Positions 1 through 64,000 of a stretch of 64,000 nt of DNA are shown here, in pieces. The notes under the pieces were generated by a model. That model was not told where the DNA came from and did not search any database. It saw only the letters and a program-made list of their open reading frames with translations. The stretch's first letter is position 1; each line of letters starts with the position of its first letter. The translations under genes were made by a program, and so were the position numbers. Origin of the DNA: Zeaxanthinibacter enoshimensis (GTDB lineage: Bacteria > Bacteroidota > Bacteroidia > Flavobacteriales > Flavobacteriaceae); assembly GCF_004362865.1 (NCBI RefSeq), contig NZ_SNYI01000003.1:434001-498000 (forward strand), read 5' to 3'.

Positions 1-1
1 A

Positions 2-1282
2 CCGGCTACTGAAGGAATGGAAGACCGTCCGATGGTCATCCTGCAGTCGCACCTGGATATGGTACACCAGAAGAATGCCGATACCCGATTTGATTTTGAG
101 AAGGAAGGAATACGGATGAAAGTAGCAGGAGAGTGGGTAAAGGCAGAAGGAACTACGCTGGGCGCTGATAACGGGATGGGAGTAGCCGCGATCATGGCAT
201 TGCTGGAAAGTACCGATATTCCCCATCCTCCTCTTGAGGCATTGTTCACCATTGATGAGGAAACCGGGATGACAGGGGCCAAGGGCTTGGAGGCAGGAAC
301 GCTGGAAGGAGAAATTCTGCTGAACCTGGATACGGAAGAAGACGACGAGATCGATATAGGCTGCGCAGGGGGAGTAGATATTACCGCCAGCTGTAGTTAC
401 GAGGAAGAGGAAAGCGGGGAGGATGACAAGTTCTTCCAGGTGGTCGTCCGTGGCTTACAGGGAGGTCACAGCGGAATGGATATTGATAAAGGTCTCGGCA
501 ACGCGAACAAGATCATGAACAGGGTGCTAAATCAACTGTGGAAAGCCCTGGAAATCCGAATCAGTGACATACAGGGCGGCGGACTGAGGAATGCCATTCC
601 CAGGGAAAGCAAAGCTATAATTGCGGTACCGGGACCTAAGGCAGCTCAGTTGGAAGCCATGTTAAATGAAATAACCACTGAAATCGCTACAGAATTGACC
701 GTGACGGAACCGGGGCTGAAAATTGAGGTATCTCCGCTACCGGGTCCGGTCAAAGTGATGAACGCCGCTACCCAGGAAAAACTATTAAAAATGATCAGTG
801 CAGCGCATAACGGGGTGTATACCATGAGTGCTGCGTTTGAAGGGCTGGTTGAAAGTTCTAATAATATCGCCAGGGTCGAGGTTAATAATGGTAAGCTGGA
901 AATAGGTTGCCTGACGCGGTCCTCGGTAGAATCTGTAAAAACTGTCCTGGCTGACAGCCTTAAAGCTGTCTTTGAGTTAGGTGGCTGTAATGTGACTTTC
1001 TCCGGGGAATACCCGGGATGGACCCCTGACCCTGATTCCAGGATCCTCAAAGTGCTGGAAGATCGATACACTGCTTTGTTTGAAGAGCAACCCAGGGTTG
1101 TGGCCTGCCATGCAGGGCTCGAATGCGGAATTATCGGGAACACTTTCCCGGACCTCGATATGATCAGTTTTGGTCCAACCATCCGGGGGGCACATTCCCC
1201 GGACGAGCGGGTTCATATTGCGAGTGTAAAGAAATTCTGGACATTCTTGCTTGATGTCTTACGCCATATTCCTAAGAAATAA
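2..1282 (+). CDS. pepD: Aminoacyl-histidine dipeptidase (PepD, peptidase family M20), 5' end cut off
   Basis: The frame is open from base 2, so the true start lies outside the window; the first ATG at 17 is internal. The product is a cytosolic zinc dipeptidase that cleaves Xaa-His and other dipeptides. Visible family motifs: SHLDMV (first metal His/Asp), GADNGMGVAA (bridging Asp), IDEETGMTGA (catalytic Glu and metal Glu), LDTEEDD, GGHSGMDID at the start of the lid domain, and GPTIRGAHSPDERV near the C-terminus carrying the last metal His. About 426 residues are present of a usual length near 485, so only the extreme N-terminus is missing. It ends 109 bp before the next plus-strand gene with no clear terminator between them. 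Confidence 0.93.
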   Translation, partial: PATEGMEDRPMVILQSHLDMVHQKNADTRFDFEKEGIRMKVAGEWVKAEGTTLGADNGMGVAAIMALLESTDIPHPPLEALFTIDEETGMTGAKGLEAGTLEGEILLNLDTEEDDEIDIGCAGGVDITASCSYEEEESGEDDKFFQVVVRGLQGGHSGMDIDKGLGNANKIMNRVLNQLWKALEIRISDIQGGGLRNAIPRESKAIIAVPGPKAAQLEAMLNEITTEIATELTVTEPGLKIEVSPLPGPVKVMNAATQEKLLKMISAAHNGVYTMSAAFEGLVESSNNIARVEVNNGKLEIGCLTRSSVESVKTVLADSLKAVFELGGCNVTFSGEYPGWTPDPDSRILKVLEDRYTALFEEQPRVVACHAGLECGIIGNTFPDLDMISFGPTIRGAHSPDERVHIASVKKFWTFLLDVLRHIPKK

Positions 1283-1391
1283 GGCTGTTTCAAGTTATTC
1301 AGTGCTTTTAACACCCCAGTCGATTTAATGTCAAATATTGAATAAAGTCTCTGGAATTCAGTATATTTAATAGACAACAAATCGCGGAATT

Positions 1392-1853
1392 ATGGGTATT
1401 AAAAGTTTTATGGGGCGCAGACAGCCCTTGCAGGAAGCGGATGTTCCCTTGAAAGTTAGTGACTACATGACGCGTAAACTGATTACGTTCAGTCCGGATC
1501 AATCCGTTGAAGAGGTCATACAGAAGCTGATAAGGTATAAGATTTCAGGTGGGCCCGTGGTCAATGATAAGAATGAACTGGTAGGGATCATCTCTGAAGG
1601 GGATTGTATCAAACATATCAGCGAAAGCCGGTATTACAATATGCCCCTGGATAACAGTAAGGTTTCACAGCACATGGTCCAGGATGTAGAGACCATAGAT
1701 GGCAATATGAATATTTTTGATGCTGCCAAAAAGTTCCTGGAGACCAAGAGAAGGCGTTTTCCAATCCTGGAAGACGGCAAACTGGCCGGCCAGATCTCGC
1801 AGAAGGATATTCTCAAAGCAACTGTAAAGCTGAAATCACAGAACTGGAAATAA
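1392..1853 (+). CDS. CBS-domain protein
   Basis: A 153-residue protein made almost only of a tandem CBS pair (Bateman module): CBS1 at about residues 18-75 (VSDYMTRKLITFSPDQSVEE, then GGPVVNDKNELVGIISEGD) and CBS2 at about 83-145 (VETIDGNMNIFDAAKKFLE, then RRFPILEDGKLAGQISQKD). Such modules bind adenine nucleotides and act as energy or ligand sensors, usually attached to or acting on another protein. No enzymatic or transport domain is attached, so the target is unknown. The ATG at 1392 gives a short 17-residue leader before the first CBS strand. A strong terminator follows 20 bp after the stop. Confidence 0.88.
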   Translation: MGIKSFMGRRQPLQEADVPLKVSDYMTRKLITFSPDQSVEEVIQKLIRYKISGGPVVNDKNELVGIISEGDCIKHISESRYYNMPLDNSKVSQHMVQDVETIDGNMNIFDAAKKFLETKRRRFPILEDGKLAGQISQKDILKATVKLKSQNWK

Positions 1854-1872
1854 TTATTTCCGAATTTAAACT

Positions 1873-1906
1873 AAAAACCCGGGGTTAACAGCCCCGGGTT
1901 TTTTTG
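1873..1906. terminator. Bidirectional intrinsic terminator
   Basis: A GC-rich stem (CCCGGGG, loop TTAACAG, CCCCGGG) is flanked by an A run on the left and a T run on the right. It can end the CBS gene on plus and the converging acidic lipoprotein gene on minus. Confidence 0.88.
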
Positions 1907-1949
1907 TAAGTATTGCTCGTGTAAAGGAGCTCTTTTAAGATCCATATTT

Positions 1950-3236
1950 TTAACTGGAAGGTCTTTTATCTCCCTGGTGCCCATTCCCGTTCTGGTTCCC
2001 GTTATTTCCCTGTTGGTGACCGTTCCCGTTTTGGTTCCCGTTGTTTCCCTCCTGGTGACCATTACCTTTTTTGTCATCGTCTTTATCGTCATCATCCTCA
2101 TCGTCGTCATCTTCGTCATCATCCTCATCGTCATCTTCGTCATCATCCTCATCGTCATCATCCTCATCGTCGTCTTCGTCATCTTCGTCATCATCCTCGT
2201 CGTCGTCTTCGTCTTCTTCGTCATCATCCTCGTCGTCGTCTTCGTCTTCTTCGTCATCATCCTCATCGTCATCTTCGTCATCATCCTCCTCGTCATCATC
2301 CTCCCCCTCGTCGTCATTTTCGTCACCATCCTCATTTTCTGTATCCTCATCGTCTGATTCCTCTTCCTCCTCTTCTCCCGTGTCGCCGTTATCAGTTTCT
2401 TCTTCCTCTTCCCCGGTGTTGCCGTTATCAGTTTCTTCTTCCCCGGTATCGGTGTTATCAGTCTCCTCTTCTTCATTTTCTGTTTCCTCTTCAGTGGAAG
2501 GAGGAGTGTAGGTGGATGTGCCTTCCAGGCAACTGATCCTGAGATTGTCAAGGGCACCTTTGTTGTTCATTTCGATCTCCATCCTGGCAATACCGGGCAT
2601 GGCTCCCAGGTTGATATATTGCTTGCCATTGTCATTTCCGAAGGGAACTATAACTTCCTGTACCAATTGTCCCTGTTCGTCATAGAGCTTAACCCGGGCC
2701 GGGACGGCCTCGTTGTTTGTCTTATTGAGATCGAGCATATCAAAGCCATAAACAGTAGCTGTTCCGGACCCGTAGTTTTCAAAACTGAGCAGAAATTTTG
2801 CGCCTGTTGCCGTGCTGATTAGCGGTGCAGCGGCATCTGGATTTTCATTAATGACCAGGACCTTGCCCAGCGGAATATCGTTACTGGGTTCATCACCGCT
2901 TACAGATCTTCCAGGCCCCCCGTATAACTCGTTAGGACTCCCGAGGTCCTCGTTCCCGGGGTTGGGAAGGGATGAATCAAAACTGAGGCAGCTGTTGACG
3001 GCCGGGGCTCCGGGATGAAGGGCGCTTATGGTAATCATGCCTTCACAACCTTCCTTTCCCAAAGATGAAACCGGGTATCCGCCTTCGAAATCATTAAAAT
3101 CTAGAGTGATGATATTGACCACCTCCTGGGACTCAGCCTGTGCTCTTACCTCCAGGATCTCGTCCAGTGAGTCATCAGTACAGGACAGCAGGAATAGAGG
3201 AATAATGGTAAGTATGGCTAGGTTCGGGGTGCGCAT
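1950..3236 (-). CDS. Lipoprotein with long polyacidic tail
   Basis: No recognised family. Residues 1-18 are a signal peptide and Cys19 (LLSC) is the lipidation site. It is followed by TDDSLDE, an acidic stretch like the surface-export signals described in Bacteroidota lipoproteins. Residues about 35-240 look like a compact beta-rich domain with Cys64, Cys83 and Cys236. Residues 248-305 are Glu/Thr/Asn-rich with repeated GEEETDNG-like units. Residues 307-384 are almost pure Asp/Glu. The end (391-428) has GNGHQ/GNNGNQN repeats. The calculated charge must be extremely negative, which suggests cation binding or surface shielding, but this is inference. The ATG at 3236 is chosen because it directly precedes the signal peptide. 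It converges on the CBS gene. Confidence 0.8.
   Translation of the reverse strand: MRTPNLAILTIIPLFLLSCTDDSLDEILEVRAQAESQEVVNIITLDFNDFEGGYPVSSLGKEGCEGMITISALHPGAPAVNSCLSFDSSLPNPGNEDLGSPNELYGGPGRSVSGDEPSNDIPLGKVLVINENPDAAAPLISTATGAKFLLSFENYGSGTATVYGFDMLDLNKTNNEAVPARVKLYDEQGQLVQEVIVPFGNDNGKQYINLGAMPGIARMEIEMNNKGALDNLRISCLEGTSTYTPPSTEEETENEEEETDNTDTGEEETDNGNTGEEEEETDNGDTGEEEEEESDDEDTENEDGDENDDEGEDDDEEDDDEDDDEDDDEEDEDDDEDDDEEDEDDDEDDDEDDEDDDEDDDDEDDDEDDDEDDDEDDDDEDDDDKDDDKKGNGHQEGNNGNQNGNGHQQGNNGNQNGNGHQGDKRPSS
1974..2066 (-). repeat. 39-bp tandem repeats coding GNGHQxGNNGNQN units
   Basis: About two and a half copies of a 13-codon unit at the 3' end of the acidic lipoprotein gene. The DNA copies differ at a few synonymous and non-synonymous positions, so the array is not freshly duplicated. 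Confidence 0.75.
2070..2318 (-). repeat. Low-complexity GAT/GAC/GAA/GAG codon array
   Basis: About 78 consecutive Asp/Glu codons, seen on the plus strand as TCATCATCCTCGTCGTC-like trinucleotide runs. Local blocks repeat nearly exactly (for instance around 2190-2260), consistent with slippage or unequal exchange, so length may vary between strains. Confidence 0.85.
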
Positions 3237-3346
3237 TGGTACATTAATTAGTTCCCCCCGAATGTAATTAAGTGGTAACGATTTTATGAATCTGTTAACT
3301 TCTATTTTTGATCGAATCCAACTAAAAGTCTACTGTTTTATGCCAT

Positions 3347-3378
3347 AAAAAAACCCCCTGTAGAGGGGGCTTTATTTT
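3347..3378 (-). terminator. Intrinsic terminator of the cyclophilin-FKBP gene
   Basis: On the minus strand a CCCCCT/AGGGGG-type stem with a CTA loop is followed by a run of seven T. It lies directly at the stop codon of the minus-strand gene set that begins with the NrnA-like gene. Confidence 0.8.
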
Positions 3379-4488
3379 TTATTTCGCGGCCTCGACGATC
3401 TCTACATCGAATACCAGTTCTGCATTGGGAGGGATAGGACCTCCTCCCTGGGCACCATAACCCAGGTGCGGGGGTATAAAAAGGCGTACTTTATCGCCTA
3501 TATTCATAGAGAGCAAACCTTCCTTAAACCCAGCCACCAACCTGGAATCCGGGCTGTAATCCATGGGAACCGGGCTGAAGTTTCCACGGTGCATTTTATA
3601 AAGATTATCATATTGCCCAAATTTTTCCGCGATCTCTGCCTCGCTGGTGTCAAAGAGCGTTCCGTCTGTAAGCCAACCGGCGTAATCTACCATCACCTGG
3701 TTCCCGATGGCCGGTTTTTCACCTGTTCCTTCTTCGAGTCGCAGTATCTTCAGGCCAGAAGGCAGGGAGTCAGCTTTAGCCCTTTGCTCTGCAATGGTCG
3801 CTATAAACTCTGATTTAACTTTTTGGGCAGCGGCCACTTTTGCTTCTTCTTCGGCGAAATAATCGGACATTACCTGCACAGCGTCAAAATTTTTGGCTGC
3901 TTTCCCATTGCGGATGATTTCTACTTTGTTCATCACCACATCCTTGACCGGCTTGTCTTTCTCCCCTGTCTTAACCTGGGCAATGGTATCAACCACGCTC
4001 ATCCCTGACACAACTTCCCCGAAAACAGTATGCCTTCCGTCCAGCCAGGGAGTTTCCTTATGCGTGATAAAGAACTGGCTGCCGTTAGTTCCGGGACCTG
4101 CATTTGCCATGGATAGAATCCCTGCTTTATTATGCGACAGAGAGTCGTGTATCTCGTTCTTGAATTTATAACCAGGGTTTCCATTACCGGACCCGGTAGG
4201 GTCTCCCCCCTGGATCATGAAATCTTTGATCACCCGGTGAAAGGTTACTCCGTCGTAGTACTTCTTATCCTTGTATTCATCACTCACAAAGGGACTGGTG
4301 CCTTCTGCAAGGGTAATAAAGTTCGCTACGGTGACCGGGGTTTTTTGGTACTCGAGCCTGATGATGATATCGCCTTCCGAAGTTTCTATGTCAGCGAAGA
4401 TGCCATCACCCAGGTCTGCATGCTGGCTGGATTTACAACTGGTAAGGATAGCAGTGAAAAGGAGTAAAAAATAAATAGCGTTTTTCAT
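3379..4488 (-). CDS. Lipoprotein peptidyl-prolyl isomerase, cyclophilin-FKBP fusion
   Basis: A 369-residue predicted lipoprotein (signal peptide ending LTSC, Cys18) with two unrelated prolyl isomerase domains. Residues about 30-190 are cyclophilin: YYDGVTFHRVIKDFMIQGGD holds the catalytic Arg, and NGSQFFIT and WLDGRHTVFGEV are the other signature stretches. A helical linker (about 200-250) follows. Residues about 255-367 are FKBP: VDYAGWLTDGTLFDTS, GFKEGLLSMNIGDKVRLFIP and LGYGAQGGGPIPPNAELVFD, with an insertion of roughly 30 residues after the first strands. It would assist folding of exported proteins in the periplasm. It sits 14 bp after gldI, another FKBP lipoprotein, in one apparent operon. 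Confidence 0.9.
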   Translation of the reverse strand: MKNAIYFLLLFTAILTSCKSSQHADLGDGIFADIETSEGDIIIRLEYQKTPVTVANFITLAEGTSPFVSDEYKDKKYYDGVTFHRVIKDFMIQGGDPTGSGNGNPGYKFKNEIHDSLSHNKAGILSMANAGPGTNGSQFFITHKETPWLDGRHTVFGEVVSGMSVVDTIAQVKTGEKDKPVKDVVMNKVEIIRNGKAAKNFDAVQVMSDYFAEEEAKVAAAQKVKSEFIATIAEQRAKADSLPSGLKILRLEEGTGEKPAIGNQVMVDYAGWLTDGTLFDTSEAEIAEKFGQYDNLYKMHRGNFSPVPMDYSPDSRLVAGFKEGLLSMNIGDKVRLFIPPHLGYGAQGGGPIPPNAELVFDVEIVEAAK

Positions 4489-4502
4489 GGGTTGTATAAA
4501 GT

Positions 4503-5051
4503 TTAAATACTGTCGTTCTGTTTTTCGATTTTTAATATGGTCAGCTGTACTTTCAGAGGAACATTAGGGCCAATCTTGTTCTTATCCCCCATATACCCAT
4601 ACCCCAGTGAAGAGGGGTAGAGGAAGATTGCGCTTTCCCCTACTTTCAGTAATTTCACACTATTGCGTAAACCGGGGAATAGTTCCTGTTTATCTACCCT
4701 GTAGGTCACTGTGCCTACCTCGTCATGAGAGTAAATAGTGTCGTTGTCCAGGGTCATCAGGTCGTAGGTAAGGTAAACCAGGTCATCCGGTTTTGGCAGG
4801 TAGTCATCCTGTTCATTCCTGACCAGGTAGCGGTACCATGATCCACTTGAACTTGATAAATAAGTATGGAGGCTGTCACGGGCTATGATGGCCTTGATCC
4901 GGGCTTCCTCCTGGGATAGAAGGTCTTTGTTCCGCTCCACCGAGGTTTTCATAAAGCTGCCTGATTTCACTTTTACAGGTTTCCTGGGTTCGGGTTCCCC
5001 GCAACTGATCAACGCAATTAGGACAAGTCCTGTCAGCAGGTAAATTCTCAT
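4503..5051 (-). CDS. gldI: Gliding motility lipoprotein GldI (FKBP-type isomerase)
   Basis: A 182-residue lipoprotein (signal ending LISC, Cys17) with one FKBP domain in its C-terminal half: LVYLTYDLMTLDNDTIYS, then FPGLRNSVKLLKVGESAIFL and SSLGYGYMGD. Length, N-terminal extension and sequence style match GldI, which in Flavobacterium johnsoniae is needed for gliding and type IX secretion, probably by helping other Gld proteins fold. The start overlaps the stop of the NrnA-like gene by 4 bp, and the cyclophilin-FKBP gene follows, so the three are probably cotranscribed. The large type IX cargo proteins farther along fit a gliding organism. Confidence 0.86.
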   Translation of the reverse strand: MRIYLLTGLVLIALISCGEPEPRKPVKVKSGSFMKTSVERNKDLLSQEEARIKAIIARDSLHTYLSSSSGSWYRYLVRNEQDDYLPKPDDLVYLTYDLMTLDNDTIYSHDEVGTVTYRVDKQELFPGLRNSVKLLKVGESAIFLYPSSLGYGYMGDKNKIGPNVPLKVQLTILKIEKQNDSI

Positions 5052-6067
5052 GAGGTCAGTTCCATTTTATGTTTTTCTAGTAGCGATTCAAAGTAGGTGA
5101 TAGTTTCCTCCATTGATCGTTCACTTCGTCCCCCGGCAGCATTTTTATGGCCGCCGCCATTGAAATAGTTCCGGGCAAATTCATTAACCGAAAACTCTCC
5201 GACAGAGCGGAACGAAATCTTAATAATACCTTCTTCCCGGTTCTCTATAAAGATCACTGCAAATTTAATTCCGTCAAGGGTTAAGCCGTAGTTCACAAAT
5301 CCTTCGGTATCTCCCTTTTTATATTGATACATGTCTAATTCTTCCTGGGATAAAGTGATATACGCGGTATTCATCTCTTCCCGGATAACCATATTCTTCA
5401 GGGCACAACCCAGTAGATGAAGCCGGTTGGCGGTATTGGTATCAAAAATTTTATTGTGGATCTCAGCGTTGCGGGCTCCTTTGTCTATCAGTTCTGCTGC
5501 GATCCTGTGTGTGTCACTGCTGGTTGAGGGGAATTTAAAGGAACCTGTGTCTGTGACAATCCCGGCATATAAACAATTGGCAATGTCTTCCCCAATGATC
5601 GAGGTTGACCCTATTGATTCTATAAACCTGTATACCATCTCGCAGGTAGAGCTCATCGAGGTATCCGAATAAGTAACTTTGGCATAGGAAGCCGGGGCCT
5701 GGTGGTGGTCTATCATGACCATAGGCGCGGTAACTTGTTTCAGTGCTGCTTCCATTTGCGGACCAACCCTGCCGAGTTCATTGAAATCTAAAGTGAAGAC
5801 CAGCGTAGCCTTATCCAGGAGGGCCTGCGCCTCCGTATGCTGTTTCTCATAGATGAGTACCGAATTATTCCCGGGCATCCATTTCAGGAATTTGGGATAA
5901 TCGTTAGGGGCTACCACCCTTGCATTATGACCGAGCTTTGTTAAAAAATGATATAGTCCGAGGCAGGAGCCCATGGCGTCACCGTCCGGATTTTTATGTG
6001 GAATTATTACGGCCTGCTGAGGCTCTGCCAACAGGGCCCGTACCGTATTTACCTCGTGTGGATTCAT
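5048..6067 (-). CDS. nrnA: DHH-family phosphoesterase, NrnA-like (nanoRNase/pAp phosphatase)
   Basis: A 339-residue cytosolic enzyme of the DHH/DHHA1 superfamily. Motifs in order: HKNPDGDAMGSCLGLY (residues about 24-39), DFNELGRVG, MIDHHQAP (the DHH triad), DTGSFKFPSTS, and the DHHA1 signature FNGGGHKNAAGG near residue 315. Characterised NrnA proteins hydrolyse 2-5 nt RNAs and dephosphorylate 3'-phosphoadenosine 5'-phosphate; both are likely here, though the sequence cannot tell which dominates. It is the first gene of the minus-strand set with gldI. The start at 6067 lies 151 bp from the divergent ndk gene. Confidence 0.88.
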   Translation of the reverse strand: MNPHEVNTVRALLAEPQQAVIIPHKNPDGDAMGSCLGLYHFLTKLGHNARVVAPNDYPKFLKWMPGNNSVLIYEKQHTEAQALLDKATLVFTLDFNELGRVGPQMEAALKQVTAPMVMIDHHQAPASYAKVTYSDTSMSSTCEMVYRFIESIGSTSIIGEDIANCLYAGIVTDTGSFKFPSTSSDTHRIAAELIDKGARNAEIHNKIFDTNTANRLHLLGCALKNMVIREEMNTAYITLSQEELDMYQYKKGDTEGFVNYGLTLDGIKFAVIFIENREEGIIKISFRSVGEFSVNEFARNYFNGGGHKNAAGGRSERSMEETITYFESLLEKHKMELTS

Positions 6068-6171
6068 TCGCCCAAATATACAATTTAATGCGAAAGGCAG
6101 AAGGAGAATGGTTTAATTTGAAGAGGGAAAACCCTTATGGACCTCTCCGGGAATTCCTTGGCCTCTAAATG

Positions 6172-6202
6172 TTGCGGGTTGCGATCAGAAAGCTTATTTT
6201 TG
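6172..6202 (+). promoter_or_regulatory. Bacteroidota-type promoter of ndk
   Basis: TATTTTTG at 6195-6202 fits TAnnTTTG, and a TTG at 6172-6174 is about 20 bp upstream as the -33 part. Transcription would begin about 10 bp before the ndk ATG. Confidence 0.5.
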
Positions 6203-6218
6203 CGCAAAATTTTAAAAA

Positions 6219-6638
6219 ATGACAGGAAACAGAACCTTTACCATGATCAAACCTGATGCGGTTGAGAATGGCCATATAGGAGCAATTTTAGAAAAAATAA
6301 CCTCTGCAGGTTTTAAGATCGTGGCTATGAAGTACACGCAGCTGAGTAAGAGGGATGCCGAGGAGTTCTATGCAATTCACAAGGAAAGACCATTCTTCGG
6401 GGAACTGGTGGAGTTCATGACAAGGGGACCTATCGTTTCTGCTATTCTGGAAAAAGAAAACGCGGTTGAAGATTTCAGGGCACTTATCGGAGCTACCAAC
6501 CCGAAAGAAGCGGCAGAAGGAACTATCCGCAAATTATTTGCCAAGGATATTGGTGAAAATGCCGTGCACGGATCAGATAGTGACGAGAATGCGCAAATAG
6601 AAGGGGCATTCCACTTTTCCGGGAGGGAAATCTACTAA
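6219..6638 (+). CDS. ndk: Nucleoside diphosphate kinase
   Basis: A 139-residue protein of normal length that transfers the gamma phosphate from ATP to other nucleoside diphosphates through a phospho-histidine. Family signatures: [17 protein letters not shown] at the N-terminus, [32 protein letters not shown], and the active site NAVHGSDS with the phosphorylated His. It is monocistronic, with its own promoter and terminator. Confidence 0.97.
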
Positions 6639-6669
6639 GACGCTACCGTTCTTATCGATATAAAGTTCA

Positions 6670-6697
6670 ACCGGGGTATGCACCCCGGTTTTTTTTA
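6670..6697 (+). terminator. Intrinsic terminator of ndk
   Basis: CCGGGGT, loop ATGC, ACCCCGG followed by eight T. It lies just before the stop codon of the converging DUF721 gene. Confidence 0.88.
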
Positions 6698-6997
6698 TCT
6701 CAGTACTAATTTCTTGATGAGGTCCTGCCCCATAGCTTCATTGAGCATCCTGATGATCTTGCTCTTCCCGAGAGAGAGCTCTTCCCTTAAAACAGAGGAA
6801 CTGAGCGAAACAAAAAGGGTGTTATTCCTGAAGACCACACCTGTTGTATAATTATTCACCCCCGGACCCATGGTATTTTTCCAGGCGTCTTCTGCATTGA
6901 TCCGGTTGATCCCTCCCTCCAGGCGACTGTCCTTGATGAAATCTTTTAAGATGCCCCCCAGGGATTGGTCTTTCTCTTTGTCTTTCTTCATGGTCAT
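6695..6997 (-). CDS. DUF721 (DciA-like) protein
   Basis: A 100-residue protein with the DUF721 pattern: an N-terminal helix (LGGILKDFIKDSRLEGG), a W-containing segment (AEDAWKNTMGPGVNNYT), then beta strands (LFVSLSSSVLREELSLGK) and a C-terminal helix (IIRMLNEAMGQDLIKKLVLR). DUF721 includes DciA, the ancestral loader of the replicative helicase DnaB, so a role in replication start is possible; this short flavobacterial form is unproven. Its start overlaps the stop of the lipoprotein gene by 4 bp, and recF, another DNA gene, is first in the same set. Confidence 0.8.
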   Translation of the reverse strand: MTMKKDKEKDQSLGGILKDFIKDSRLEGGINRINAEDAWKNTMGPGVNNYTTGVVFRNNTLFVSLSSSVLREELSLGKSKIIRMLNEAMGQDLIKKLVLR

Positions 6998-7410
6998 TGA
7001 ATGTTAATGGGTTCATATCGCTTGTAGCGGTATACTACCTGTTCCTCGTTTACCACTTCTAAGGTGCCGGGTTGCAGTATGGTAATACGTTCAGACCAGT
7101 TGTTTCCGGCTTCCTGGTAATTGATGTAAAAAACACCTTCTTTTTCGGTAATGGTAAGGCTGACAGCGTCATCCGATGTAGTGTAAGTCCCACTGAGGGA
7201 AGGCTGAACTTTTTTGCGGTAGCCCTCACGTCCATCCAGTGAAATATAATCCACCGTGGTGCTGGCCTTGTATTCCCTGGTCTGACCATCCGGCATCTCT
7301 ACCTCGGAAATTTCCCAGTAGCCATCCAGGTACTCCAGGTCTTCGCTTTGTACCGTATCCCCACAGGAAACAGTTGAAAAAATCACTATTAAGAGCCATG
7401 CCTTTTTCAT
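6994..7410 (-). CDS. Small lipoprotein, lipocalin-like
   Basis: About 138 residues from the ATG at 7410; a longer in-frame start at 7485 would overlap recF and push the signal peptide inwards, so the shorter one is chosen. The signal peptide ends VSC (Cys17 of MKKAWLLIVIFSTVSC). The rest is beta-rich with the order LDGYWEISEVEMPDG, then GTYTTSDDAVSLTITEKEG and RITILQPGTLEVVN, resembling small lipocalin-like domains. No ligand can be named. It starts 1 bp from the recF stop codon, so it is translated from the recF transcript. Confidence 0.7.
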   Translation of the reverse strand: MKKAWLLIVIFSTVSCGDTVQSEDLEYLDGYWEISEVEMPDGQTREYKASTTVDYISLDGREGYRKKVQPSLSGTYTTSDDAVSLTITEKEGVFYINYQEAGNNWSERITILQPGTLEVVNEEQVVYRYKRYEPINIQ

Positions 7411-7411
7411 A

Positions 7412-8491
7412 CTACAAGGTAAATATTTTATAGGATTGATGGATGGATTTAACGATATCTTCCGTGCGATCCCTGTGGGTGTCACTCAGAAAGATCTGCC
7501 CGAAATTATCATCTTCAACCAGGGCAATAATATGCTTTACCCGGTTTTCATCCAGTTTGTCAAAGATATCATCCAGCAAGAGCACCGGGGTAGTAGCCGC
7601 ATGTGCCTTAATAAAATGAAATTGGGCGAATTTTAAAGCGATCAGGAAAGTTTTCTGCTGACCCTGGCTCCCAAATTTTTTAATGGGATGCTCAGCTATA
7701 GTAAACTTCAGGTCGTCCTTATGTGTGCCTACACTAGTGTATTGTAGTGCACGGTCCTTTTCCAGGTTATTCTTTAAGAGGACTTGCAGGTCTTCCTCGT
7801 GAAGTTTACTGTCGTATTCCAGTCCCACGATTTCGTTCCCCCCGGAAATCACCCGGTACTGTTCCCTGAAAGTATCTATGAATTCGGCAATGAACTTTTT
7901 CCTTCTCTCGTGGATAATTGATCCGTAGTGCGATAACTGCTCGTTATAAACCTCGAGGGTAGCAGGGTCAAACCGATGGTTCGCTGCAAAGTACTTTAAC
8001 AGGGAGTTGCGCTGCATGAGCACTTTATTGTAATGGATGAGGGCCTGGAGATAATCCTTGTCAGATTGGGCGATTACCCCATCCATGAATTTACGCCTGG
8101 TCTCACTTCCCTCAATGATCAGGTCCCTGTCTGCAGGGGATATCATAACCAGAGGAAGCAGACCTATATGGTCAGAGAACCGCTCATAGGCCTTCCCGTT
8201 TCGTTTAATTACCTTTTTATTGCCTTTTTTCAGGCTGCATATAATCCGTTCTTCCCGTTCTTCCTTCTGGAATATCCCTTCTATCATAAAAAAGTCCTCC
8301 CCGTGGCGGATATTCTGGCTGGAGATTGGATTAAAATAACTCTTACCGAAACAAAGGTGGTATACCGCGTCCAGGACATTGGTCTTTCCAATGCCGTTGG
8401 CGCCCACGAAAGCGTTTATTTTTGAATCGAACTCGAATTCCCGGCTGTCAAAATTCTTGTAATTAACAAGCGAGATCTTTTTTAAAAACAT
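7412..8491 (-). CDS. recF: DNA replication and repair protein RecF
   Basis: A 359-residue SMC-like ATPase that loads RecA at single-strand gaps with RecO and RecR. N-terminal [15 protein letters not shown], Walker [19 protein letters not shown], a central coiled region, and Walker [19 protein letters not shown] near the C-terminus are all as in the family; the signature [18 protein letters not shown] is intact. It is not next to dnaA or dnaN here, as is common outside the gammaproteobacteria. It is the first of three overlapping minus-strand genes, with a 115-bp divergent gap to the TPR gene. Confidence 0.95.
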
Positions 8492-8557
8492 GCAGTGTTT
8501 TGGAGAAATTAATTAAAAAGGAGGTGCAAATTATCGAAAAATAACGAATTAATAGGG

Positions 8558-8586
8558 TTGAGGTTTTGATAAAAACTTTATTTTTG
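8558..8586 (+). promoter_or_regulatory. Bacteroidota-type promoter of the TPR-ribH unit
   Basis: TTG at 8558-8560, an 18-bp spacer, then TATTTTTG at 8579-8586, giving a leader of about 15 bp before the ATG at 8607. Confidence 0.55.
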
Positions 8587-8606
8587 CGCGACCAATAACA
8601 AGAACC

Positions 8607-9371
8607 ATGGCAACATACAAGAAGCGCGGCTTTAAGCCAAAGAACAAAGCCGAAGAACAACAGCAATCAGTTGATAACAGTACTACCGCCGAGGTTTTCA
8701 GTACCCTGGATGAAAGTGCTTCCAGATCTGAACAGTGGGTTTACCGCAACCAGAACTATATCCTGGGGGTGATCGGGGTCATCGCGATAGCGGTACTGGG
8801 ATACCTTGCTTACAACCAGTTTGTTCAGGCTCCGCGTGAAGCTACTGCAGCCAACGAGATGTATTATCCGCAGCAATATTTTGACCAGGCACTGAGCGGG
8901 ACAGAAAATGACAGCCTTTACCTCCTGGCACTGAATGGTGCAGAAGGAAAATACGGATTCCTTGATATCATTGATGAATACAGCGGAACCAAGGCAGCCA
9001 ACCTGGCGCATTATTCTGCAGGAATGGCATACCTGAACATGCAGAAATACCAGGAAGCCATAGATTACCTTGAAGATTTTTCGTCTGATGACGCTATTCT
9101 GGGTGCACTGGCCAAAGGGGGTATCGGGGATGCATTCATGCAACTGGATCAGCCTGAGGAAGCGCTTTCGTATTATGAAAAGGCTTTTAATCACAACGAG
9201 AACCAGTATACTACTCCTAAATTTTTACAGAAAGCAGGGATCACTGCACTTGAACTTGGAGAACAGTCCAAAGCGGCTGAATATTTTGAGCGTATCAAAG
9301 AAGAGTATCCTAATTCTGCCGAAGCAGGTTCTATCGACGTTTTCCTGGGAATGGCAAAAAGTGGTAACTAA
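8607..9371 (+). CDS. Membrane-anchored tetratricopeptide-repeat protein
   Basis: A 254-residue protein with a basic, Gln-rich cytosolic head (residues 1-45), one membrane segment at about 50-72 (YILGVIGVIAIAVLGYLAY), and a TPR domain from about 90 on (for example AAEYFERIKEEYPNSAEAG). The layout resembles YfgM-like proteins, which are anchored with periplasmic TPRs and contact the secretion machinery and chaperones; this match is by architecture only. The stop overlaps the ribH start in TAATG, so the two are translationally coupled. Confidence 0.8.
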   Translation: MATYKKRGFKPKNKAEEQQQSVDNSTTAEVFSTLDESASRSEQWVYRNQNYILGVIGVIAIAVLGYLAYNQFVQAPREATAANEMYYPQQYFDQALSGTENDSLYLLALNGAEGKYGFLDIIDEYSGTKAANLAHYSAGMAYLNMQKYQEAIDYLEDFSSDDAILGALAKGGIGDAFMQLDQPEEALSYYEKAFNHNENQYTTPKFLQKAGITALELGEQSKAAEYFERIKEEYPNSAEAGSIDVFLGMAKSGN

Positions 9372-9853
9372 TGGCCACTGAAAATAAGAATCTCTCTGAT
9401 TACGATAAGTCGGCTCTCCCCGATGCTGCCTCCCTCCGGATCGGGGTGGTGGTATCTGAGTGGAACTCCGAGATCACGGAAAGCCTGTTCAGCGGAGCTG
9501 AGGAGGTTTTGCAGGACGCAGGGATCCTCCCGGGAAACTTCTTACGATGGAATGTCCCCGGTAGTTTTGAACTGGTTTTCGGATGTAAACGCATGATCGA
9601 AAAGCACGCTCCTGATGCGGTGATCGCCATCGGTTCCGTGATAAGAGGAGAAACCCAGCATTTTGATTATGTCTGCAGCGCTGTGGCGCAGGGAATTAAA
9701 GACCTTAATATTCAGTATAATATCCCTGTTATTTTCTGTGTTCTTACGGATGATAACCTGCAGCAGGCAAAAGACAGGAGTGGCGGCAAACACGGTAACA
9801 AAGGGACAGAGGCTGCTGTTGTCGCATTAAAAATGGCTGTTCTGGGTAACTGA
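9371..9853 (+). CDS. ribH: 6,7-dimethyl-8-ribityllumazine synthase
   Basis: A 160-residue enzyme of normal length that joins 5-amino-6-ribitylaminouracil and 3,4-dihydroxy-2-butanone 4-phosphate in riboflavin synthesis. Signatures: VVSEWNSEITESLFSGA (substrate ring stacking on the Trp), VPGSFEL, IGSVIRGETQHFDYVCSAVA with the catalytic His, PVIFCVLTDDNLQQA and GGKHGNKGTEAA. No other riboflavin gene is adjacent. The start is coupled to the TPR gene. Confidence 0.96.
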   Translation: MATENKNLSDYDKSALPDAASLRIGVVVSEWNSEITESLFSGAEEVLQDAGILPGNFLRWNVPGSFELVFGCKRMIEKHAPDAVIAIGSVIRGETQHFDYVCSAVAQGIKDLNIQYNIPVIFCVLTDDNLQQAKDRSGGKHGNKGTEAAVVALKMAVLGN

Positions 9854-9953
9854 TCGCCCGAATACTTTCACAACTACGATTTTTAAGGGCTTTCGAGGCT
9901 TTGCTGTTAACAAAATTTGGCAGCGAAGTTTCGGCACTCTTTTTGTTTTTAAG

Positions 9954-9961
9954 TAACTTTG
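9954..9961 (+). promoter_or_regulatory. Candidate -7 element before the small membrane protein and mutL
   Basis: TAACTTTG matches TAnnTTTG. No good -33 TTTG was found at the right distance. The start would be only a few bases before the ATG at 9974. Confidence 0.4.
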
Positions 9962-9973
9962 AAGTGACAGATC

Positions 9974-10264
9974 ATGGGAAGATTCACAAAATTACGTAAG
10001 AACAAAAAGTTTGATTACTCACCACGCTACTTTGACGACAAGGGTGAAGGAAGTCCGTTCAAAATTGAACACCGGCTGGATAAGTACCGTACTACCGTAG
10101 ATTCACCTGGAGGTATACGAGGCAGGTGGAACCAGGCTATGTCTGATATGAAGAATGCCGGCGACCGCAACCTGAAATGGAGATTCTATATCATCCTGAC
10201 CATACTCATCCTGATCTTCCTGTACATCATAGACTTTGATCTTTCAATTTTCTATACCCAATAA
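9974..10264 (+). CDS. Small conserved membrane protein
   Basis: A 96-residue protein: a basic, soluble N-terminal part (RKNKKFDYSPRYFDDKGEG, then EHRLDKYRTTV) and one hydrophobic segment at about residues 70-92 (WRFYIILTILILIFLYIIDF). The same small protein is commonly found upstream of mutL in Flavobacteriaceae; some databases call it a riboflavin synthase subunit, which the sequence does not support and probably comes from its position after ribH. The stop overlaps the mutL ATG in TAATG. Confidence 0.75.
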   Translation: MGRFTKLRKNKKFDYSPRYFDDKGEGSPFKIEHRLDKYRTTVDSPGGIRGRWNQAMSDMKNAGDRNLKWRFYIILTILILIFLYIIDFDLSIFYTQ

Positions 10265-12111
10265 TGCCAGACAGAATTCAACTCTTACCGGATCACGTAG
10301 CCAACCAGATCGCTGCCGGGGAAGTCGTACAACGACCTGCCTCCGTCGTAAAAGAACTGCTGGAGAACGCCATAGATGCCGGGGCCAAGAATATCCAGCT
10401 GATCATCAAGGATGGGGGTAAAACCCTGATCCAGGTCGTAGATGACGGTATGGGCATGAGCGTGACCGATGCGAGGCTGAGCTTTGAAAGGCATGCTACC
10501 TCAAAGATCCGCAACGCAGATGACCTGTTTCACCTTAGCACAAAAGGGTTCAGGGGTGAAGCACTGGCTTCAATCGCTGCCATTGCACATGTGGAAATGA
10601 AAACCCGGCCCGGTACCGATGAACTCGGCACCCTGCTTTGCATCCAGGGGAGCCGCGTTACGGACCAGGAAGTTATTACTACCCCGGTAGGAACTTCTGT
10701 TGCAGTTAAAAATCTTTTTTTCAATATCCCGGCCCGACGTAATTTCTTAAAATCCAAACAGGTAGAACTCCGGCATATTACCGACGAATTTCACAGGGTT
10801 GCCCTCGCCCACCCGGCGATTGGTTTCCAGTATTTCCACGATGGGAATGAATTGTATAATCTGCCGGAAACTAATCACCGGCAACGGATAGTGCATCTCT
10901 TCGGTGGGAAGACTAACGAAAAATTAGTTCCAGTATCGGAAGAAACCCAGGTAGTGGAGATCTCAGGCTTCATCTGCAAACCGGAATTTGCGAAAAAGAG
11001 CAGGGGAGAGCAGTTTTTTTTCGTCAACGACCGGTTTATAAAAAGCCCGTATTTACATCATGCTGTATCCGCTGCCTTTGAAGGACTGATCCGGTCTGAT
11101 GTTCACCCGGGGTACTTCCTGTACCTGAAGGTGGACCCGGGATCTATCGATATCAATATCCACCCGACCAAGACGGAGATCAAGTTCGACGATGAGCAGA
11201 CACTCTATGCAATTCTTCGTTCTTCTGTAAAGCACAGCCTGGGACAATTCAATATTGCCCCCGTCCTGGATTTTGAAAGGGACCAGAACCTGGACACACC
11301 CTATGATTATAAAGAAAAAGGGGCCCAGTTGCCCAGGGTAACCGTGGATGCAGGATTTAACCCCTTCAGAGAAGACAGCAGCAGGAAATCTGCGCCGAGC
11401 CGTTTTAGTTCCAAGCAGGAAAGCAGTTGGGAGAGTATGTACGTGGGTCTCGATTCCCAGGTGGGCAATGAAAACACTTTTTCCTCACTGACGGTTGAAT
11501 CTGATTCCTATACCAGTTCAATCTTTGATGCCGACGGGGAAAAGGAGCAGAGAGGCAGCAGTTTCCAGTTACGGAGGAAGTATATAGTCACGACCATTAA
11601 ATCGGGTATGCTGGTCATAGACCAGAGCCGGGCGCACCAGCGGGTTCTGTACGAAAAATTCCTGAAGAGTATTACCGTGAAGAACGCGGTAAGCCAGCAA
11701 CTGCTTTTCCCGATGGTCCTGCACTTTAGTCCGCCTGAGATGCAGATGATCCGGGAGATAAAGGAAAGCCTGGTAGCCATTGGTTTTGCCTTTGGCGAGA
11801 TGGAAGAAGAGCAACTGCAGGTGACAGGAGTCCCGCTTATGGTCAGCAGCAGCGAGGTAGGAATGGTGTTAGATCACCTTATCTCGGATTACCAGTCGGA
11901 GCAGGAGGGTGAAAGCTTTTCGCAAACCGATGTCTTATCCAAGACTTTGTGTAAATCCCTGGCCGTTAAATCAGGAGAAGTACTGGATACCGAGTCACAG
12001 ATGGCACTGGTGGATGACCTTTTTGCTTGCAAGGAGCCTTCCCTGAGTCCGTTTGGAAAAAAAACATATGTCACTTTAACTGAATCAGACATTGATAAAA
12101 AATTTATATAA
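10264..12111 (+). CDS. mutL: DNA mismatch repair protein MutL, altered endonuclease motifs
   Basis: A 615-residue MutL. The N-terminal GHKL ATPase is complete: AAGEVVQRPASVVKELLENA (ATP/Mg Glu and Asn), DDGMGM, RHATSK, GFRGEALASI. A variable linker (about 335-430) leads to the C-terminal dimerisation domain. There the endonuclease motif normally written DQHA(x2)E(x4)E reads DQSRAHQRVLYE (residues 453-464): the metal His and the first Glu are replaced, while the last Glu stays. The ACR motif reads ACK and the CP(N/H)x motif reads SPFG. The nuclease may thus be weak or absent. It is coupled to the upstream small gene, and the first rhomboid gene follows with no gap. Confidence 0.95.
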   Translation: MPDRIQLLPDHVANQIAAGEVVQRPASVVKELLENAIDAGAKNIQLIIKDGGKTLIQVVDDGMGMSVTDARLSFERHATSKIRNADDLFHLSTKGFRGEALASIAAIAHVEMKTRPGTDELGTLLCIQGSRVTDQEVITTPVGTSVAVKNLFFNIPARRNFLKSKQVELRHITDEFHRVALAHPAIGFQYFHDGNELYNLPETNHRQRIVHLFGGKTNEKLVPVSEETQVVEISGFICKPEFAKKSRGEQFFFVNDRFIKSPYLHHAVSAAFEGLIRSDVHPGYFLYLKVDPGSIDINIHPTKTEIKFDDEQTLYAILRSSVKHSLGQFNIAPVLDFERDQNLDTPYDYKEKGAQLPRVTVDAGFNPFREDSSRKSAPSRFSSKQESSWESMYVGLDSQVGNENTFSSLTVESDSYTSSIFDADGEKEQRGSSFQLRRKYIVTTIKSGMLVIDQSRAHQRVLYEKFLKSITVKNAVSQQLLFPMVLHFSPPEMQMIREIKESLVAIGFAFGEMEEEQLQVTGVPLMVSSSEVGMVLDHLISDYQSEQEGESFSQTDVLSKTLCKSLAVKSGEVLDTESQMALVDDLFACKEPSLSPFGKKTYVTLTESDIDKKFI

Positions 12112-12855
12112 ATGGGTAGATTAACTGAAGCTATAAAACATTTACTGATCATCAATGTGCTGTTCTTTATAGCGGCTTCTCTTTACCCGGATCAAATGTA
12201 CCAATGGTTCTCTCTTTGGTTCCCGGAAAATGAAAATTTTGAGTTCTGGCAGATCCTTTCGCATATGTTCATGCATGGTGGATTTGCGCACATTCTTTTT
12301 AACATGTACGCCTTATGGGCGTTTGGCACGCCCTTGGAAAGGATGTGGGGGCGAAATAAATTCCTGTTCTTCTATTTTTCTGCTGGTCTTGGTGCGGCAC
12401 TGATACATTCCGGAGTTAATTATTATTATTTTAATGAGGGGATGGAAGCCCTGGTGAACAGTGGATTAGACAGGTCTCAGGTGATGAGTATCATTTCCCA
12501 GGGTAAATACAGCCCGGATTGGTACAACCTGGCTTCACAGTCTACCATAGATAATTTTTTGAGTGCTTATAATACACCCGCAGTTGGTGCCTCCGGTGCT
12601 ATCTACGGAATCCTGGTAGCTTTTGGGATGTCTTTCCCTAACAGCGAATTGTTCCTTATCTTTCTGCCTGTGCCTATCAAGGCCAAATTCTTCATTCCCG
12701 TACTGATCGCGCTTGATCTGTTTTCAGGGGTTACCGGCTATTCTATTTTCGGAAGCGGTATTGCCCATTTTGCGCACGTAGGGGGAGCACTGTTTGGATT
12801 CCTGATGATGTGGTACTGGAAAAAGAATCAATTCAGTAATAACCGATGGGATTAA
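12112..12855 (+). CDS. Rhomboid intramembrane serine protease (first of two)
   Basis: A 247-residue membrane protein with about six hydrophobic segments. HMFMHGGFAHILFNMYALW is the conserved second-segment His/Asn motif, GASGAIYG near residue 160 holds the catalytic Ser (GxSG), and AHFAHVGGALFG near 222 holds the catalytic His. Rhomboids cut membrane proteins within the bilayer; the substrate here is unknown. A soluble insertion lies between about residues 105 and 155. The ATG follows the mutL stop directly. Confidence 0.93.
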   Translation: MGRLTEAIKHLLIINVLFFIAASLYPDQMYQWFSLWFPENENFEFWQILSHMFMHGGFAHILFNMYALWAFGTPLERMWGRNKFLFFYFSAGLGAALIHSGVNYYYFNEGMEALVNSGLDRSQVMSIISQGKYSPDWYNLASQSTIDNFLSAYNTPAVGASGAIYGILVAFGMSFPNSELFLIFLPVPIKAKFFIPVLIALDLFSGVTGYSIFGSGIAHFAHVGGALFGFLMMWYWKKNQFSNNRWD

Positions 12856-12856
12856 A

Positions 12857-13732
12857 ATGGACGCAGGAAACCTGAAATATCAATTTGCCAGGCTTAGCAT
12901 CGCTGAAAAACTCATCGCGATCAATGTTGCTATATTCCTGGTAAACAGCCTGGTTACTTTTCTGATGGGAATGCCGGCCGATGCGATAATGCGCTGGTTT
13001 GAACTTCCGAAGGATTTCTTTGACTTTATAGTGCAACCCTGGTCCCTGGTCACCTATTCCTTCTTCCATGCTGGTCTCTGGCATTTATTCTGGAATATGA
13101 TCATGCTGTATTTCTCGGCCCGGATCTTCCTGAACTTATTCGGCCCCCGCAGGTTTACCAATGTATATTTCCTCGGGGTGATTGCAGGGGGGTTGATGTT
13201 CCTGCTCAGTTATAATGTATTCCCGGTATTCAGTGGAATAAATTCATCCCTCATCGGTGCCTCTGCAGGGGTTACAGCCGTGCTGATCTTTGTCTGTACC
13301 TATATCCCCAACCAGGAAGTACGCCTCTTGTTTTTTAATGTCAAACTCTGGTATATCGGGGTGTTTTTCGTGTTGATGGACCTGGTACAGATCCCTATGG
13401 GAAATGCAGGCGGGCATATAGCACACCTGGGCGGGGCGTTGTTGGGGTATATCTATGCCCGGCAATTGCTGCATGGGAAAGATATCGGGGAAGGATTTTC
13501 AAATACGTTGGACGGTATGGGAAACCTATTCAGCAAACGTGAGAAGAAAGTGCCACTGCGAACGGTCTACAGAAGAAAACCGGGGAAGAAGTCACCCACA
13601 AAGGAACAGTACGATAAGGAGGCAACACAACGTAAAATAGACGGCATCCTGGATAAGATCAGTAAGTCGGGTTACGAAAGTCTGTCCCAAGCTGAAAAGG
13701 ATTTCCTGTTCAAAGCAGGTAAAGAGGATTAG
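12857..13732 (+). CDS. Rhomboid intramembrane serine protease (second of two), with C-terminal tail
   Basis: A 291-residue paralogue of the preceding gene, starting 1 bp after it. FFHAGLWHLFWNMIMLYF, the Ser motif GASAGVTAVL, and GGHIAHLGGALLG with the catalytic His are all present. Unlike the first copy it has a cytosolic tail from about residue 205: a basic part and then ILDKISKSGYESLSQAEKDF, a conserved helical end seen in rhomboids of this phylum (I believe DUF6576). The different loop and tail suggest the two copies are not redundant. Confidence 0.92.
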   Translation: MDAGNLKYQFARLSIAEKLIAINVAIFLVNSLVTFLMGMPADAIMRWFELPKDFFDFIVQPWSLVTYSFFHAGLWHLFWNMIMLYFSARIFLNLFGPRRFTNVYFLGVIAGGLMFLLSYNVFPVFSGINSSLIGASAGVTAVLIFVCTYIPNQEVRLLFFNVKLWYIGVFFVLMDLVQIPMGNAGGHIAHLGGALLGYIYARQLLHGKDIGEGFSNTLDGMGNLFSKREKKVPLRTVYRRKPGKKSPTKEQYDKEATQRKIDGILDKISKSGYESLSQAEKDFLFKAGKED

Positions 13733-13736
13733 GGCT

Positions 13737-14765
13737 GTGGGCGTCAGGAAACTTACAGATGGGCTGTTGCGCATCATCACTATAGTGATCAGTAGCTTGT
13801 TGCTGTTGTCTTGTCTTACACCTTATGTACCCGTTAGAGGCCTGTTGTCTTTTTTCGGCTTTGTCAGTCTCGGGGTGCCTTTACTGGTATTGACAAACCT
13901 GCTTTTTTTCTTCTTATGGTTATTGCGGAAGAAACGCATTTTAATTATGCCCCTTACTGCCCTGGTCCTGGGGTATTTTCTATTGGGAAGTTTCTTCCAG
14001 TTCCGGTTTAAGGAAAAACCTATAGCAGAAGAAGATCTCAGTATTCTTACATTTAATGCCCATGGATTCAATAATGGATACAGGAAGATAAAACGAGAGA
14101 ATGTAGATCTCGAAATTATAGATTTCGTCAATAGCATGGGTCCGGATATTGTCTGCTTCCAGGAATATGACAGGAGGCAGACTGAAAATTTCCGGCAGTA
14201 TCCTTATAAACACGTCTACCTAGAGCCTTACAGATCTGCACAGGCAATTTTTTCCAAATACCAGATTGTAGAAACCGGATCACTGGATTTTCCGGAGACC
14301 GGAAATAATGCAATCTATGCTGACATACTTTATAAAAAAGATACGATCCGGGTATATAATATGCACTTCCAATCGTTCCAGGTGATCCCTTCCCGTCGTT
14401 TACTGACCTACAAATATTCCGGCCGTGCCCTGGGTAAGCTAAGTGATGCCTTTCCAAAGCAACAGCAACAGGCGGAACTTCTCAAGGCACACAGCAGGGA
14501 AGTGTCTTATCCTGTAATTATCAGCGGCGACTTGAATAACACCCAATTCTCTAATGTCTACAGGACCGTGGCTAAGGATATGACCGATACCTTTGATGAG
14601 GCCGGTACCGGCTATGGACGCAGTTATAATTTCCGGTACTTTCCCTTGCGTATCGATTTTATCCTGGCAGACGAGCATTTCGAGGTCCGGGCACACAAGA
14701 ACTTCAATGTGAAGTTATCCGATCATTTCCCTGTAATGGCTTCCTTTAAGCTGCGTTCAGAATAA
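13737..14765 (+). CDS. Endonuclease/exonuclease/phosphatase-family membrane protein
   Basis: A 342-residue protein with a GTG start; no in-frame ATG lies close by. Three hydrophobic segments fill residues about 10-90. The EEP domain follows: LSILTFNAHGFN, PDIVCFQEYDRR (metal Glu), YNMHFQS, ISGDLNNTQFSNVYR (catalytic Asp/Asn) and LSDHFPVMASF (catalytic His). EEP enzymes cut phosphodiesters in nucleic acids, lipids or inositol phosphates; the anchored form suggests an envelope or lipid-related substrate, which is inference. It starts 4 bp after the second rhomboid gene and ends inside the converging DUF6122 gene (20-bp tail overlap). Confidence 0.85.
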   Translation: MGVRKLTDGLLRIITIVISSLLLLSCLTPYVPVRGLLSFFGFVSLGVPLLVLTNLLFFFLWLLRKKRILIMPLTALVLGYFLLGSFFQFRFKEKPIAEEDLSILTFNAHGFNNGYRKIKRENVDLEIIDFVNSMGPDIVCFQEYDRRQTENFRQYPYKHVYLEPYRSAQAIFSKYQIVETGSLDFPETGNNAIYADILYKKDTIRVYNMHFQSFQVIPSRRLLTYKYSGRALGKLSDAFPKQQQQAELLKAHSREVSYPVIISGDLNNTQFSNVYRTVAKDMTDTFDEAGTGYGRSYNFRYFPLRIDFILADEHFEVRAHKNFNVKLSDHFPVMASFKLRSE

Positions 14766-15066
14766 AAAGGCAGTCCACTGCATCGGCTGCCATATGAACC
14801 AGGCAGGCTAGCCCGATTATCCGTAATTTTTTTGAGAAAAGTAATGCTGTATACAGCGCGATCGCGATATAGGAGTGCAGAACATGGAACCCAATACTGC
14901 AGCGGTCGGGATCAAATACCGGGTCTGCCCAGAGGTGATCTACATCCAGCAGGAAACCTGCCAGGAGGATAAGGGCTGCCCTGATTCTTTGACTGGGATA
15001 AAATGCCAGGGCTATACCAATTGGCACAAGGATATGAATACCGTAATGCAGTAAAAATCTAAGCAT
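14746..15066 (-). CDS. DUF6122-like small membrane protein
   Basis: A 106-residue, mostly hydrophobic protein with three or four membrane segments. Conserved-looking polar residues sit in HYGIHILVP near the N-terminus, DVDHLWADP (about 42-50) and a later HMAADAVD, a spacing typical of the DUF6122 family. No function is known. The start overlaps the WbqC-like stop by 8 bp, and the 3' end overlaps the converging EEP gene by 20 bp. Confidence 0.72.
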   Translation of the reverse strand: MLRFLLHYGIHILVPIGIALAFYPSQRIRAALILLAGFLLDVDHLWADPVFDPDRCSIGFHVLHSYIAIALYTALLFSKKLRIIGLACLVHMAADAVDCLFILNAA

Positions 15067-15694
15067 CTCTATGACTTAGCTTCAGTTCGTCCAGGTAGCT
15101 CGGGGCTTCGGGCCCCAGGTTAAAAAGCAGGTCCAGCGTGCTGAGATTTTGTATAAATCCATGGCGTTCCATAAAAACCTGCCGGTATTCAGGGATTTCA
15201 ACCGGGAAGGCAGCTTTTGCGTTCACCAGCTTCCTGCCGTCAATGATACCTTCCGGAGCCGCTTCCCAGCGGGTAGTCTTCTCTTCCGGAAAATCGAGCT
15301 GCAGACAATCACAGAGTACCCTGGTGGTCTCCAGGTTAAGATCCATCAGGTAAGTGAAGTCTTTTTCAAATAAAGGTAGCAGGTCATCCTCGTAGAATTC
15401 AAAAAAAGGGGATGTGCGATAGGCGGTTTGCAGACCACGCCAGTGCTGTCTCTGCCACGGGTAGGAATTCTCCAGCCTAACAGCTCTGTAATCCTGCCTT
15501 CCCTGGGAACCGCCTACATGTTTAATCGGGATGTTAAGCATTTGCCTTCCCTGGTCGGTGGCGATATAGGTCCTGTTCCTGTAGGTCTGTTTTTGATAAT
15601 GATCCTGGACCTCCCATACCACCTCGTATTGCGCAAGGTGCGCAAAACTTATGATGTCAGGGAAGTAAGTAGGATGCATCAGGATACGGCTCAT
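15059..15694 (-). CDS. WbqC-like family protein
   Basis: A 211-residue protein of the WbqC-like family: LMHPTYFPDIISFAHLAQYE at the N-terminus, YRNRTYIATDQGRQMLNIPI, then WQRQHWRGLQTAYRTSPFFE and FYEDDLLPLF. WbqC itself is encoded in O-antigen clusters and its activity is not established; in Flavobacteriaceae a copy beside lepB and dapB is common, so a general rather than polysaccharide-specific job is likely. The gap of 72 bp to lepB has no terminator. Confidence 0.82.
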   Translation of the reverse strand: MSRILMHPTYFPDIISFAHLAQYEVVWEVQDHYQKQTYRNRTYIATDQGRQMLNIPIKHVGGSQGRQDYRAVRLENSYPWQRQHWRGLQTAYRTSPFFEFYEDDLLPLFEKDFTYLMDLNLETTRVLCDCLQLDFPEEKTTRWEAAPEGIIDGRKLVNAKAAFPVEIPEYRQVFMERHGFIQNLSTLDLLFNLGPEAPSYLDELKLSHRDA

Positions 15695-15766
15695 CGCAGG
15701 GAAGATAAGAAGTTATAAGCTTATTCAGTTCTTAAAGCCAGGGAAGGCAAGGGTTTAAACTTATGG

Positions 15767-17467
15767 CTATTGTTTCTTTTTCCGTCTTTTCCTGAAATAG
15801 TCGAACACAAACCAGCCCGCTAGAGCGATCAGGAAATAGCGGAAGTAGGAGCGTGGTTCCCCATCTCCTCCTACAGTGGTAAAGAAGCGGTCCCATCTTG
15901 GTTTCCAGTTGCTGATTCCTTCGTTGATGCCTTCGATGCTCATCCATATAAATACAGGTTTCCCTACGATATGGTCTGCTGGCACATAACCCCAGGTCCT
16001 GCTGTCTTCAGAGCGGTGACGGTTATCTCCCATCATCCAGTAATAGTCCTGTTTAAAAGTATAGGTATTGGTCGGGTTCCCATTGATCAAAACCTGGTTG
16101 CCATTGACGCTAACCGTATTGTGTTCGTAATCCCGAATGATCTTCTTGTACAGGGGTAATACCTCTACGTCCAGGTTAATTGTCTTTCCTTTCTCGGGAA
16201 TATAGATTGGCCCGAAATTGTCATTATTCCATGCAAAGGCCTTGTCCTGCGGGAAGATATTATAGCCGGCTTTCCCGGGTCCTTCCAATTGTCTTTTTAC
16301 CGAATCGATCGCTGCATTGGTTTCCAGGGCAGCGGCCTCCTTTTCGGTCATGGTAACACTGCGTTCGCGCTCTGTTACTTCCCTCAAATTCAGCTTTGCC
16401 TTACGTATCACCGATACGGGGATCCCGTAATGATTGGTGTAAAGTTCTACCTCCCCGTTCTGGGTCTGGTTGGCTCCGATAAGGTAATCGCTGAGAGCCA
16501 CAACCTGGGCCTGGTTTAATGGCCCTGATAAGTATTTCCGAGTAAACTCAGTTATTCCCACTTCTGCCAGTAACCTGGACGAGACGCCCTTGTCAGAATA
16601 GATGGTATAGGTGTACTGGGGTTTGGCTCTTCCCGGTAGCTGGGTCCTTTTACCATCAATATGAACATAACCATCAACTACGGACAGGGAATCACCCGGA
16701 AGGCCCACACAGCGCTTCACATAATTACTCTTTTTGTCGATGGGTTTTACCACCCCTTCCTCTTTTTTAAAGAATACCCGTACGGTATCGGCCGGCCAGC
16801 TGAAAACTACAATATCATTGCGTTTGATCTCCTGCAGCTTGGGAAGCCTCATGTAAGGTAACTGCGGTTTCTTTAAATAAGACCGGATACCCAATACGGG
16901 TAAGGTGTCATGTACCATGGGAGCGGCAACCGTAGTCATAGGGATCCGGGCGCCGTAATGGAATTTGCTGACGAACAGGAAGTCTCCTACTAACAGAGTT
17001 TTCTCCAGTGAACCGGTTGGGATCACGTAGGGTTGAATAAAATAAGTATGTACCAGGGTTGCAGCTACGATCGCAAAGACAATAGAGCTCACCCATTCCC
17101 CGAGTGCGGTCTTTGGTTTAAGGCTCCTGTCTTCAACGTAAGTTACATCCAGGGCATAATTCACGTAGTAGATGTAAAATCCAAGGGTAAGGATAACCAG
17201 CCAGGTCTCCAGCAGGCTGGTACGGCCAAAACTTCTGATGGTCTCTACCCAGATAACAGGAAACATCAGGAGGTTGATAATCGGTATAAAAAGGAGAATT
17301 ACCCACCAGCCGGGCCTGCCGATGATCTTCATCAGTACAATAGCGTTGTATACAGGAATTGCTGCTTCCCAGGCTTTCCTGCCTGCTTTTACATACAATT
17401 TCCATGTTCCTGCAAAATGGATCAGTTGGATGATGAGGATAAATAGTAACCAGGCTGTTCCGTCCAT
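15767..17467 (-). CDS. lepB: Signal peptidase I, long Bacteroidota form
   Basis: A 566-residue S26 peptidase, much longer than the 324 residues of the E. coli enzyme. Four hydrophobic segments occupy residues about 5-140. The catalytic Ser is in VIPTGSLEKTLLVGD (Ser153) and the general-base Lys in SNYVKRCVGLPGDSL (about 250). A long insertion (about 265-475) separates this from the conserved box MMGDNRHRSEDSRTWGYVP. The C-terminus has one more membrane segment and a basic end. It releases exported proteins from the membrane, including those bound for type IX secretion. It is in one run with parA, parB, the DUF5683 gene and dapB. Confidence 0.93.
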   Translation of the reverse strand: MDGTAWLLFILIIQLIHFAGTWKLYVKAGRKAWEAAIPVYNAIVLMKIIGRPGWWVILLFIPIINLLMFPVIWVETIRSFGRTSLLETWLVILTLGFYIYYVNYALDVTYVEDRSLKPKTALGEWVSSIVFAIVAATLVHTYFIQPYVIPTGSLEKTLLVGDFLFVSKFHYGARIPMTTVAAPMVHDTLPVLGIRSYLKKPQLPYMRLPKLQEIKRNDIVVFSWPADTVRVFFKKEEGVVKPIDKKSNYVKRCVGLPGDSLSVVDGYVHIDGKRTQLPGRAKPQYTYTIYSDKGVSSRLLAEVGITEFTRKYLSGPLNQAQVVALSDYLIGANQTQNGEVELYTNHYGIPVSVIRKAKLNLREVTERERSVTMTEKEAAALETNAAIDSVKRQLEGPGKAGYNIFPQDKAFAWNNDNFGPIYIPEKGKTINLDVEVLPLYKKIIRDYEHNTVSVNGNQVLINGNPTNTYTFKQDYYWMMGDNRHRSEDSRTWGYVPADHIVGKPVFIWMSIEGINEGISNWKPRWDRFFTTVGGDGEPRSYFRYFLIALAGWFVFDYFRKRRKKKQ

Positions 17468-17522
17468 ATTTCCGATATATATTTACTGCCGGTCCTGCGT
17501 GAGGTCCGTTGAGATAATTAAA

Positions 17523-18224
17523 TTATTTAAGGTTCAGTACATCTTTCATGCTGTAGACACCCGTCTTTCCCACGATCCATTCCGCAGCAACCACGGCACC
17601 CAGCGCAAATCCTTCCCGGTTATGGGCGGTATGTTTTATTTCCAGCGAATCTACAGAACTTTTGTAAGTTACTGTATGTGTTCCGGGCACGGTTCCTTCC
17701 CGTTTGGAATAAATAGGAACGATCGCTTTCCCTTCTTCATCAAGTTTCCACTCCTTGTAGTTGCCCTGTTCAATGATCCCTTCGGCCAGGGTGATAGCAG
17801 TCCCACTGGGGGCGTCGAGTTTCTGGGTATGATGGATCTCCTCCATCTCTACCTTGTATTCCTCTAACTGGCTCATCATTCCGGCCAGGTACTTATTAAG
17901 CTCGAAAAATATATTCACTCCAAGGCTGAAGTTAGAAGCATAGATGAATCCACTCCTGGTTTCCCTGCAGATCCGAACGGCCTCCTCGTAGCGTTGTAAC
18001 CAGCCTGTGGTACCTGAAATTACGGGCACCCCATTCCTGAAACAACCGGTAATGTTATCAAAGGCTGCATCGGGCATGCTAAAATCAATGGCGACATCCA
18101 TATTACTGTAGTCAATAGAGAGACCTGCCTGGTCTACCCTGGCGACAATCTCGTGGCCGCGTTCCACAGCAATGTCTTCGATCATTTTTCCCATTTTGCC
18201 GTAGCCGAACAAGGCGATCTTCAT
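17523..18224 (-). CDS. dapB: 4-hydroxy-tetrahydrodipicolinate reductase
   Basis: A 233-residue NAD(P)H-dependent enzyme of the diaminopimelate/lysine pathway. The Rossmann motif FGYGKMGK is at the N-terminus; DFSMPDA and ISGTTGW follow; the catalytic box is MEEIHHTQKLDAPSGTA (His and Lys); the C-terminal HNREGFALGAV closes the domain. Length is on the short side, as in other Bacteroidota. It starts 3 bp after the DUF5683 stop. Confidence 0.95.
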   Translation of the reverse strand: MKIALFGYGKMGKMIEDIAVERGHEIVARVDQAGLSIDYSNMDVAIDFSMPDAAFDNITGCFRNGVPVISGTTGWLQRYEEAVRICRETRSGFIYASNFSLGVNIFFELNKYLAGMMSQLEEYKVEMEEIHHTQKLDAPSGTAITLAEGIIEQGNYKEWKLDEEGKAIVPIYSKREGTVPGTHTVTYKSSVDSLEIKHTAHNREGFALGAVVAAEWIVGKTGVYSMKDVLNLK

Positions 18225-18227
18225 AGT

Positions 18228-18869
18228 CTATAATTTGATGGTAATAGCCAGCCCGTAGTTAGGGTCGGAATTAATGGGATGATATTCCAGGTAAGGTTTG
18301 AGCTCAAGACTCAGATCTTCATCCACGTTAAATTGTTTCAGGTGGGCATCAACATTGGCATCGATGATGTTCAGCGCATAGAGTCCGATGGTGATCACCA
18401 GCGCCAGATCCCTGTCTCTCTGGTAACGTTCCTGTGCATCCTGCAAGGCCTCATCGGAAAGGTCCGGACTCCCAGGTACGACTCCGGAATTATTGATGTC
18501 GTAAAACTCATCATCGGTAAAGCCTGCTCTTCTTCGCTTGAAAGCATCACGGAAACGATCATATAGATCATCGTTGTAGATATAGGCGTAAACCCCCGTA
18601 CCAATAGCTCCGAATACGATCGGTACTTTCCAGTAACGTTGGTTGTAGATCTGGCCCAGTCCGGGTAATACAGCAGAATAAAAAGCTGCTTTACTTGGTG
18701 CCAGAGGATTTATAGCTTTCTTTTTAACCCGGTCTGCCTTCACAACTACCTCCGGGTTGCTTCTGTCTACTATAGTGTCCTGCTCGGTCTCTCCGGGTTG
18801 TACTTCCTGCGCGTGCATGGGAAGCCCCAGAATCATCACCAGGCAGAAAAACAGTAGATTCTTAGGCAC
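18228..18869 (-). CDS. DUF5683 exported/membrane protein
   Basis: A 213-residue protein with a signal peptide (residues 1-20, ending MHA) and a DUF5683 domain from about 55: LAPSKAAFYSAVLPGLGQIY, KVPIVFGAIGTGVYAYIYND and a later hydrophobic LALVITIGLYALNIIDANVD. Three hydrophobic segments point to an inner-membrane location. The function is unknown, but the position between parB and dapB is conserved among Flavobacteriaceae. The start overlaps parB by 8 bp. Confidence 0.85.
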   Translation of the reverse strand: MPKNLLFFCLVMILGLPMHAQEVQPGETEQDTIVDRSNPEVVVKADRVKKKAINPLAPSKAAFYSAVLPGLGQIYNQRYWKVPIVFGAIGTGVYAYIYNDDLYDRFRDAFKRRRAGFTDDEFYDINNSGVVPGSPDLSDEALQDAQERYQRDRDLALVITIGLYALNIIDANVDAHLKQFNVDEDLSLELKPYLEYHPINSDPNYGLAITIKL

Positions 18870-19767
18870 CTGTGAGTAATTTTTTTAATCGCTCAAATTC
18901 ATCTTTAGAACCAAAAGATATAGTGATCTTACCTTTACCACGCTCCGATGCTTTTACCTGTACATCGGTCTCCAGGGCATTTTGTAAGTCCTTTACACTT
19001 TCTTTGGCAAAGGCCGGAAGGGATTTTTGTTCCTTAGAGGGCGATTCTTTTTTAGTACCTCCCTCGTGATAGGTCTGCACCAGTTTTTCTGTATCCCTTA
19101 CGGAAAGGTTTTGACCAACGATCTTTTCGTAAATGTCTATCTGGTCCTCTTTCTTCTCTACGTTGACCAGGGCACGACCGTGACCCATGGAAATAAAACC
19201 ATCGCGCATCCCGGTTTGGATGATGGGGTCTAGCCTAAGTAGTCTGAGGTAATTAGTAATGGTAGAGCGTTTTTTACCCACCCTTTCACTCAATTTTTCC
19301 TGGGTGAGCTGTATCTCCTCCATAAGGCGCTGGTAGGAGAGTGCGATCTCGATAGGGTCAAGGTCCTGTCGCTGGATGTTTTCAACCAGCGCCATTTCCA
19401 GGGACTCCTGGTCATTGGCTATCCTGATATAGGCAGGGATAGTTTCCAGCCCTATCATTTTGGAGGCACGGTACCTTCGTTCCCCGGATACCAGCTGGTA
19501 AGTGTTAAAATCCAGTTTCCTTACCGTGATCGGTTGTATAAGTCCCAGCTCTTTGATAGAAGAAGCCAGTTCTTCCAGGGCTTCATCGTTGAAATTAGAA
19601 CGAGGCTGGAAAGGGTTCACCTCTATACTGTCCAATTCCAATTCCACGATATTCCCAACCAACTGGTCGGCATTCTTATCAGATACTGACTTTATGTCGT
19701 TTTCAGGGTCTTTCAGCAGTGCGGAAAGTCCCCTGCCTAACGCTTGTTTCTTGATTGCCTTCGCCAT
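18862..19767 (-). CDS. parB: Chromosome partitioning protein ParB
   Basis: A 301-residue DNA-binding CTPase. The N-terminal ParB/Sulfiredoxin domain has VNPFQPRSNF, ELASSIKELGLIQPITVR and the GERRYRA box (about 96-102, CTP/clamp formation). The central helix-turn-helix is around 143-170 (TQEKLSERVGKKRSTITNYL). The C-terminal dimerisation part begins after the charged linker. It spreads from parS sites; I saw no canonical parS in this window. The start shares one base with the parA stop. Confidence 0.95.
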   Translation of the reverse strand: MAKAIKKQALGRGLSALLKDPENDIKSVSDKNADQLVGNIVELELDSIEVNPFQPRSNFNDEALEELASSIKELGLIQPITVRKLDFNTYQLVSGERRYRASKMIGLETIPAYIRIANDQESLEMALVENIQRQDLDPIEIALSYQRLMEEIQLTQEKLSERVGKKRSTITNYLRLLRLDPIIQTGMRDGFISMGHGRALVNVEKKEDQIDIYEKIVGQNLSVRDTEKLVQTYHEGGTKKESPSKEQKSLPAFAKESVKDLQNALETDVQVKASERGKGKITISFGSKDEFERLKKLLTGA

Positions 19768-20540
19768 TATACTTTCTCCTTGTTTTTCTTCAAGAGTTCG
19801 CTGGCCATGTTCAGGTAATTCGTCGCTCCTTTACTGGCAGCATCATACTTTATGATCGATTCCCCGTAACTTGGGGCCTCTCCCAATCTAACATTCCTCT
19901 GGATGATGGTATCAAAAACCATGTCCCCGAAATGCTTTTTCACCTCTTCCACTACCTGGTTAGAGAGGCGCAGGCGCGAATCGTACATCGTCAGGACCAT
20001 GCCTTCAATATCGAGGTCCGGGTTATGGATCCTTTGCACACTTTTAATGGTGTTCAACAGTTTCCCGAGGCCTTCCAGGGCAAAATATTCGCATTGGATG
20101 GGGATGATCACGGCGTCTGCCGCTGTAAGTGCATTCAGGGTTAGTAACCCCAGGGAAGGCGCACAATCGATCAGTATATAATCGTATTGTTCCCTCAGCT
20201 GGCCGATGGCCTTTTTCATCATATCCTCCCGGTCATCCTTGTCGACCAATTCTATTTCAATCGCTACCAGGTCTATATGCGACGGGATAAGGTCTACATT
20301 GGGAGAAGAGGTCTGGATGATCGTTTCTTCTGCAGTTTTGGTGTGCTCCATCAACTGGTAGGTGCCCAGTTCTACTTCATCTACGTCTATACCTAGTCCT
20401 GATGTGGCATTTGCCTGGGGATCGGCATCGATGATCAATACTTTCTGTTCTAATACCCCGAGCGAAGCTGCAAGGTTCACTGTGGTGGTGGTTTTACCTA
20501 CTCCACCTTTCTGGTTGGCTATAGCAATGATCTTGCCCAT
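19767..20540 (-). CDS. parA: Chromosome partitioning ATPase ParA (Soj)
   Basis: A 257-residue deviant-Walker ATPase: NQKGGVGKTTTTVNLA (signature Lys and Walker A Lys), IDADPQANATSGLG, and YDYILIDCAPSLGLLTLNAL. It lacks the N-terminal helix-turn-helix of plasmid ParA, as chromosomal Soj proteins do. It moves ParB-bound origins. It is first in the parA-parB-DUF5683-dapB-lepB run; two perfect palindromes lie upstream. Confidence 0.95.
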   Translation of the reverse strand: MGKIIAIANQKGGVGKTTTTVNLAASLGVLEQKVLIIDADPQANATSGLGIDVDEVELGTYQLMEHTKTAEETIIQTSSPNVDLIPSHIDLVAIEIELVDKDDREDMMKKAIGQLREQYDYILIDCAPSLGLLTLNALTAADAVIIPIQCEYFALEGLGKLLNTIKSVQRIHNPDLDIEGMVLTMYDSRLRLSNQVVEEVKKHFGDMVFDTIIQRNVRLGEAPSYGESIIKYDAASKGATNYLNMASELLKKNKEKV

Positions 20541-20629
20541 GTTCGTACAAGTTAGGGGTTAAAAATACGATTAATTAGCTTGACAAAAAATGTAATTTGT
20601 TAACAGTAAGTGAATAACTATACCTGCCA

Positions 20630-20665
20630 TAAGGCCTTAACTGCATGCTTACTGCAGTAAAAGCA
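20630..20665. repeat. Two adjacent palindromes upstream of parA
   Basis: TAAGGCCTTA (20630-20639) and TTACTGCAGTAA (20649-20660, extended with small asymmetry to 20646-20665) in the 136-bp gap between parA and the mutase gene. They could be operators or part of a transcription end for the mutase operon; there is no T run. Confidence 0.5.
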
Positions 20666-20676
20666 GCTGGTCAGAC

Positions 20677-22854
20677 TCAATCCCGTTGTGTAAGTAATTT
20701 CTCAAGGATTTCTATGGCTGCTTCGCTTATCCTGGTGCCCGGTCCGAATACGGAAATGGCACCTGCTTCCTTAAGATATGGGTAATCCTGTTTCGGGATC
20801 ACACCGCCTACGATCACCATGATATCCTCGCGGCCGTATTTCTTCAACTCCCCGATCAGTTCCGGCACCAGGGTCTTGTGTCCCCCGGCGAGAGATGAAA
20901 TTCCCAGGATATGCACATCGTTTTCAACTGCTTGCCGCGCCACTTCGGCAGGGGTCTGGAAAAGTGGGCCTATGTCTACGTCGAAGCCCAGGTCTGCGTA
21001 ACCTGTAGCAATTACTTTTGCACCCCTGTCATGTCCGTCCTGTCCCATCTTAGCGACCAGTATTCTCGGGCGGCGGCCTTCCGATTCGGCGAATCGATCC
21101 GATAATTCGCGGGCTTTTTTAAATCCTTCGTCTTCTGCCATTTCTTTAGAATATACTCCAGTAAACGTTTTAACTTCTGCGGTATGACGGCCATAGGCCG
21201 CTTCCAGCGCATCGCTGATCTCTCCGAGGGTGGCCCGGGCTTTTGCAGCCTCTACGGCAAGTGCCAGCAGGTTCACAGATTTCCAGTCCGCAGTGGCTGA
21301 TGCCTTGGGTTGCTCCTGCTTTTGTCGTGCCGCCTCCGTGAGCCGTTCCAGAGCTTTTTTTACTTCCTCCTTATTCCGTTGCTTCTTGATAGTATCTAAC
21401 CGCTGCAGTTGTTTCCTGCGCACCTCCTGGTTATCTACCTCCAGGATCTGTAGTTCATCCTCCTCGGCCTGCCGGTATTTATTGACCCCTACAATGCATT
21501 CCTGTTTGCTGTCAATCTTTGCCTGCTTCCGGGCCGCTGCTTCCTCTATTCTCATTTTCGGAATACCTGCTTCAATGGCTTTGGTCATTCCCCCGAGTTC
21601 AGCTACCTCGTCCATCAGGACTTTCGCTTTCTTACAGAGTTCATCCGTGAGCGATTCAACAAAATAACTTCCCGCCCAGGGATCCACTGTCCTGGTCATC
21701 CCGGTCTCCTGTTGCAGGAATATCTGGGTATTCCTTGCAATACGGGCCGAGAACTCGCTGGGCAATGCAATGGCCTCATCAAGTGCGTTAGTGTGCAGGC
21801 TCTGGGTTCCTCCAAATACGGCCGCTGCAGCCTCAATAGTGGTCCGTGCCACATTATTAAAAGGATCCTGTTCGGTTAAACTCCATCCGCTGGTCTGGCT
21901 GTGCGTGCGCAAGGCCAGGGATTTTGGGTTTTTAGGATTAAACTGTTGCATCTGCTGTGCCCAGAGCAACCTGGCAGCCCTGAGTTTGGCAACTTCCATA
22001 AAGTGATGCATCCCAATACCCCAGAAAAAGGATAATCGTGGGGCAAAATTATCGATATCCAGGCCGGCTTCCAGTCCTGTCCTGACGTACTCAAGCCCAT
22101 CAGCCAGGGTATAGGCCAGTTCCATATCGGCCGGGGCACCGGCTTCGTGCATATGGTAGCCGGATATACTGATACTGTTAAATCGCGGCATCGCCTTACT
22201 GGTATATTCAAATATATCTGCAACCAGTTGCATGGAAGGGGTGGGAGGGTAGATATAGGTATTCCTGACCATGAATTCCTTGAGGATATCATTCTGTATG
22301 GTCCCTGCCAGCTGTTCGGGAGAAACCCCCTGTTCCATGGCAGCAACAATATAGAAGGCCATGACCGGGATCACGGCCCCGTTCATGGTCATGGAAACAG
22401 AGATCTTATCCAGGGGCAATCCTTCAAACAGGATTTTCATATCCTCGACAGTGTCTATCGCTACACCAGCTTTCCCAACGTCTCCTACTACGCGGGGATG
22501 GTCGCTGTCATATCCCCTGTGAGTGGGCAGGTCAAATGCCACTGATAGTCCTTTTTGGCCGGCAGCCATGTTTCTGCGGTAAAACGCGTTGCTTTCTTCC
22601 GCTGTACTGAAGCCTGCATACTGTCGAATGGTCCAGGGACGCTGAACATACATGGTAGCGTAAGGTCCTCTTAGATAAGGAGGGATTCCCGCTGCGAAGT
22701 CCAGATGCTGAAGGCCCTGCAGGTCTGCTTCATTGTAGCATGGTTTAATGGCAATACCTTCTGCAGACATATAGGCCTGCTGCGACTTAGCCGCTTCAGC
22801 GCTGTTCTCGCGGTTATGTTCTATGCTCAGGTGCTGTATGTCTCTTCTACTCAT
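20677..22854 (-). CDS. scpA: Methylmalonyl-CoA mutase, large (catalytic) subunit
   Basis: A 725-residue adenosylcobalamin enzyme interconverting succinyl-CoA and methylmalonyl-CoA. The N-terminal TIM barrel has [36 protein letters not shown] and [16 protein letters not shown]. The C-terminal B12 domain carries [10 protein letters not shown] (cobalt-binding His near residue 605), then [13 protein letters not shown] and [11 protein letters not shown]. It supports propionate formation or propionyl-CoA use. The start overlaps the small-subunit stop by 8 bp. Confidence 0.96.
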
Positions 22855-24226
22855 CTTCCAGTCGCTTTTTTTCGGATCCTGCTGCGAGTCTCTTTTCTAA
22901 TATCGGTTCTATCCACGTTTTCCTTGGCCTGGGATTCCTGAAGGGGTCAATTTCCAGGTTATGTTTCATCTTGTCTTCAGGATTCTCGTATTTATTGGTT
23001 CCTACCAGTATTTTTTCTCCCCGCTCAAAAGCCAGCTGCTCTTTTTTAGCATTTTCCCTGATCTTTTTCTGGATATTATGATTTTTTAATTGAGCCAGGA
23101 AACCGCCCCCGGCTTCGATCTGTTTAAAGAGTTGCAGGGCTTTTTCAGCCAGTTGCCTGGTGATCGTTTCTATGTAATAACTGCCTTCAGCAGGATTGGA
23201 TACTTTGTCCAGGTGACTTTCCTCTTTTAGTAAAAGCAACTGGTTACGGGCAATACGATCCCCGAATTCATTGGGTTCGTGGTACAAGCTATCATAGGGT
23301 AAATTCACTACGGTATCGGCATTCCCGAGCACGGCACTCATGCACTCGGTCGTGGTACGCAGCATATTCGTATTATAGTCATAGAGCGTCTTATTTCTCC
23401 GGGTTGGTACGGCAAGGATATGACACTCGGGCTTAAACCCGAATTCTTTAGCCAGGGTGGCATACAATAATCGTAACGCCCTTAGTTTAGCGATCTCGAA
23501 AAAATAATCAGAGCCTACCGCCACACGAAAGACTGCCTGCCCCAGGTTTTTACCCTCGTTATGGTTGAAGTACTCGCTAATATGTGCCAGCCCGTAAGCG
23601 AGTTGTTGCACATTATTGGCTCCTGCATTCTGGTAAAGCGCCATATCCACACTGTAAGTGTGAAAACTTTGTTTCCCCGAGAATTGCTGCAGGATCTCAT
23701 CCCAGCTTTCATGGTCCTGTTGCTGATCTTTAAACCAGTTCCCGGTCCGGGCCAGGTTCCCTATGATATCTGAATGAAAATAGATTCCCGCAGGGTTTTC
23801 TGGTGCCACCTTTGCCACAGTATCCAGATAGGCTCTCGATAGGAATCCGAAGAAGAAATGAACCTTAACTCTTTCCAGGTCAATCCCCGCAAGCAGGATT
23901 CCCGGTGATACAGCTTCAGAAGAAACTTTGAAGATCAGCGTCTCTGTCCCCTTTTTAAGTATGTCTAAGGCTTTGGAATTTGCGGTCCCGGCATCATCAG
24001 CGTTGATTAATTCTCCAAGGTACCAGGGCTGGGGGCACTTTGCCGCAGAAAAGGATTCGTGACCTGTGTCTTCATGATGGTAAAACGGTTTTACCTTAAT
24101 ACCTTCCGGCGATTCCCAAACCAGGGTTTCGGTATAATCTGCACCTTTCAGGTCTACCTGGATCTTCTGCTTCCATTCCTTGGCAGTAACCGGGGCGAAG
24201 TCAAAGTGCAATTTTGTCTTTTCCAT
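22847..24226 (-). CDS. mutA: Methylmalonyl-CoA mutase, small subunit
   Basis: A 459-residue homologue of the mutase barrel that pairs with the large subunit in a heterodimer. It aligns with the barrel part ([39 protein letters not shown]) but ends without a B12-binding domain, so it is structural rather than catalytic. This is shorter than the small subunits of some bacteria that keep a degenerate B12 domain. It overlaps the large-subunit gene by 8 bp and the DivIC-like gene by 1 bp. Confidence 0.92.
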
Positions 24227-24552
24227 TAGGGTTGGTCTTTAATGCTGTCTTCGTATTCTATAAGATAGATTTCCTCGTTTTTCTTTTTGAGGTAATACTG
24301 TTCCCGGGCGAATTTCTCAATTTCCTTGGGATCTGAAAGTTTTTCGATGATCTCTTTATCCTTGGCAATTTCCTGCCTGAGGAATTCCTGTTGCTTTTCG
24401 AGCTTGCGGATCTCCTTTCTCAGCTCTAAATGGATAAGCAGGGAATTGGTGTCGAAAAAAAGCATCCAGATCAAGAATACAGTGAGGATCAAAACGTACA
24501 TGTTACTTACGATCCCAAACCATTTCTTCTTTTTTAGATCTTTCAGTTTCAC
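24226..24552 (-). CDS. Septum formation initiator (FtsB/DivIC family)
   Basis: A 108-residue protein with one membrane segment (about residues 13-32, IVSNMYVLILTVFLIWMLFF) followed by a coiled coil (about 38-78, RKEIRKLEKQQEFLRQEIAK) and a short end containing FAREQYYLKKKNEEIYLIE, the conserved FtsB/DivIC box. It would join the FtsQ-FtsL-FtsB divisome complex. It overlaps udk by 4 bp and the mutase small-subunit gene by 1 bp, an arrangement common in Flavobacteriaceae. Confidence 0.88.
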   Translation of the reverse strand: MKLKDLKKKKWFGIVSNMYVLILTVFLIWMLFFDTNSLLIHLELRKEIRKLEKQQEFLRQEIAKDKEIIEKLSDPKEIEKFAREQYYLKKKNEEIYLIEYEDSIKDQP

Positions 24553-25157
24553 AGCAGTTTTTCGATTATAATAGTTCTCACGATGTCAACGGCAACCGTG
24601 TTGTATTTATTATTCGGTATAATAATATCGGCGTGTTCCTTAGTGGGTTCTATGAACTGGTCATGCATAGGTTTCAGGGTAGTCTGGTACCGGTACAGGA
24701 CCTCGTCTATATCCCTGCCGCGTTCATTGATATCCCTTTTTAATCTCCTGATGAGACGCTCATCAGAATCGGCATGAACAAAAATCTTTATATCAAACAT
24801 TTCCCGGATCTCGGGGTGGGTCAGGATAAGAATCCCTTCCACGATCATCACCTTGCTCGGGGGGGTATGCACGGTCTGACCTGTCCTGTTATGCGAGGCA
24901 AAGGAATATACCGGTTGTTGAATGGATTTTCCCGCACGGAGCTGGGTGAGGTGCTCTCCCAGTAATTTGAAGTCGATTGCCTTGGGGTGGTCAAAATTGA
25001 TCTTTCCCCGTTCTTCGAAAGAAAGATGTGACAGATCGTTATAGTAAGAATCCTGGGATATTACACTGACCTCCTTGTCCGGTAATTCTTCAATGATCTG
25101 ATTGACAACGGTTGTCTTTCCGCAACCTGTTCCTCCCGCGATTCCAATGATCAGCAT
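24549..25157 (-). CDS. udk: Uridine kinase
   Basis: A 202-residue P-loop kinase of the pyrimidine salvage pathway that phosphorylates uridine and cytidine. Walker A GIAGGTGCGKTTVVNQI, the substrate loop ISQDSYYNDLSHLSFEE, NFDHPKAIDF, and VEGILILTHPEIREMFDIKI (Walker B-like) followed by RLIRRLKRDINERGRD. It is the first gene of the udk-divIC-mutA-scpA run. Confidence 0.95.
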   Translation of the reverse strand: MLIIGIAGGTGCGKTTVVNQIIEELPDKEVSVISQDSYYNDLSHLSFEERGKINFDHPKAIDFKLLGEHLTQLRAGKSIQQPVYSFASHNRTGQTVHTPPSKVMIVEGILILTHPEIREMFDIKIFVHADSDERLIRRLKRDINERGRDIDEVLYRYQTTLKPMHDQFIEPTKEHADIIIPNNKYNTVAVDIVRTIIIEKLL

Positions 25158-25252
25158 CTGCTATAATTTTGGTCCAAAAATAAGGATTTGAGCCGAAACG
25201 AATAGTGCTTAAAATGCTTTTTACAAACCCGGGCCGATAGCCTGTAAATTAA

Positions 25253-26326
25253 TCAGGGTTCATAGATTACGCCGCTGCTCGAGTCTTTTTGAGCGCCGGT
25301 GACGGAACATAGCACGTTCTTCTCTCCCTCGCAACGCATTGCGCCCATGAGGGCGAAAACAAGAGCTTCCTTAAATTCGACCAGGGTACGATCCGGGATG
25401 ACGACTTCTGCCAGATCTGCCAGCATTTCCTTCAGCGTTTCGGTAAGAAAGGGATTAAAAGCTCCACCGCCTGTTACAAGAACCCGGGAGCTGGTTTTTT
25501 CAGCGTGTTGTTGTATCGCTATAGCTACCTGCTGGCAGATGTGGTGCACCGAAGTGTGGAGCAGGTCTTCCACCGGGTAATCGTTGTTTTCAATAAGGGG
25601 AACAACCTCCTCCAGGAACCATTCGTATCCCGTGGATTTAGGCATGGGCTGGCTGTAGTACGGCAGGTTATTCAATGCTGTCAATAGATCTTTTTGTAAA
25701 ACACCCTTTCGGGCCAGGGCACCGTCTTTATCGTAGTCCATTCCGATCTTCCCAACGATATGGTTAAGTACCATATTGGCAAGGCCGATATCGTAAGCCA
25801 CCCTTTTCCCGTTTTTCTCAAAGGAGATATTACTGATGCCTCCAAGGTTGAGGCAGAATTCGTAATCGCCAAAGAACACCCTATCTCCTATAGGAACCAG
25901 GGGCGCGCCTTGCCCCCCCAGCACCACATCCTGGGAACGAAAATCAGCTACAGTTCTCAAACCACTGGCGTGAGCTACATTCTGGCCATAGCCTAACTGG
26001 AAGGTGTAACCAGCTTGTGGCTGGTGGTGCGAGGTATGCCCATGACTGGCAATGAGATCGATCTCCAGTCCATTTTCCGAGGCAAATTCCCTGGCTCTCT
26101 TTCCAAGCCAGGATCCGTATTCATGGTGCAGTCTCAGCAGTTCCGTGGCCGGTAACTGGATGGAATCTTTTAACCTTTGTCGCCACTCAGCCGTATAGGG
26201 AATGCTTTTATGTGCTTTTATCTGGTGCTGCCAGCCATTCTCTTCCCTGCTGATATGGCAGTAAGCAAGATCCAGGCCATCCAGGGAGGTCCCGGACATC
26301 ATTCCAAGTACTTTATATTGTGTCAT
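25253..26326 (-). CDS. anmK: Anhydro-N-acetylmuramic acid kinase
   Basis: A 357-residue ASKHA-fold kinase that opens and phosphorylates 1,6-anhydro-MurNAc to MurNAc-6-phosphate. Signatures: MMSGTSLDGLDLAYC at the N-terminus (ATP phosphate loop), SHGHTSHHQPQAGYTFQLG, VADFRSQDVVLGGQGAPLVP with the catalytic Asp, NLGGISNI, and LVTGGGAFNPFL. It is the last gene of the five-gene minus-strand recycling set; its product feeds MurQ. Its start overlaps the GH3 stop by 4 bp. Confidence 0.95.
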   Translation of the reverse strand: MTQYKVLGMMSGTSLDGLDLAYCHISREENGWQHQIKAHKSIPYTAEWRQRLKDSIQLPATELLRLHHEYGSWLGKRAREFASENGLEIDLIASHGHTSHHQPQAGYTFQLGYGQNVAHASGLRTVADFRSQDVVLGGQGAPLVPIGDRVFFGDYEFCLNLGGISNISFEKNGKRVAYDIGLANMVLNHIVGKIGMDYDKDGALARKGVLQKDLLTALNNLPYYSQPMPKSTGYEWFLEEVVPLIENNDYPVEDLLHTSVHHICQQVAIAIQQHAEKTSSRVLVTGGGAFNPFLTETLKEMLADLAEVVIPDRTLVEFKEALVFALMGAMRCEGEKNVLCSVTGAQKDSSSGVIYEP

Positions 26327-27918
26327 ATGCTGTGATTTTTCAAGGTTACCGGGAGCCTTCCGGGAGCCTGGGTTTTTCCCAGGAAATACAGGGCCGCTTG
26401 CTGCTGGAAAGGCAGCATATCCTGGTAGGCTACTACTACTGTCTTTGCTGCCTGAAGATCCAGTAGGTCCAGTACGTAGGGATTTCCGAATAGATACAAC
26501 ACGACCTCGCGATCGCGAAACAGTTGATCTAACAAAGCCAGGACTTCGCTGCTGATATCAAAATTATTGGCAGGTTTAACTTTGGGAGGAAACAGCCCTA
26601 TGACCAATGGTTTTTTCGTTTTACCAAGTCTTGCATCCGGGTTATTAGTAGTCGGGTCAATATGCATTATTTCGGACATATCAGCCCCGATCTCTGTGAA
26701 AAAGGCAGGAGCAGCGATTTTTGAAATCGCAAAGCACTCAAAATCTCCCTGCTGCAATTCTTTTTTTAACCCGGGATCTTCGAACAGGCAGGTAAGACTT
26801 GCCTGGGCTAATTCCTTGTTCAGGCTGTATGGATCTGCCGGTTCCGAGAAAGATTCCGGCTGTTTGTCAATTGCACGGGATTTAAGCTCCCATACCCTGT
26901 TAAATGCTTCCTCAATTACCCCGGTGTCGGCTTTTTCCAGGATCATTTCTATACCTTCTTGCACATGCTCTGTAAAACACAATACATCATTACCTGCGTT
27001 AAAGGCAGCGTATTCCAGGCCACCTTTTTCCGGGAAAAGACTTGAAACCGCATGCATGTTAAGGGCGTCTGATACAACCACTCCTTTAAACCCCAGCTGC
27101 TCCCGTAAAATATCTTTGATGATCAGGGGTGAGATGGTAGCCGGAGTTTTTTCTGCCGGATCCAGGACAGGTACCGAAAGGTGGCCCACCATAACCGAAT
27201 CTACCCCGGCTTCGATCAGGGCGCGAAATGGCGGAAATTCTCGCTTCCCGAGCAGTTCCCTGTCGGCCGTGATCAGGGGCAGGCCCAGGTGGGAATCCGT
27301 AGCAGTATCCCCGTGACCGGGAAAATGCTTTGCTGACGTCAGAACTCCACCGGCTTGCAGGCCCTGGTTAAAAGCGACCGACTTACGGGCTACCAGTTCG
27401 GCATCCTCGCCGAAGGACCGGTAGCCGATAACCGGATTCTCCGGATTGCAATTGACATCCGCAACCGGTGCAAAATTCCAGTGAATGCCCTGGTTTATAC
27501 AATCTTCCCCAACCGCCTTTCCGACTCTGAAAAGAAGATCTTCCTTTCCCTGGATCGCTCCAAGGGTAATGGCATAAGGGTATTGGGGGGTGTCTTCTAT
27601 TCGCATAGCCAGGCCCCATTCGGCGTCTATGCTGATCAGGAGCGGGACAGGCGCTGCAGCCTGGTAGCGAAGTATCAGCTGTCTTAATACAGCTAAGCTT
27701 TCTTTATTATATTCAATCTTTTTAGCTCCTTCAAAGTTAGTCGCGGCACTGGCCCGGCTGTGAAAAAAGCAGATCCCGCCAATGTACTGGTTGTGGATCA
27801 GATTCTCCAGTTTCCGGATTTCTTCCTCCGTATCATTGATAAAGGCGGCAGGCATAAATAATTGCCCGACCTTCTGGGTGGTGCTTAATTGTTCCGGGGA
27901 TACTGAATTGTATGGCAT
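26323..27918 (-). CDS. Glycoside hydrolase family 3, NagZ-like beta-N-acetylglucosaminidase
   Basis: About 531 residues from the ATG at 27918; an upstream start at 27954 would overlap the permease gene. The GH3 barrel is typical of NagZ-type enzymes: QKVGQLFMPA, IDAEWGLAMR, KHFPGHGDTATDSHLGLP (the His/Asp dyad acting as acid/base) and VVSDALNMHAVS (Asp nucleophile). A C-terminal alpha/beta sandwich of about 170 residues follows, unlike the 340-residue single-domain NagZ of E. coli. It should remove GlcNAc from anhydromuropeptides, giving the substrate of AnmK. No signal peptide is seen, so it is probably cytosolic, after import by the AmpG-like permease. Confidence 0.88.
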   Translation of the reverse strand: MPYNSVSPEQLSTTQKVGQLFMPAAFINDTEEEIRKLENLIHNQYIGGICFFHSRASAATNFEGAKKIEYNKESLAVLRQLILRYQAAAPVPLLISIDAEWGLAMRIEDTPQYPYAITLGAIQGKEDLLFRVGKAVGEDCINQGIHWNFAPVADVNCNPENPVIGYRSFGEDAELVARKSVAFNQGLQAGGVLTSAKHFPGHGDTATDSHLGLPLITADRELLGKREFPPFRALIEAGVDSVMVGHLSVPVLDPAEKTPATISPLIIKDILREQLGFKGVVVSDALNMHAVSSLFPEKGGLEYAAFNAGNDVLCFTEHVQEGIEMILEKADTGVIEEAFNRVWELKSRAIDKQPESFSEPADPYSLNKELAQASLTCLFEDPGLKKELQQGDFECFAISKIAAPAFFTEIGADMSEIMHIDPTTNNPDARLGKTKKPLVIGLFPPKVKPANNFDISSEVLALLDQLFRDREVVLYLFGNPYVLDLLDLQAAKTVVVAYQDMLPFQQQAALYFLGKTQAPGRLPVTLKNHSI

Positions 27919-27925
27919 AGTGCAG

Positions 27926-29188
27926 TTATTCGTTGGATTTTTTCCCGTAATCATCGGGATATTTCAGGAATCTGAGCATCAGTAATGCAGGGAGTGCTGC
28001 GATCACCACCCAGATAAAGAATCCCGCATAACCTAACCATTCCTGTATATATCCGCTGATCATCCCGGGTAGCATCATCCCCAGGGCCATAAATCCCGTG
28101 GCAATGGCATAGTGGGAAGTTTTAGAGTTGCCATCCGCTATATAGATCAGGTAAATAAGGAATGCGGCGAAACCAAAGCCGTATCCAAATTGTTCCAGGA
28201 CGACCGTTGCTACGATAGCGCCCATGTTCGTGGTCTGTGTGACAGCAAGTATGGCGTATAGGATATTAGGGGCATTCAGGGATAGCACCATGGGCAACAT
28301 CCATTTCCGCAACCCATCCCTGGAGATAAGGATACCTCCAAGAATTCCTCCGAGGGATAACATGATAACCCCGATTGTCCCGTAGATGATGCCGATGGCC
28401 TTGGTAGATAGCCCCAGTCCGCCGTCCTCTGAGCCATCCAGCAAGAATGGCTGGGCCATTTTAACCAATTGGGATTCCCCCAGGCGGTAACACAGGATAA
28501 AGCCCAGGGCCAGCCCGATCTGTGGTTTTTTAAAGAAGGAAACAAACACTTCCATGAAATCTTTCGGCTTTTCCCGGTTGGGGTCCGACGCTTCAAATTT
28601 CGGCGTGACAAAGAAATTGGTGATCGTTAACAGCAGCATAAGGACCGATGCGGACACCATGGTGATAGACCAAGCACGGGTATTATCACCTAGCTGTTCT
28701 TCCAGGAAGCCTGCCAGGACTACGATCAGTCCGCTCCCTGTGACCATGGCAAGCCTGTAAAAAGTACTCCGGATCCCCACAAAAAAAGACTGTTTCTTTT
28801 GGGTCAGGCCGATCATATAATATCCGTCAGCAGCAATATCATTAGTGGCGGATGCAAATGCAGCAACCCAGAAGCAGGCAAGGGTGGTGATAAAGAACTG
28901 GTTGGTGGGAAGAGTGAGGCCGACCCCCAGCAACGCAAGGGCAATGACTAATTGCATAGCCAGGAACCAGGTTCGTTTGGTACTCCTGAGGTCAACAAAG
29001 GGGCTCCATAGGGGTTTGAGGACCCATGGCAAGTACAGCCAGCTAGTGTACAATCCTATATCCGCGTTAGATATGTCTAAGCGTTTATACATGGTGACCG
29101 ATACGGTTACGATCAGGATATAGGGGATGCCTTGGGTGAAATAAAGGGTTGGGACCCAGGCCCATGCCCGTTTATCTTTTTGAATCAT
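27926..29188 (-). CDS. AmpG-like major facilitator permease (muropeptide import)
   Basis: A 420-residue protein with about 12 membrane segments and the MFS pattern. The N-terminal WVPTLYFTQGIPYILIVTV, SWLYLPWVLKPLWSPFVD and ATNDIAADGYYMIGL resemble AmpG, the importer of GlcNAc-anhydroMurNAc peptides. A link to peptidoglycan recycling follows from its neighbours NagZ-like, AnmK, NagB and MurQ. The start overlaps the stop of the GH10-like gene by 17 bp. Confidence 0.86.
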   Translation of the reverse strand: MIQKDKRAWAWVPTLYFTQGIPYILIVTVSVTMYKRLDISNADIGLYTSWLYLPWVLKPLWSPFVDLRSTKRTWFLAMQLVIALALLGVGLTLPTNQFFITTLACFWVAAFASATNDIAADGYYMIGLTQKKQSFFVGIRSTFYRLAMVTGSGLIVVLAGFLEEQLGDNTRAWSITMVSASVLMLLLTITNFFVTPKFEASDPNREKPKDFMEVFVSFFKKPQIGLALGFILCYRLGESQLVKMAQPFLLDGSEDGGLGLSTKAIGIIYGTIGVIMLSLGGILGGILISRDGLRKWMLPMVLSLNAPNILYAILAVTQTTNMGAIVATVVLEQFGYGFGFAAFLIYLIYIADGNSKTSHYAIATGFMALGMMLPGMISGYIQEWLGYAGFFIWVVIAALPALLMLRFLKYPDDYGKKSNE

Positions 29189-30707
29189 GTTGTCGACTTT
29201 GGTCTAAATGTAGAAAAATAGGATGGCTTTCTTTTCCATAGCGATCCAAAAAGCTGACGAAAATCTTTTTCCTGTTCCGGATAAGATCTCCGGTCAGTTG
29301 AAAGCGGTTGTCTTCATTTATCCTGATCTTCGCCAGGAGATTTTTGGGGTCTGCAGGAAGTTTTGCATTCTTTTTCCGGGCCTTGTAGACGAGGGCATAA
29401 TCCCAGTTGGCAGCCTCCGCGGGAGATATAGTAAAATCTACGGAACCCCCGGAGATACTGTACTCGAGCAGATCAGGAGTGACGGCCGGGAAGGAAGAAG
29501 ACAGGGGGCTGACAGGCGTCAGCGCAGGCAGGGGGTATAACCCTTTTTCAAATGTGTTTACCACCTCTTTTTCCGCATTCATAAGGGATTTGGCGCTGAA
29601 ATAGGCATTACCCTGAATCCCGCCGCTATTCCGGGCGAATTCTACCTGTTGCCGGAGTTCATCTTTCTGATCCCATGCCTTGTCAGGATTGTTCTTAACC
29701 TTATAGGCCCCGTTACCTATATACAGGTTGGCCGTGCTTTTATTTTCTGACCACCAGCTGACGATCTTCCTGTGGGAGGCCGGTTCATAATCCATACTCC
29801 AGTAAACCTGGGGGATCAGGTAGTCTATCCAGCCTTGTTCCATCCACAAGAGGGGATCAGCATACAGGTCTTCGTAAGTTGTCTGCCCGGCTTTGGTATC
29901 CGAACCCCTTGGGTCAGTGTCTTTGTTTTTCCAGACCCCGAACGGGCTGATTCCAAATTGTACCCATGGCTTGTGTTTCTTGATAGCCACATGGATCTTT
30001 TTGACCAATGAATCAACGTTACTCCTCCGCCAGTCATCGATAGACTGGCCCGGCCTGGCGTACTCCCGGAAGGCCGTAGAATCATTGAATTTTTCGCCGC
30101 TGATCTTGTAAGGGTAGAAATAGTCGTCAAAATGAATGGCATCTACCGGGTAATTCAGTACAATTTCTTCCATAATGGCAGTTAGTTTTTCCTGTACTTC
30201 AGGTAAACCCGGGTTGTAATAATATTTATTCCCATATGGCAGCATCCATTCCGGGTGCTTCTTCAGGTCGTGCTCTTCCGCGAGGGAAACGGTATCCAGG
30301 CTCATTGTTGCCCGGTAGGGATTAAGCCAGGCATGGAACTCCATCCCTTTTTCATGAGATGTCTTTACCATCCATTCAAGGGGATCCGTGGTAGTAGGAG
30401 CCTTACCTTCTTTACCGGTAAGGTATCGAGACCAGGGGGCCAGGTCTGTAGGGTAAAAGGCATCCCCGGCTGTCCTTACCTGGACAATGACAGCGTTGAA
30501 ATTCAGGTTTTTATAGAAATCAAGGATCCGGATAAATTCCTCTTGCTGGGTTTCCCATGGGGCATTTGGATCTTTTGGCCAGTCGATATTGGCCACCGTG
30601 GCAATCCAGACTCCCCTGAATTCCCGTTTGGGGGCAGGGGAGGTGTTCCGGAATACTCCACAAGAAGCCACTAAGAATACCAATAGTAAGCCAATGGTTG
30701 GTCTCAT
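29172..30707 (-). CDS. Lipoprotein glycan hydrolase, GHL10/DigH-like
   Basis: A 511-residue lipoprotein (signal ending VASC, Cys16). The GHL10 (DUF187) barrel has FRGVWIATVANIDWPKDP, NFNAVIVQVRTAGDAFYP, PWSRYLTG, and the catalytic-site stretch YPVDAIHFDDYFYPY, then QFGISPFGVW and DYLIPQVYWS. A C-terminal beta domain of about 110 residues follows. The E. coli relative DigH (YddW) is a divisome-linked enzyme that cuts peptidoglycan strands stripped of peptides; the neighbours here support a cell-wall substrate. It would release glycan for import by the adjacent permease. Confidence 0.85.
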   Translation of the reverse strand: MRPTIGLLLVFLVASCGVFRNTSPAPKREFRGVWIATVANIDWPKDPNAPWETQQEEFIRILDFYKNLNFNAVIVQVRTAGDAFYPTDLAPWSRYLTGKEGKAPTTTDPLEWMVKTSHEKGMEFHAWLNPYRATMSLDTVSLAEEHDLKKHPEWMLPYGNKYYYNPGLPEVQEKLTAIMEEIVLNYPVDAIHFDDYFYPYKISGEKFNDSTAFREYARPGQSIDDWRRSNVDSLVKKIHVAIKKHKPWVQFGISPFGVWKNKDTDPRGSDTKAGQTTYEDLYADPLLWMEQGWIDYLIPQVYWSMDYEPASHRKIVSWWSENKSTANLYIGNGAYKVKNNPDKAWDQKDELRQQVEFARNSGGIQGNAYFSAKSLMNAEKEVVNTFEKGLYPLPALTPVSPLSSSFPAVTPDLLEYSISGGSVDFTISPAEAANWDYALVYKARKKNAKLPADPKNLLAKIRINEDNRFQLTGDLIRNRKKIFVSFLDRYGKESHPIFLHLDQSRQHDSKR

Positions 30708-30764
30708 AAAATGGATGGATTTGGGTGGTGAAGATATTTAATTCTTCTATTCTTTAATCAGGGA

Positions 30765-32708
30765 TTATTGGAAATGATACCTGACAAACCCTTCCATGGC
30801 TTCGTATTCTGCAAGTCCCAGGGCATTGTATTTCCTCGCTGTTTCCTTGTTCCGCTGTTCTGCTCTTTGCCAGAATTCGCGTTCATCATTACCGGGGAAC
30901 ATGGCGCTGTCTTTCTGGGACTGGTGCTTAAAGATGGCATTCTTTTTTCGCTCCATATCTTTTGGACCAATTGGGATAGCCATTTCCATATCCGCAATAT
31001 CCCATTCCTGCCAGGCCCCGCGGTAGAGCCAGACATAGCAATCAGAGATCCAGTCGGCCTCTTCCTTAACTAATCGGTCCAGGGCTGCATAGATCACCTG
31101 CAGGCAGACCCGGTGGGTACCATGGGGATCGGAGAGGTCCCCGGCGGCAAAGATCTGGTGAGGTTTTATCTTTTGCAGCAGGTCATAAGTAATCTGGATG
31201 TCTTCTTCCGAATGTGGTTTTTTCTTAACGGTACCTGTTTCGTAGAAAGGCAGGTTCTGGAAGTGCGCATTGGCTTCTTTAACACCGCAATAACGACAGG
31301 CTGCCAGCGCTTCTCCTTTCCTGATCAGGCCTTTGAACCTCTGGATCTCGGGACTGTCTACCTGTCCCGGGGTCTTGCTGCTGAGGAATTCCCGGACCTC
31401 CCTGAATTGTTTCTTCAGGGTTTCGTTCTGTTCCTGAATATCCGTGGCGAAATCCAGGAACCGGATCACTTCATCGTCAAAGACCGCGATATTCCCGGAG
31501 GTCTGGTAGGCTACATGGACATCATGTCCCTGGTCTACCAGCCGCAATAGGGTTCCACCCATAGAGATCACATCGTCATCCGGGTGGGGACTGAATACCA
31601 GGGACCGTTTCGGGTACGGATCTTTGCGCTCGGGCCGCCTGCTGTCGTCCGCATTTGGTTTACCTCCCGGCCACCCGGTAATGGTACTTTGTAACTGGTT
31701 AAACACCCTGAGGTTGATATCTTCCGCAGAACCGATCTCTGCAACCAGGTTCCCCATCCCGTATTCATTATAATCTTCATTGGTCAGTTTCAGGATAGCC
31801 TTGTCCAGTTTATGAGAAAGCCAGATAGTGGCCTTTTTGATCAGGTTGTCATCCCACTCACACTCGCTGACCAGCCATGGAGTGCTCAGCCGGGTCAGGG
31901 AGGAAGCGGCAGCGTGATCCAGGATAAAATCACAATTATTATGGTGTTGCAGGAAAGTAGCCGGAACCGATTCCCTGATCTCACCTTCCACGGCCTGCCT
32001 GATGATATCTGATTTACCTTCTCCCCAGGCCATCAGGACAATACGTTTTGCACTCATAATAGTGCCCACCCCCATGGTGATCGCTTTAGAGGGAACATTT
32101 TCGAGCCCGAAGAAATCACTGGCAGCATCCAGGCGCGTCACCCTGTCCAGTCTTACCATCCGTGTCTTACTGTTAATGGAAGACCCGGGTTCGTTGAATC
32201 CCACATGTCCTGTCCGGCCTATCCCTAGCACCTGTATATCGATACCGCCTGCCTCTTTGATCTTCTTCTCGTATGCCTCGCAGAACTCCCGCACATCCTC
32301 CTTGTCCAGGGTGCCGTCAGGGATATGAACATTCGATTTCTTGATGTCGATATGATCAAATAAATGTTCGTTCATAAAACGGACATAACTGTGGATAGAA
32401 TCCGGCTCCATTGGATAGTATTCATCCAGGTTAAATGTGATCACATTCTTAAAGCTCAGTCCTTCTTCTTTGTGGAATTTCACCAGGAAATCATACATTT
32501 TAGTAGGAGTTGAGCCAGTAGCCAGTCCCAGTACCACGTTCTTGCCCTGTTTCTGACGTTGGCGGATCAATTCGGCTATTTCATTAGCCACGTAGAAAGA
32601 AGCTTCTTGAGAATTGTCGTGGATATGGGTGTCTATCTTTTCAAATTTCCGGGATTCCTCAGCTGTGGGATACCCGGGAATACGGGGTCTGGTTTGCAAA
32701 TCGGCCAT
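30765..32708 (-). CDS. nagB: Glucosamine-6-phosphate deaminase fused to LmbE/PIG-L-type deacetylase domain
   Basis: A 647-residue two-domain protein. Residues about 30-345 are NagB: LGLATGSTPTKMYDFLV, NLDEYYPM (Asp95, general base) and LGIGRTGHVGFNEPGSS. In the last box the Asp of the E. coli sequence (GxGxDGH) is Thr166, while His168 and Glu173 remain. Residues about 365-640 are LmbE-like: SPHPDDDVISMGGTLL (zinc ligands His375, Asp378) and DLSDPHGTHRVC (His529/His532). The first domain makes fructose-6-phosphate and ammonia from GlcN-6-P; the second belongs to a family containing GlcNAc deacetylases. This fusion recurs in Bacteroidota. It is the first gene of the recycling set and faces the deoR-murQ unit. 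Confidence 0.93.
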   Translation of the reverse strand: MADLQTRPRIPGYPTAEESRKFEKIDTHIHDNSQEASFYVANEIAELIRQRQKQGKNVVLGLATGSTPTKMYDFLVKFHKEEGLSFKNVITFNLDEYYPMEPDSIHSYVRFMNEHLFDHIDIKKSNVHIPDGTLDKEDVREFCEAYEKKIKEAGGIDIQVLGIGRTGHVGFNEPGSSINSKTRMVRLDRVTRLDAASDFFGLENVPSKAITMGVGTIMSAKRIVLMAWGEGKSDIIRQAVEGEIRESVPATFLQHHNNCDFILDHAAASSLTRLSTPWLVSECEWDDNLIKKATIWLSHKLDKAILKLTNEDYNEYGMGNLVAEIGSAEDINLRVFNQLQSTITGWPGGKPNADDSRRPERKDPYPKRSLVFSPHPDDDVISMGGTLLRLVDQGHDVHVAYQTSGNIAVFDDEVIRFLDFATDIQEQNETLKKQFREVREFLSSKTPGQVDSPEIQRFKGLIRKGEALAACRYCGVKEANAHFQNLPFYETGTVKKKPHSEEDIQITYDLLQKIKPHQIFAAGDLSDPHGTHRVCLQVIYAALDRLVKEEADWISDCYVWLYRGAWQEWDIADMEMAIPIGPKDMERKKNAIFKHQSQKDSAMFPGNDEREFWQRAEQRNKETARKYNALGLAEYEAMEGFVRYHFQ

Positions 32709-32866
32709 GACGTAAAGGGTTTAAAGTGAACTGCAAAGATAAAAATAATTCGATAATGTTGCAGCTTTTTGCTGTTTTTATTGCAGTAACTTGCTCTATT
32801 TATGTCTTAAAGATATTAAAGCGACAAAAAACGGCAGAATGAATATTTTGTTATCTTTGCCCCGAT
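32709..32866. promoter_or_regulatory. Divergent control region of the recycling locus
   Basis: Minus-strand box TATCTTTG (plus-strand 32734-32741) points to nagB; plus-strand TATCTTTG (32852-32859) points to the deoR gene and ends 7 bp before its ATG, so that transcript is nearly leaderless. Between them are CTGCAA (32731-32736), TTGCAG (32759-32764) and TTGCAG (32781-32786); the last two are 22 bp apart, two helical turns. They are candidate DeoR-family operators. No -33 TTTG at standard spacing was found for either. Confidence 0.5.
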
Positions 32867-33616
32867 ATGCTGAAAGAAGAGAGACAATTAAAGATCCTAA
32901 ACGAAGTAGAGCTTCATAACCGCGTGTTGCTTTCCGATATTGCAGAGATGCTGGATGTCTCCGTGGATACGATCCGCAGGGACGTCAAGGAACTCGATGC
33001 AGAGAACAAGTTGCGGAAGGTTCACGGCGGCGCGATCTCCATGGGATTTACCGATCCAACTGCAGACCATTCCAAGATCTACGCGCTCAATGAAAAAAGT
33101 ATTATTGCCCAGAAAGCCACGGGATTACTGAGAGACGGGGCCGTGATCTTTATCGATGGGGGAACGACCTGCCTGGAGTTAGCCCGGCAGATCCCCAGGC
33201 AGCTGCACCTCACCTGTTTCACCCTGAGTCTCCCGGTGGCTTTACAGCTGTTGACCAAGCCCAATATAGAAGTGATCTTCCTGGGAGGAACTATCTCCCG
33301 TGAAGCCCAGATATCTGTCGGCGCCAGTGCTATACACCAGTTGTCCGAGATCCGGGTGGATTATGGTTTCATCGGGACGGGGTACGTGGATGCACTGCAT
33401 GGGCTGACGGAGTTTGACTGGGACATCGTCCAGGTCAAAAAAGGAGTGATACAAGCGTCTAAAAAAACGGTACTTTTATGCATCTCGGAAAAGCTGAATT
33501 CGCAACACCGCTACAAGACCTGCAATATAAATGCTATTAACACAATGATCACTGAGCTGGAACCGGAAAATAACCTGCTCAATATGTTCAGAAAACACGA
33601 AATACACCTGCTTTAA
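32867..33616 (+). CDS. DeoR-family transcriptional regulator
   Basis: A 249-residue repressor-type protein. The N-terminal winged helix-turn-helix carries the DeoR signature (LLSDIAEMLDVSVDTIRRDV, then ENKLRKVHGGAIS). The C-terminal sugar-phosphate sensor domain has IFIDGGTTCLELARQIP, IFLGGTISREAQISVGASA and DYGFIGTGYVD. Coupled to murQ by a 1-bp gap and divergent from nagB, it most likely senses an amino-sugar phosphate such as MurNAc-6-P, GlcNAc-6-P or GlcN-6-P and controls both units. This is inferred from position. Confidence 0.92.
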   Translation: MLKEERQLKILNEVELHNRVLLSDIAEMLDVSVDTIRRDVKELDAENKLRKVHGGAISMGFTDPTADHSKIYALNEKSIIAQKATGLLRDGAVIFIDGGTTCLELARQIPRQLHLTCFTLSLPVALQLLTKPNIEVIFLGGTISREAQISVGASAIHQLSEIRVDYGFIGTGYVDALHGLTEFDWDIVQVKKGVIQASKKTVLLCISEKLNSQHRYKTCNINAINTMITELEPENNLLNMFRKHEIHLL

Positions 33617-33617
33617 T

Positions 33618-34433
33618 ATGTCAGAGTACCAAAAAATCACCGAATCACCGTCTCATTACGAGCATTTGGAACAAATGGATACTGCAGATATCCTTGCAAA
33701 CATGAACCGGGAAGACCGCAAAGTAGCCGATGCCGTTGCCCTGGTCATACCCCGTATCACCGAATTGGTCGATGGCCTTGAAGAACGCTTTTACCAGGGG
33801 GGGAGATTATTTTACATCGGGGCCGGTACCAGTGGGAGACTGGGAATCCTTGATGCATCAGAAATACCACCAACCTATGGGATGCCGCACAACCGTGTGA
33901 TCGGGCTGATCGCAGGCGGTGACGGGGCCATCAGGAAAGCAGTGGAGAATGCAGAAGATGATACAGAACAGGCGTGGAAAGATTTAGAGGCTCATGAGAT
34001 CACAGCACTGGATACCGTGGTGGGGATCGCGGCTTCAGGTACTACACCGTACGTTCTTGGGGGTGTAAGATCAGCGAAGGAAAAAGGACTGCTGACCGCG
34101 GGGATTACGAATAACCCTGGTTCTCCTTTGGCCCAGGCCGTGGATATCCCTATTGAGATCAACGTGGGACCCGAATTTGTAACCGGGAGTACACGGATGA
34201 AAAGCGGAACTTCCCAGAAGCTTGCCCTTAATATGATCTCTACAGCGCTCATGATCAGGATAGGCCGTGTGAAAGGAAACAAAATGGTGAATATGCAGCT
34301 GAGCAATAACAAACTTGTAGATCGTGGTACCAGGTATCTCATGGAAGGGCTGCACCTGGATTACCAGGAAGCCCAGGATGTGCTAAAGAAATACGGCTCG
34401 GTTCAGAAAGCAATGGAAGCCTACGGTAAGTAA
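33618..34433 (+). CDS. murQ: N-acetylmuramic acid 6-phosphate etherase
   Basis: A 271-residue SIS-fold enzyme that splits MurNAc-6-P into GlcNAc-6-P and D-lactate. Signatures: YIGAGTSGRLGILDASEIPP (sugar-phosphate site and catalytic Glu), GLIAGGDGAIRKAVENAEDD, VVGIAASGTTPYVLGG, TNNPGSPLAQ and TGSTRMKSGTSQKLALNMIS. It begins 1 bp after the regulator gene. The stop is 1 bp from that of the converging cytochrome gene. Confidence 0.96.
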   Translation: MSEYQKITESPSHYEHLEQMDTADILANMNREDRKVADAVALVIPRITELVDGLEERFYQGGRLFYIGAGTSGRLGILDASEIPPTYGMPHNRVIGLIAGGDGAIRKAVENAEDDTEQAWKDLEAHEITALDTVVGIAASGTTPYVLGGVRSAKEKGLLTAGITNNPGSPLAQAVDIPIEINVGPEFVTGSTRMKSGTSQKLALNMISTALMIRIGRVKGNKMVNMQLSNNKLVDRGTRYLMEGLHLDYQEAQDVLKKYGSVQKAMEAYGK

Positions 34434-34434
34434 T

Positions 34435-34836
34435 TTACTGGCTTACCGCGCTGACTTCTTCAACGGTTACCATAGCACCCCCTTCATTTCCCCAGCTGTG
34501 CAGGATGTAGTTTAAGACATCGGCCACTTCTTCATCTTCCAGCCCCATGTTCATCATCATGTTGTCGTAGGTTACCCCATTGACGACGATCTCACCCTGC
34601 TGCCCGAATTTGACAGCCCGGATGCTGGATTCCCGTTTTTCCAGGAGGTAATCTGAACCGGCGAGCGGTGGAAAAGTGTTGGCCACCCCTTCCCCGGATG
34701 GTAAATGGCAGGTAACACAGAAATCCTGGTAGATCTCTTTTCCGCGTTCCATACTGGCTTGTAATTCCTTATCCTGGAATAGGTGCAACGCAATAGCACC
34801 CACCAGGAATATATAGATGGGCAGAAATATTTTCAT
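34435..34836 (-). CDS. Exported c-type cytochrome, partner of sugar dehydrogenase
   Basis: A 133-residue protein with an N-terminal membrane/signal segment (residues 2-20) and one haem c site CVTCH (40-44). FPPLAGSDYLLE is the usual stretch after the haem site, and Met-rich NMMMNMGLEDEEVADVLNY offers the axial Met. It starts 3 bp after the PQQ-type dehydrogenase stop, so it probably accepts electrons from that enzyme in the periplasm. Confidence 0.88.
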   Translation of the reverse strand: MKIFLPIYIFLVGAIALHLFQDKELQASMERGKEIYQDFCVTCHLPSGEGVANTFPPLAGSDYLLEKRESSIRAVKFGQQGEIVVNGVTYDNMMMNMGLEDEEVADVLNYILHSWGNEGGAMVTVEEVSAVSQ

Positions 34837-34839
34837 GGA

Positions 34840-35961
34840 TTATTTAACCGGGTTTAAACGGTAAATACCTTTCCCTTCCACCGCTACATAGATGATTCCG
34901 TCTGGGCCTTCTACTACATTTCTAACCCTGCCGATGTCGGTCATCAATTTTTCGCGCTGGGTTACCTTCGTCCCGTCCAGGGCCAGTCGCTCAAGGTACT
35001 GGAAGGAGAGCGACCCTACTAACAGGCTACCCTTCCAGCCACGGTATTTGTCGCTGGTTACAAAAGTCATCCCGCTTGGGGCTATAGAAGGTACCCAGTA
35101 ATGGATGGGTTGGGTCATACCTTCCATTTCAGTTTTATCCGTTATTGGGGTGCCGCTGTAGTTGATCCCGTAGGTAATTACAGGCCAGCCATAGTTATTT
35201 CCCTTCTTTACGATATTGATCTCGTCTCCGCCTCTCGGGCCGTGTTCGTGTATCCAGATCTCCCCGGTCTGCGGATGTCTTGCCATTCCCTGGGGATTCC
35301 TGTTGCCGTAGGTATAGGCGGCTTTTACCGCGTCTTCCTGTCCGATAAAAGGGTTGTCTTCCGGAATCCTTCCGTCGTCATGAATACGGTAAATTTTTCC
35401 GCCATCCCTGCTAAGATCCTGTGGATTGGTATCCCTGTCTCCCCGTTCTCCGATAGAAAAATATAAGTATCCCTCTTTATCGAATGCGAAACGCGATCCA
35501 AAATGTTGTCCTTTGGTTGTATTAGGAGTGGCTTTGTATAATTTTTCAATATTGACAAGAGCCATATTATCAAGTTTTGCTCTTATGATCGCTGTATTCC
35601 CTCCTTTTTCAGGTCCTTCTTCCGAGGCAAAGGAGAGATATAACCACCCGTTCTGTATATAATCCGGGTGTACTGCCACATCCAGCAATCCTCCTTGACC
35701 CCGATTGTAGACCGGGGGCACGTTAGAGACCATGGTTTTCTTTCCATTTTTAAAATGGATCAGCTCTCCCGATTTTTCAGTGATCAGCATAGCGCCGTCC
35801 GGCAGAAACGCCAGGCCCCATGGAATCTGTAGGCCATCGACCAACAGCTCTGCTTCAAACGGAGTTATTTTCGCATTATTTACCTCGTTTTCAGGATCCT
35901 GACCACAAGAAATTTGTGTCAGTACAACGAAAAGGCACATTATGTGGATACTTTTTTTCAT
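34840..35961 (-). CDS. PQQ-dependent sugar dehydrogenase, lipoprotein
   Basis: A 373-residue six-bladed beta-propeller of the soluble glucose/aldose dehydrogenase (GdhB, YliI/Asd) family. The signal ends QISC (Cys19), so it is a lipoprotein. Motifs include QIPWGLAFLPDGAMLITEK, GQGGLLDVAVHPDY, QHFGSRFAFDKEGYLYFSIG, YGNRNPQGMARHPQTGEIW, HEHGPRGGDEIN and NYGWPVITYG, which supply the PQQ and Ca2+ ligands. It oxidises sugars and passes electrons on, probably to the adjoining cytochrome. No PQQ synthesis genes are in the window. It is divergent from the giant adhesin gene. Confidence 0.9.
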   Translation of the reverse strand: MKKSIHIMCLFVVLTQISCGQDPENEVNNAKITPFEAELLVDGLQIPWGLAFLPDGAMLITEKSGELIHFKNGKKTMVSNVPPVYNRGQGGLLDVAVHPDYIQNGWLYLSFASEEGPEKGGNTAIIRAKLDNMALVNIEKLYKATPNTTKGQHFGSRFAFDKEGYLYFSIGERGDRDTNPQDLSRDGGKIYRIHDDGRIPEDNPFIGQEDAVKAAYTYGNRNPQGMARHPQTGEIWIHEHGPRGGDEINIVKKGNNYGWPVITYGINYSGTPITDKTEMEGMTQPIHYWVPSIAPSGMTFVTSDKYRGWKGSLLVGSLSFQYLERLALDGTKVTQREKLMTDIGRVRNVVEGPDGIIYVAVEGKGIYRLNPVK

Positions 35962-36091
35962 AGCGAATCGTTAAAATATATAATAATAGAGATGAATGGC
36001 ATAAAACTAACGAAAATATAAGTTTAAAATAATACTCTGAAGAATAACCTGATCCCAAATCTGCCTATTCTTTGAAAACACCTACTAACCT

Positions 36092-39000
36092 ATGCTCCCA
36101 AGTAACTCAAAACGGGACGTAATTGCCATTGTACTGACTCTGATGTCATTGGCATTTGCTTTTGCCGGAAACCATCCAGGTAACCCGGATCCCATAATCG
36201 GGGACCGGAATGCCTACACAGAGCTTACTGCCCATGCCAGCAGTAGTTCTGCCCACTCACCGGATCTTGCTGGATCCGAGAATACAGAAACACTTCTGCC
36301 TTCCTTTTACGCCACGATCATCCAGAACGCGGATGAAGAGGTCAATTGCCCCAATGATGGTAGCACCCTGGCCAAATTCTTCCTTTGCGGTACCAGTGAT
36401 GTCAGGACCATCAGCCTTAACCAGAGCGGAAGCAGCTACGAATGGCAGAAACTGGATAGTAACCGCTGTGCCACTTCTGTCATGGCCGATTGTGCTAATA
36501 CAGACAGCAGCTGTTACGATACTGTCGGAAACGGGTCTACCTACAACCTGGATTCTTCCGGGGAATTCCGGGTCCGCGTAGACGGAGGACAATATTATTA
36601 TTTTAAATCCACCCTGAACCCTCTTGATCCCCAGTTGATCAAAGAAGATATTATATGCGGAAATCCCGGGAGAGTAGAGGTCACCAATGTGCCGGCAGGA
36701 TATGAATACAGCCTGAATGACAGTGCCGGACCTTACCAGGACACCCCTTATTTTGATATTACCTCAGCCGGAGACTATAAGGTATGGGTGCGGTTAAAGA
36801 ATGTTTCAAGTACTGCATGTTTATTTCCATCTAATACGGTAACGGTGGCAAGTCTTGACATGAGTGCTTCCGTTACTGCAAATGATATTCTGTGCAGCGG
36901 GGAGTTGGGCAGTATAGATGTGAATGTCTCCGGGGTGCCAGGGTTCTTTACCTACAGGCTGATCAAGAACGGGGTTACAGTGGACACCTTTGGTCCTAAT
37001 TCTGCCTCTTCTTACAGTTTTGATAATGTAAGCCCGGGTACTTACAGCGTAAGGATCGTGACCAATAAATGTAACGAGCTGATCACCACGGATGTTAATA
37101 ATGATCCCATCCGGATCGGGAACGGGATAAGTCCGTTAGCCGTATCTGCGACCGCGTCTGACAGTTTTGGCTGTGGTGCTTCTTCCGTTGACGTCAGTAT
37201 TGAGACCTCGGGAGGGACAGCTCCTTACCGCTACAGCCTGGACGGAGGCAGCAGTTTCAGTTCCACGTATAATAACAGTACGGTCTTCACGGTTACCTCG
37301 GCCGGCACCTATAATATATTGGTAGAAGATTCCAACGGGTGTAGCAAGACTGCGAATATAGACGTAGAAGACCTTCCTCCGCCCGTCTATACGGTATCTT
37401 CCGATGACGCTACCTGTGGCAGCAGTAATGACGGACGGATCAGTTTTAATGTCAGTAACGGTTATGGTTATCAGATGACCTATAGTATCAACAACGGGGC
37501 ATCGTACCAGAACAACAATATATTTAACGGACTTGCACCTGGCTCTTACCTGGTGCTTATCCGTTACCAGCAGGGAGCATTTAGCTGTACCACTCCGGTG
37601 AGTACCGAAGTGATCAGTGCTCCAACCGCCATCAACGGGACAGCCAGCGCCGATTCCGAACCCAGCTGCCTGGATGAAAATGGAGGCCAGATATCGTTTT
37701 CAGGAGTTAGCGGTGGAACTTCACCTTACCAGTTTAGTGTTGGGGCAGGCTTCAGCAGCAACCCTGTCTTCAGCAACCTGGGTACAGGAAGCTATACCCC
37801 CAGGATCAGGGATGCCAATGGTTGCGTACGAAGTTTAAGTCCTATTACCTTCAATAACCTGGATAAACCGACGGATATGGCCTTTTCCATATCCAATATT
37901 GATTGTATTACAAATACGGCATCAGTAAATGTTGCTGTTACCGGTGGTACTTCTCCCTTTACCTACGAGATCATCGCACCTGCTGCGAATGCCACGAATA
38001 ATGGCAATAACAATGTATTCAGCGGACTTGGACTGGGAACGTATACCTTCCGGGTGACCGATGACGAGGGCTGTTCTTATACCGAAGCTTATGCTATTAC
38101 CGACATCAGCTCCATATCTGTCCAGGCCCAGGCCACCAAGGTGGTTACCTGCGTTGGCGATGCGGACGGTGAAGGAAGGTTCTTAGTCGATGGTTTTGAC
38201 GGCACTTACAGCTATGTTATTGATGGAGGACTCCCGGTTGTTGGTGAGAGCGGTGGAATTATCACCGTTACCGGTTTAAGCGCCGGGAGCTACGATATAT
38301 TGGTGACCGATGAGGATACCAATTGTACCGATACCGCTACCCTGGTGATCCAGGAGCCCGCCTCGGCCTTTACCATCACAAATCTTAACGTGAGCCCGAT
38401 GAACTGCCAGAATAATAACCGGGGAGGGGTAAGCATTAATACCTCCGGGGGATGGGGTGGTAATAAATATACGGTAACCCAACCCAACGGATCCGTGCGG
38501 GGCCCACAAAACAGTAATACCTTCTCTGACCTGAGCCAGAGCGGGGTTTACCAGGTAAGCGTAACAGATGCTAATGGTTGTACCCAGACAGATAGTTTTT
38601 CCCTGACTGCCCTGGCGGCACCGGTTCTGAGTGTGAATGCCGCCGGTTCTGATTATTGTTATGACAATTTTGATGCGGCCAGCATTGCTCTGGACGCTAC
38701 GGGTGGGGCAGGGCCGTACGAATTCCGTGTGAACGGTGGTGCATGGGACGCGGCCAGTACCTTTACTGGTTTAACTCCGGGTACCTACCGGTTCGAAGTA
38801 AGTGACACCAATGATTGCCAGGACCTGGTTTGGGTCACGATTGCCCCGGAAATGACCGCCAGTGCCACTACGATCAGAGAATTGACCTGTGGAGGCCCCT
38901 CGGCCCAGATCAGGGTCAACATCAGTAACGGCTACCATTCCGGAAATGATTACGTGAGCTACGAGGTACGAATTGACGGTGGTGCTTATTCCGCCAGTGC

Positions 39001-42000
39001 CTTCCCTATAAGTGGAAATTCCTTCGTCTATGACATTCCTAATGACGGAAGCATCCTTAGCGATACTACTTTCCAGTTCGAGGTTACCGATACCAGGGGA
39101 TGTACGACGGAGACCAACGTGGTAACTATCTCGCCGCCCGAATCCATTGCCGGTAGCACCCTGGTAACCGATACGAGTTGCGGGCAGAACAACGGGATTG
39201 TAGAACTGATTCCTGATACCAGCCAGGGTGTTCCGCCTTATGAATATAGTTCTGACGGTGGGGTAACCTTTGGCTCACAGCCTATTTTTTCGGGTTATGC
39301 CCCGGGAACCTATAATGATTTCATGATACGTGACAGCAGGGGGTGCGCCAGCCCGCTGCTAAGTGCTACCGTCAGTAGCAGCAGCCCGATCGATGCGAAT
39401 GTAACTGCAAATGATGCGGTTTGTTCCGCGGGTAGTGTGGAAGGTTCTATTGATGTTAATAACGTGCTGAACGGAAATGCACAGTATACATTTACCCTTA
39501 CCGATATCAACGGAAATACCGTAGCAGTTGCCGGTCCTATGGCAGCGGATAACGTGAATTTCCCCAATGTGGCCCCGGGTACCTATACAGTGATTACAAC
39601 TGATGCCAGCGGTTGTGAAGACAGGGACATGGTGAGTGTGAGCCAGAACCAGATAGACCTTATCCCTGTGAATACCACAGACCCACAGGATTGTACAATG
39701 ACCTTTACCTATGAAGTAGATATTGTAGGAGGAACCGCACCTTACACCATCGGTCTCGTAGGCCAGCCGCAAACTGCCCCGAATGTCGATGCCGACACAC
39801 ATGATTTTACCGGGCAGATCGACTATGGAGTTACATATTTTGTGGAAGTACACGATGCTTTGGGTTGTGTCTATATAGAGCAGATAGACCCGATAGATGG
39901 TCCTTCTCCTATTGCAGTGACTGCAACAGCCACCACGGCGTCCTGTGAACCGGGGGGGAATGGAAGCATAAGCTTTGAGATTGACGGTCTCCCTTCGCCG
40001 GCAGACCTCACCCTGCAGTTGCAGGATACGGATACCGGTGCAATTGTCAGTGGTCCGACGGTAGTGAATAATGTTGCTATACCTTATACTGACTCATTCA
40101 GTAACCTGCCTCCGGGGAATTACCAGATCCTGGTACAGGATAATAATACCCAGTGTAATGCCAGTACCCTGGTCTCTATTACACAGAATATTCCTGCACT
40201 GGTAGTAGATAACAATGAGCCCGCTAACTGTAATGTGGGTGCCCTGGTAACTGTCCGTGGGAATGGAGGAAACGGGCCTTACAGCTTTGCATACGTACCC
40301 GCAGGTGATCCTGCTCCCGTGGTCTTCACCACCGATACCACCTTCGAAATAGCAGGTCCTTTCCCGGCAGATTACAATTTTTACGTCCAGGATGCTTCAG
40401 GTTGTGTAAGCTATACCACTGTACAGGTTACAGAAACGGCAGGAGTTCCTGACCCTCAGGTAGATGTTGTGAACCAGTGTTCTGCCCAGAGTAATTATAC
40501 GGTGAACGTAACTTCCCCATTATCTACGGGAAGCGGCTTGCCGGAAGAAACTTATCAATACGATATAGGGGGTGGTTTCCAGGATAGTCCTAATTTCCTG
40601 GTACCCAACCCCGGCGACTATACCATTGTCGTCAGGGATGGCAATGGCTGTACCAATACGGTTATCGCACAGGTATTCGATTTCTTTGCGATCAGCGCCA
40701 ATGCCTCAACCGAACCGACCTGTAACGCGGGAGACGGGATCATCACAGTGAATACGAGTGGGGGTAGTGGTAACTTCAGGTTTGAACTGGACGACGGAAT
40801 TAATCCTACCGTGGTACAGCTTAACGATAACGTATTTACCAATATCAGTCCCGGAACCTATAATATCCTGGTAACTGACCTGGATTCCAATACCACGCCA
40901 CTTTGCTCCGATACTACTTCCGTAGAGGTCACTATCGTGGATTCCCCGGAAATAGGTGCAACTCCCAAGGGAGATATCAGTTGCTTTGGAGCGAATGATG
41001 GGTACATTAACGTGGAGCTTTTACCGGCCACGGCCACAGACGGACCCTTCAGTTATGTCCTATATGACGGATCGACCACAAATATTATTCGGGGATCACA
41101 GTCGTCTTCCCTGTTTGACAATCTCTCACCCGGAACATACCAGGTAGAGGTGATCTCTGACCGGGGATGTACAGACCGTTCTGCGGATGTCACCATCAGT
41201 GAGCCCAGTATCTTACAGCTGAATACTGAGCATACCGATTTTACCTGTGATCCGAGCAGTAACCGCTTCAGTACAGCGACCATCACGGCCTTTACAGATA
41301 CAAACGGGGATGGCAGCGGTATCAATACGGGTACGGCTCCGTATACTTATAGTATGAATGACGGTACCCCTGAATTTGACGGTTCCAATTTCCAGACCAG
41401 TAACCAGTTCGAAGTTGTAGATAATGGCTCCTCCCAGACCATAATCATTACGGCAAGGGATCAGAATGGCTGTGAACAAACAGAAACTATAACCCTGGAT
41501 CCGCCTTCCGGGCTCGACTTCAGTTTTAACGTGAACCCTATCAGCTGTGACGCCAGTGGGAGTGGAGTGAACCCGGGAAATATTGAAATTATCATAGCCC
41601 AGGGACCAGGAAATTACGATGTTGAGATCCTGCCGATAGGCTCAGAACCCATCCAGAGCTCTGGAGGTTCAGACCGCGTAGTCTGGGATATCAGTACCCC
41701 GGGAGATTACATCTTCGCCGTGACCGATGTGGGCAGTGGAGGTTGTACCTATCTTACCCCGGTGGTCAACGTACCTGAATATAATAATATCGTTGCGACA
41801 ATTGCCGAGGCCGAGCCCGTAACCTGTTTTAACGGAACAGACGGGGCTATCAGCCTGCAGGTCGATAATTATTCCGGTATCTATAATTACGAAGTATTTA
41901 CCCGGGATAACAGCGGGGTGGAAACCTCGACAGGAGTAACGGGCTCTTTTGACACCAATAACCCCGTGGCAAACCCGGAAATAATTACAGGTCTGCCCGC

Positions 42001-44416
42001 CGGGAACCTGGTGGTATACGTGGAAGCCCTGGATGCCCCTTATTGTGATGTGGTAAGTAACAGTACCACGGTAAGGCAACCGGATGCCCCGTTGGCTGTT
42101 AACCTGCAGCAAACCGCTGAGGTTACCTGTGCTGACCCCGGTCATGGCGAGATCTTTGCCTCGGGAACGGGTGGATGGGAATTCTATGAATTCAGGGTAC
42201 AGGCCCCTGATGGCAGTATCGTACAGGACTTCCCCAGTACTAATGTCAGTTTTACCGGGCTTTCAGCAGGAATATACACCGTTGATGTTCGTGATGCAGA
42301 AGGTTGTATTGCCACCAGCACCATTGAGCTTTTACCCCCGGCTCCAATTTATGCAGACATCAGGGTTGTGGCCCCGTTGCAGTGTAATAATGACAATAAC
42401 GGTGTTATCGAGGCCTTTGATATTACCGGCGGACAGGGAGCAGGGAATTATCTTTACCAGCTGAACAGGCTGACCGAGGGTACCAACAGTGGTCTGCAGA
42501 CTACAACCAGCTTCAACAACCTGTCTTCCGGGGATTATACCATTACTTTATTCGACGGCTGGGATTGCCAGTTTACCACTGCTGTTATTACGATTCAAGA
42601 TCCCGAAGTAGTGATAGCTGAACTGGTGGAACTGCAGCCTCCCGGTTGTGGGGATGATGGACTCATGGAGTTGACGGTGGCAAACCCGGAAGCGGGAGTG
42701 AGTTACTTTTACAGGCGTTCCGGAACAACAGATCCATTCCTGCCCCTGGATCCGCTGGATCCTACCGCTACTTCCGTGCAGATCTCCGAGGATATCACGG
42801 TAGACCCCGGACCATTCCAGTACGATGTGCAGAACTCCAACGGGTGTCCTTTTGAGAAATCTAACCAGATATCACTGGATCCGGCTGCACCGTTGGTGAT
42901 TTCCTTAGACCTTACTAATGCCACTATTAATTGTGCAGGGGAAGCGACGGGAATCATCAGGTCCGAAGCTTTTGGAGGAATAGGGAACTACGTATATACC
43001 CTGCTGAATTCCAATACCCCGCCTTCGCCCACAGCGCTTAATACGGAACGATCGGCCCAGGCATCAGGTATTTTCAGGGAACTCGGACCGGGAACCTATT
43101 ATGTTTATGCACAGAGTGGCGGTTGTTCTGCCATTTCTACCCCGATTACCATCAGTGAACCACCGCCATTGGTACTGGAATCGCTGGAAGTGGTCCCGGT
43201 AAGTTGTTCGGGTGATGTAGACGGGCAGATCACTATAGAAGCCAGCGGGGGAACGGGTAAGATCCGGTATTCTATCGCTGACCAGCTGAGCGAATTCTTT
43301 GAAGGAGATGACCCCGCCTTCCCGAACAGGAAAACGTTTACGGACCTTGCACCAAGAACGTATGAAGTAATTATACAGGACGACCTGGGATGTACTATCA
43401 CCAGGACCATACAGGTGACCGAACCGGAGGCTATTTTGGTAGCTATTGCCGCCTCTGAACCTGAGACCTGTTTAGGTGACGGCGACGGGAGTGTTACCCT
43501 TGACGTTACAGGTGGAACTCCCCCGTATGAATTCGCGTTGAATTCATCAGATCCCGGCGATTTTGCTCCAAATCCCCAGCAATACTGGGGTGATCTCAAC
43601 GGGGGAGAAACCTATGTGATCTTTGTGAGAGATTCTATGGGTTGTGAGACCAATGTAATTGTACCGGTTGAGGTTGGAGTAGACCTGAACCCTGTGCCGT
43701 TGGTAGAATACGGCTGTGAAGGTATTTTCCCGAATTCCACGGTCACGATCAGTATGGAGGATGACTCAGACTGGTCACAACTGCTCTTTGCCCTGGACCC
43801 TGAAGATCCAACAGACGCAGTGACTGCAGAGGCGGGCACTGAAAATACCTGGGGTGACCTGGCGCCAGGAGAGCATATTGTGTATGTATATCATGAGAAT
43901 GGTTGTTCGACCTACACAGAATTCGAGATCGAGTCTTACGAACCGCTTACCCTCGAGGCCGAAAAGACCGGCGTCAATGAAATTACTGCAACAGCCCGGG
44001 GAGGATTTGGTAATTATAGCTATTATTTCCAGGGCGAAGCGTATGGTGCCGATAATATCTTTTATTCTAATGAGGATACTAATGTTACTATCAGGGTGGT
44101 TGATGCACGCGGCTGTGAGGCGCTTGTAACTATGGCTTTTGATTTTACCGGCGTTCTGCAAATGCCTAAACACTTTACGCCAGACGGAGACCTGATGAAT
44201 GATGTCTGGTCCCCGATGAACCGGGAACTGTTCCCTAACCTGGAGGTGAAGATCTTTGACCGCTACGGAAGGGTAGTGGCCATCCTGGACCAGGTATCGG
44301 AATGGGACGGTACATATGAAGGGGATGAAGTTCCTACCGGTGACTACTGGTACGTGGTCAATGCAAATGATAAAAGCATGCAGCAATATGTAGGTCACTT
44401 TACCTTATACAGGTAG
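36092..44416 (+). CDS. Giant SprB-repeat adhesin with gliding-associated C-terminal domain
   Basis: A 2774-residue secreted protein. Signal peptide residues 1-26 (LTLMSLAFAFAG). A Cys-bearing domain to about 185 is followed by many SprB-type repeats of about 75-100 residues, with recurring pieces GGTAPYRYSLDGG, FSGLGLGTYTFRVTD and DxxGC, and conserved Cys pairs. The last 85 residues (FTPDGDLMNDVWSPMNRELF, IFDRYGRVVAILDQVSEWDG, PTGDYWYVV) are the type B sorting signal of the type IX system. SprB of Flavobacterium johnsoniae is the moving adhesin of gliding; this protein has the same plan but is less than half as long. Unlike sprB it has no adjacent sprF. A terminator follows, so it is probably monocistronic. 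Confidence 0.92.
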   Translation: MLPSNSKRDVIAIVLTLMSLAFAFAGNHPGNPDPIIGDRNAYTELTAHASSSSAHSPDLAGSENTETLLPSFYATIIQNADEEVNCPNDGSTLAKFFLCGTSDVRTISLNQSGSSYEWQKLDSNRCATSVMADCANTDSSCYDTVGNGSTYNLDSSGEFRVRVDGGQYYYFKSTLNPLDPQLIKEDIICGNPGRVEVTNVPAGYEYSLNDSAGPYQDTPYFDITSAGDYKVWVRLKNVSSTACLFPSNTVTVASLDMSASVTANDILCSGELGSIDVNVSGVPGFFTYRLIKNGVTVDTFGPNSASSYSFDNVSPGTYSVRIVTNKCNELITTDVNNDPIRIGNGISPLAVSATASDSFGCGASSVDVSIETSGGTAPYRYSLDGGSSFSSTYNNSTVFTVTSAGTYNILVEDSNGCSKTANIDVEDLPPPVYTVSSDDATCGSSNDGRISFNVSNGYGYQMTYSINNGASYQNNNIFNGLAPGSYLVLIRYQQGAFSCTTPVSTEVISAPTAINGTASADSEPSCLDENGGQISFSGVSGGTSPYQFSVGAGFSSNPVFSNLGTGSYTPRIRDANGCVRSLSPITFNNLDKPTDMAFSISNIDCITNTASVNVAVTGGTSPFTYEIIAPAANATNNGNNNVFSGLGLGTYTFRVTDDEGCSYTEAYAITDISSISVQAQATKVVTCVGDADGEGRFLVDGFDGTYSYVIDGGLPVVGESGGIITVTGLSAGSYDILVTDEDTNCTDTATLVIQEPASAFTITNLNVSPMNCQNNNRGGVSINTSGGWGGNKYTVTQPNGSVRGPQNSNTFSDLSQSGVYQVSVTDANGCTQTDSFSLTALAAPVLSVNAAGSDYCYDNFDAASIALDATGGAGPYEFRVNGGAWDAASTFTGLTPGTYRFEVSDTNDCQDLVWVTIAPEMTASATTIRELTCGGPSAQIRVNISNGYHSGNDYVSYEVRIDGGAYSASAFPISGNSFVYDIPNDGSILSDTTFQFEVTDTRGCTTETNVVTISPPESIAGSTLVTDTSCGQNNGIVELIPDTSQGVPPYEYSSDGGVTFGSQPIFSGYAPGTYNDFMIRDSRGCASPLLSATVSSSSPIDANVTANDAVCSAGSVEGSIDVNNVLNGNAQYTFTLTDINGNTVAVAGPMAADNVNFPNVAPGTYTVITTDASGCEDRDMVSVSQNQIDLIPVNTTDPQDCTMTFTYEVDIVGGTAPYTIGLVGQPQTAPNVDADTHDFTGQIDYGVTYFVEVHDALGCVYIEQIDPIDGPSPIAVTATATTASCEPGGNGSISFEIDGLPSPADLTLQLQDTDTGAIVSGPTVVNNVAIPYTDSFSNLPPGNYQILVQDNNTQCNASTLVSITQNIPALVVDNNEPANCNVGALVTVRGNGGNGPYSFAYVPAGDPAPVVFTTDTTFEIAGPFPADYNFYVQDASGCVSYTTVQVTETAGVPDPQVDVVNQCSAQSNYTVNVTSPLSTGSGLPEETYQYDIGGGFQDSPNFLVPNPGDYTIVVRDGNGCTNTVIAQVFDFFAISANASTEPTCNAGDGIITVNTSGGSGNFRFELDDGINPTVVQLNDNVFTNISPGTYNILVTDLDSNTTPLCSDTTSVEVTIVDSPEIGATPKGDISCFGANDGYINVELLPATATDGPFSYVLYDGSTTNIIRGSQSSSLFDNLSPGTYQVEVISDRGCTDRSADVTISEPSILQLNTEHTDFTCDPSSNRFSTATITAFTDTNGDGSGINTGTAPYTYSMNDGTPEFDGSNFQTSNQFEVVDNGSSQTIIITARDQNGCEQTETITLDPPSGLDFSFNVNPISCDASGSGVNPGNIEIIIAQGPGNYDVEILPIGSEPIQSSGGSDRVVWDISTPGDYIFAVTDVGSGGCTYLTPVVNVPEYNNIVATIAEAEPVTCFNGTDGAISLQVDNYSGIYNYEVFTRDNSGVETSTGVTGSFDTNNPVANPEIITGLPAGNLVVYVEALDAPYCDVVSNSTTVRQPDAPLAVNLQQTAEVTCADPGHGEIFASGTGGWEFYEFRVQAPDGSIVQDFPSTNVSFTGLSAGIYTVDVRDAEGCIATSTIELLPPAPIYADIRVVAPLQCNNDNNGVIEAFDITGGQGAGNYLYQLNRLTEGTNSGLQTTTSFNNLSSGDYTITLFDGWDCQFTTAVITIQDPEVVIAELVELQPPGCGDDGLMELTVANPEAGVSYFYRRSGTTDPFLPLDPLDPTATSVQISEDITVDPGPFQYDVQNSNGCPFEKSNQISLDPAAPLVISLDLTNATINCAGEATGIIRSEAFGGIGNYVYTLLNSNTPPSPTALNTERSAQASGIFRELGPGTYYVYAQSGGCSAISTPITISEPPPLVLESLEVVPVSCSGDVDGQITIEASGGTGKIRYSIADQLSEFFEGDDPAFPNRKTFTDLAPRTYEVIIQDDLGCTITRTIQVTEPEAILVAIAASEPETCLGDGDGSVTLDVTGGTPPYEFALNSSDPGDFAPNPQQYWGDLNGGETYVIFVRDSMGCETNVIVPVEVGVDLNPVPLVEYGCEGIFPNSTVTISMEDDSDWSQLLFALDPEDPTDAVTAEAGTENTWGDLAPGEHIVYVYHENGCSTYTEFEIESYEPLTLEAEKTGVNEITATARGGFGNYSYYFQGEAYGADNIFYSNEDTNVTIRVVDARGCEALVTMAFDFTGVLQMPKHFTPDGDLMNDVWSPMNRELFPNLEVKIFDRYGRVVAILDQVSEWDGTYEGDEVPTGDYWYVVNANDKSMQQYVGHFTLYR

Positions 44417-44440
44417 ATCACTAAGAATATTAAAACCTGA

Positions 44441-44470
44441 AAAGACTGTGGATGCCCACGGTCTTTTTTT
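44441..44470 (+). terminator. Intrinsic terminator of the giant adhesin gene
   Basis: AAAGACTGTGG, loop ATG, CCCACGGTCTTTTTTT: an 8-bp stem with one G-T pair and a T run, 24 bp after the stop. Confidence 0.82.
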
Positions 44471-44756
44471 GTTTTAACTTTAGAAAATTTACGGAAATCA
44501 TATCCTGATTTTTTCTATATTTAACATTGAAATACAGTTTGTTACGGACTGTGGCAGTGAGGTGTTGATGGCACCTGGAACCTGGTCCAGTCCCGTACAT
44601 GATTTTTCTCCCCCGGGAACGTTCCCTCGATTTATCCCCCATATTAATCGGGATGGTCTTACAGGCTATCCTTAAAGTGTATATAAATACATCTGCAGAC
44701 CCTTGTGAGATGCTTATGGGTGTGTTGAACTAAAGTAGAGAACTAAATTCCATTAT
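44471..44756. other. Intergenic region before the cytochrome lipoprotein
   Basis: No gene seen. It contains the perfect 12-bp palindrome GGGAACGTTCCC (44615-44626), about 130 bp upstream of the cytochrome ATG, a possible regulator site. No clear TAnnTTTG box was found. Confidence 0.5.
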
Positions 44757-45344
44757 ATGAAAAAAGCAATCTTAACCTTAGGTATCCTGTCCCTGATGGG
44801 AGCCTGTAACGAACCTAAATCCAAGGAAGAACCCCTGAATGAAAAAAAAGAGATAGCGATGGCAACAGAAGCGGCTGTTTCTGCAGAAAGAGGTAAATAT
44901 CTCGTCAACGCCATGGGATGCACGGATTGCCATACCCCGAAAAAGATGACTGACCACGGGCCAGAACCCGATCCGGACTTATTCCTGTCCGGTCACCCGT
45001 CCGGAGAGCAATTGCCACCGCTGGATCCCTCCCAGGTGCAGGGATACCTGGTTTTCAATATGGGGCTCACAGCTGCTATCGGACCCTGGGGGACTTCCTT
45101 TGCCGCAAACCTTACCCCCGACGAAACGGGGATTGGTAGCTGGACCGAGGAACAGTTCCTGGTCGCAATAAAAGAAGGTAAGTACAAAGGGATGGTGAAC
45201 GGCAGGCCTTTACTACCCCCGATGCCATGGCAGCAGTACCGTATGCTGACGGATGATGACCTTAAATCTATCTTCAAATACCTGAAGACCATTAAACCTA
45301 TAGATAACGTAGTTCCTAGCCCGATACCGCCTAAAGGCTCATGA
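44757..45344 (+). CDS. Lipoprotein c-type cytochrome
   Basis: A 195-residue lipoprotein (signal ending MGAC, Cys17) with a Lys/Glu-rich linker and one haem c site CTDCH (55-59). The downstream part, LTPDETGIGSWTEEQFLVAI and NGRPLLPPMPWQQYRMLTDD, resembles the cytochrome subunits of periplasmic alcohol, aldehyde or nicotinate dehydrogenases, with an axial Met probably in MPW. No dehydrogenase is adjacent, so its partner is unknown. It is monocistronic, with its own terminator. Confidence 0.88.
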   Translation: MKKAILTLGILSLMGACNEPKSKEEPLNEKKEIAMATEAAVSAERGKYLVNAMGCTDCHTPKKMTDHGPEPDPDLFLSGHPSGEQLPPLDPSQVQGYLVFNMGLTAAIGPWGTSFAANLTPDETGIGSWTEEQFLVAIKEGKYKGMVNGRPLLPPMPWQQYRMLTDDDLKSIFKYLKTIKPIDNVVPSPIPPKGS

Positions 45345-45376
45345 GGAAAGGATCATTATCCTTTTAAGCAATAAAT

Positions 45377-45408
45377 GCCGGACCCCATTGGTTCCGGCTT
45401 TTTTTTGC
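45377..45408 (+). terminator. Intrinsic terminator of the cytochrome gene
   Basis: GCCGGA and TCCGGC arms around a CCCCATTGGT loop, then a run of eight T. Confidence 0.82.
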
Positions 45409-45422
45409 CTGGTTCACAAACC

Positions 45423-45453
45423 TTTGTTAAAGTCGTAATTCAGCGTAGTTTAA
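45423..45453 (+). promoter_or_regulatory. Candidate promoter of the AhpD-like pseudogene
   Basis: TTTG at 45423-45426, exactly 19 bp, then TAGTTTAA (partial match to TAnnTTTG). Confidence 0.3.
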
Positions 45454-45485
45454 AGCGACTTAAGCATAAACCTTAAATCAAAACA

Positions 45486-46066
45486 ATGTCAAATAACACT
45501 TATAGCATCGGGTTACAACCCGTGACCTCAGAAACTGCAAATGAGAAGCAGAAGGCCATACTGGAAAAAGCTCAGAAAGCCAATGGGATGATCCCTAATA
45601 TGTACAGGAACATGGTAAACCTGCCCGGCTTACAGGAGACATATGACTTAGGTTACCAAAAATTCAGGAGTGAAAGTGGCTTTTCTCCAGCCGAACAGGA
45701 AGTCGTTTTTCTCACTCTGAGTGTGGATAACGGGTGTAATTACTGCACAGCGGCACATAGTTTTTCGCAGATAAGATGTCAAAAACCCCGGAGGCAGTAA
45801 CTGAGGCTATTCGGGAAGGCAAAGAAGTTCCCGGTGAAAAATATGCAGCGCTGGTAAAATTTACTAAGATCATGAATCGGAGCAAGGGTAATCCGAGTCC
45901 CGCGGAAGCCCGGGAATTTCTGGATGCTGGCTTCGATGAGAAACAGATCCTGGCTATTATCCTGGCGCAATCTGTTAAGACCATAAGTAATTATTCTAAC
46001 CATATTTTCCATACAGAAGTAGACGATGCTTTCAGCAGCAGGAAGGTAGAAGAAAATGTAAGTTAA
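45486..46066 (+). pseudogene. AhpD-like/carboxymuconolactone decarboxylase family gene, frameshifted
   Basis: Two overlapping frames together make one protein of about 193 residues. The first (45486-45800) holds the N-terminal half and the CxxC active site (NGCNYCTAAHSF), then runs into unrelated residues. The second, one base back, continues as ADKMSKTPEAVTEAIREG to DAGFDEKQILAIILAQSVKT and stops at 46066. The break is at a run of five T (45761-45765); a sixth T would restore SFFADKMS. It is therefore a one-base deletion, or a sequencing error in a homopolymer. The intact protein would be a small peroxidase-like reductase with a Cys pair. The rest of the frame is undamaged, so the change is recent or not real. 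Confidence 0.85.
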
Positions 46067-46090
46067 GAATCTCACATACTTTATTGTAAT

Positions 46091-46124
46091 AATCCAACCG
46101 GGACAGATCTGGTTGGATTTATTT
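46091..46124. terminator. Probable hairpin terminator between converging genes
   Basis: AATCCAACC and GGTTGGATT form a perfect 9-bp stem around GGGACAGATCT. The T tract is short (TTTATTTG), so termination may be modest. Confidence 0.6.
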
Positions 46125-46222
46125 GTACCATCTGACTATCCCGGATGCATATTACTGATATCTTAAAGGTATTCCAGAATGATGAGGAGCGAATCAGGTC
46201 TTCATAATAATGTCTTCATACC

Positions 46223-47650
46223 CTATAGTTTAATGATGTCCTGAGAATACTGCTGTGGCATAATTCGTCCCCAATCGCCCACGATCCCTGAGATCGATAA
46301 CTGTCCGGCAGGTAACACCGTATTACTGAAAGCTGCACTCGCATAGGTAATTACAGAGGCTACCCGGACATCATCGGTGATGGTACGGCTGCCCAGGAAA
46401 GTAATATTTCCATCAGCGTTGACAAAAGAAACGTTCCTGACCAGCACCCTCTTACCTTCGTAATCACCGCTCAAGAACTGATCCAGGGTAATCTCCTCGG
46501 CTTGTACGATCATGTTTTCACTGATTAATACTGATCCCTCCGGGTTTACCTGGTCAATACTTTTCTGCCCGTTAAAGTGGGTCCCCGTTGCAGATTTCAG
46601 GTTTAACCTGATCTTATCCCCGATTTTGAAATTGCGAGCAAGGAAGAACCGTATCATTATGCCGGCAGTTTCGTCCTGTAAGTAGACCGTCTTGTCATCC
46701 AGGACGTTCTGGTCAGAAGTGATCACTCCCTCCACGACATAGTCTTCAGGGAAATACCAGTCACCGGTTCGACCCTCAAAGAGTTCTCTCACTTCTGCTA
46801 GTTTATGTACTGTTCCGGTTTGCCGATCATCATCCTCCAGGGTTATTTCCAGAGTGTTACTTTCACCGGCATGCAGCCCGGAAGAAAGAGCGTTGATCTG
46901 GAATTTCACCACAGCATTTTCCTTTAATACCTGGTCGTTCACCGGTTTAAAACTGAAAGAGGCAGATGTCGCACCTGGAAGGACATCGATCTTTATTTCG
47001 CCCAGTACCGGTTGGGGAGTTGTTGTAAACCGCTCACCGTACTGGTTCTGATCTGTGGTAATCATTTTAAGGGTGATCTGCTCCGATTTGCTTGTGGGCT
47101 GTGACCAGTTTAAGAGCACATTTAATCCGCCTGTTTCATTTTCCCGGACTTTTAAACTGGTATATTCAAAGTTGACCGGGTTAATTTCTTTTAGCCGTGG
47201 AGCTATCATGACTGTCGCGCTGGCAGGTTCCTCAATTTTGAAACCTCCGGGAACAGCAACAAGCCGTACCTGAAGTTCCTTCTCTGTTTCCTCTTCAGAA
47301 AATTTCCTGTGAAGAACCAGGTTGACGAATTCCTGGGCAGGGGAGAAGGGAATGGCTATCTGGTTCCCCGCTGAAGGAGGGATAGTGGTGTAATCCTGGT
47401 TGTAGTGGGCATTCCCAGAGAAATTTAAATGTACGGTGCCTTCAGTGGTCGCCTTAGGGGCGATCTTTAAGCGAAGCACCAAAGAATCTGCATTCTCATC
47501 TAACAGGTATTCATTGTCTTCTAAGGAGATCAGGGATATTGTACCCTGGGGAATCTCGGAGTCGCTGTCTTCAGTAGTACAACTGGTTACTAATACTAAT
47601 ACAAGGATGGGGAAGTAAAGAAGAAGCCTGATAAATTTTGTTGTTTTCAT
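46223..47650 (-). CDS. DUF5689 lipoprotein with Calx-beta-like N-terminal part
   Basis: A 475-residue lipoprotein (signal ending VTSC, Cys24), followed by TTEDSDSE, an acidic start that suggests surface export. Residues about 35-270 have two Calx-beta/immunoglobulin-like beta domains (LDENADSLVLRLKIAPKATT, ALSSGLHAGESNTLEITLED). Residues about 285-475 are DUF5689: YVVEGVITSDQNVLDDKTVY, MIRFFLARNFKIGDKIRLNL and a closing YSQDIIKL, an OB-like fold often found in surface proteins of this phylum. Ligand unknown. Divergent from the plug-TPR gene, 171 bp away. Confidence 0.85.
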   Translation of the reverse strand: MKTTKFIRLLLYFPILVLVLVTSCTTEDSDSEIPQGTISLISLEDNEYLLDENADSLVLRLKIAPKATTEGTVHLNFSGNAHYNQDYTTIPPSAGNQIAIPFSPAQEFVNLVLHRKFSEEETEKELQVRLVAVPGGFKIEEPASATVMIAPRLKEINPVNFEYTSLKVRENETGGLNVLLNWSQPTSKSEQITLKMITTDQNQYGERFTTTPQPVLGEIKIDVLPGATSASFSFKPVNDQVLKENAVVKFQINALSSGLHAGESNTLEITLEDDDRQTGTVHKLAEVRELFEGRTGDWYFPEDYVVEGVITSDQNVLDDKTVYLQDETAGIMIRFFLARNFKIGDKIRLNLKSATGTHFNGQKSIDQVNPEGSVLISENMIVQAEEITLDQFLSGDYEGKRVLVRNVSFVNADGNITFLGSRTITDDVRVASVITYASAAFSNTVLPAGQLSISGIVGDWGRIMPQQYSQDIIKL

Positions 47651-47824
47651 TATGTTCTGATTAAGGTTAATAATGCACCCGGCATAGCGATCGGGTTTTC
47701 ATAGAGACGCTGTGGCTAATGTTTTGTTTCTTAATGTATTGCCAATTATTTAAGAGGCTGTAACATGGACTGTTATGGTATTCCGGGTTGCTGTTTTTTT
47801 CCGTATTTTTAAATAAAAATTGTG

Positions 47825-49558
47825 ATGAAACCAGTTTATCTAAGCGTGTTATTATTTCTCCTGGTGCAGCTCGGTTCTGCAGCGGGGGATGAGCGGCTCA
47901 TAAAAGGAAGGGTGACAGACGGGATCTCTGCCCTGGCCGGTGCCGAGGTACAGGTAGAGAATTCTGAAGTACTGGCCGTAACCGATGAAAAAGGCTATTA
48001 CCAGATCAAAGCTGAAGTGGGGGATATCCTTAACTTCAGCTATACCGGCTTTGAATCGCGAAGGGTCTTTGTTGAGGATGTTACCCGGATCGTCAATGTG
48101 ACTTTATTGGTAGAATACAAAGAACTCGGAGAAGTGACGATTACGGGAAGTAATCGTAAGAAATCCCAGAACACCAAGGAGGATTATTATTATGATAAAG
48201 AGATGCTATGGACCGCATTTGGTTATAAGGACCAAAGGGCTTTTAGCGGAAACGTCAGGTTTCTGTATGATGACCAGATGACCAGTGCTGCACTCTGTGT
48301 ACTGGATATTCTCCGTAACCAGTTCCCCGGTGTTTCTATCAGGGGAAATTGTTCCAGTGGCGGCAGTGTGCAGATTCGCGGGGGCAGCTCTATCAGCAAT
48401 GATACCCCGGCCATATTTGATGTAGACGGGCAGGTGTTTACTGATACGCCGGTATGGATCAACCCCAATAACATTAAGAGGATCGCGGTGCTGAATAACC
48501 TGAACATGACCATCCCCTATGGCGCTGCCGGGAATGGCGGAGTCATCGTGATCAATACCAATGTCAGCGGGGTCACCCCGGGAATGCTTAAACGTCCGGA
48601 CCCCATGCGGTTTAATCCCAGGCGCTATGATGGTGATGTATTGGATGAGGAAGCAATGCTCAGGAATGCACCGGAATACCTGAAGGCCCTTCACCGGAGC
48701 AATTCTTTCACGGAAGCAGAAGCTACGCTGGAATCTTTCCGGGAGGTTTACAGGCAATACCCGTATTTCTACCTCGATGCTATGGATTATTTTATGACGA
48801 AGTGGAATAAAACTGATTTTGCCTCAGGACTGATCCTGGAGAATGCCCATCTTTTCTCAGAAAATCCCGTACTGCTTAAAGCTGTAGCTTATCTATATGA
48901 AAAACACGGGTTAGAGGATGACGCCAGGGAACTGTACAAGAAGATCTACAGCCTCCGCACAAGCTATCCCCAATCTTACCTGGACCTGGCTCACAGTTAT
49001 CAGAACACAGGAGAAGCGGGAAAGGCAGCTGCGCTCTTATTCAGGTTGGGAACACTCTTCGAAGAGGGAATGATCAAGACAGATACCCTGGAATTCGGTC
49101 CGTATTATGAAAGAGAATTACTTTCGTTCGAGGGCATCAATGATAAAGTATCTCTTGGGGCTGAACTAAGAAAAAAATTAAGAGAGGAGAATGCATCCTA
49201 CCTGGGGGGAAAAAGAATAGTTTTGGAATGGAATGACAGTGAAGCGGAGTTCATTGTGCAGTTTGTAAACCCGAATAAACAGGTATATGATTGGATTCAT
49301 AGTACAGCAGCCGACCGGGATCTTATCCTGAACGAACAGGTATACGGCTGGTCTTCCAAAGATTTTTTCCTCGATGATACCCTGGGCGGAGCCTGGATGA
49401 TCAATGTAAAATATCTGGGGAACAGGGCATCTACCCAGAGTTACCTCAAAGCCACATTTTATGATAATTACGGTCTACCCACGCAAAGCGAAAAAAAGTA
49501 TGTGCTCACCCTAAGGGTAAAAGGAGCCGGACAGCAGTTAGCGCAGTTTGGTAATTAA
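47825..49558 (+). CDS. TonB-plug protein lacking a beta-barrel, with TPR-like helices
   Basis: About 577 residues from the ATG at 47825 (a GTG one codon earlier is possible). Signal peptide 1-19. Residues about 25-105 are a carboxypeptidase-regulatory-like domain (IKGRVTDGISALAGAEVQVE, LNFSYTGFESRRV). Residues about 125-255 look like a TonB-receptor plug (LRNQFPGVSIRG, GGSVQIRGGSS, IPYGAAGNGGVIVINTN). Instead of a roughly 700-residue barrel, helical repeats follow (about 285-430, AEATLESFREVYRQYPYFYL, YLDLAHSYQNTGEAGKAAAL) and then a beta-rich C-terminal part of about 130 residues. It cannot form a channel by itself. A role as a periplasmic or partner-binding subunit is inference. Confidence 0.78.
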   Translation: MKPVYLSVLLFLLVQLGSAAGDERLIKGRVTDGISALAGAEVQVENSEVLAVTDEKGYYQIKAEVGDILNFSYTGFESRRVFVEDVTRIVNVTLLVEYKELGEVTITGSNRKKSQNTKEDYYYDKEMLWTAFGYKDQRAFSGNVRFLYDDQMTSAALCVLDILRNQFPGVSIRGNCSSGGSVQIRGGSSISNDTPAIFDVDGQVFTDTPVWINPNNIKRIAVLNNLNMTIPYGAAGNGGVIVINTNVSGVTPGMLKRPDPMRFNPRRYDGDVLDEEAMLRNAPEYLKALHRSNSFTEAEATLESFREVYRQYPYFYLDAMDYFMTKWNKTDFASGLILENAHLFSENPVLLKAVAYLYEKHGLEDDARELYKKIYSLRTSYPQSYLDLAHSYQNTGEAGKAAALLFRLGTLFEEGMIKTDTLEFGPYYERELLSFEGINDKVSLGAELRKKLREENASYLGGKRIVLEWNDSEAEFIVQFVNPNKQVYDWIHSTAADRDLILNEQVYGWSSKDFFLDDTLGGAWMINVKYLGNRASTQSYLKATFYDNYGLPTQSEKKYVLTLRVKGAGQQLAQFGN

Positions 49559-49616
49559 CGCAACTGTTTCAACTATTCGCTGCACTTAAAAAGCGCGGGT
49601 AATAAAACTGGAGAAT

Positions 49617-49649
49617 AAAAAAAAGCCGGGTATAATACCCGGCTTTTTT
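49617..49649. terminator. Bidirectional terminator between plug-TPR gene and tRNA
   Basis: AAGCCGGGTA and TACCCGGCTT form a perfect stem around TAA, with A and T runs outside. On minus it begins at the encoded CCA of the tRNA. Confidence 0.88.
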
Positions 49650-49725
49650 GGTCGGGATGACTGGATTCGAACCAGCGACCACGCGCACCCCATGCGCGTA
49701 CGCTACCAGACTGCGCCACATCCCG
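49649..49725 (-). tRNA. tRNA-Pro (anticodon GGG)
   Basis: On the minus strand: acceptor CGGGATG pairs with CATCCCG; the anticodon arm is CGCGC-ATGGGGT-GCGCG, reading anticodon GGG for proline CCC/CCU codons; the T arm has GGTTCGAATCC. The discriminator is A, and CCA is encoded in the gene (49649-49651). 77 nt including CCA. Confidence 0.95.
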
Positions 49726-49986
49726 TAAGCAGGTCGCAAAATTAATAAAGTTTCAGGGAATAATTCTACCCTATTCCGATAAAATTAGTTTAAGCAGGTT
49801 GATGGCTGGAAAACAGGAATTTAAGATGTTCAGAATCCTACAGGAGCAACCAAGGGATAGCTTTAATGGTCGGCTCTTAGGAGGATGGGGTTGTTATAAT
49901 GGTATGTATACCGTTCTGATTTAATGGGATAGCATTTTTATAAAACCGATTTTTTTGTAAACTTCTGCAGCTAATACCTTTTTGAT
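49726..49986. promoter_or_regulatory. Intergenic region between tRNA-Pro and nhaA
   Basis: TAATTTTG on minus (plus 49737-49744) is a fitting -7 box for the tRNA. An 18-bp imperfect palindrome AATGGTATGTATACCGTT (49898-49915) lies about 70 bp before nhaA. No gene seen. Confidence 0.45.
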
Positions 49987-51330
49987 GTGCAGGACAAAAT
50001 AAAACTGAAAGAACAACCTATAGATCGATTCTACCGGTATGTCCGGTTTTTCTTTGACAGCGGTACCACCCTGGGCACCCTGTTGATGATCATGGTAATC
50101 ATCGCCATGTTCTGGGCCAATTCTCCCTGGACTACAACCTATCACCAGTTATTCGAAACCAAGATCGCTATTGGTTACGAAGGATTCAGGATCGAAGAGA
50201 CTTTGAGACACTGGATCAATGATTTCCTGATGGCCTATTTTTTCTTCCTAGTAGGATTAGAGATCAAAAGAGAGTTTATTGATGGGCATTTGTCCACCAT
50301 TCGACGGGCTTCGGGGCCTTTGATCGGCGCCCTGGGGGGGATGATCCTCCCTGCGTTGATCTTCCTGGCAATCACATGGGGCACCCCGGCAGTGGCAGGA
50401 TGGGGTATTCCTATGGCAACAGATATCGCTTTCGCGGTAGGATTTCTATCCCTGGCCAGTGGTATTGTTAAACGAAGCGGGAAACCATTCCTGACGGCCC
50501 TTGCGGCGGCTGATGATATCGGGGCCATCCTGGTAATCGCATTCTTTCTCACAACCGGGATCGATATGGGTAATCTACTGGCAGCCTTGGTGTATTTCCT
50601 GATCATGTTGGGCGGTAATTTCATGGGAATCCGAAATACCTGGTTCTATTTGATCGTCGGGATATTTGGACTTTGGGTAGCATTGCTCTTATCAGGAGTA
50701 CATGCCACGCTGGCCGGGATCCTGGCAGCTTTATGTATCCCGGCAAGGACCAAGATAACCGAGGAGTCTTATAAAGAAGTGCTGGTATCCAGGTCAGAGC
50801 AATTTGCCTCGGCCAGTGTAACCCCCACAGGGCTGCTTACTGCAGAACAGGTTAAGATCATACAGGGGGTGATCCGGGACAGTAAAAGAGCCCTGACCCC
50901 TTTGCAACGCATAGAAAAAGATATTAAACCGTTTGTGAATTTCCTGGTTCTCCCTGTTTTTGCCCTTGCCAATTCCGGGATCAGTCTGGAAGGTAACCTG
51001 CTGAAGATGATTACTCACCCTCTCAGCCTGGGAATAATGGCAGGGCTGGTGTTCGGGAAACTATTTGGGATCCTGACAGCTAATTATTTCGCCAGTAAGC
51101 TGGGATTAAGTCAATTACCCGAAGGCATGAACTGGAAAATCCTGGCCGGACTTTCCTCCCTGGCAGGGATTGGTTTTACCATGTCACTCTTCATAGCCGG
51201 GATCGTGTTCAAAGAGCCCGATATGCTGGCTATTGCCAAAATAGGGGTGCTGGCCGGGTCTGCGATTTCTGCCATCCTGGCGATCAGCTGGCTTCGGTAT
51301 GCCAGTAATAAAACAGTTTCAGGGACATAG
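49987..51330 (+). CDS. nhaA: Na+/H+ antiporter NhaA
   Basis: A 447-residue membrane protein with about 11-12 segments and a GTG start (the in-frame TAA upstream leaves no ATG choice). The N-terminus has FFDSGTTLGTLLMIMVIIAM and VGLEIKREFIDGHLS. The ion-binding Asp pair is in TALAAADDIGAILVIAFF. LSGVHATLAGILAALCIPAR and a long loop before PLQRIEKDIKPFVNFLVLPV follow; the end has SSLAGIGFTMSLFIAGI. It exports Na+ in exchange for protons, fitting a saline habitat. Confidence 0.95.
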   Translation: MQDKIKLKEQPIDRFYRYVRFFFDSGTTLGTLLMIMVIIAMFWANSPWTTTYHQLFETKIAIGYEGFRIEETLRHWINDFLMAYFFFLVGLEIKREFIDGHLSTIRRASGPLIGALGGMILPALIFLAITWGTPAVAGWGIPMATDIAFAVGFLSLASGIVKRSGKPFLTALAAADDIGAILVIAFFLTTGIDMGNLLAALVYFLIMLGGNFMGIRNTWFYLIVGIFGLWVALLLSGVHATLAGILAALCIPARTKITEESYKEVLVSRSEQFASASVTPTGLLTAEQVKIIQGVIRDSKRALTPLQRIEKDIKPFVNFLVLPVFALANSGISLEGNLLKMITHPLSLGIMAGLVFGKLFGILTANYFASKLGLSQLPEGMNWKILAGLSSLAGIGFTMSLFIAGIVFKEPDMLAIAKIGVLAGSAISAILAISWLRYASNKTVSGT

Positions 51331-51651
51331 CTTCTTAATAGTGTTGTCTTCGGGATAGCCCGGGATCAATAGTACATCCTGCGATCCGGTAATTATTTGG
51401 TTTATCAATAATCAGGTAAGCCTCAGGTATCAGTGCGTGGACCTCCAGCGTTAATGGCGGGGGCAAAAGCCCCTCCTCCCCACATTAAATTTAACGCTGC
51501 AGACTGCAGGAAACCAGCAGTTCACAACATAAATTTGAGGTTTATAGCTATAGAGAGTTTATTCGCAGTTGGTTACACTCATCGAAGAAATTTGCATTTC
51601 ATCGACGATTCAATCGGAACAATCGCAACAATCAACTGTTAATCCTTTTCA
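51331..51651. other. Leader region of the FG-GAP adhesin gene, with nested inverted repeats
   Basis: No gene seen in 321 bp. At 51447-51498, outer arms AGCGTTAA and TTAACGCT enclose the hairpin GGGGC-AAAA-GCCCC (51460-51473). A direct repeat CTGCAG-A-CTGCAG follows immediately (51497-51509). No TAnnTTTG box was recognised. The element could be a structured 5' leader or an operator. Confidence 0.55.
51447..51498 (+). repeat. Nested inverted repeat (two-level stem)
   Basis: Perfect 8-bp outer arms 36 bp apart and a perfect 5-bp GC inner stem with an AAAA loop. No T run follows, so it is not a usual terminator; it is about 155 bp before the adhesin ATG. Confidence 0.6.
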
Positions 51652-54600
51652 ATGAAATCTCTTCCCTCTTCTTTTGCAACAGCCATATTAAAGGCAGGTG
51701 TTGCATTTTTACTTTCTTACTGCTCCATTGGCGTGCTGCTGGCGCAACAGGAAGACCTGCAACAGGTATTTCCATCCGATAAGAACAGCGCGGAAAATTT
51801 CGGTTATGCGGTAGATGTTAAGGCAGATCGTGCCATCATCGGTTCGCTGAGAGATACCTATGACCTCGATAACCAGAATTATATGACCGGCTCCGGTGCG
51901 GCTTATATATATGAACTGAATTCCGAAGGAGAGTGGGTAGAGAAACAGAAACTTATTGCTTCTGACCGGACTGCAGGGGACAGGTTCAGCCAAAGTGTAG
52001 CTATCTCAGGAGATTATGCTGTAGTTTCTACCATGTACAGGAATAACAACAAAGGAGCGATCTATATATTTGAACGTAATACCTCCGGAGTCTGGGAGGA
52101 GAAACAGATACTCGAAGCCCAGGATGGTGTGGAAAACGACCTCTTCGGGCACCAGATCGACCTGGAGGGAGATTGGCTGGTAGCCAATGCAATTTGGGAA
52201 GACGAAGATGCAGATGGTCTCAATACTATGGACAGGGCAGGGTCTGCATATGTCTTTCACAGGGATGGCGATGGCGTCTGGAGACAATCCCAGAAAATAG
52301 TAGCCTCTGATCGTTCCGCTTACAGGGAATTCAGCCGGGGAGTCGATCTGTATGCAGAGACCCTGGTGGTCGGTGCACCCAGCGCCGGTCCACAATATAA
52401 GGGAGCGGTCTATGTCTTTGAGAGGAATGCGGAAGGAGTGTACGAGGAACAACAAATTATAGCTCCTGCAGATTTCCCGACCAGTTCAAATTTCGGCTGG
52501 AGTGTAGCCGTTTCTGAAAAGCATATCATGGCGAACATTATGCCTTACTCGGATCCGGGGGCGGTTTATGTTTTTGAAAAAAATACAGACGGAAGTTATA
52601 CAGAACGTTCCAAACTACAGGCACCTGTCCTGGTCAATGACAGGTTCGGGTATTCTATCGGGCTGGATGGAAACCTGGCTGTCATCGGGGCATACCGCGA
52701 TTCTTACGATATAGAAAATGGTAATTTCCTGCAGGAGGCAGGATCCGCATACTTATATGAACAGGACCAGGAAGGGAACTGGACCCTGAAGCGCAAGCTG
52801 GTTGCACCACAGCGTGGGACATACTGGAACTACGGGGAGGCGGTGGCCCTGTCGGGAAATGAGGTCCTGGTAGGATCTGCAAGGGTCTCTATCAGTGCAT
52901 GGCCCGACCCGGCTTATGTTGACCGGATAGGATCGGGTTATTTTTACCGGCTGGACCGTGTGGCTCCATCCGGATACGAGATAGATGTGCCAGCAGATAT
53001 AACAGACGAGAACGTATCGTCTTACAGTTTTTCTTTCGCCGGGGGAGAGATCGGCAGCAATTATTATGTAGAGTTCCGCCACAGTGCATCTGGTGCTATC
53101 AAAACTTTTTCCGGCACAGTAGAGAACAACCCCCAGGAGGCAGGTGACTTTGATCTTACTGATCTTCCGGACGGCGCCCTGGAACTGGAACTCTACCTGG
53201 TTGACTCCAGCGGAAACCAGGGAGAACTAAAAACTTCCGCACTTCAGAAAAGCACAACCCCCTCGGGATACCTGCTCAGTAACTTAACAAACCCTGTTTT
53301 GGCGGGTAATTCCACGGCGGTTCACTTTGCTGTGGATATGGCAGAACCGGGAACGACATTCAATTACGTCTTTACAGACACCGCGGGTAATGAAATTTCC
53401 GGATCCGGGAATGTTCCCGGGGTATATTTCGAGGTCGACGGGATTGACCTGTCTACCCTGGCGGATGGTTTACTGGAGCTTACTTTTACCCTGACTGACG
53501 GGGAAGGTCTAACCGGTGCTGCAGAGATTGCCACCAGCCTGAAAGATACACAGCCACCTTCCGGGTATTCGATCAGTTCCGGGATTGAGTTCATTAATTC
53601 TGCCAATGTTGCCGGTTTTGTATTTAACTGGAATGATGCAGAAATTGGGAGCAGCTGGGGATACAGTATCCGGCATACTTCTGAAGACGGGGAGCTTACA
53701 GGGTCCGGCCAGGTGATACAACAGAACGAAGCATCAGGACCCCTGGATCTTTCCCAATTGCCTGATGGTGAAATAATTATTTCATTCTGGCTGACCGATC
53801 CACACGGCCAGCAAGGTGATACGGTAGCACTAACTGTTTTTAAAGATACCACCGCACCGTTGATCAACTGTCGTGAAGTAGTCCTGAGCCTGGATGCGAA
53901 TGGGAATGCAAGTATCGAGGCAGCTATGTTCGATGATGGTTCTACTGATGAATCCGGAATCAGCACGATGGAGATCAATATGGAACCTATCCTGGATTGC
54001 AGTTATAAAGGAACTCATGAGATCGAACTTACTGTATGGGATAATTATATGAACAGCAGTAGTTGCACCACTTCTCTGACGGTCCAGGACGATATGGCTC
54101 CGCTTTTGGAAGTAAGGAATATAGAAGCAACTCTGGATGCAATGGGGGAAGTGAAAATACAAGCTGCTGACCTGGTATTGTCAAGTGTGGATAATTGTTC
54201 TGATCTTACTATTGCACTGAACCGGAATACGTTCAGTTGTGCAGACCTGGGGAGCAGGGAAGTATTGATCACTGCTACCGATGCAAGTGGCAATAGCTCG
54301 TCCTTGCCGGCCACGGTAGAAGTTGTTGACACCTCTGCTCCGGTGATAATGGTCAGTGACCTGACCCTGGAATTAAGAGAAGAAGGGACAGTCTCTTTGG
54401 CTGCGGAACAACTGGGTGCCGGATCTACCGATAATTGTGGCATTGTATCTTTCACAGCAAGCCAGGAAATTTTCAGCTGCGAGGACCTCGGTATTACCCA
54501 GGTGATCCTGACGGTCTCCGACAGCGCAGGCAACCGATCAACTGCCACCGCCCAGGTGACGGTTATCGATACAATGGCACCAGATATTGTTGGAAGGGAT

Positions 54601-55194
54601 CTCATCGTCTACCTGGATGCGAATGGGGAAGCCTTAGTAACCCCGGAAGACATCGATGCAGGTACTACGGATAATTGTGGAATTGCCTCCCTGGAGGTGG
54701 ACAGACAATTATTCAGTTGTGAAGACGTGGGAGAACAGCAACTTATGTTTATGGCGACAGATGCAGCTGGCAATTTTGCTGAAATAGCTGTTTCCGTAAC
54801 GGTGATCAATGATCATGAAGACCTGGATGAAGATGGTATCCCGGACAATTGCGATCCTGAAATTACAGCTCCGGACTCCTCAGCCGGGCAGGAAGACACG
54901 GTCAGTGATCCCATGGACCAGGTCAAGATCCCGGAAACCTTTACGCCTAACGGAGACGGGATCAATGATACCTGGAATATCGTAAACCTTGAGATGTACC
55001 CTACGGCAACGGTCTACGTTTACAATCGTTACGGGCAGGTGGTTTACAGTACCCGTGCTTACGCCAACGACTGGGATGGGTCATTTAAGAAAAGCGGGCG
55101 CATTCTTCCCGAAGGAGCGACCTACTATTACCAGATCGACCTGGATTCCGATGGGAAGATCGATAAAGAAGGATGGTTATTCGTAACCGAATAA
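51652..55194 (+). CDS. FG-GAP/HYR-like secreted protein with gliding-associated C-terminal domain
   Basis: A 1180-residue secreted protein. Signal peptide 1-31 (ending LLAQQ). Residues about 35-440 are seven FG-GAP-like beta-propeller repeats (FGYAVDVKADRAIIGS, FGWSVAVSEKHIMAN, FGYSIGLDGNLAVIG), an integrin-like propeller. Three beta-sandwich repeats of about 100 residues follow (starting PSGYEIDVP, PSGYLLSNL and PSGYSISSG), then four HYR-like repeats (746-1060, each with SxDNC and DxSGN-type ends), an acidic DLDEDGIPDNCD Ca2+ motif, and the type IX C-terminal domain from about 1095 (PETFTPNGDGINDTWNIVNL, YNRYGQVVYS). The porP/sprF-like gene is next, as in sprB-sprF pairs. Confidence 0.9.
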   Translation: MKSLPSSFATAILKAGVAFLLSYCSIGVLLAQQEDLQQVFPSDKNSAENFGYAVDVKADRAIIGSLRDTYDLDNQNYMTGSGAAYIYELNSEGEWVEKQKLIASDRTAGDRFSQSVAISGDYAVVSTMYRNNNKGAIYIFERNTSGVWEEKQILEAQDGVENDLFGHQIDLEGDWLVANAIWEDEDADGLNTMDRAGSAYVFHRDGDGVWRQSQKIVASDRSAYREFSRGVDLYAETLVVGAPSAGPQYKGAVYVFERNAEGVYEEQQIIAPADFPTSSNFGWSVAVSEKHIMANIMPYSDPGAVYVFEKNTDGSYTERSKLQAPVLVNDRFGYSIGLDGNLAVIGAYRDSYDIENGNFLQEAGSAYLYEQDQEGNWTLKRKLVAPQRGTYWNYGEAVALSGNEVLVGSARVSISAWPDPAYVDRIGSGYFYRLDRVAPSGYEIDVPADITDENVSSYSFSFAGGEIGSNYYVEFRHSASGAIKTFSGTVENNPQEAGDFDLTDLPDGALELELYLVDSSGNQGELKTSALQKSTTPSGYLLSNLTNPVLAGNSTAVHFAVDMAEPGTTFNYVFTDTAGNEISGSGNVPGVYFEVDGIDLSTLADGLLELTFTLTDGEGLTGAAEIATSLKDTQPPSGYSISSGIEFINSANVAGFVFNWNDAEIGSSWGYSIRHTSEDGELTGSGQVIQQNEASGPLDLSQLPDGEIIISFWLTDPHGQQGDTVALTVFKDTTAPLINCREVVLSLDANGNASIEAAMFDDGSTDESGISTMEINMEPILDCSYKGTHEIELTVWDNYMNSSSCTTSLTVQDDMAPLLEVRNIEATLDAMGEVKIQAADLVLSSVDNCSDLTIALNRNTFSCADLGSREVLITATDASGNSSSLPATVEVVDTSAPVIMVSDLTLELREEGTVSLAAEQLGAGSTDNCGIVSFTASQEIFSCEDLGITQVILTVSDSAGNRSTATAQVTVIDTMAPDIVGRDLIVYLDANGEALVTPEDIDAGTTDNCGIASLEVDRQLFSCEDVGEQQLMFMATDAAGNFAEIAVSVTVINDHEDLDEDGIPDNCDPEITAPDSSAGQEDTVSDPMDQVKIPETFTPNGDGINDTWNIVNLEMYPTATVYVYNRYGQVVYSTRAYANDWDGSFKKSGRILPEGATYYYQIDLDSDGKIDKEGWLFVTE

Positions 55195-55230
55195 TAACAA
55201 AATATTACAGTATTACCCTTGAGACCAATT

Positions 55231-56187
55231 ATGTCATCAATAATCCAGAACATGAAGTGTGTAAAAAAATCAAAAGCCCTGCTCCTCCTATTTATAGGCT
55301 TGGTATCCATGGTAGCCAGTGGGCAACAGGATCCAAATTTTAATCTCTACCGGTACCACATGAATGTGATCAACCCCGCCTACGCAGGAGCCCAGGGAGA
55401 GACTTTCCTGGCCAGTAGTATACGACGGCAGTGGACCAATATCCAGGATGCTCCCGAAACCCAGATCGTTTCCTTCGGGACCCCGGTTGCCAATCGTTTA
55501 GGATTAGGGGTTTCTATGATCAATGAAAGTTCCTTCGTGGAAAAACAAACCTTTGCAACAGTGGATGCTTCATACGAACTTCCCTTCTCAGCTGGTTCTA
55601 CCTTGTACCTGGGTTTAAAGGCCGGGGGTAATTTTTACAGTGTAAACGCCAGTGGACTTGAGACTTATAATATTAATTCGGATCCCTCCCTCCAGGATAT
55701 CAGTAACTTTTCCCCGAATATCGGGGTGGGGGCTTACTGGGCCGCTGAAGGATATTACATTTCACTTTCTGCACCAAGGCTGCTGAGCAGTGAAAAAGTA
55801 AAGGCCGAGGACGGGATGGCATCCACAGTAACAGACAGGCCTCATCTCTATCTCAGTGGTGGGTATGATATTGACCTTTCGGGCGAATGGACCTTAGAAC
55901 CATCAACCCTTCTGCGCTACGTTTCGGGAGCGCCGGCTTCTCTCGAATTAACAGCTATGACAGATTATAAGCAGATCCTGAAGTTCGGACTCAGCTACCG
56001 CACGGATAAAGCTATGGCGGGCCTGGTCAAACTTAATCTCTGGAACCAGTTCGATCTCGGTTATGCCTATGAAACCCAGTTCGGTAAACAGGTTATCGCC
56101 AATGCGGGAAACACCCATGAATTGTTCCTTCGCTACCGCTTTAATACCGCCCTGGTACGCACTATTGCTGATGCCTCGGAAGATTGA
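55231..56187 (+). CDS. PorP/SprF-family type IX secretion outer-membrane protein
   Basis: About 319 residues from the ATG at 55231; the ATG at 55252 gives an even more typical signal peptide (MKCVKKSKALLLLFIGLVSM) and cannot be excluded. The mature part begins QQDPNFNLYRYHMNVINPAYAG-like, the PorP/SprF signature, followed by the barrel (SSIRRQWTNIQDAPETQIVS, GVSMINESSFVEKQTFATVD, FGLSYRTDKAMAGLVKLNLW). SprF-like proteins are needed for surface display of their neighbouring SprB-like cargo, so it probably serves the FG-GAP protein 36 bp upstream. Confidence 0.93.
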   Translation: MSSIIQNMKCVKKSKALLLLFIGLVSMVASGQQDPNFNLYRYHMNVINPAYAGAQGETFLASSIRRQWTNIQDAPETQIVSFGTPVANRLGLGVSMINESSFVEKQTFATVDASYELPFSAGSTLYLGLKAGGNFYSVNASGLETYNINSDPSLQDISNFSPNIGVGAYWAAEGYYISLSAPRLLSSEKVKAEDGMASTVTDRPHLYLSGGYDIDLSGEWTLEPSTLLRYVSGAPASLELTAMTDYKQILKFGLSYRTDKAMAGLVKLNLWNQFDLGYAYETQFGKQVIANAGNTHELFLRYRFNTALVRTIADASED

Positions 56188-56238
56188 ACCGGTAGGTTAA
56201 AGCAGAAATTCAGGTTAGTATTACTTGTGCTAAACAAG

Positions 56239-56270
56239 AACGGGAACTATAAAAGTTCCCGTTTTTTTTT
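56239..56270. terminator. Intrinsic terminator between porP/sprF-like gene and catalase
   Basis: AACGGGAACT, loop ATAAA, AGTTCCCGTT, then nine T. The T run favours the plus strand, ending the adhesin operon; the converging catalase gene may use it weakly. Confidence 0.87.
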
Positions 56271-56320
56271 GATACCACAGGTTCAGGGAAGCCCTTACTG
56301 CCTGTATGGATCGGTTCTTA

Positions 56321-58450
56321 TCAGACCGCAACAGCCTTCGCAACTTCCATCCGGTCCCAGTTCCTGTGCTGAGCAATGGCATCGCAGAACTTATCGTTAT
56401 CCGCATCGATAAACAATGCCTTGTCTTTTTTGTGATCTTTAGCAAAGGTTTCATCCAGCAGTTGTTTTCCTTCACCGGACACGGCAATGGCTTTGCAATG
56501 TTTAAAAGCCTCGTTCACAAACTTTAGGAATTTCTTCTCTTTCAGCAGCGCCTTTGCAGAAGCTGCGCCGCCGGGAATATAAACTGCATCGAACAAGACA
56601 CTTTCCGTGGTGGCAATGGCAGCATCGACAGCGAATTTATTTCCTTTATCCGATTTTATACTACCACCGTGGGGAGCCACAACCTGTACGACTGCCTTCC
56701 TTTTTTCAAGGGTATTTTTCATCTCGCTGAATTGTTCTTCGGAAAAACCTTCTGCTGCCAAAAAGGCAATTTGCCTGGTTGCGATACTATCAAACCGGGT
56801 ATTTGCCTGGCTCAGGGCGGAGGATTTATCCAGGTAATTCTTAGCCGGTCCGGGTTGAAAATCTTCCGGGTTGCTGTCTGCACCAATAGCCTGGTTTACG
56901 GGTTGTTCTATCTTACCCGGAATCTCCATCCCCAGGTTCCCTGCCACCTTCCTGGCCAAATCCTTGTTTATCTGTTGGATAAGCCACAACATTCTTTCTT
57001 TTATATGGTCGTGCATACATTTCCCCAATTCAAAGGAATACGCATCCGCTACATGCTCCTGCTCCCAAGGAGCCAGGCTGCGGTAGAACAATGCAGGTTG
57101 GGAGAAATGGTCGCTGAAACTTTTGCTTCTAGTCCGTATTTTCTTTGCGTCAATTCGCTCTTCATAGGAATGGAAAGCTCCTTCAGCTATTTTAGACAAA
57201 TGGGGGCAACCCCCGCCCAGGGTATTGGGGAAGTACGCGGTCTGTCCCTTTGGGATCTGGGTTTGCATGTGTCCGTCTCGCTGGTTATGGAAAGTCGGGG
57301 TCACGGGTTGGTTGATAGGGATCTGGTGAAAGTTAGGACTGCCCAGCCTGGAAAGCTGTGTATCCCGGTAAGAAAAAAGTCTTCCCTGTAACAAAGGGTC
57401 GTTGGTAAAGTCGATTCCCGGTACTATGTTTCCGGGCAGGAAGGCCACCTGTTCGGTTTCGGCAAAAAAGTTCTCAGGGTTCCGGTTGAGGGTCATTTTC
57501 CCTATGATCTTGACAGGTACCATTTCTTCCGGCACAAGCTTCGTCGGATCCAACAGGTCAAATTCAAAAGAGTGTTCATCTTTTTCCGGGATTATCTGCA
57601 TCCCCAGTTCCCATTCAGGGTATTGTCCGGATTCAATAGCATCCCAGAGATCTCGCCTGTGGAAATCCGGGTCTGCGCCATTGATGCGTACCGCTTCATC
57701 CCAGGTGACCGAGTGAACGCCTAACACAGGTTTCCAATGGAATTTTACAAAATGAGCTTCCCCCTTATCGTTGATAAGGCGATAGGTGTGGATCCCAAAC
57801 CCTTCCATCATCCGCAAACTCCTGGGGATCGCCCTGTCACTCATTACCCAGATATGGTTGTGCAGTGTTTCGGTAGTCAGGGAAATAAAGTCGTAAAAGG
57901 TGTCATGGGCCGATGCTGCCTGCGGGATCTCCTTATTGGGTTCCGGCTTTACAGAATGGATGAGGTCCGGGAATTTCATGGCGTCTTGTATAAAGAAAAT
58001 CGGCATATTGTTCCCGACGAGATCCCAGGTGCCTTCCTCCGTATAGAATTTGACGGCGAACCCACGGACATCACGAGCCAGGTCCGGGGAACCTTTAGAT
58101 CCCGCAACAGTGGAAAACCGGACAAAGACCGGGGTCTTTCGTTTGGTATCGGTAAAAATACCGGCCTTGGAAAATTCGGCAATACTGTCATGCAATTCAA
58201 AATAACCATGCGCCCCACTTCCCCGGGCATGTACGATCCGTTCCGGGATCCTTTCGTGGTCAAAACTGGTGATCTTCTCACGGAGCAGAAAATCTTCAAG
58301 CAAGGTAGAACCTCTTGGGCCTGCTTTAAGGGAATTATTGGTATCGTTCACCTTAACCCCCTGACGGGTGGTGAGGGCCTTGCCTTCAGGATCGACCATA
58401 TTCTTTTGTAACTGCTCTATTTTTTGAGTGTTAGATTCTTTCTTAGCCAT
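56321..58450 (-). CDS. katE: Large-subunit monofunctional catalase with DJ-1/GATase-like C-terminal domain
   Basis: A 709-residue clade-2 catalase of the HPII type. RIPERIVHARGSGAHGYFEL holds the catalytic His74; DLVGNNMPIFFIQDAMKFPD carries the haem-pocket Asn and Phe; RLFSYRDTQLSRLG gives the proximal haem Tyr. After about residue 560 comes a DJ-1/class I amidotransferase-like domain (IAFLAAEGFSEEQFSEMKN, VDAAIATTESVLFDAVYIPG), which has no known activity in this clade. It breaks hydrogen peroxide to water and oxygen. The ATG at 58450 begins a Lys-rich soluble N-terminus; no signal peptide. Unaccompanied on its strand. Confidence 0.95.
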   Translation of the reverse strand: MAKKESNTQKIEQLQKNMVDPEGKALTTRQGVKVNDTNNSLKAGPRGSTLLEDFLLREKITSFDHERIPERIVHARGSGAHGYFELHDSIAEFSKAGIFTDTKRKTPVFVRFSTVAGSKGSPDLARDVRGFAVKFYTEEGTWDLVGNNMPIFFIQDAMKFPDLIHSVKPEPNKEIPQAASAHDTFYDFISLTTETLHNHIWVMSDRAIPRSLRMMEGFGIHTYRLINDKGEAHFVKFHWKPVLGVHSVTWDEAVRINGADPDFHRRDLWDAIESGQYPEWELGMQIIPEKDEHSFEFDLLDPTKLVPEEMVPVKIIGKMTLNRNPENFFAETEQVAFLPGNIVPGIDFTNDPLLQGRLFSYRDTQLSRLGSPNFHQIPINQPVTPTFHNQRDGHMQTQIPKGQTAYFPNTLGGGCPHLSKIAEGAFHSYEERIDAKKIRTRSKSFSDHFSQPALFYRSLAPWEQEHVADAYSFELGKCMHDHIKERMLWLIQQINKDLARKVAGNLGMEIPGKIEQPVNQAIGADSNPEDFQPGPAKNYLDKSSALSQANTRFDSIATRQIAFLAAEGFSEEQFSEMKNTLEKRKAVVQVVAPHGGSIKSDKGNKFAVDAAIATTESVLFDAVYIPGGAASAKALLKEKKFLKFVNEAFKHCKAIAVSGEGKQLLDETFAKDHKKDKALFIDADNDKFCDAIAQHRNWDRMEVAKAVAV

Positions 58451-58702
58451 AATCGTTGTTTTTATGTTCAGCTCTAGGTGTGGTTAAATTAGCTGATAGA
58501 AGATCGTGGAGAAGGCTCTATTCGATAATATAATAGCTTTAAGAGCAGCAAAGTAGAAGCAAAATTACTTGTCGGTGATAACCGGGTTATTCCCGTCTGC
58601 TGAAATAGTCAGATATAAATTGAATAGCGTTAATCTTTAGGGTGTCTGGTAACATGTTTATCCCGTGCCTGTTCTAATATTGTATAACGATACCTGGAGA
58701 TC

Positions 58703-59452
58703 ATGATAGTGAATCATCTTTTGGAAGGCTGGGAAGTTATCTCTCACTATACCCATGGCTTATTAGCCGGCAAAATAGCTATGCAGGTAAAGCCTTCATT
58801 CAGACCTGCCTATTGGGAAGATGTGCTTACGGCTATCATTGAGCATGACGATTACCTGTTAGATTTTGATAAAAAGAATTACCTCACAGATATCGGCACC
58901 CCCATGGATTTCACCCAGGATAAACGATCTGATTCGGATGCCCTGGCCCATGCTGAACTTGTAATTGAAAATGCAGCCCAGAAATCACAAATGGTGGCAT
59001 TGCTGATCGGGGCTCATCTCGAATTCCTTTATGGTGATAAAATAGCCGCACACAAAGGCTTTAAGAGCTTTTTCAATATGGTATTGACCGAGAGAAAGAA
59101 ACAATTGAAATTATACGGTTGGAGCAAAGATAACCTCGAGGAGGCCTATGGGCTAATGCGATTTTGTGACCGCGCTTCCCTGATCCTCTGCCAGCGTCAG
59201 CTGCCTGCCCGGGACCGGAAACTGGAGATCAATAAAGGACTGGAACATCACCGCTATTTTATTCATGGCGAACCCGGGAAGGTGAGTATTGAACCCTGGC
59301 CTTTCCAGGAATCCAGGTTTGAATTGCACTATGAGACCAGGCTCCTTCAAAAGGCATCTTTCAGATCTAACAAACAGTTAGCCAAAGCGGTAGAAAAAGC
59401 TCCGATCAAATTGGAGTCTGTGGTTTTTGAAGGGGTTGATAAGCAGGGCTGA
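58703..59452 (+). CDS. DUF3891 family protein
   Basis: A 249-residue soluble protein with the DUF3891 pattern: MIVNHLLEGWEVISHYTHGL (His near 16-18), AIIEHDDYLLDF, then HAELVIENAAQKSQMVALLI and LMRFCDRASLILCQRQLPAR. Conserved His/Asp residues in a helical fold suggest a metal site, in the manner of HD-type proteins, but no activity is known. The next gene, an FAD/NAD(P)-binding protein, starts 16 bp later, so the two are probably cotranscribed. Confidence 0.82.
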   Translation: MIVNHLLEGWEVISHYTHGLLAGKIAMQVKPSFRPAYWEDVLTAIIEHDDYLLDFDKKNYLTDIGTPMDFTQDKRSDSDALAHAELVIENAAQKSQMVALLIGAHLEFLYGDKIAAHKGFKSFFNMVLTERKKQLKLYGWSKDNLEEAYGLMRFCDRASLILCQRQLPARDRKLEINKGLEHHRYFIHGEPGKVSIEPWPFQESRFELHYETRLLQKASFRSNKQLAKAVEKAPIKLESVVFEGVDKQG

Positions 59453-59468
59453 TCCTAATTTTCCAAAT

Positions 59469-61289
59469 ATGAGTAGATCCATTAAAGTAGGTGTTATCGG
59501 CAGTGGTGCCACTGCCTTATTTTTCCTGAAACACGTTTCGGATCAGCTGGAGGTATTCAGGGATACTCTCCTTGAAGTCACTATTTTTGAAAAGGAGGAC
59601 AAGATGGCCATGGGGATGCCCTACAGCCCCAGGACCACGGATATCTATAACCTTGCCAATATTTCTTCAGATGAAATTCCTGAACTTCCTGAAACCTTTG
59701 GTAACTGGCTCAGGAAGCAGGACAATGAAACGCTTAAAGCCCTGAATATAAAGGACAGGGACATCGATGACTCCGAAGTATACAGCCGGGTGGCCCTCGG
59801 GCATTACCTGCACGCCCAGTATAATAGCCTGGTGAATAGACTGGAATCCCGGGGTGTTGCTGTCAGGGAACTGAACAATACCAAGGTGGCAGATGTGGTT
59901 TATGACAAGCCCAGCACCCCGGTAAAGGTCATTGATGAGCGGGGGGAGAAGTATGATTTTTCCAAAGTGGTCATAGCTACGGGTCATGCATGGATCGAAG
60001 GAGATCAACCCGACAATGGTTATTATGCCTCCCCATGGCCCATCCAGAAACTGTTCCCCCCTGAGGGATCCTTTCACAATTTTACCATCGGTACCCTGGG
60101 GGCCTCTTTGAGCGCATTTGACGTGGTCACTTCCCTCGCTCACCGGCACGGTTCCTTTACAGAAAATAATGGAGAGCTCAAATTCACCCTTGTTGAAGGA
60201 GCGGCGGATTTCAGGATCCAAATGCATTCTGCAGAAGGTTGGTTGCCCCATTTGCAATATCTCCAGGAAGAACCTATGCGGGAGATATACCGGCATACGG
60301 ACCGCGAAAAATTGCTGTCGCTCAGGGATGAGGATGGATTTATCAGGCTTGAAACCTATTTCCGGGAGATCTGTAAGCCCGCCCTGAGGGAAGCATTCCG
60401 GAAAGACCAGAAGACCACGGATATCGATATCCTGGATCAACCGGGGTTCGGGATAGAGGACTTTGTAGACCTGATGTCAGGGGAACATGAATATCAGGAG
60501 GCCTTTGAAGGGATGAAACATGAGCTGGCACAGGCCGAAAGATCATTTGCAAACGATCAGCCGGCGCACTGGAAAGAAACTTTGGATGACCTGATGTACA
60601 GCCTTAATTTCCATGCAGAGATGTTGCCGGCAGAAGATCATATCTTATTACATAAGAAGATCATGCCTTTCCTGTTGAATGTAATATCCGCCTTGCCATT
60701 ATCCTCCGCAAGAATATTACTGGCATTGTATAAAGCCGGGTGTATCGAGTTGGTGACCGGGAAAGTGGAAATTCCCGGGGATTGCGGTAAGGGAGATAAG
60801 ACCAAAGTTATTGTAGAGAAGGAGAACGGGGGGCAAGAGGAAATAACGTACCCGCTGTTTATCAATTGCGCCGGGCAGGATCTCGTAGAACTGGAAGAGT
60901 TTCCTTTCCGAGCCCTTGCGGAAGCAGGGCATGTAAGAAAGGCCAGGGCCAGGTTTAAAGAGTATTCAGAGACCCACCATAAAGGAGACGAATCGTTAAG
61001 CGGGAACATTTTCAGGGAAGGAGAGGAGCAGCACTATTATATAGGGGGTATCGATATCGATCCGTCTTACCGCGTGATAAACGTAAAAGGAGAAGTGGTC
61101 GATGCCATTTGTGATATCGCTTTTTCACACGCACTGGGTGTACGACCTTATTCCTATGGCCTGCAGGCATGTAATGCTACCAGCAAGATAATGGTTGCCA
61201 ATTGGCTTGATCAGATGCAAAGTGAACATTCAGGCGCCGGGGGGAACAGCCAGATCACCGAGCTTTACGACGAGACAGAAAAGCTGTAA
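59469..61289 (+). CDS. FAD/NAD(P)-binding oxidoreductase family protein
   Basis: About 606 residues from the ATG at 59469; an upstream ATG at 59427 lies inside the DUF3891 gene. The Rossmann motif KVGVIGSGATALFFLKHV opens it, IFEKEDKMAMGMPYSP follows the second strand, and FSKVVIATGHAWIEG and NFTIGTLGASLSAFDVVTSL form the second nucleotide site. This matches the FAD-NAD(P)-binding family (NAD_binding_9) of uncharacterised large flavoproteins. C-terminal FINCAGQDLVELEEFPFRAL and HALGVRPYSYGLQACNATSK are family-like. Substrate unknown. Paired with the DUF3891 gene. Confidence 0.86.
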   Translation: MSRSIKVGVIGSGATALFFLKHVSDQLEVFRDTLLEVTIFEKEDKMAMGMPYSPRTTDIYNLANISSDEIPELPETFGNWLRKQDNETLKALNIKDRDIDDSEVYSRVALGHYLHAQYNSLVNRLESRGVAVRELNNTKVADVVYDKPSTPVKVIDERGEKYDFSKVVIATGHAWIEGDQPDNGYYASPWPIQKLFPPEGSFHNFTIGTLGASLSAFDVVTSLAHRHGSFTENNGELKFTLVEGAADFRIQMHSAEGWLPHLQYLQEEPMREIYRHTDREKLLSLRDEDGFIRLETYFREICKPALREAFRKDQKTTDIDILDQPGFGIEDFVDLMSGEHEYQEAFEGMKHELAQAERSFANDQPAHWKETLDDLMYSLNFHAEMLPAEDHILLHKKIMPFLLNVISALPLSSARILLALYKAGCIELVTGKVEIPGDCGKGDKTKVIVEKENGGQEEITYPLFINCAGQDLVELEEFPFRALAEAGHVRKARARFKEYSETHHKGDESLSGNIFREGEEQHYYIGGIDIDPSYRVINVKGEVVDAICDIAFSHALGVRPYSYGLQACNATSKIMVANWLDQMQSEHSGAGGNSQITELYDETEKL

Positions 61290-61327
61290 TCGATCCTCTT
61301 CACTTTTTATCTCGTCAGGGCAGGAAA

Positions 61328-61792
61328 CTATATAACCCGGATCAGTGGTTCATGTTTAACAGGGAAATTGCATGAATTGGCAATAAAACAAAATTTATGA
61401 GCCTTTTTATGCAATTCTAAAGCCTTGTCCTTCATACTGCTCTTTGCGACGACCACTTCAGGTTTCAGAATTACTTCTGTAAAATGCCCGCTGCCGCTTT
61501 CATCCACGGTCAGCGTCCCTGCAGCCTGGTCACCATACTCCAATACAATGATATTTGCTTCAGCACAAAAATGCAGGTACCAGAGCATATGACAGGAGGA
61601 AAGGGAAGCCAGGAAGAGCTCTTCCGGGTTGTATCTCGTCGCGTCGCCTCGGAATGCAGGGTCCGAGGATCCGAGCAGCACCGGCTTTCCCTGGGCTTTG
61701 ATGCTGTGATCCCTTTCATAAGCGGTATAAGCACTGGTACCTGTACCAGAATTCCCGGTCCAGGATATCGTTACATGGTAATGATGATTCAT
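61328..61792 (-). CDS. OsmC/Ohr-family protein
   Basis: A 154-residue thiol peroxidase-like protein. The first conserved Cys is in LSSCHMLWYLHFCAEA and the second in HKFCFIANSCNFPVKHEP, giving the redox pair that reduces organic hydroperoxides in this family; the Arg partner is probably in the FRGDATRYNPEELF stretch. It sits beside the permease gene on the same strand and in a neighbourhood with catalase and trxB, consistent with peroxide defence. Confidence 0.9.
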   Translation of the reverse strand: MNHHYHVTISWTGNSGTGTSAYTAYERDHSIKAQGKPVLLGSSDPAFRGDATRYNPEELFLASLSSCHMLWYLHFCAEANIIVLEYGDQAAGTLTVDESGSGHFTEVILKPEVVVAKSSMKDKALELHKKAHKFCFIANSCNFPVKHEPLIRVI

Positions 61793-61804
61793 GAGCTCAC
61801 TGTA

Positions 61805-63142
61805 CTAAAAGATAAAGGTTGCGGTAAAGATGAGCAGGGCTGCGAAACACCCTACGAGGAATGTTCCGAGGGTATAGGTCTTGTAACCGGTCTTTATATC
61901 GATTCCCGAAAACTGTGTCAGGATCCAGAACCCGCTGTCATTGGCGTGAGAGACCACCATGGCCCCGGCACCGATGGCGGATACGATCAGGGCCTTATCC
62001 AGGTCTGTTTCAATACCCATGGTCTGCAACAGGGGAGCCACGATAGAGGCGGTGGTGATCAGGGCAACGGTCGAAGAACCCTGTGCTGTTTTTATAGCCG
62101 CACAGAGCAGGAAAGGTAACCAGATGCCCAGGTTAGCACTGGCCAGGGTATCGGCCAGGATGGCGGCAATACCGCTGTTCTGCAAAATGGTTCCGAATAT
62201 CCCACCGGCCCCTGTGATCAGGATGATATTAGAAGCATCCCCCAGGGATTTCCCAACCCAGCCGGTAGTAGAAAGAATTTCATTATCCCATTTCCGGGGA
62301 AGTGTAAACGCGAGGAACATTCCAATGATCAGTGCGATAACAGGTGACCCGACAAAGGAAACCAGTTGAACCCATCCCGCTTCTGGATCGGTCTTCCCGT
62401 AATTGAAGTCGACCAGCGATTTCCCGACTATCAGGATAATGGGGATCAGGATTGGCAGGAAGGAGCGAAAAGCGGAGGGTGCGGTTTTCATTTTATCCCG
62501 GATGAATTCTTCGGTGATATCCGGGTTAGGATCTATATAGTGTTTAGAAGCTATTTTCTTGCAGTAGATAATGGCAGGGATCAGGGACAGGATCCCTACA
62601 ACCAGGCCGACCAGCATGACCAGTCCCACATCAGCGTCAAGAATACCTGCTGCAGCGATAGGACCGGGGGTGGGGGGAACCAGGACGTGGGTGATCATTA
62701 ACCCAAGCATCAGGGCCACGGCAGTACCGACAATAGAAAGCCCGGCTTTTTTGGAAAGGCTTTTATTCAATGGATTCAGAATGATGAAACCGCTGTCTGC
62801 GAATACAGGGATAGACACTATAAACCCGACAATACCCATGGCTTCGTGCACTCTTTTTGCACCAATAAGCTTCAGAACTTTCTCCGCAAGTTTAAATGCA
62901 CCCCCGGAATGCTCCAGGAATGCTCCGATGATAACTCCCAGGATAATGACAACCCCGATCTTCCCCAGGGTAATACCAAAACCATCATTGATAGATTGAA
63001 CAATGGTATCCAGGTTCATTCCTGAGAACAGGGCGAAGAACAGGGCAGCCCCCAACAGGGCTAAAAAGGGATGTACGTTGAGTTTTGCGGTCAGTACGAT
63101 AATCAGGATCACACTGAGCAATAACAGGAGTATCGGGATCAT
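61805..63142 (-). CDS. Gluconate:H+ symporter, GntP family
   Basis: About 445 residues from the ATG at 63142, where the first membrane segment starts (MIPILLLLLSVILIIVLTAK); a longer start at 63184 adds 14 polar residues. About 12 hydrophobic segments with GntP-family stretches: VIILGVIIGAFLEHSGGAFK, VFADSGFIILNPLNKSLSKK, VPPTPGPIAAAGI and AAIKTAQGSSTVALITTASI, and a C-terminal SHANDSGFWILTQFSGIDIK. It imports gluconate or a related sugar acid with protons; the exact substrate cannot be told, and no gluconate kinase is nearby. The PQQ sugar dehydrogenase of this window could supply sugar acids, a loose inference. Confidence 0.92.
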   Translation of the reverse strand: MIPILLLLLSVILIIVLTAKLNVHPFLALLGAALFFALFSGMNLDTIVQSINDGFGITLGKIGVVIILGVIIGAFLEHSGGAFKLAEKVLKLIGAKRVHEAMGIVGFIVSIPVFADSGFIILNPLNKSLSKKAGLSIVGTAVALMLGLMITHVLVPPTPGPIAAAGILDADVGLVMLVGLVVGILSLIPAIIYCKKIASKHYIDPNPDITEEFIRDKMKTAPSAFRSFLPILIPIILIVGKSLVDFNYGKTDPEAGWVQLVSFVGSPVIALIIGMFLAFTLPRKWDNEILSTTGWVGKSLGDASNIILITGAGGIFGTILQNSGIAAILADTLASANLGIWLPFLLCAAIKTAQGSSTVALITTASIVAPLLQTMGIETDLDKALIVSAIGAGAMVVSHANDSGFWILTQFSGIDIKTGYKTYTLGTFLVGCFAALLIFTATFIF

Positions 63143-63355
63143 GTGGTTGGTTTTATGGTTAAGTACCCCTGGGTTCCGGGTCATTTAAGGTATTCAAGGT
63201 ATTATCTTTGCTGCAGTTCACAAAACAACTCACCTTATTAATTGTAATTATGAATTATAAAGGTTTAAAAATGTAGTGATTAGGGAGATGTTGAACGTAC
63301 GTTTAAGGAGTTAATTCCTCCATGGATTCCATTATAGAACTATCATAACTTTTGA

Positions 63356-63363
63356 TATCTTTG
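63356..63363 (+). promoter_or_regulatory. Candidate -7 element of trxB
   Basis: TATCTTTG matches TAnnTTTG and would give a leader of about 57 bp. No TTTG was found at the usual distance upstream. Confidence 0.4.
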
Positions 63364-63426
63364 GCCCCGTGCTTCATAGAGAAAGCCTTAATTTTACGAT
63401 CTATTAATAAAGAGAAGAACTGGATC

Positions 63427-64000
63427 ATGACAGAGAAAAGAGAACGACTGAAAACATTGATTTTAGGATCAGGTCCTGCCGGATATACAGCAGCTATTTA
63501 TGCCGCGCGTGCGGATATGAAACCCGTTATGTATACGGGGATGGAACCAGGTGGACAGTTGACCACTACCACGGAAGTTGATAACTTTCCTGGCTACCCA
63601 GATGGAGTAGATGGTCCCAGTATGATGGTTGATTTCCAGAAGCAGGCCGAGCGCTTTGGTACCGAAGTTCGCATCGGGATGGCTACGGCTGTGAAGTTCA
63701 GCGATGAGGAAGGTGGTATCCATGAAGTGACTATAGATAACGACAAAGTAGTAGAGGCCGAAGTGGTGATCATCTCAACCGGGGCATCTGCAAAATACCT
63801 GAATCTACCGAGTGAGCAACGCCTGAGAGGGGGAGGAGTATCTGCATGCGCTGTGTGTGACGGCTTTTTCTATAAAGGACAGGATGTTGCCATCGTAGGC
63901 GGGGGTGATACCGCGGCCGAAGAGGCTACTTACCTGGCCAATATCTGTAATAAGGTAACTATGCTGGTGCGAAAAGATCATATGCGGGCCTCTAAAGCTA
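63427..64000 (+). CDS. trxB: Thioredoxin reductase, 3' end cut off
   Basis: The gene runs off the window after 191 codons. It starts MTEKRERLKTLILGSGPAGY with the FAD-binding Rossmann motif GSGPAGYTAAIYAARAD, then GGQLTTTTEVDNFPGYP, the NADPH-domain start and the redox pair CAVCDGFFYKG (Cys141 and Cys144), followed by VAIVGGGDTAAEEATYL, the NADPH Rossmann motif. It reduces thioredoxin with NADPH. The gap upstream (63185-63426) holds no other gene. Confidence 0.96.
   Translation, partial: MTEKRERLKTLILGSGPAGYTAAIYAARADMKPVMYTGMEPGGQLTTTTEVDNFPGYPDGVDGPSMMVDFQKQAERFGTEVRIGMATAVKFSDEEGGIHEVTIDNDKVVEAEVVIISTGASAKYLNLPSEQRLRGGGVSACAVCDGFFYKGQDVAIVGGGDTAAEEATYLANICNKVTMLVRKDHMRASKA

Follow-up and report, generated by a model that had tools for sequence, protein, structure and literature searches.

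Within the window, i.e., the whole stretch of 64,000 nucleotides of Zeaxanthinibacter enoshimensis DNA that was analyzed, seven genes are grouped between positions 25253 and 34433 (Table 1). The initial annotation had described this region as a peptidoglycan-recycling locus, a description that is borne out here, since all seven genes named in it are present as open frames and their families could be assigned by Pfam and NCBIfam profile matches. Judged by these matches, the group is a peptidoglycan-recycling cassette. The GH3 protein, in which KHFPGHGDT is present, scores 145.7 bits with the NagZ model NF003740, below its cut-off of 207, and MurQ lies slightly below the cut-off of TIGR00274 (296.3 versus 302 bits). 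The GHL10 hydrolase is taken here to be of the DigH type.

The grouping of these genes is not due to chance, because the same neighbors recur in the flanks of the 80 closest relatives of the fusion protein that were listed. Counting blastp matches above 150 bits, with some flanks incomplete, DeoR was found in the flank of at least 76 of these 80 relatives, MurQ of at least 72, AmpG and GH3 of at least 69 each, AnmK of at least 52, and DigH of at least 46. The neighbors of the fusion in other genomes include NagP-type, NagX-like, GH20, GH18, and MurQ proteins. Moreover, several fusions are located within GH92/GH130 loci, and some adjoin APH- or GHMP-type kinases, or GH20 and GH18.

Table 1. Genes of the cassette and features predicted in the fusion protein, with window positions.
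Feature	Position	Strand	Support
AnmK, anhydro-N-acetylmuramic acid kinase	25253-26326	-	NF007144 509.9 bits (cut-off 436)
GH3, NagZ-like beta-N-acetylglucosaminidase	26323-27954	-	PF00933 240.5 bits
AmpG-family muropeptide permease	27926-29188	-	TIGR00901 197.5 bits (below cut-off 350)
GHL10 (DigH-like) glycan hydrolase	29172-30707	-	PF02638 249.2 bits
NagB-PIG-L fusion, 647 aa	30765-32708	-	NF002557 1082.9 bits (cut-off 384); PF01182 and PF02585
PIG-L/LmbE deacetylase-type domain, residues 366-647	30768-31613	-	structural matches 6p2t, 3wl3, 1q74
His532 in DPHGTH, putative third metal ligand	31113-31115	-	invariant in 197/197 distinct fusions
HPDDD metal/catalytic motif, residues 375-379	31572-31586	-	H375, D377, D378, D379 invariant in 197/197 distinct fusions
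Helical linker, residues 274-365	31614-31889	-	model helices 287-301, 310-315, 319-325, 328-342
NagB domain, residues 25-273; D95, H168, E173, R183, K232 present	31890-32636	-	structural match 2bkv; residues aligned with 2bkv and 1ne7
DeoR-family regulator, divergent from the fusion	32867-33616	+	PF00455, PF08220
MurQ, MurNAc-6-phosphate etherase	33618-34433	+	NF003915 368.7 bits (cut-off 168)

Architecture and conserved residues of the fusion protein

The protein that had been annotated as a NagB fused to an LmbE/PIG-L domain does have this architecture, with matches to PF01182 in residues 33-257 and to PF02585 in residues 370-542, and with both folds predicted. It belongs to NF002557 across both domains, residues 16-646 being matched to positions 20-652 of the 653 of the model. 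The AlphaFold model of the fusion has a mean pLDDT of 91.0 and a pTM of 0.85, and the linker between the domains is scarcely covered by structural matches.

The NagB domain exceeds the cut-off of TIGR00502 (262.0 versus 236.9 bits) and carries D95, H168, E173, and K232, predicted catalytic residues that presumably correspond to D72, H143, E148, and K208 of E. coli NagB. Position 166, which is Thr in the fusion and Asp in human NagB, was considered as a sign of a dead NagB half. This idea was abandoned, since Asn occupies the position in B. subtilis NagB (2bkv) and since T, S, N, and V alternate there among the fusions. In turn, the PIG-L domain scores 69.0 bits with PF02585 (cut-off 28.2) and contains the full set of putative active-site residues, H375, D377, D378, and H532. 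The HPDDD motif had correctly been annotated as kept and, as it starts at residue 375, the numbering of His375 and Asp378 is right. We take the PIG-L zinc deacetylase signature HPDD...HxxH to comprise the metal ligands and the catalytic Asp, and the role of His532 as a ligand is presumed from the motifs of MshB and BshB. No match of the fusion to the NagA model TIGR00221 was listed at 0.001.

The invariance of the metal-site residues, D379 included, extends over 197 distinct fusions, i.e., the window protein and 196 relatives, of which 79 come from named loci and 117 from further genomes. Two lineages that form separate clades in the tree carry substitutions in the NagB half, namely D95Y plus H168N in f11 (both fusion genomes sampled) and D95A/S/N in f37 (all seven fusion genomes sampled, one of them with a short frame). 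Each of these nine genomes contains MurQ and a separate NagB with intact catalytic residues, and no NagA match at 1e-20 was found in any of them. The PIG-L motif is kept in all eight full-length f11 and f37 fusions, as would be expected for a deacetylase that is needed independently of the NagB half. In genome G219, the NagB and PIG-L halves are adjacent separate frames, a split that could be a frameshift in this draft of 250 contigs. In relatives of about 790 aa, the Glu of NagB is lost (FNEPG becomes FN[VI]xGS) and PHHDD and DTH are kept in all nine sequences read. An absence of the metal motif from this type, to which the missing HPDD had pointed, was rejected in view of PHHDD plus DTH.

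Occurrence of NagA, NagB, and PIG-L partners

The initial annotation had called for a search of the whole genome for nagA, the presence of which it would have counted towards a refutation. In this genome of 3.34 Mb, no NagA was found with TIGR00221, nor anything near its cut-off, all 23 of 23 candidates being scored: the best stretch reached 35.3 bits and the best of the frames then scanned (990 aa, with a part of 623 aa giving the score) 57.7 bits versus a cut-off of 225.65. Likewise, a profile built from 24 NagA sequences gave no match at 1e-20 among the six of 23 candidates scored with it. The search with TIGR00221 yielded 16 weak stretches with E up to 1, the eight best of which were traced to six amidohydrolase frames. 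These were considered as alternative NagA genes and rejected, since none is near the cut-off, and in NCBIfam and Pfam scans they look like generic amidohydrolases. A second NagB was not found in the genome either, the sole other match being a 6-phosphogluconolactonase. The other two PIG-L genes encode BshB1 and a Mca-like frame that scores below its cut-off. The genome also contains a homologue (C2:644790-645632, 32% identity) of a kinase-like protein that lies near MurQ and the fusion elsewhere, its BadF-type Pfam match being below cut-off.

Co-occurrence was counted in a sample of Bacteroidota, and the counts are raw and ignore phylogeny. At most six NagA candidates per genome were scored at a match threshold of 1e-20, and B. 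subtilis, one NagA control, was unmatched at this threshold, so that some assignments to the class without NagA may be misses. With this reservation, NagA was not found in 101 of the 149 genomes with NagB, and 100 of these 101 have a PIG-L partner, as a fusion (91), as the long type (8), or as split frames (1). NagA is present in 29 of the 120 fusion genomes sampled versus 19 of the 29 genomes with a separate NagB only, and it was not found in the other 91 fusion genomes. Among the NagA-less genomes with a separate NagB, nine of ten keep a PIG-L partner, or eight of nine when a NagB match below the cut-off is set aside; in G031, G076, and G190, the matches counted as a separate NagB fall below the TIGR00502 cut-off and may stem from the protein of about 790 aa. 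A NagA-family gene lies directly beside the fusion in G068 and about 5 kb from it in G241. Moreover, 55 of the 211 genomes with MurQ have neither NagB, NagA, nor a long PIG-L partner and, thus, MurQ alone is no proof of obligatory deacetylation of GlcNAc-6-phosphate. In the control genomes, NF002557 exceeds its cut-off in one of 14.

A candidate GlcNAc-6-phosphate deacetylase in place of NagA

From the sequence features described above, the PIG-L domain is probably a non-orthologous GlcNAc-6-phosphate deacetylase that feeds NagB in place of the missing NagA. The initial proposal is thereby supported, both by the search for NagA in this genome and by the conservation of the PIG-L residues. Muropeptides would be imported and dismantled by the DigH-like hydrolase, AmpG, and the NagZ-like GH3 protein, and AnmK followed by MurQ would then generate GlcNAc-6-phosphate. 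The C-terminal PIG-L domain, as a zinc-type deacetylase, would remove the acetyl group in a step otherwise assigned to NagA, and the N-terminal NagB domain would convert GlcN-6-phosphate into fructose-6-phosphate and ammonia, the fusion thereby acting in the cytoplasm as the last step of the pathway. The substrate, the metal, the order of reactions, and the cytoplasmic location are those that we infer. That the product of one active site of the fusion is handed directly to the other is speculative, and the existence of NagB-substituted fusions and of the split frames in G219 suggests that one chain is not required, which makes this hand-over the weakest part of the initial proposal.

Alternatively, the PIG-L domain could deacetylate free GlcNAc that stems from the NagZ-like GH3 protein or from GH20/GH18 enzymes, and a kinase would then phosphorylate the glucosamine before it reaches NagB. 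Among PIG-L proteins of solved structure, those closest in sequence do use unphosphorylated sugars, e.g., diacetylchitobiose deacetylase, and this reading is also consistent with the fusions that adjoin APH- or GHMP-type kinases or GH20 and GH18, and with the homologue of a kinase-like protein in the same genome. However, MurQ, which flanks at least 72 of the 80 closest relatives listed, gives the 6-phosphate directly, and this product would be stranded. The linkage to NagB suggests a product that NagB can use directly. Free GlcNAc is an improbable substrate. The domain may have another or an additional substrate, since NagA coexists with the fusion in 29 of 120 genomes and the PIG-L residues are unchanged in those fusions. 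Another acetylated sugar phosphate or glycan fragment (e.g., ManNAc-6-phosphate, GalNAc-6-phosphate, or one derived from N-glycans) would be in line with the fusions found in GH92/GH130 loci, an unrecognized enzyme then handling GlcNAc-6-phosphate. This is improbable as well, as the sugar that peptidoglycan, GH20/GH18, and N-glycan-type loci with the fusion would have in common is GlcNAc, and as the PIG-L partner is kept in most NagA-less genomes with a separate NagB. That the domain is a non-catalytic structural or regulatory appendage of NagB, or catalyzes a reaction other than deacetylation, is very unlikely: the GalB hydratase (5cgz, Z 21.4) matches it as well as deacetylases do, so that the PIG-L fold alone does not decide function, but H375, D377, D378, and H532 are invariant in all 197 distinct fusions and persist in those with a substituted NagB half, and the PIG-L half has a frame of its own in G219, all of which argues for catalysis.

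Beyond this locus, we lean towards the view that, in Bacteroidota, amino-sugar catabolism is commonly entered by way of a GlcNAc-6-phosphate deacetylase of the PIG-L fold and not by way of NagA. This enzyme would have arisen fused or next to NagB, and the catalytic residues of the NagB half would have been lost, with the deacetylase half kept, in two lineages at least, to which the type of about 790 aa may add another. The latter type fits the proposal poorly, as, among the 27 genomes that contain it, 10 lack a NagB match and NagA occurs in 10. NagA is treated as characteristic of the catabolism of GlcNAc and of the amino sugars of peptidoglycan. If the proposal is true, the gap predicted in this pathway for many Bacteroidota is a false one, a widespread protein named only 'deaminase-like' has another activity, and a sugar phosphate of central metabolism joins the substrates of the PIG-L superfamily. 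The naturally occurring variants, in which the NagB half is substituted or the frames are split, render the claim testable domain by domain.

Comparison with known enzymes and families

The fused architecture is already known, the protein being a full-length member of the catalogued subfamily NF002557/PRK02122, 'glucosamine-6-phosphate deaminase-like protein'. This name mentions no deacetylase, an activity that the present proposal would give to the second half, and no such function for this half was found in the portion of the open-access literature that was searched, where the fusion itself was not mentioned in the titles and abstract openings listed either. Residues 25-272 of the fusion resemble B. 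subtilis NagB (2bkv) with a VIA-align Z of 38.1 over 242 aligned residues (rmsd 1.1, 42% identity), and D95, H168, E173, and K232 align to positions conserved in NagB; the fusion differs from 2bkv in the added linker and PIG-L domain. The latter, in turn, resembles in fold BshB (6p2t; Z 22.6, 211 aligned, rmsd 2.7), diacetylchitobiose deacetylase (3wl3; Z 21.8, 238 aligned, rmsd 4.5), and MshB (1q74; Z 18.4, 221 aligned, rmsd 3.4). Sequence matches to solved members are limited to roughly the N-terminal 55 residues of the domain, and these three enzymes share the HPDD motif with the fusion but differ in substrate. NagA (TIGR00221) belongs to the amidohydrolase superfamily, a family different from that of the fusion, and has the reaction and the place in the pathway proposed here for the PIG-L half, which would thus be a functional analogue of NagA and not a NagA.

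The cassette and its fused protein

Scanning the eight frames within 24549-34433 with Pfam and NCBIfam bore out the identities of the seven cassette genes named in the initial annotation, i.e., AnmK, a NagZ-like GH3 enzyme, an AmpG-family permease, a DigH-like GHL10 hydrolase, a DeoR regulator, MurQ, and a protein joining NagB to a PIG-L (LmbE) domain; the eighth frame encodes a uridine kinase. The observation of a recycling locus containing a NagB–PIG-L fusion is confirmed. The domains of the fusion follow the order NagB, helical linker, PIG-L and, since the protein belongs to NF002557, this architecture is already catalogued. Its closest named relatives among the matches listed are Flavobacteriaceae, e.g., Muriicola, Eudoraea, and Robiginitalea. 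Similarly short MurQ frames are shared by several other members of this family and class. The repetitive protein lies about 1.7 kb past MurQ, with two small genes intervening.

Coordinates of the features discussed (G000, genome of Z. enoshimensis; C2, one of its contigs; L numbers, loci)
Feature	Location	Strand	Remarks
NagB–PIG-L fusion, 647 aa	window 30765-32708	(-)	NCBIfam NF002557 'glucosamine-6-phosphate deaminase-like protein', 1082.9 bits, cut-off 384
MurQ, short, 271 aa	window 33618-34433		slightly below TIGR00274 cut-off
Repetitive protein, 2774 aa	window 36092-44416		apparently secreted (read from translation)
Open frame, 845 aa	G000 C2:765840-766244 (L003)		PIG-L domain with HPDDE, Mca-like, under cut-off
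BshB1	G000 C2:779526
Fusion halves as adjacent frames, NagB then PIG-L	L293:1459-3137 (genome G219, family f41)	same strand	each matches its own part of NF002557
NagX-like membrane acetyltransferase	L160:11560-12660		138 bits to NF046061, under cut-off; ten further loci of same cluster

In the AlphaFold model of the fusion (69 sequences, mean pLDDT 91.0, pTM 0.85), residues 25-272 match NagB 2bkv (Z 38.1, rmsd 1.1, 242 aligned), and the portion from about 366 to 647 resembles BshB (Z 22.6, 211 aligned, rmsd 2.7), diacetylchitobiose deacetylase 3wl3 (Z 21.8, 238 aligned, rmsd 4.5), and MshB (Z 18.4, 221 aligned, rmsd 3.4). Since GalB, a hydratase, shares this fold and reaches Z 21.4 against the model, the fold by itself does not identify the reaction. 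Residues 1-16 are modelled with low confidence and do not resemble a signal peptide, pointing to a cytoplasmic location.

Conservation was assessed across 197 non-redundant fusions, comprising the window protein plus 196 relatives (220 frames before duplicate removal, frames of up to 560 aa excluded). Every one of them keeps H375, D377, D378, D379, and H532 in the PIG-L half, and 196 keep H529. Replacements in the NagB half affect D95 in eight fusions and H168 in two; alignment to solved NagB structures identifies these positions as the LDEY aspartate and the GH(I/V) histidine, whose catalytic roles are presumably those of E. coli NagB.

NagA in the own genome and across the phylum

The genome of Z. 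enoshimensis comprises 3.34 Mb in 12 contigs, with an estimated completeness of 100%. The whole-genome search for nagA suggested in the initial annotation found none with TIGR00221 (23 of 23 candidates scored), the best stretch reaching 35.3 bits where the cut-off is 225.65. Six amidohydrolase frames lie behind the best stretches, and as whole frames they score at most 57.7 bits. The fusion is the only NagB of this genome, and the two remaining PIG-L genes are BshB1 and the Mca-like frame.

Among the 296 Bacteroidota genomes drawn as a phylum sample, the fusion scores above cut-off in 120. NagA-family genes were found in 50 at 1e-20 (42 above the TIGR00221 cut-off), with up to six candidates scored per genome and at a threshold where the B. 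subtilis control gave no NagA match, although every sequenced member of the Bacilli except one is reported to carry nagAB (PMC3648570). A profile built from those hits, and thus not independent of the first search, recovers the same 50 genomes. NagA occurs in 29 of the 120 fusion genomes versus 19 of the 29 with a separate NagB only (Fisher p 4e-5, relatedness uncorrected), or 17 of 26 of the latter once three sub-cut-off NagB matches are dropped (p 1e-4, relatedness uncorrected). The 29 genomes with both genes, which adjoin in G068 and lie about 5 kb apart in G241, are counter-evidence to a replacement of NagA, and the 35 distinct fusions read from NagA-bearing genomes show no change in their PIG-L residues.

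Fusions with an altered NagB half and related forms

Two families of genomes carry fusions with a substituted NagB half, namely f11 (G226, G234), with D95Y and H168N, and f37 (G167, G207, G215, G246, G258, G270, G278), in which D95 is replaced by A, S, or N. These losses comprise every fusion genome of both families in the sample, and the families form separate clades in the PIG-L-half tree (support 1.0 and 0.97). All nine genomes contain MurQ and a separate NagB with catalytic residues present (the match in G215 has one TAG reported inside), and none has NagA at 1e-20. The PIG-L motif is intact in all eight full-length fusions; the G246 frame, of 294 aa, leaves the PIG-L half outside the reading and is excluded from the 197. 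The substituted NagB halves are predicted to be inactive. If deamination were the sole use of the fusion, the whole protein would be expected to decay; instead, only the redundant half has decayed.

A diverged NagB–PIG-L relative of about 790 aa is present in 27 of the 296 genomes and was not detected in any genome together with the fusion (three candidates scored per genome). In the nine such proteins read (L294-L302, from 31 matched places), FNEPG has become FN[VI]xGS, while PHHDD and DTH are kept. Three proteins scanned gave no Pfam PIG-L match, and two scanned were both under the NF002557 cut-off. This type resembles the asymmetry of f11 and f37, but less cleanly, because its NagB half retains the Asp and His, a NagB match is lacking in 10 of the 27 genomes, and NagA is present in 10 of them.

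The fusion also occurs divided in G219, where NagA was not found. Its NagB (265 aa) and PIG-L (306 aa, with HPDDD) frames overlap by 34 bases in their stop-to-stop spans. A frameshift in this 250-contig draft retains some plausibility; the linker is largely absent between the halves, which speaks for a putatively true split.

NagA or a PIG-L partner occurs in 148 of 149 NagB genomes, each fusion being counted both as NagB and as partner. Since every fusion is both at once, only the comparison among separate-NagB genomes is free of circularity. A PIG-L partner is found there in 9 of 10 genomes without NagA (eight with the 790-aa type, plus G219; the exception is G148) versus 9 of 19 with NagA, all nine of the 790-aa type (p 0.04), or 8 of 9 versus 7 of 17 without the three weak NagB matches (p 0.04). 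A further point of counter-evidence is that NagB, NagA, and the 790-aa partner are all without a match in 55 of the 211 MurQ-bearing genomes of the phylum sample, which leaves the MurQ product GlcNAc-6-P unaccounted for in many relatives.

Taken from comparative genomics, the proposal that the fused domain acts as a deacetylase is well supported and quite probably correct, GlcNAc-6-P being its putative substrate, whereas the channelling of GlcN-6-P to the NagB half is unsupported.

Gene neighbourhoods and comparison with known systems

Around the best 80 of 576 confirmed places, taken as close relatives, blastp above 150 bits in the flanks detected DeoR (76/80), MurQ (72/80), AmpG (69/80), GH3 (69/80), AnmK (52/80), and DigH (46/80), with all six at 22 loci, some flanks being truncated. 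None of these 80 loci has NagA (blastp, two NagA queries, 1e-8). A distant set comprised 80 regions (at most 19.5 kb each), divided evenly between genomes with and without NagA (40 each), and 79 were compared (clusters within six genes, one representative typed each). Neighbours there include TonB/SusC (25 loci), GH20 (17), SusD (12), GH18 (8), an NagP-type MFS protein (14; representative 459 bits, under the cut-off of 625), and the NagX-like protein (11; cut-off 480 for the representative tabulated). MurQ, a weakly BadF-like kinase, GH92, and GH130 are less frequent. The sugar common to these contexts would be GlcNAc. A route through free GlcNAc is conceivable beside the deacetylation of GlcNAc-6-P; in its favour, one protein encoded in the own genome is homologous (32% identity) to a kinase-like protein with a BadF-type match under cut-off.

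The open-access literature searched yielded no paper pairing the deaminase name with LmbE or PIG-L; the function of the PIG-L half is apparently undescribed, although the architecture is known. A point of comparison is Echinicola vietnamensis, a member of Bacteroidota. NagA is reported to take part in glucosamine utilization in four of the five bacteria that rely on NagX (Fig. 3A-D), and the authors discuss the remaining panel, 3E, for E. vietnamensis (PMC9007349). The passages concerned name no NagA substitute in this organism, and the panel would fit the presence of one there.
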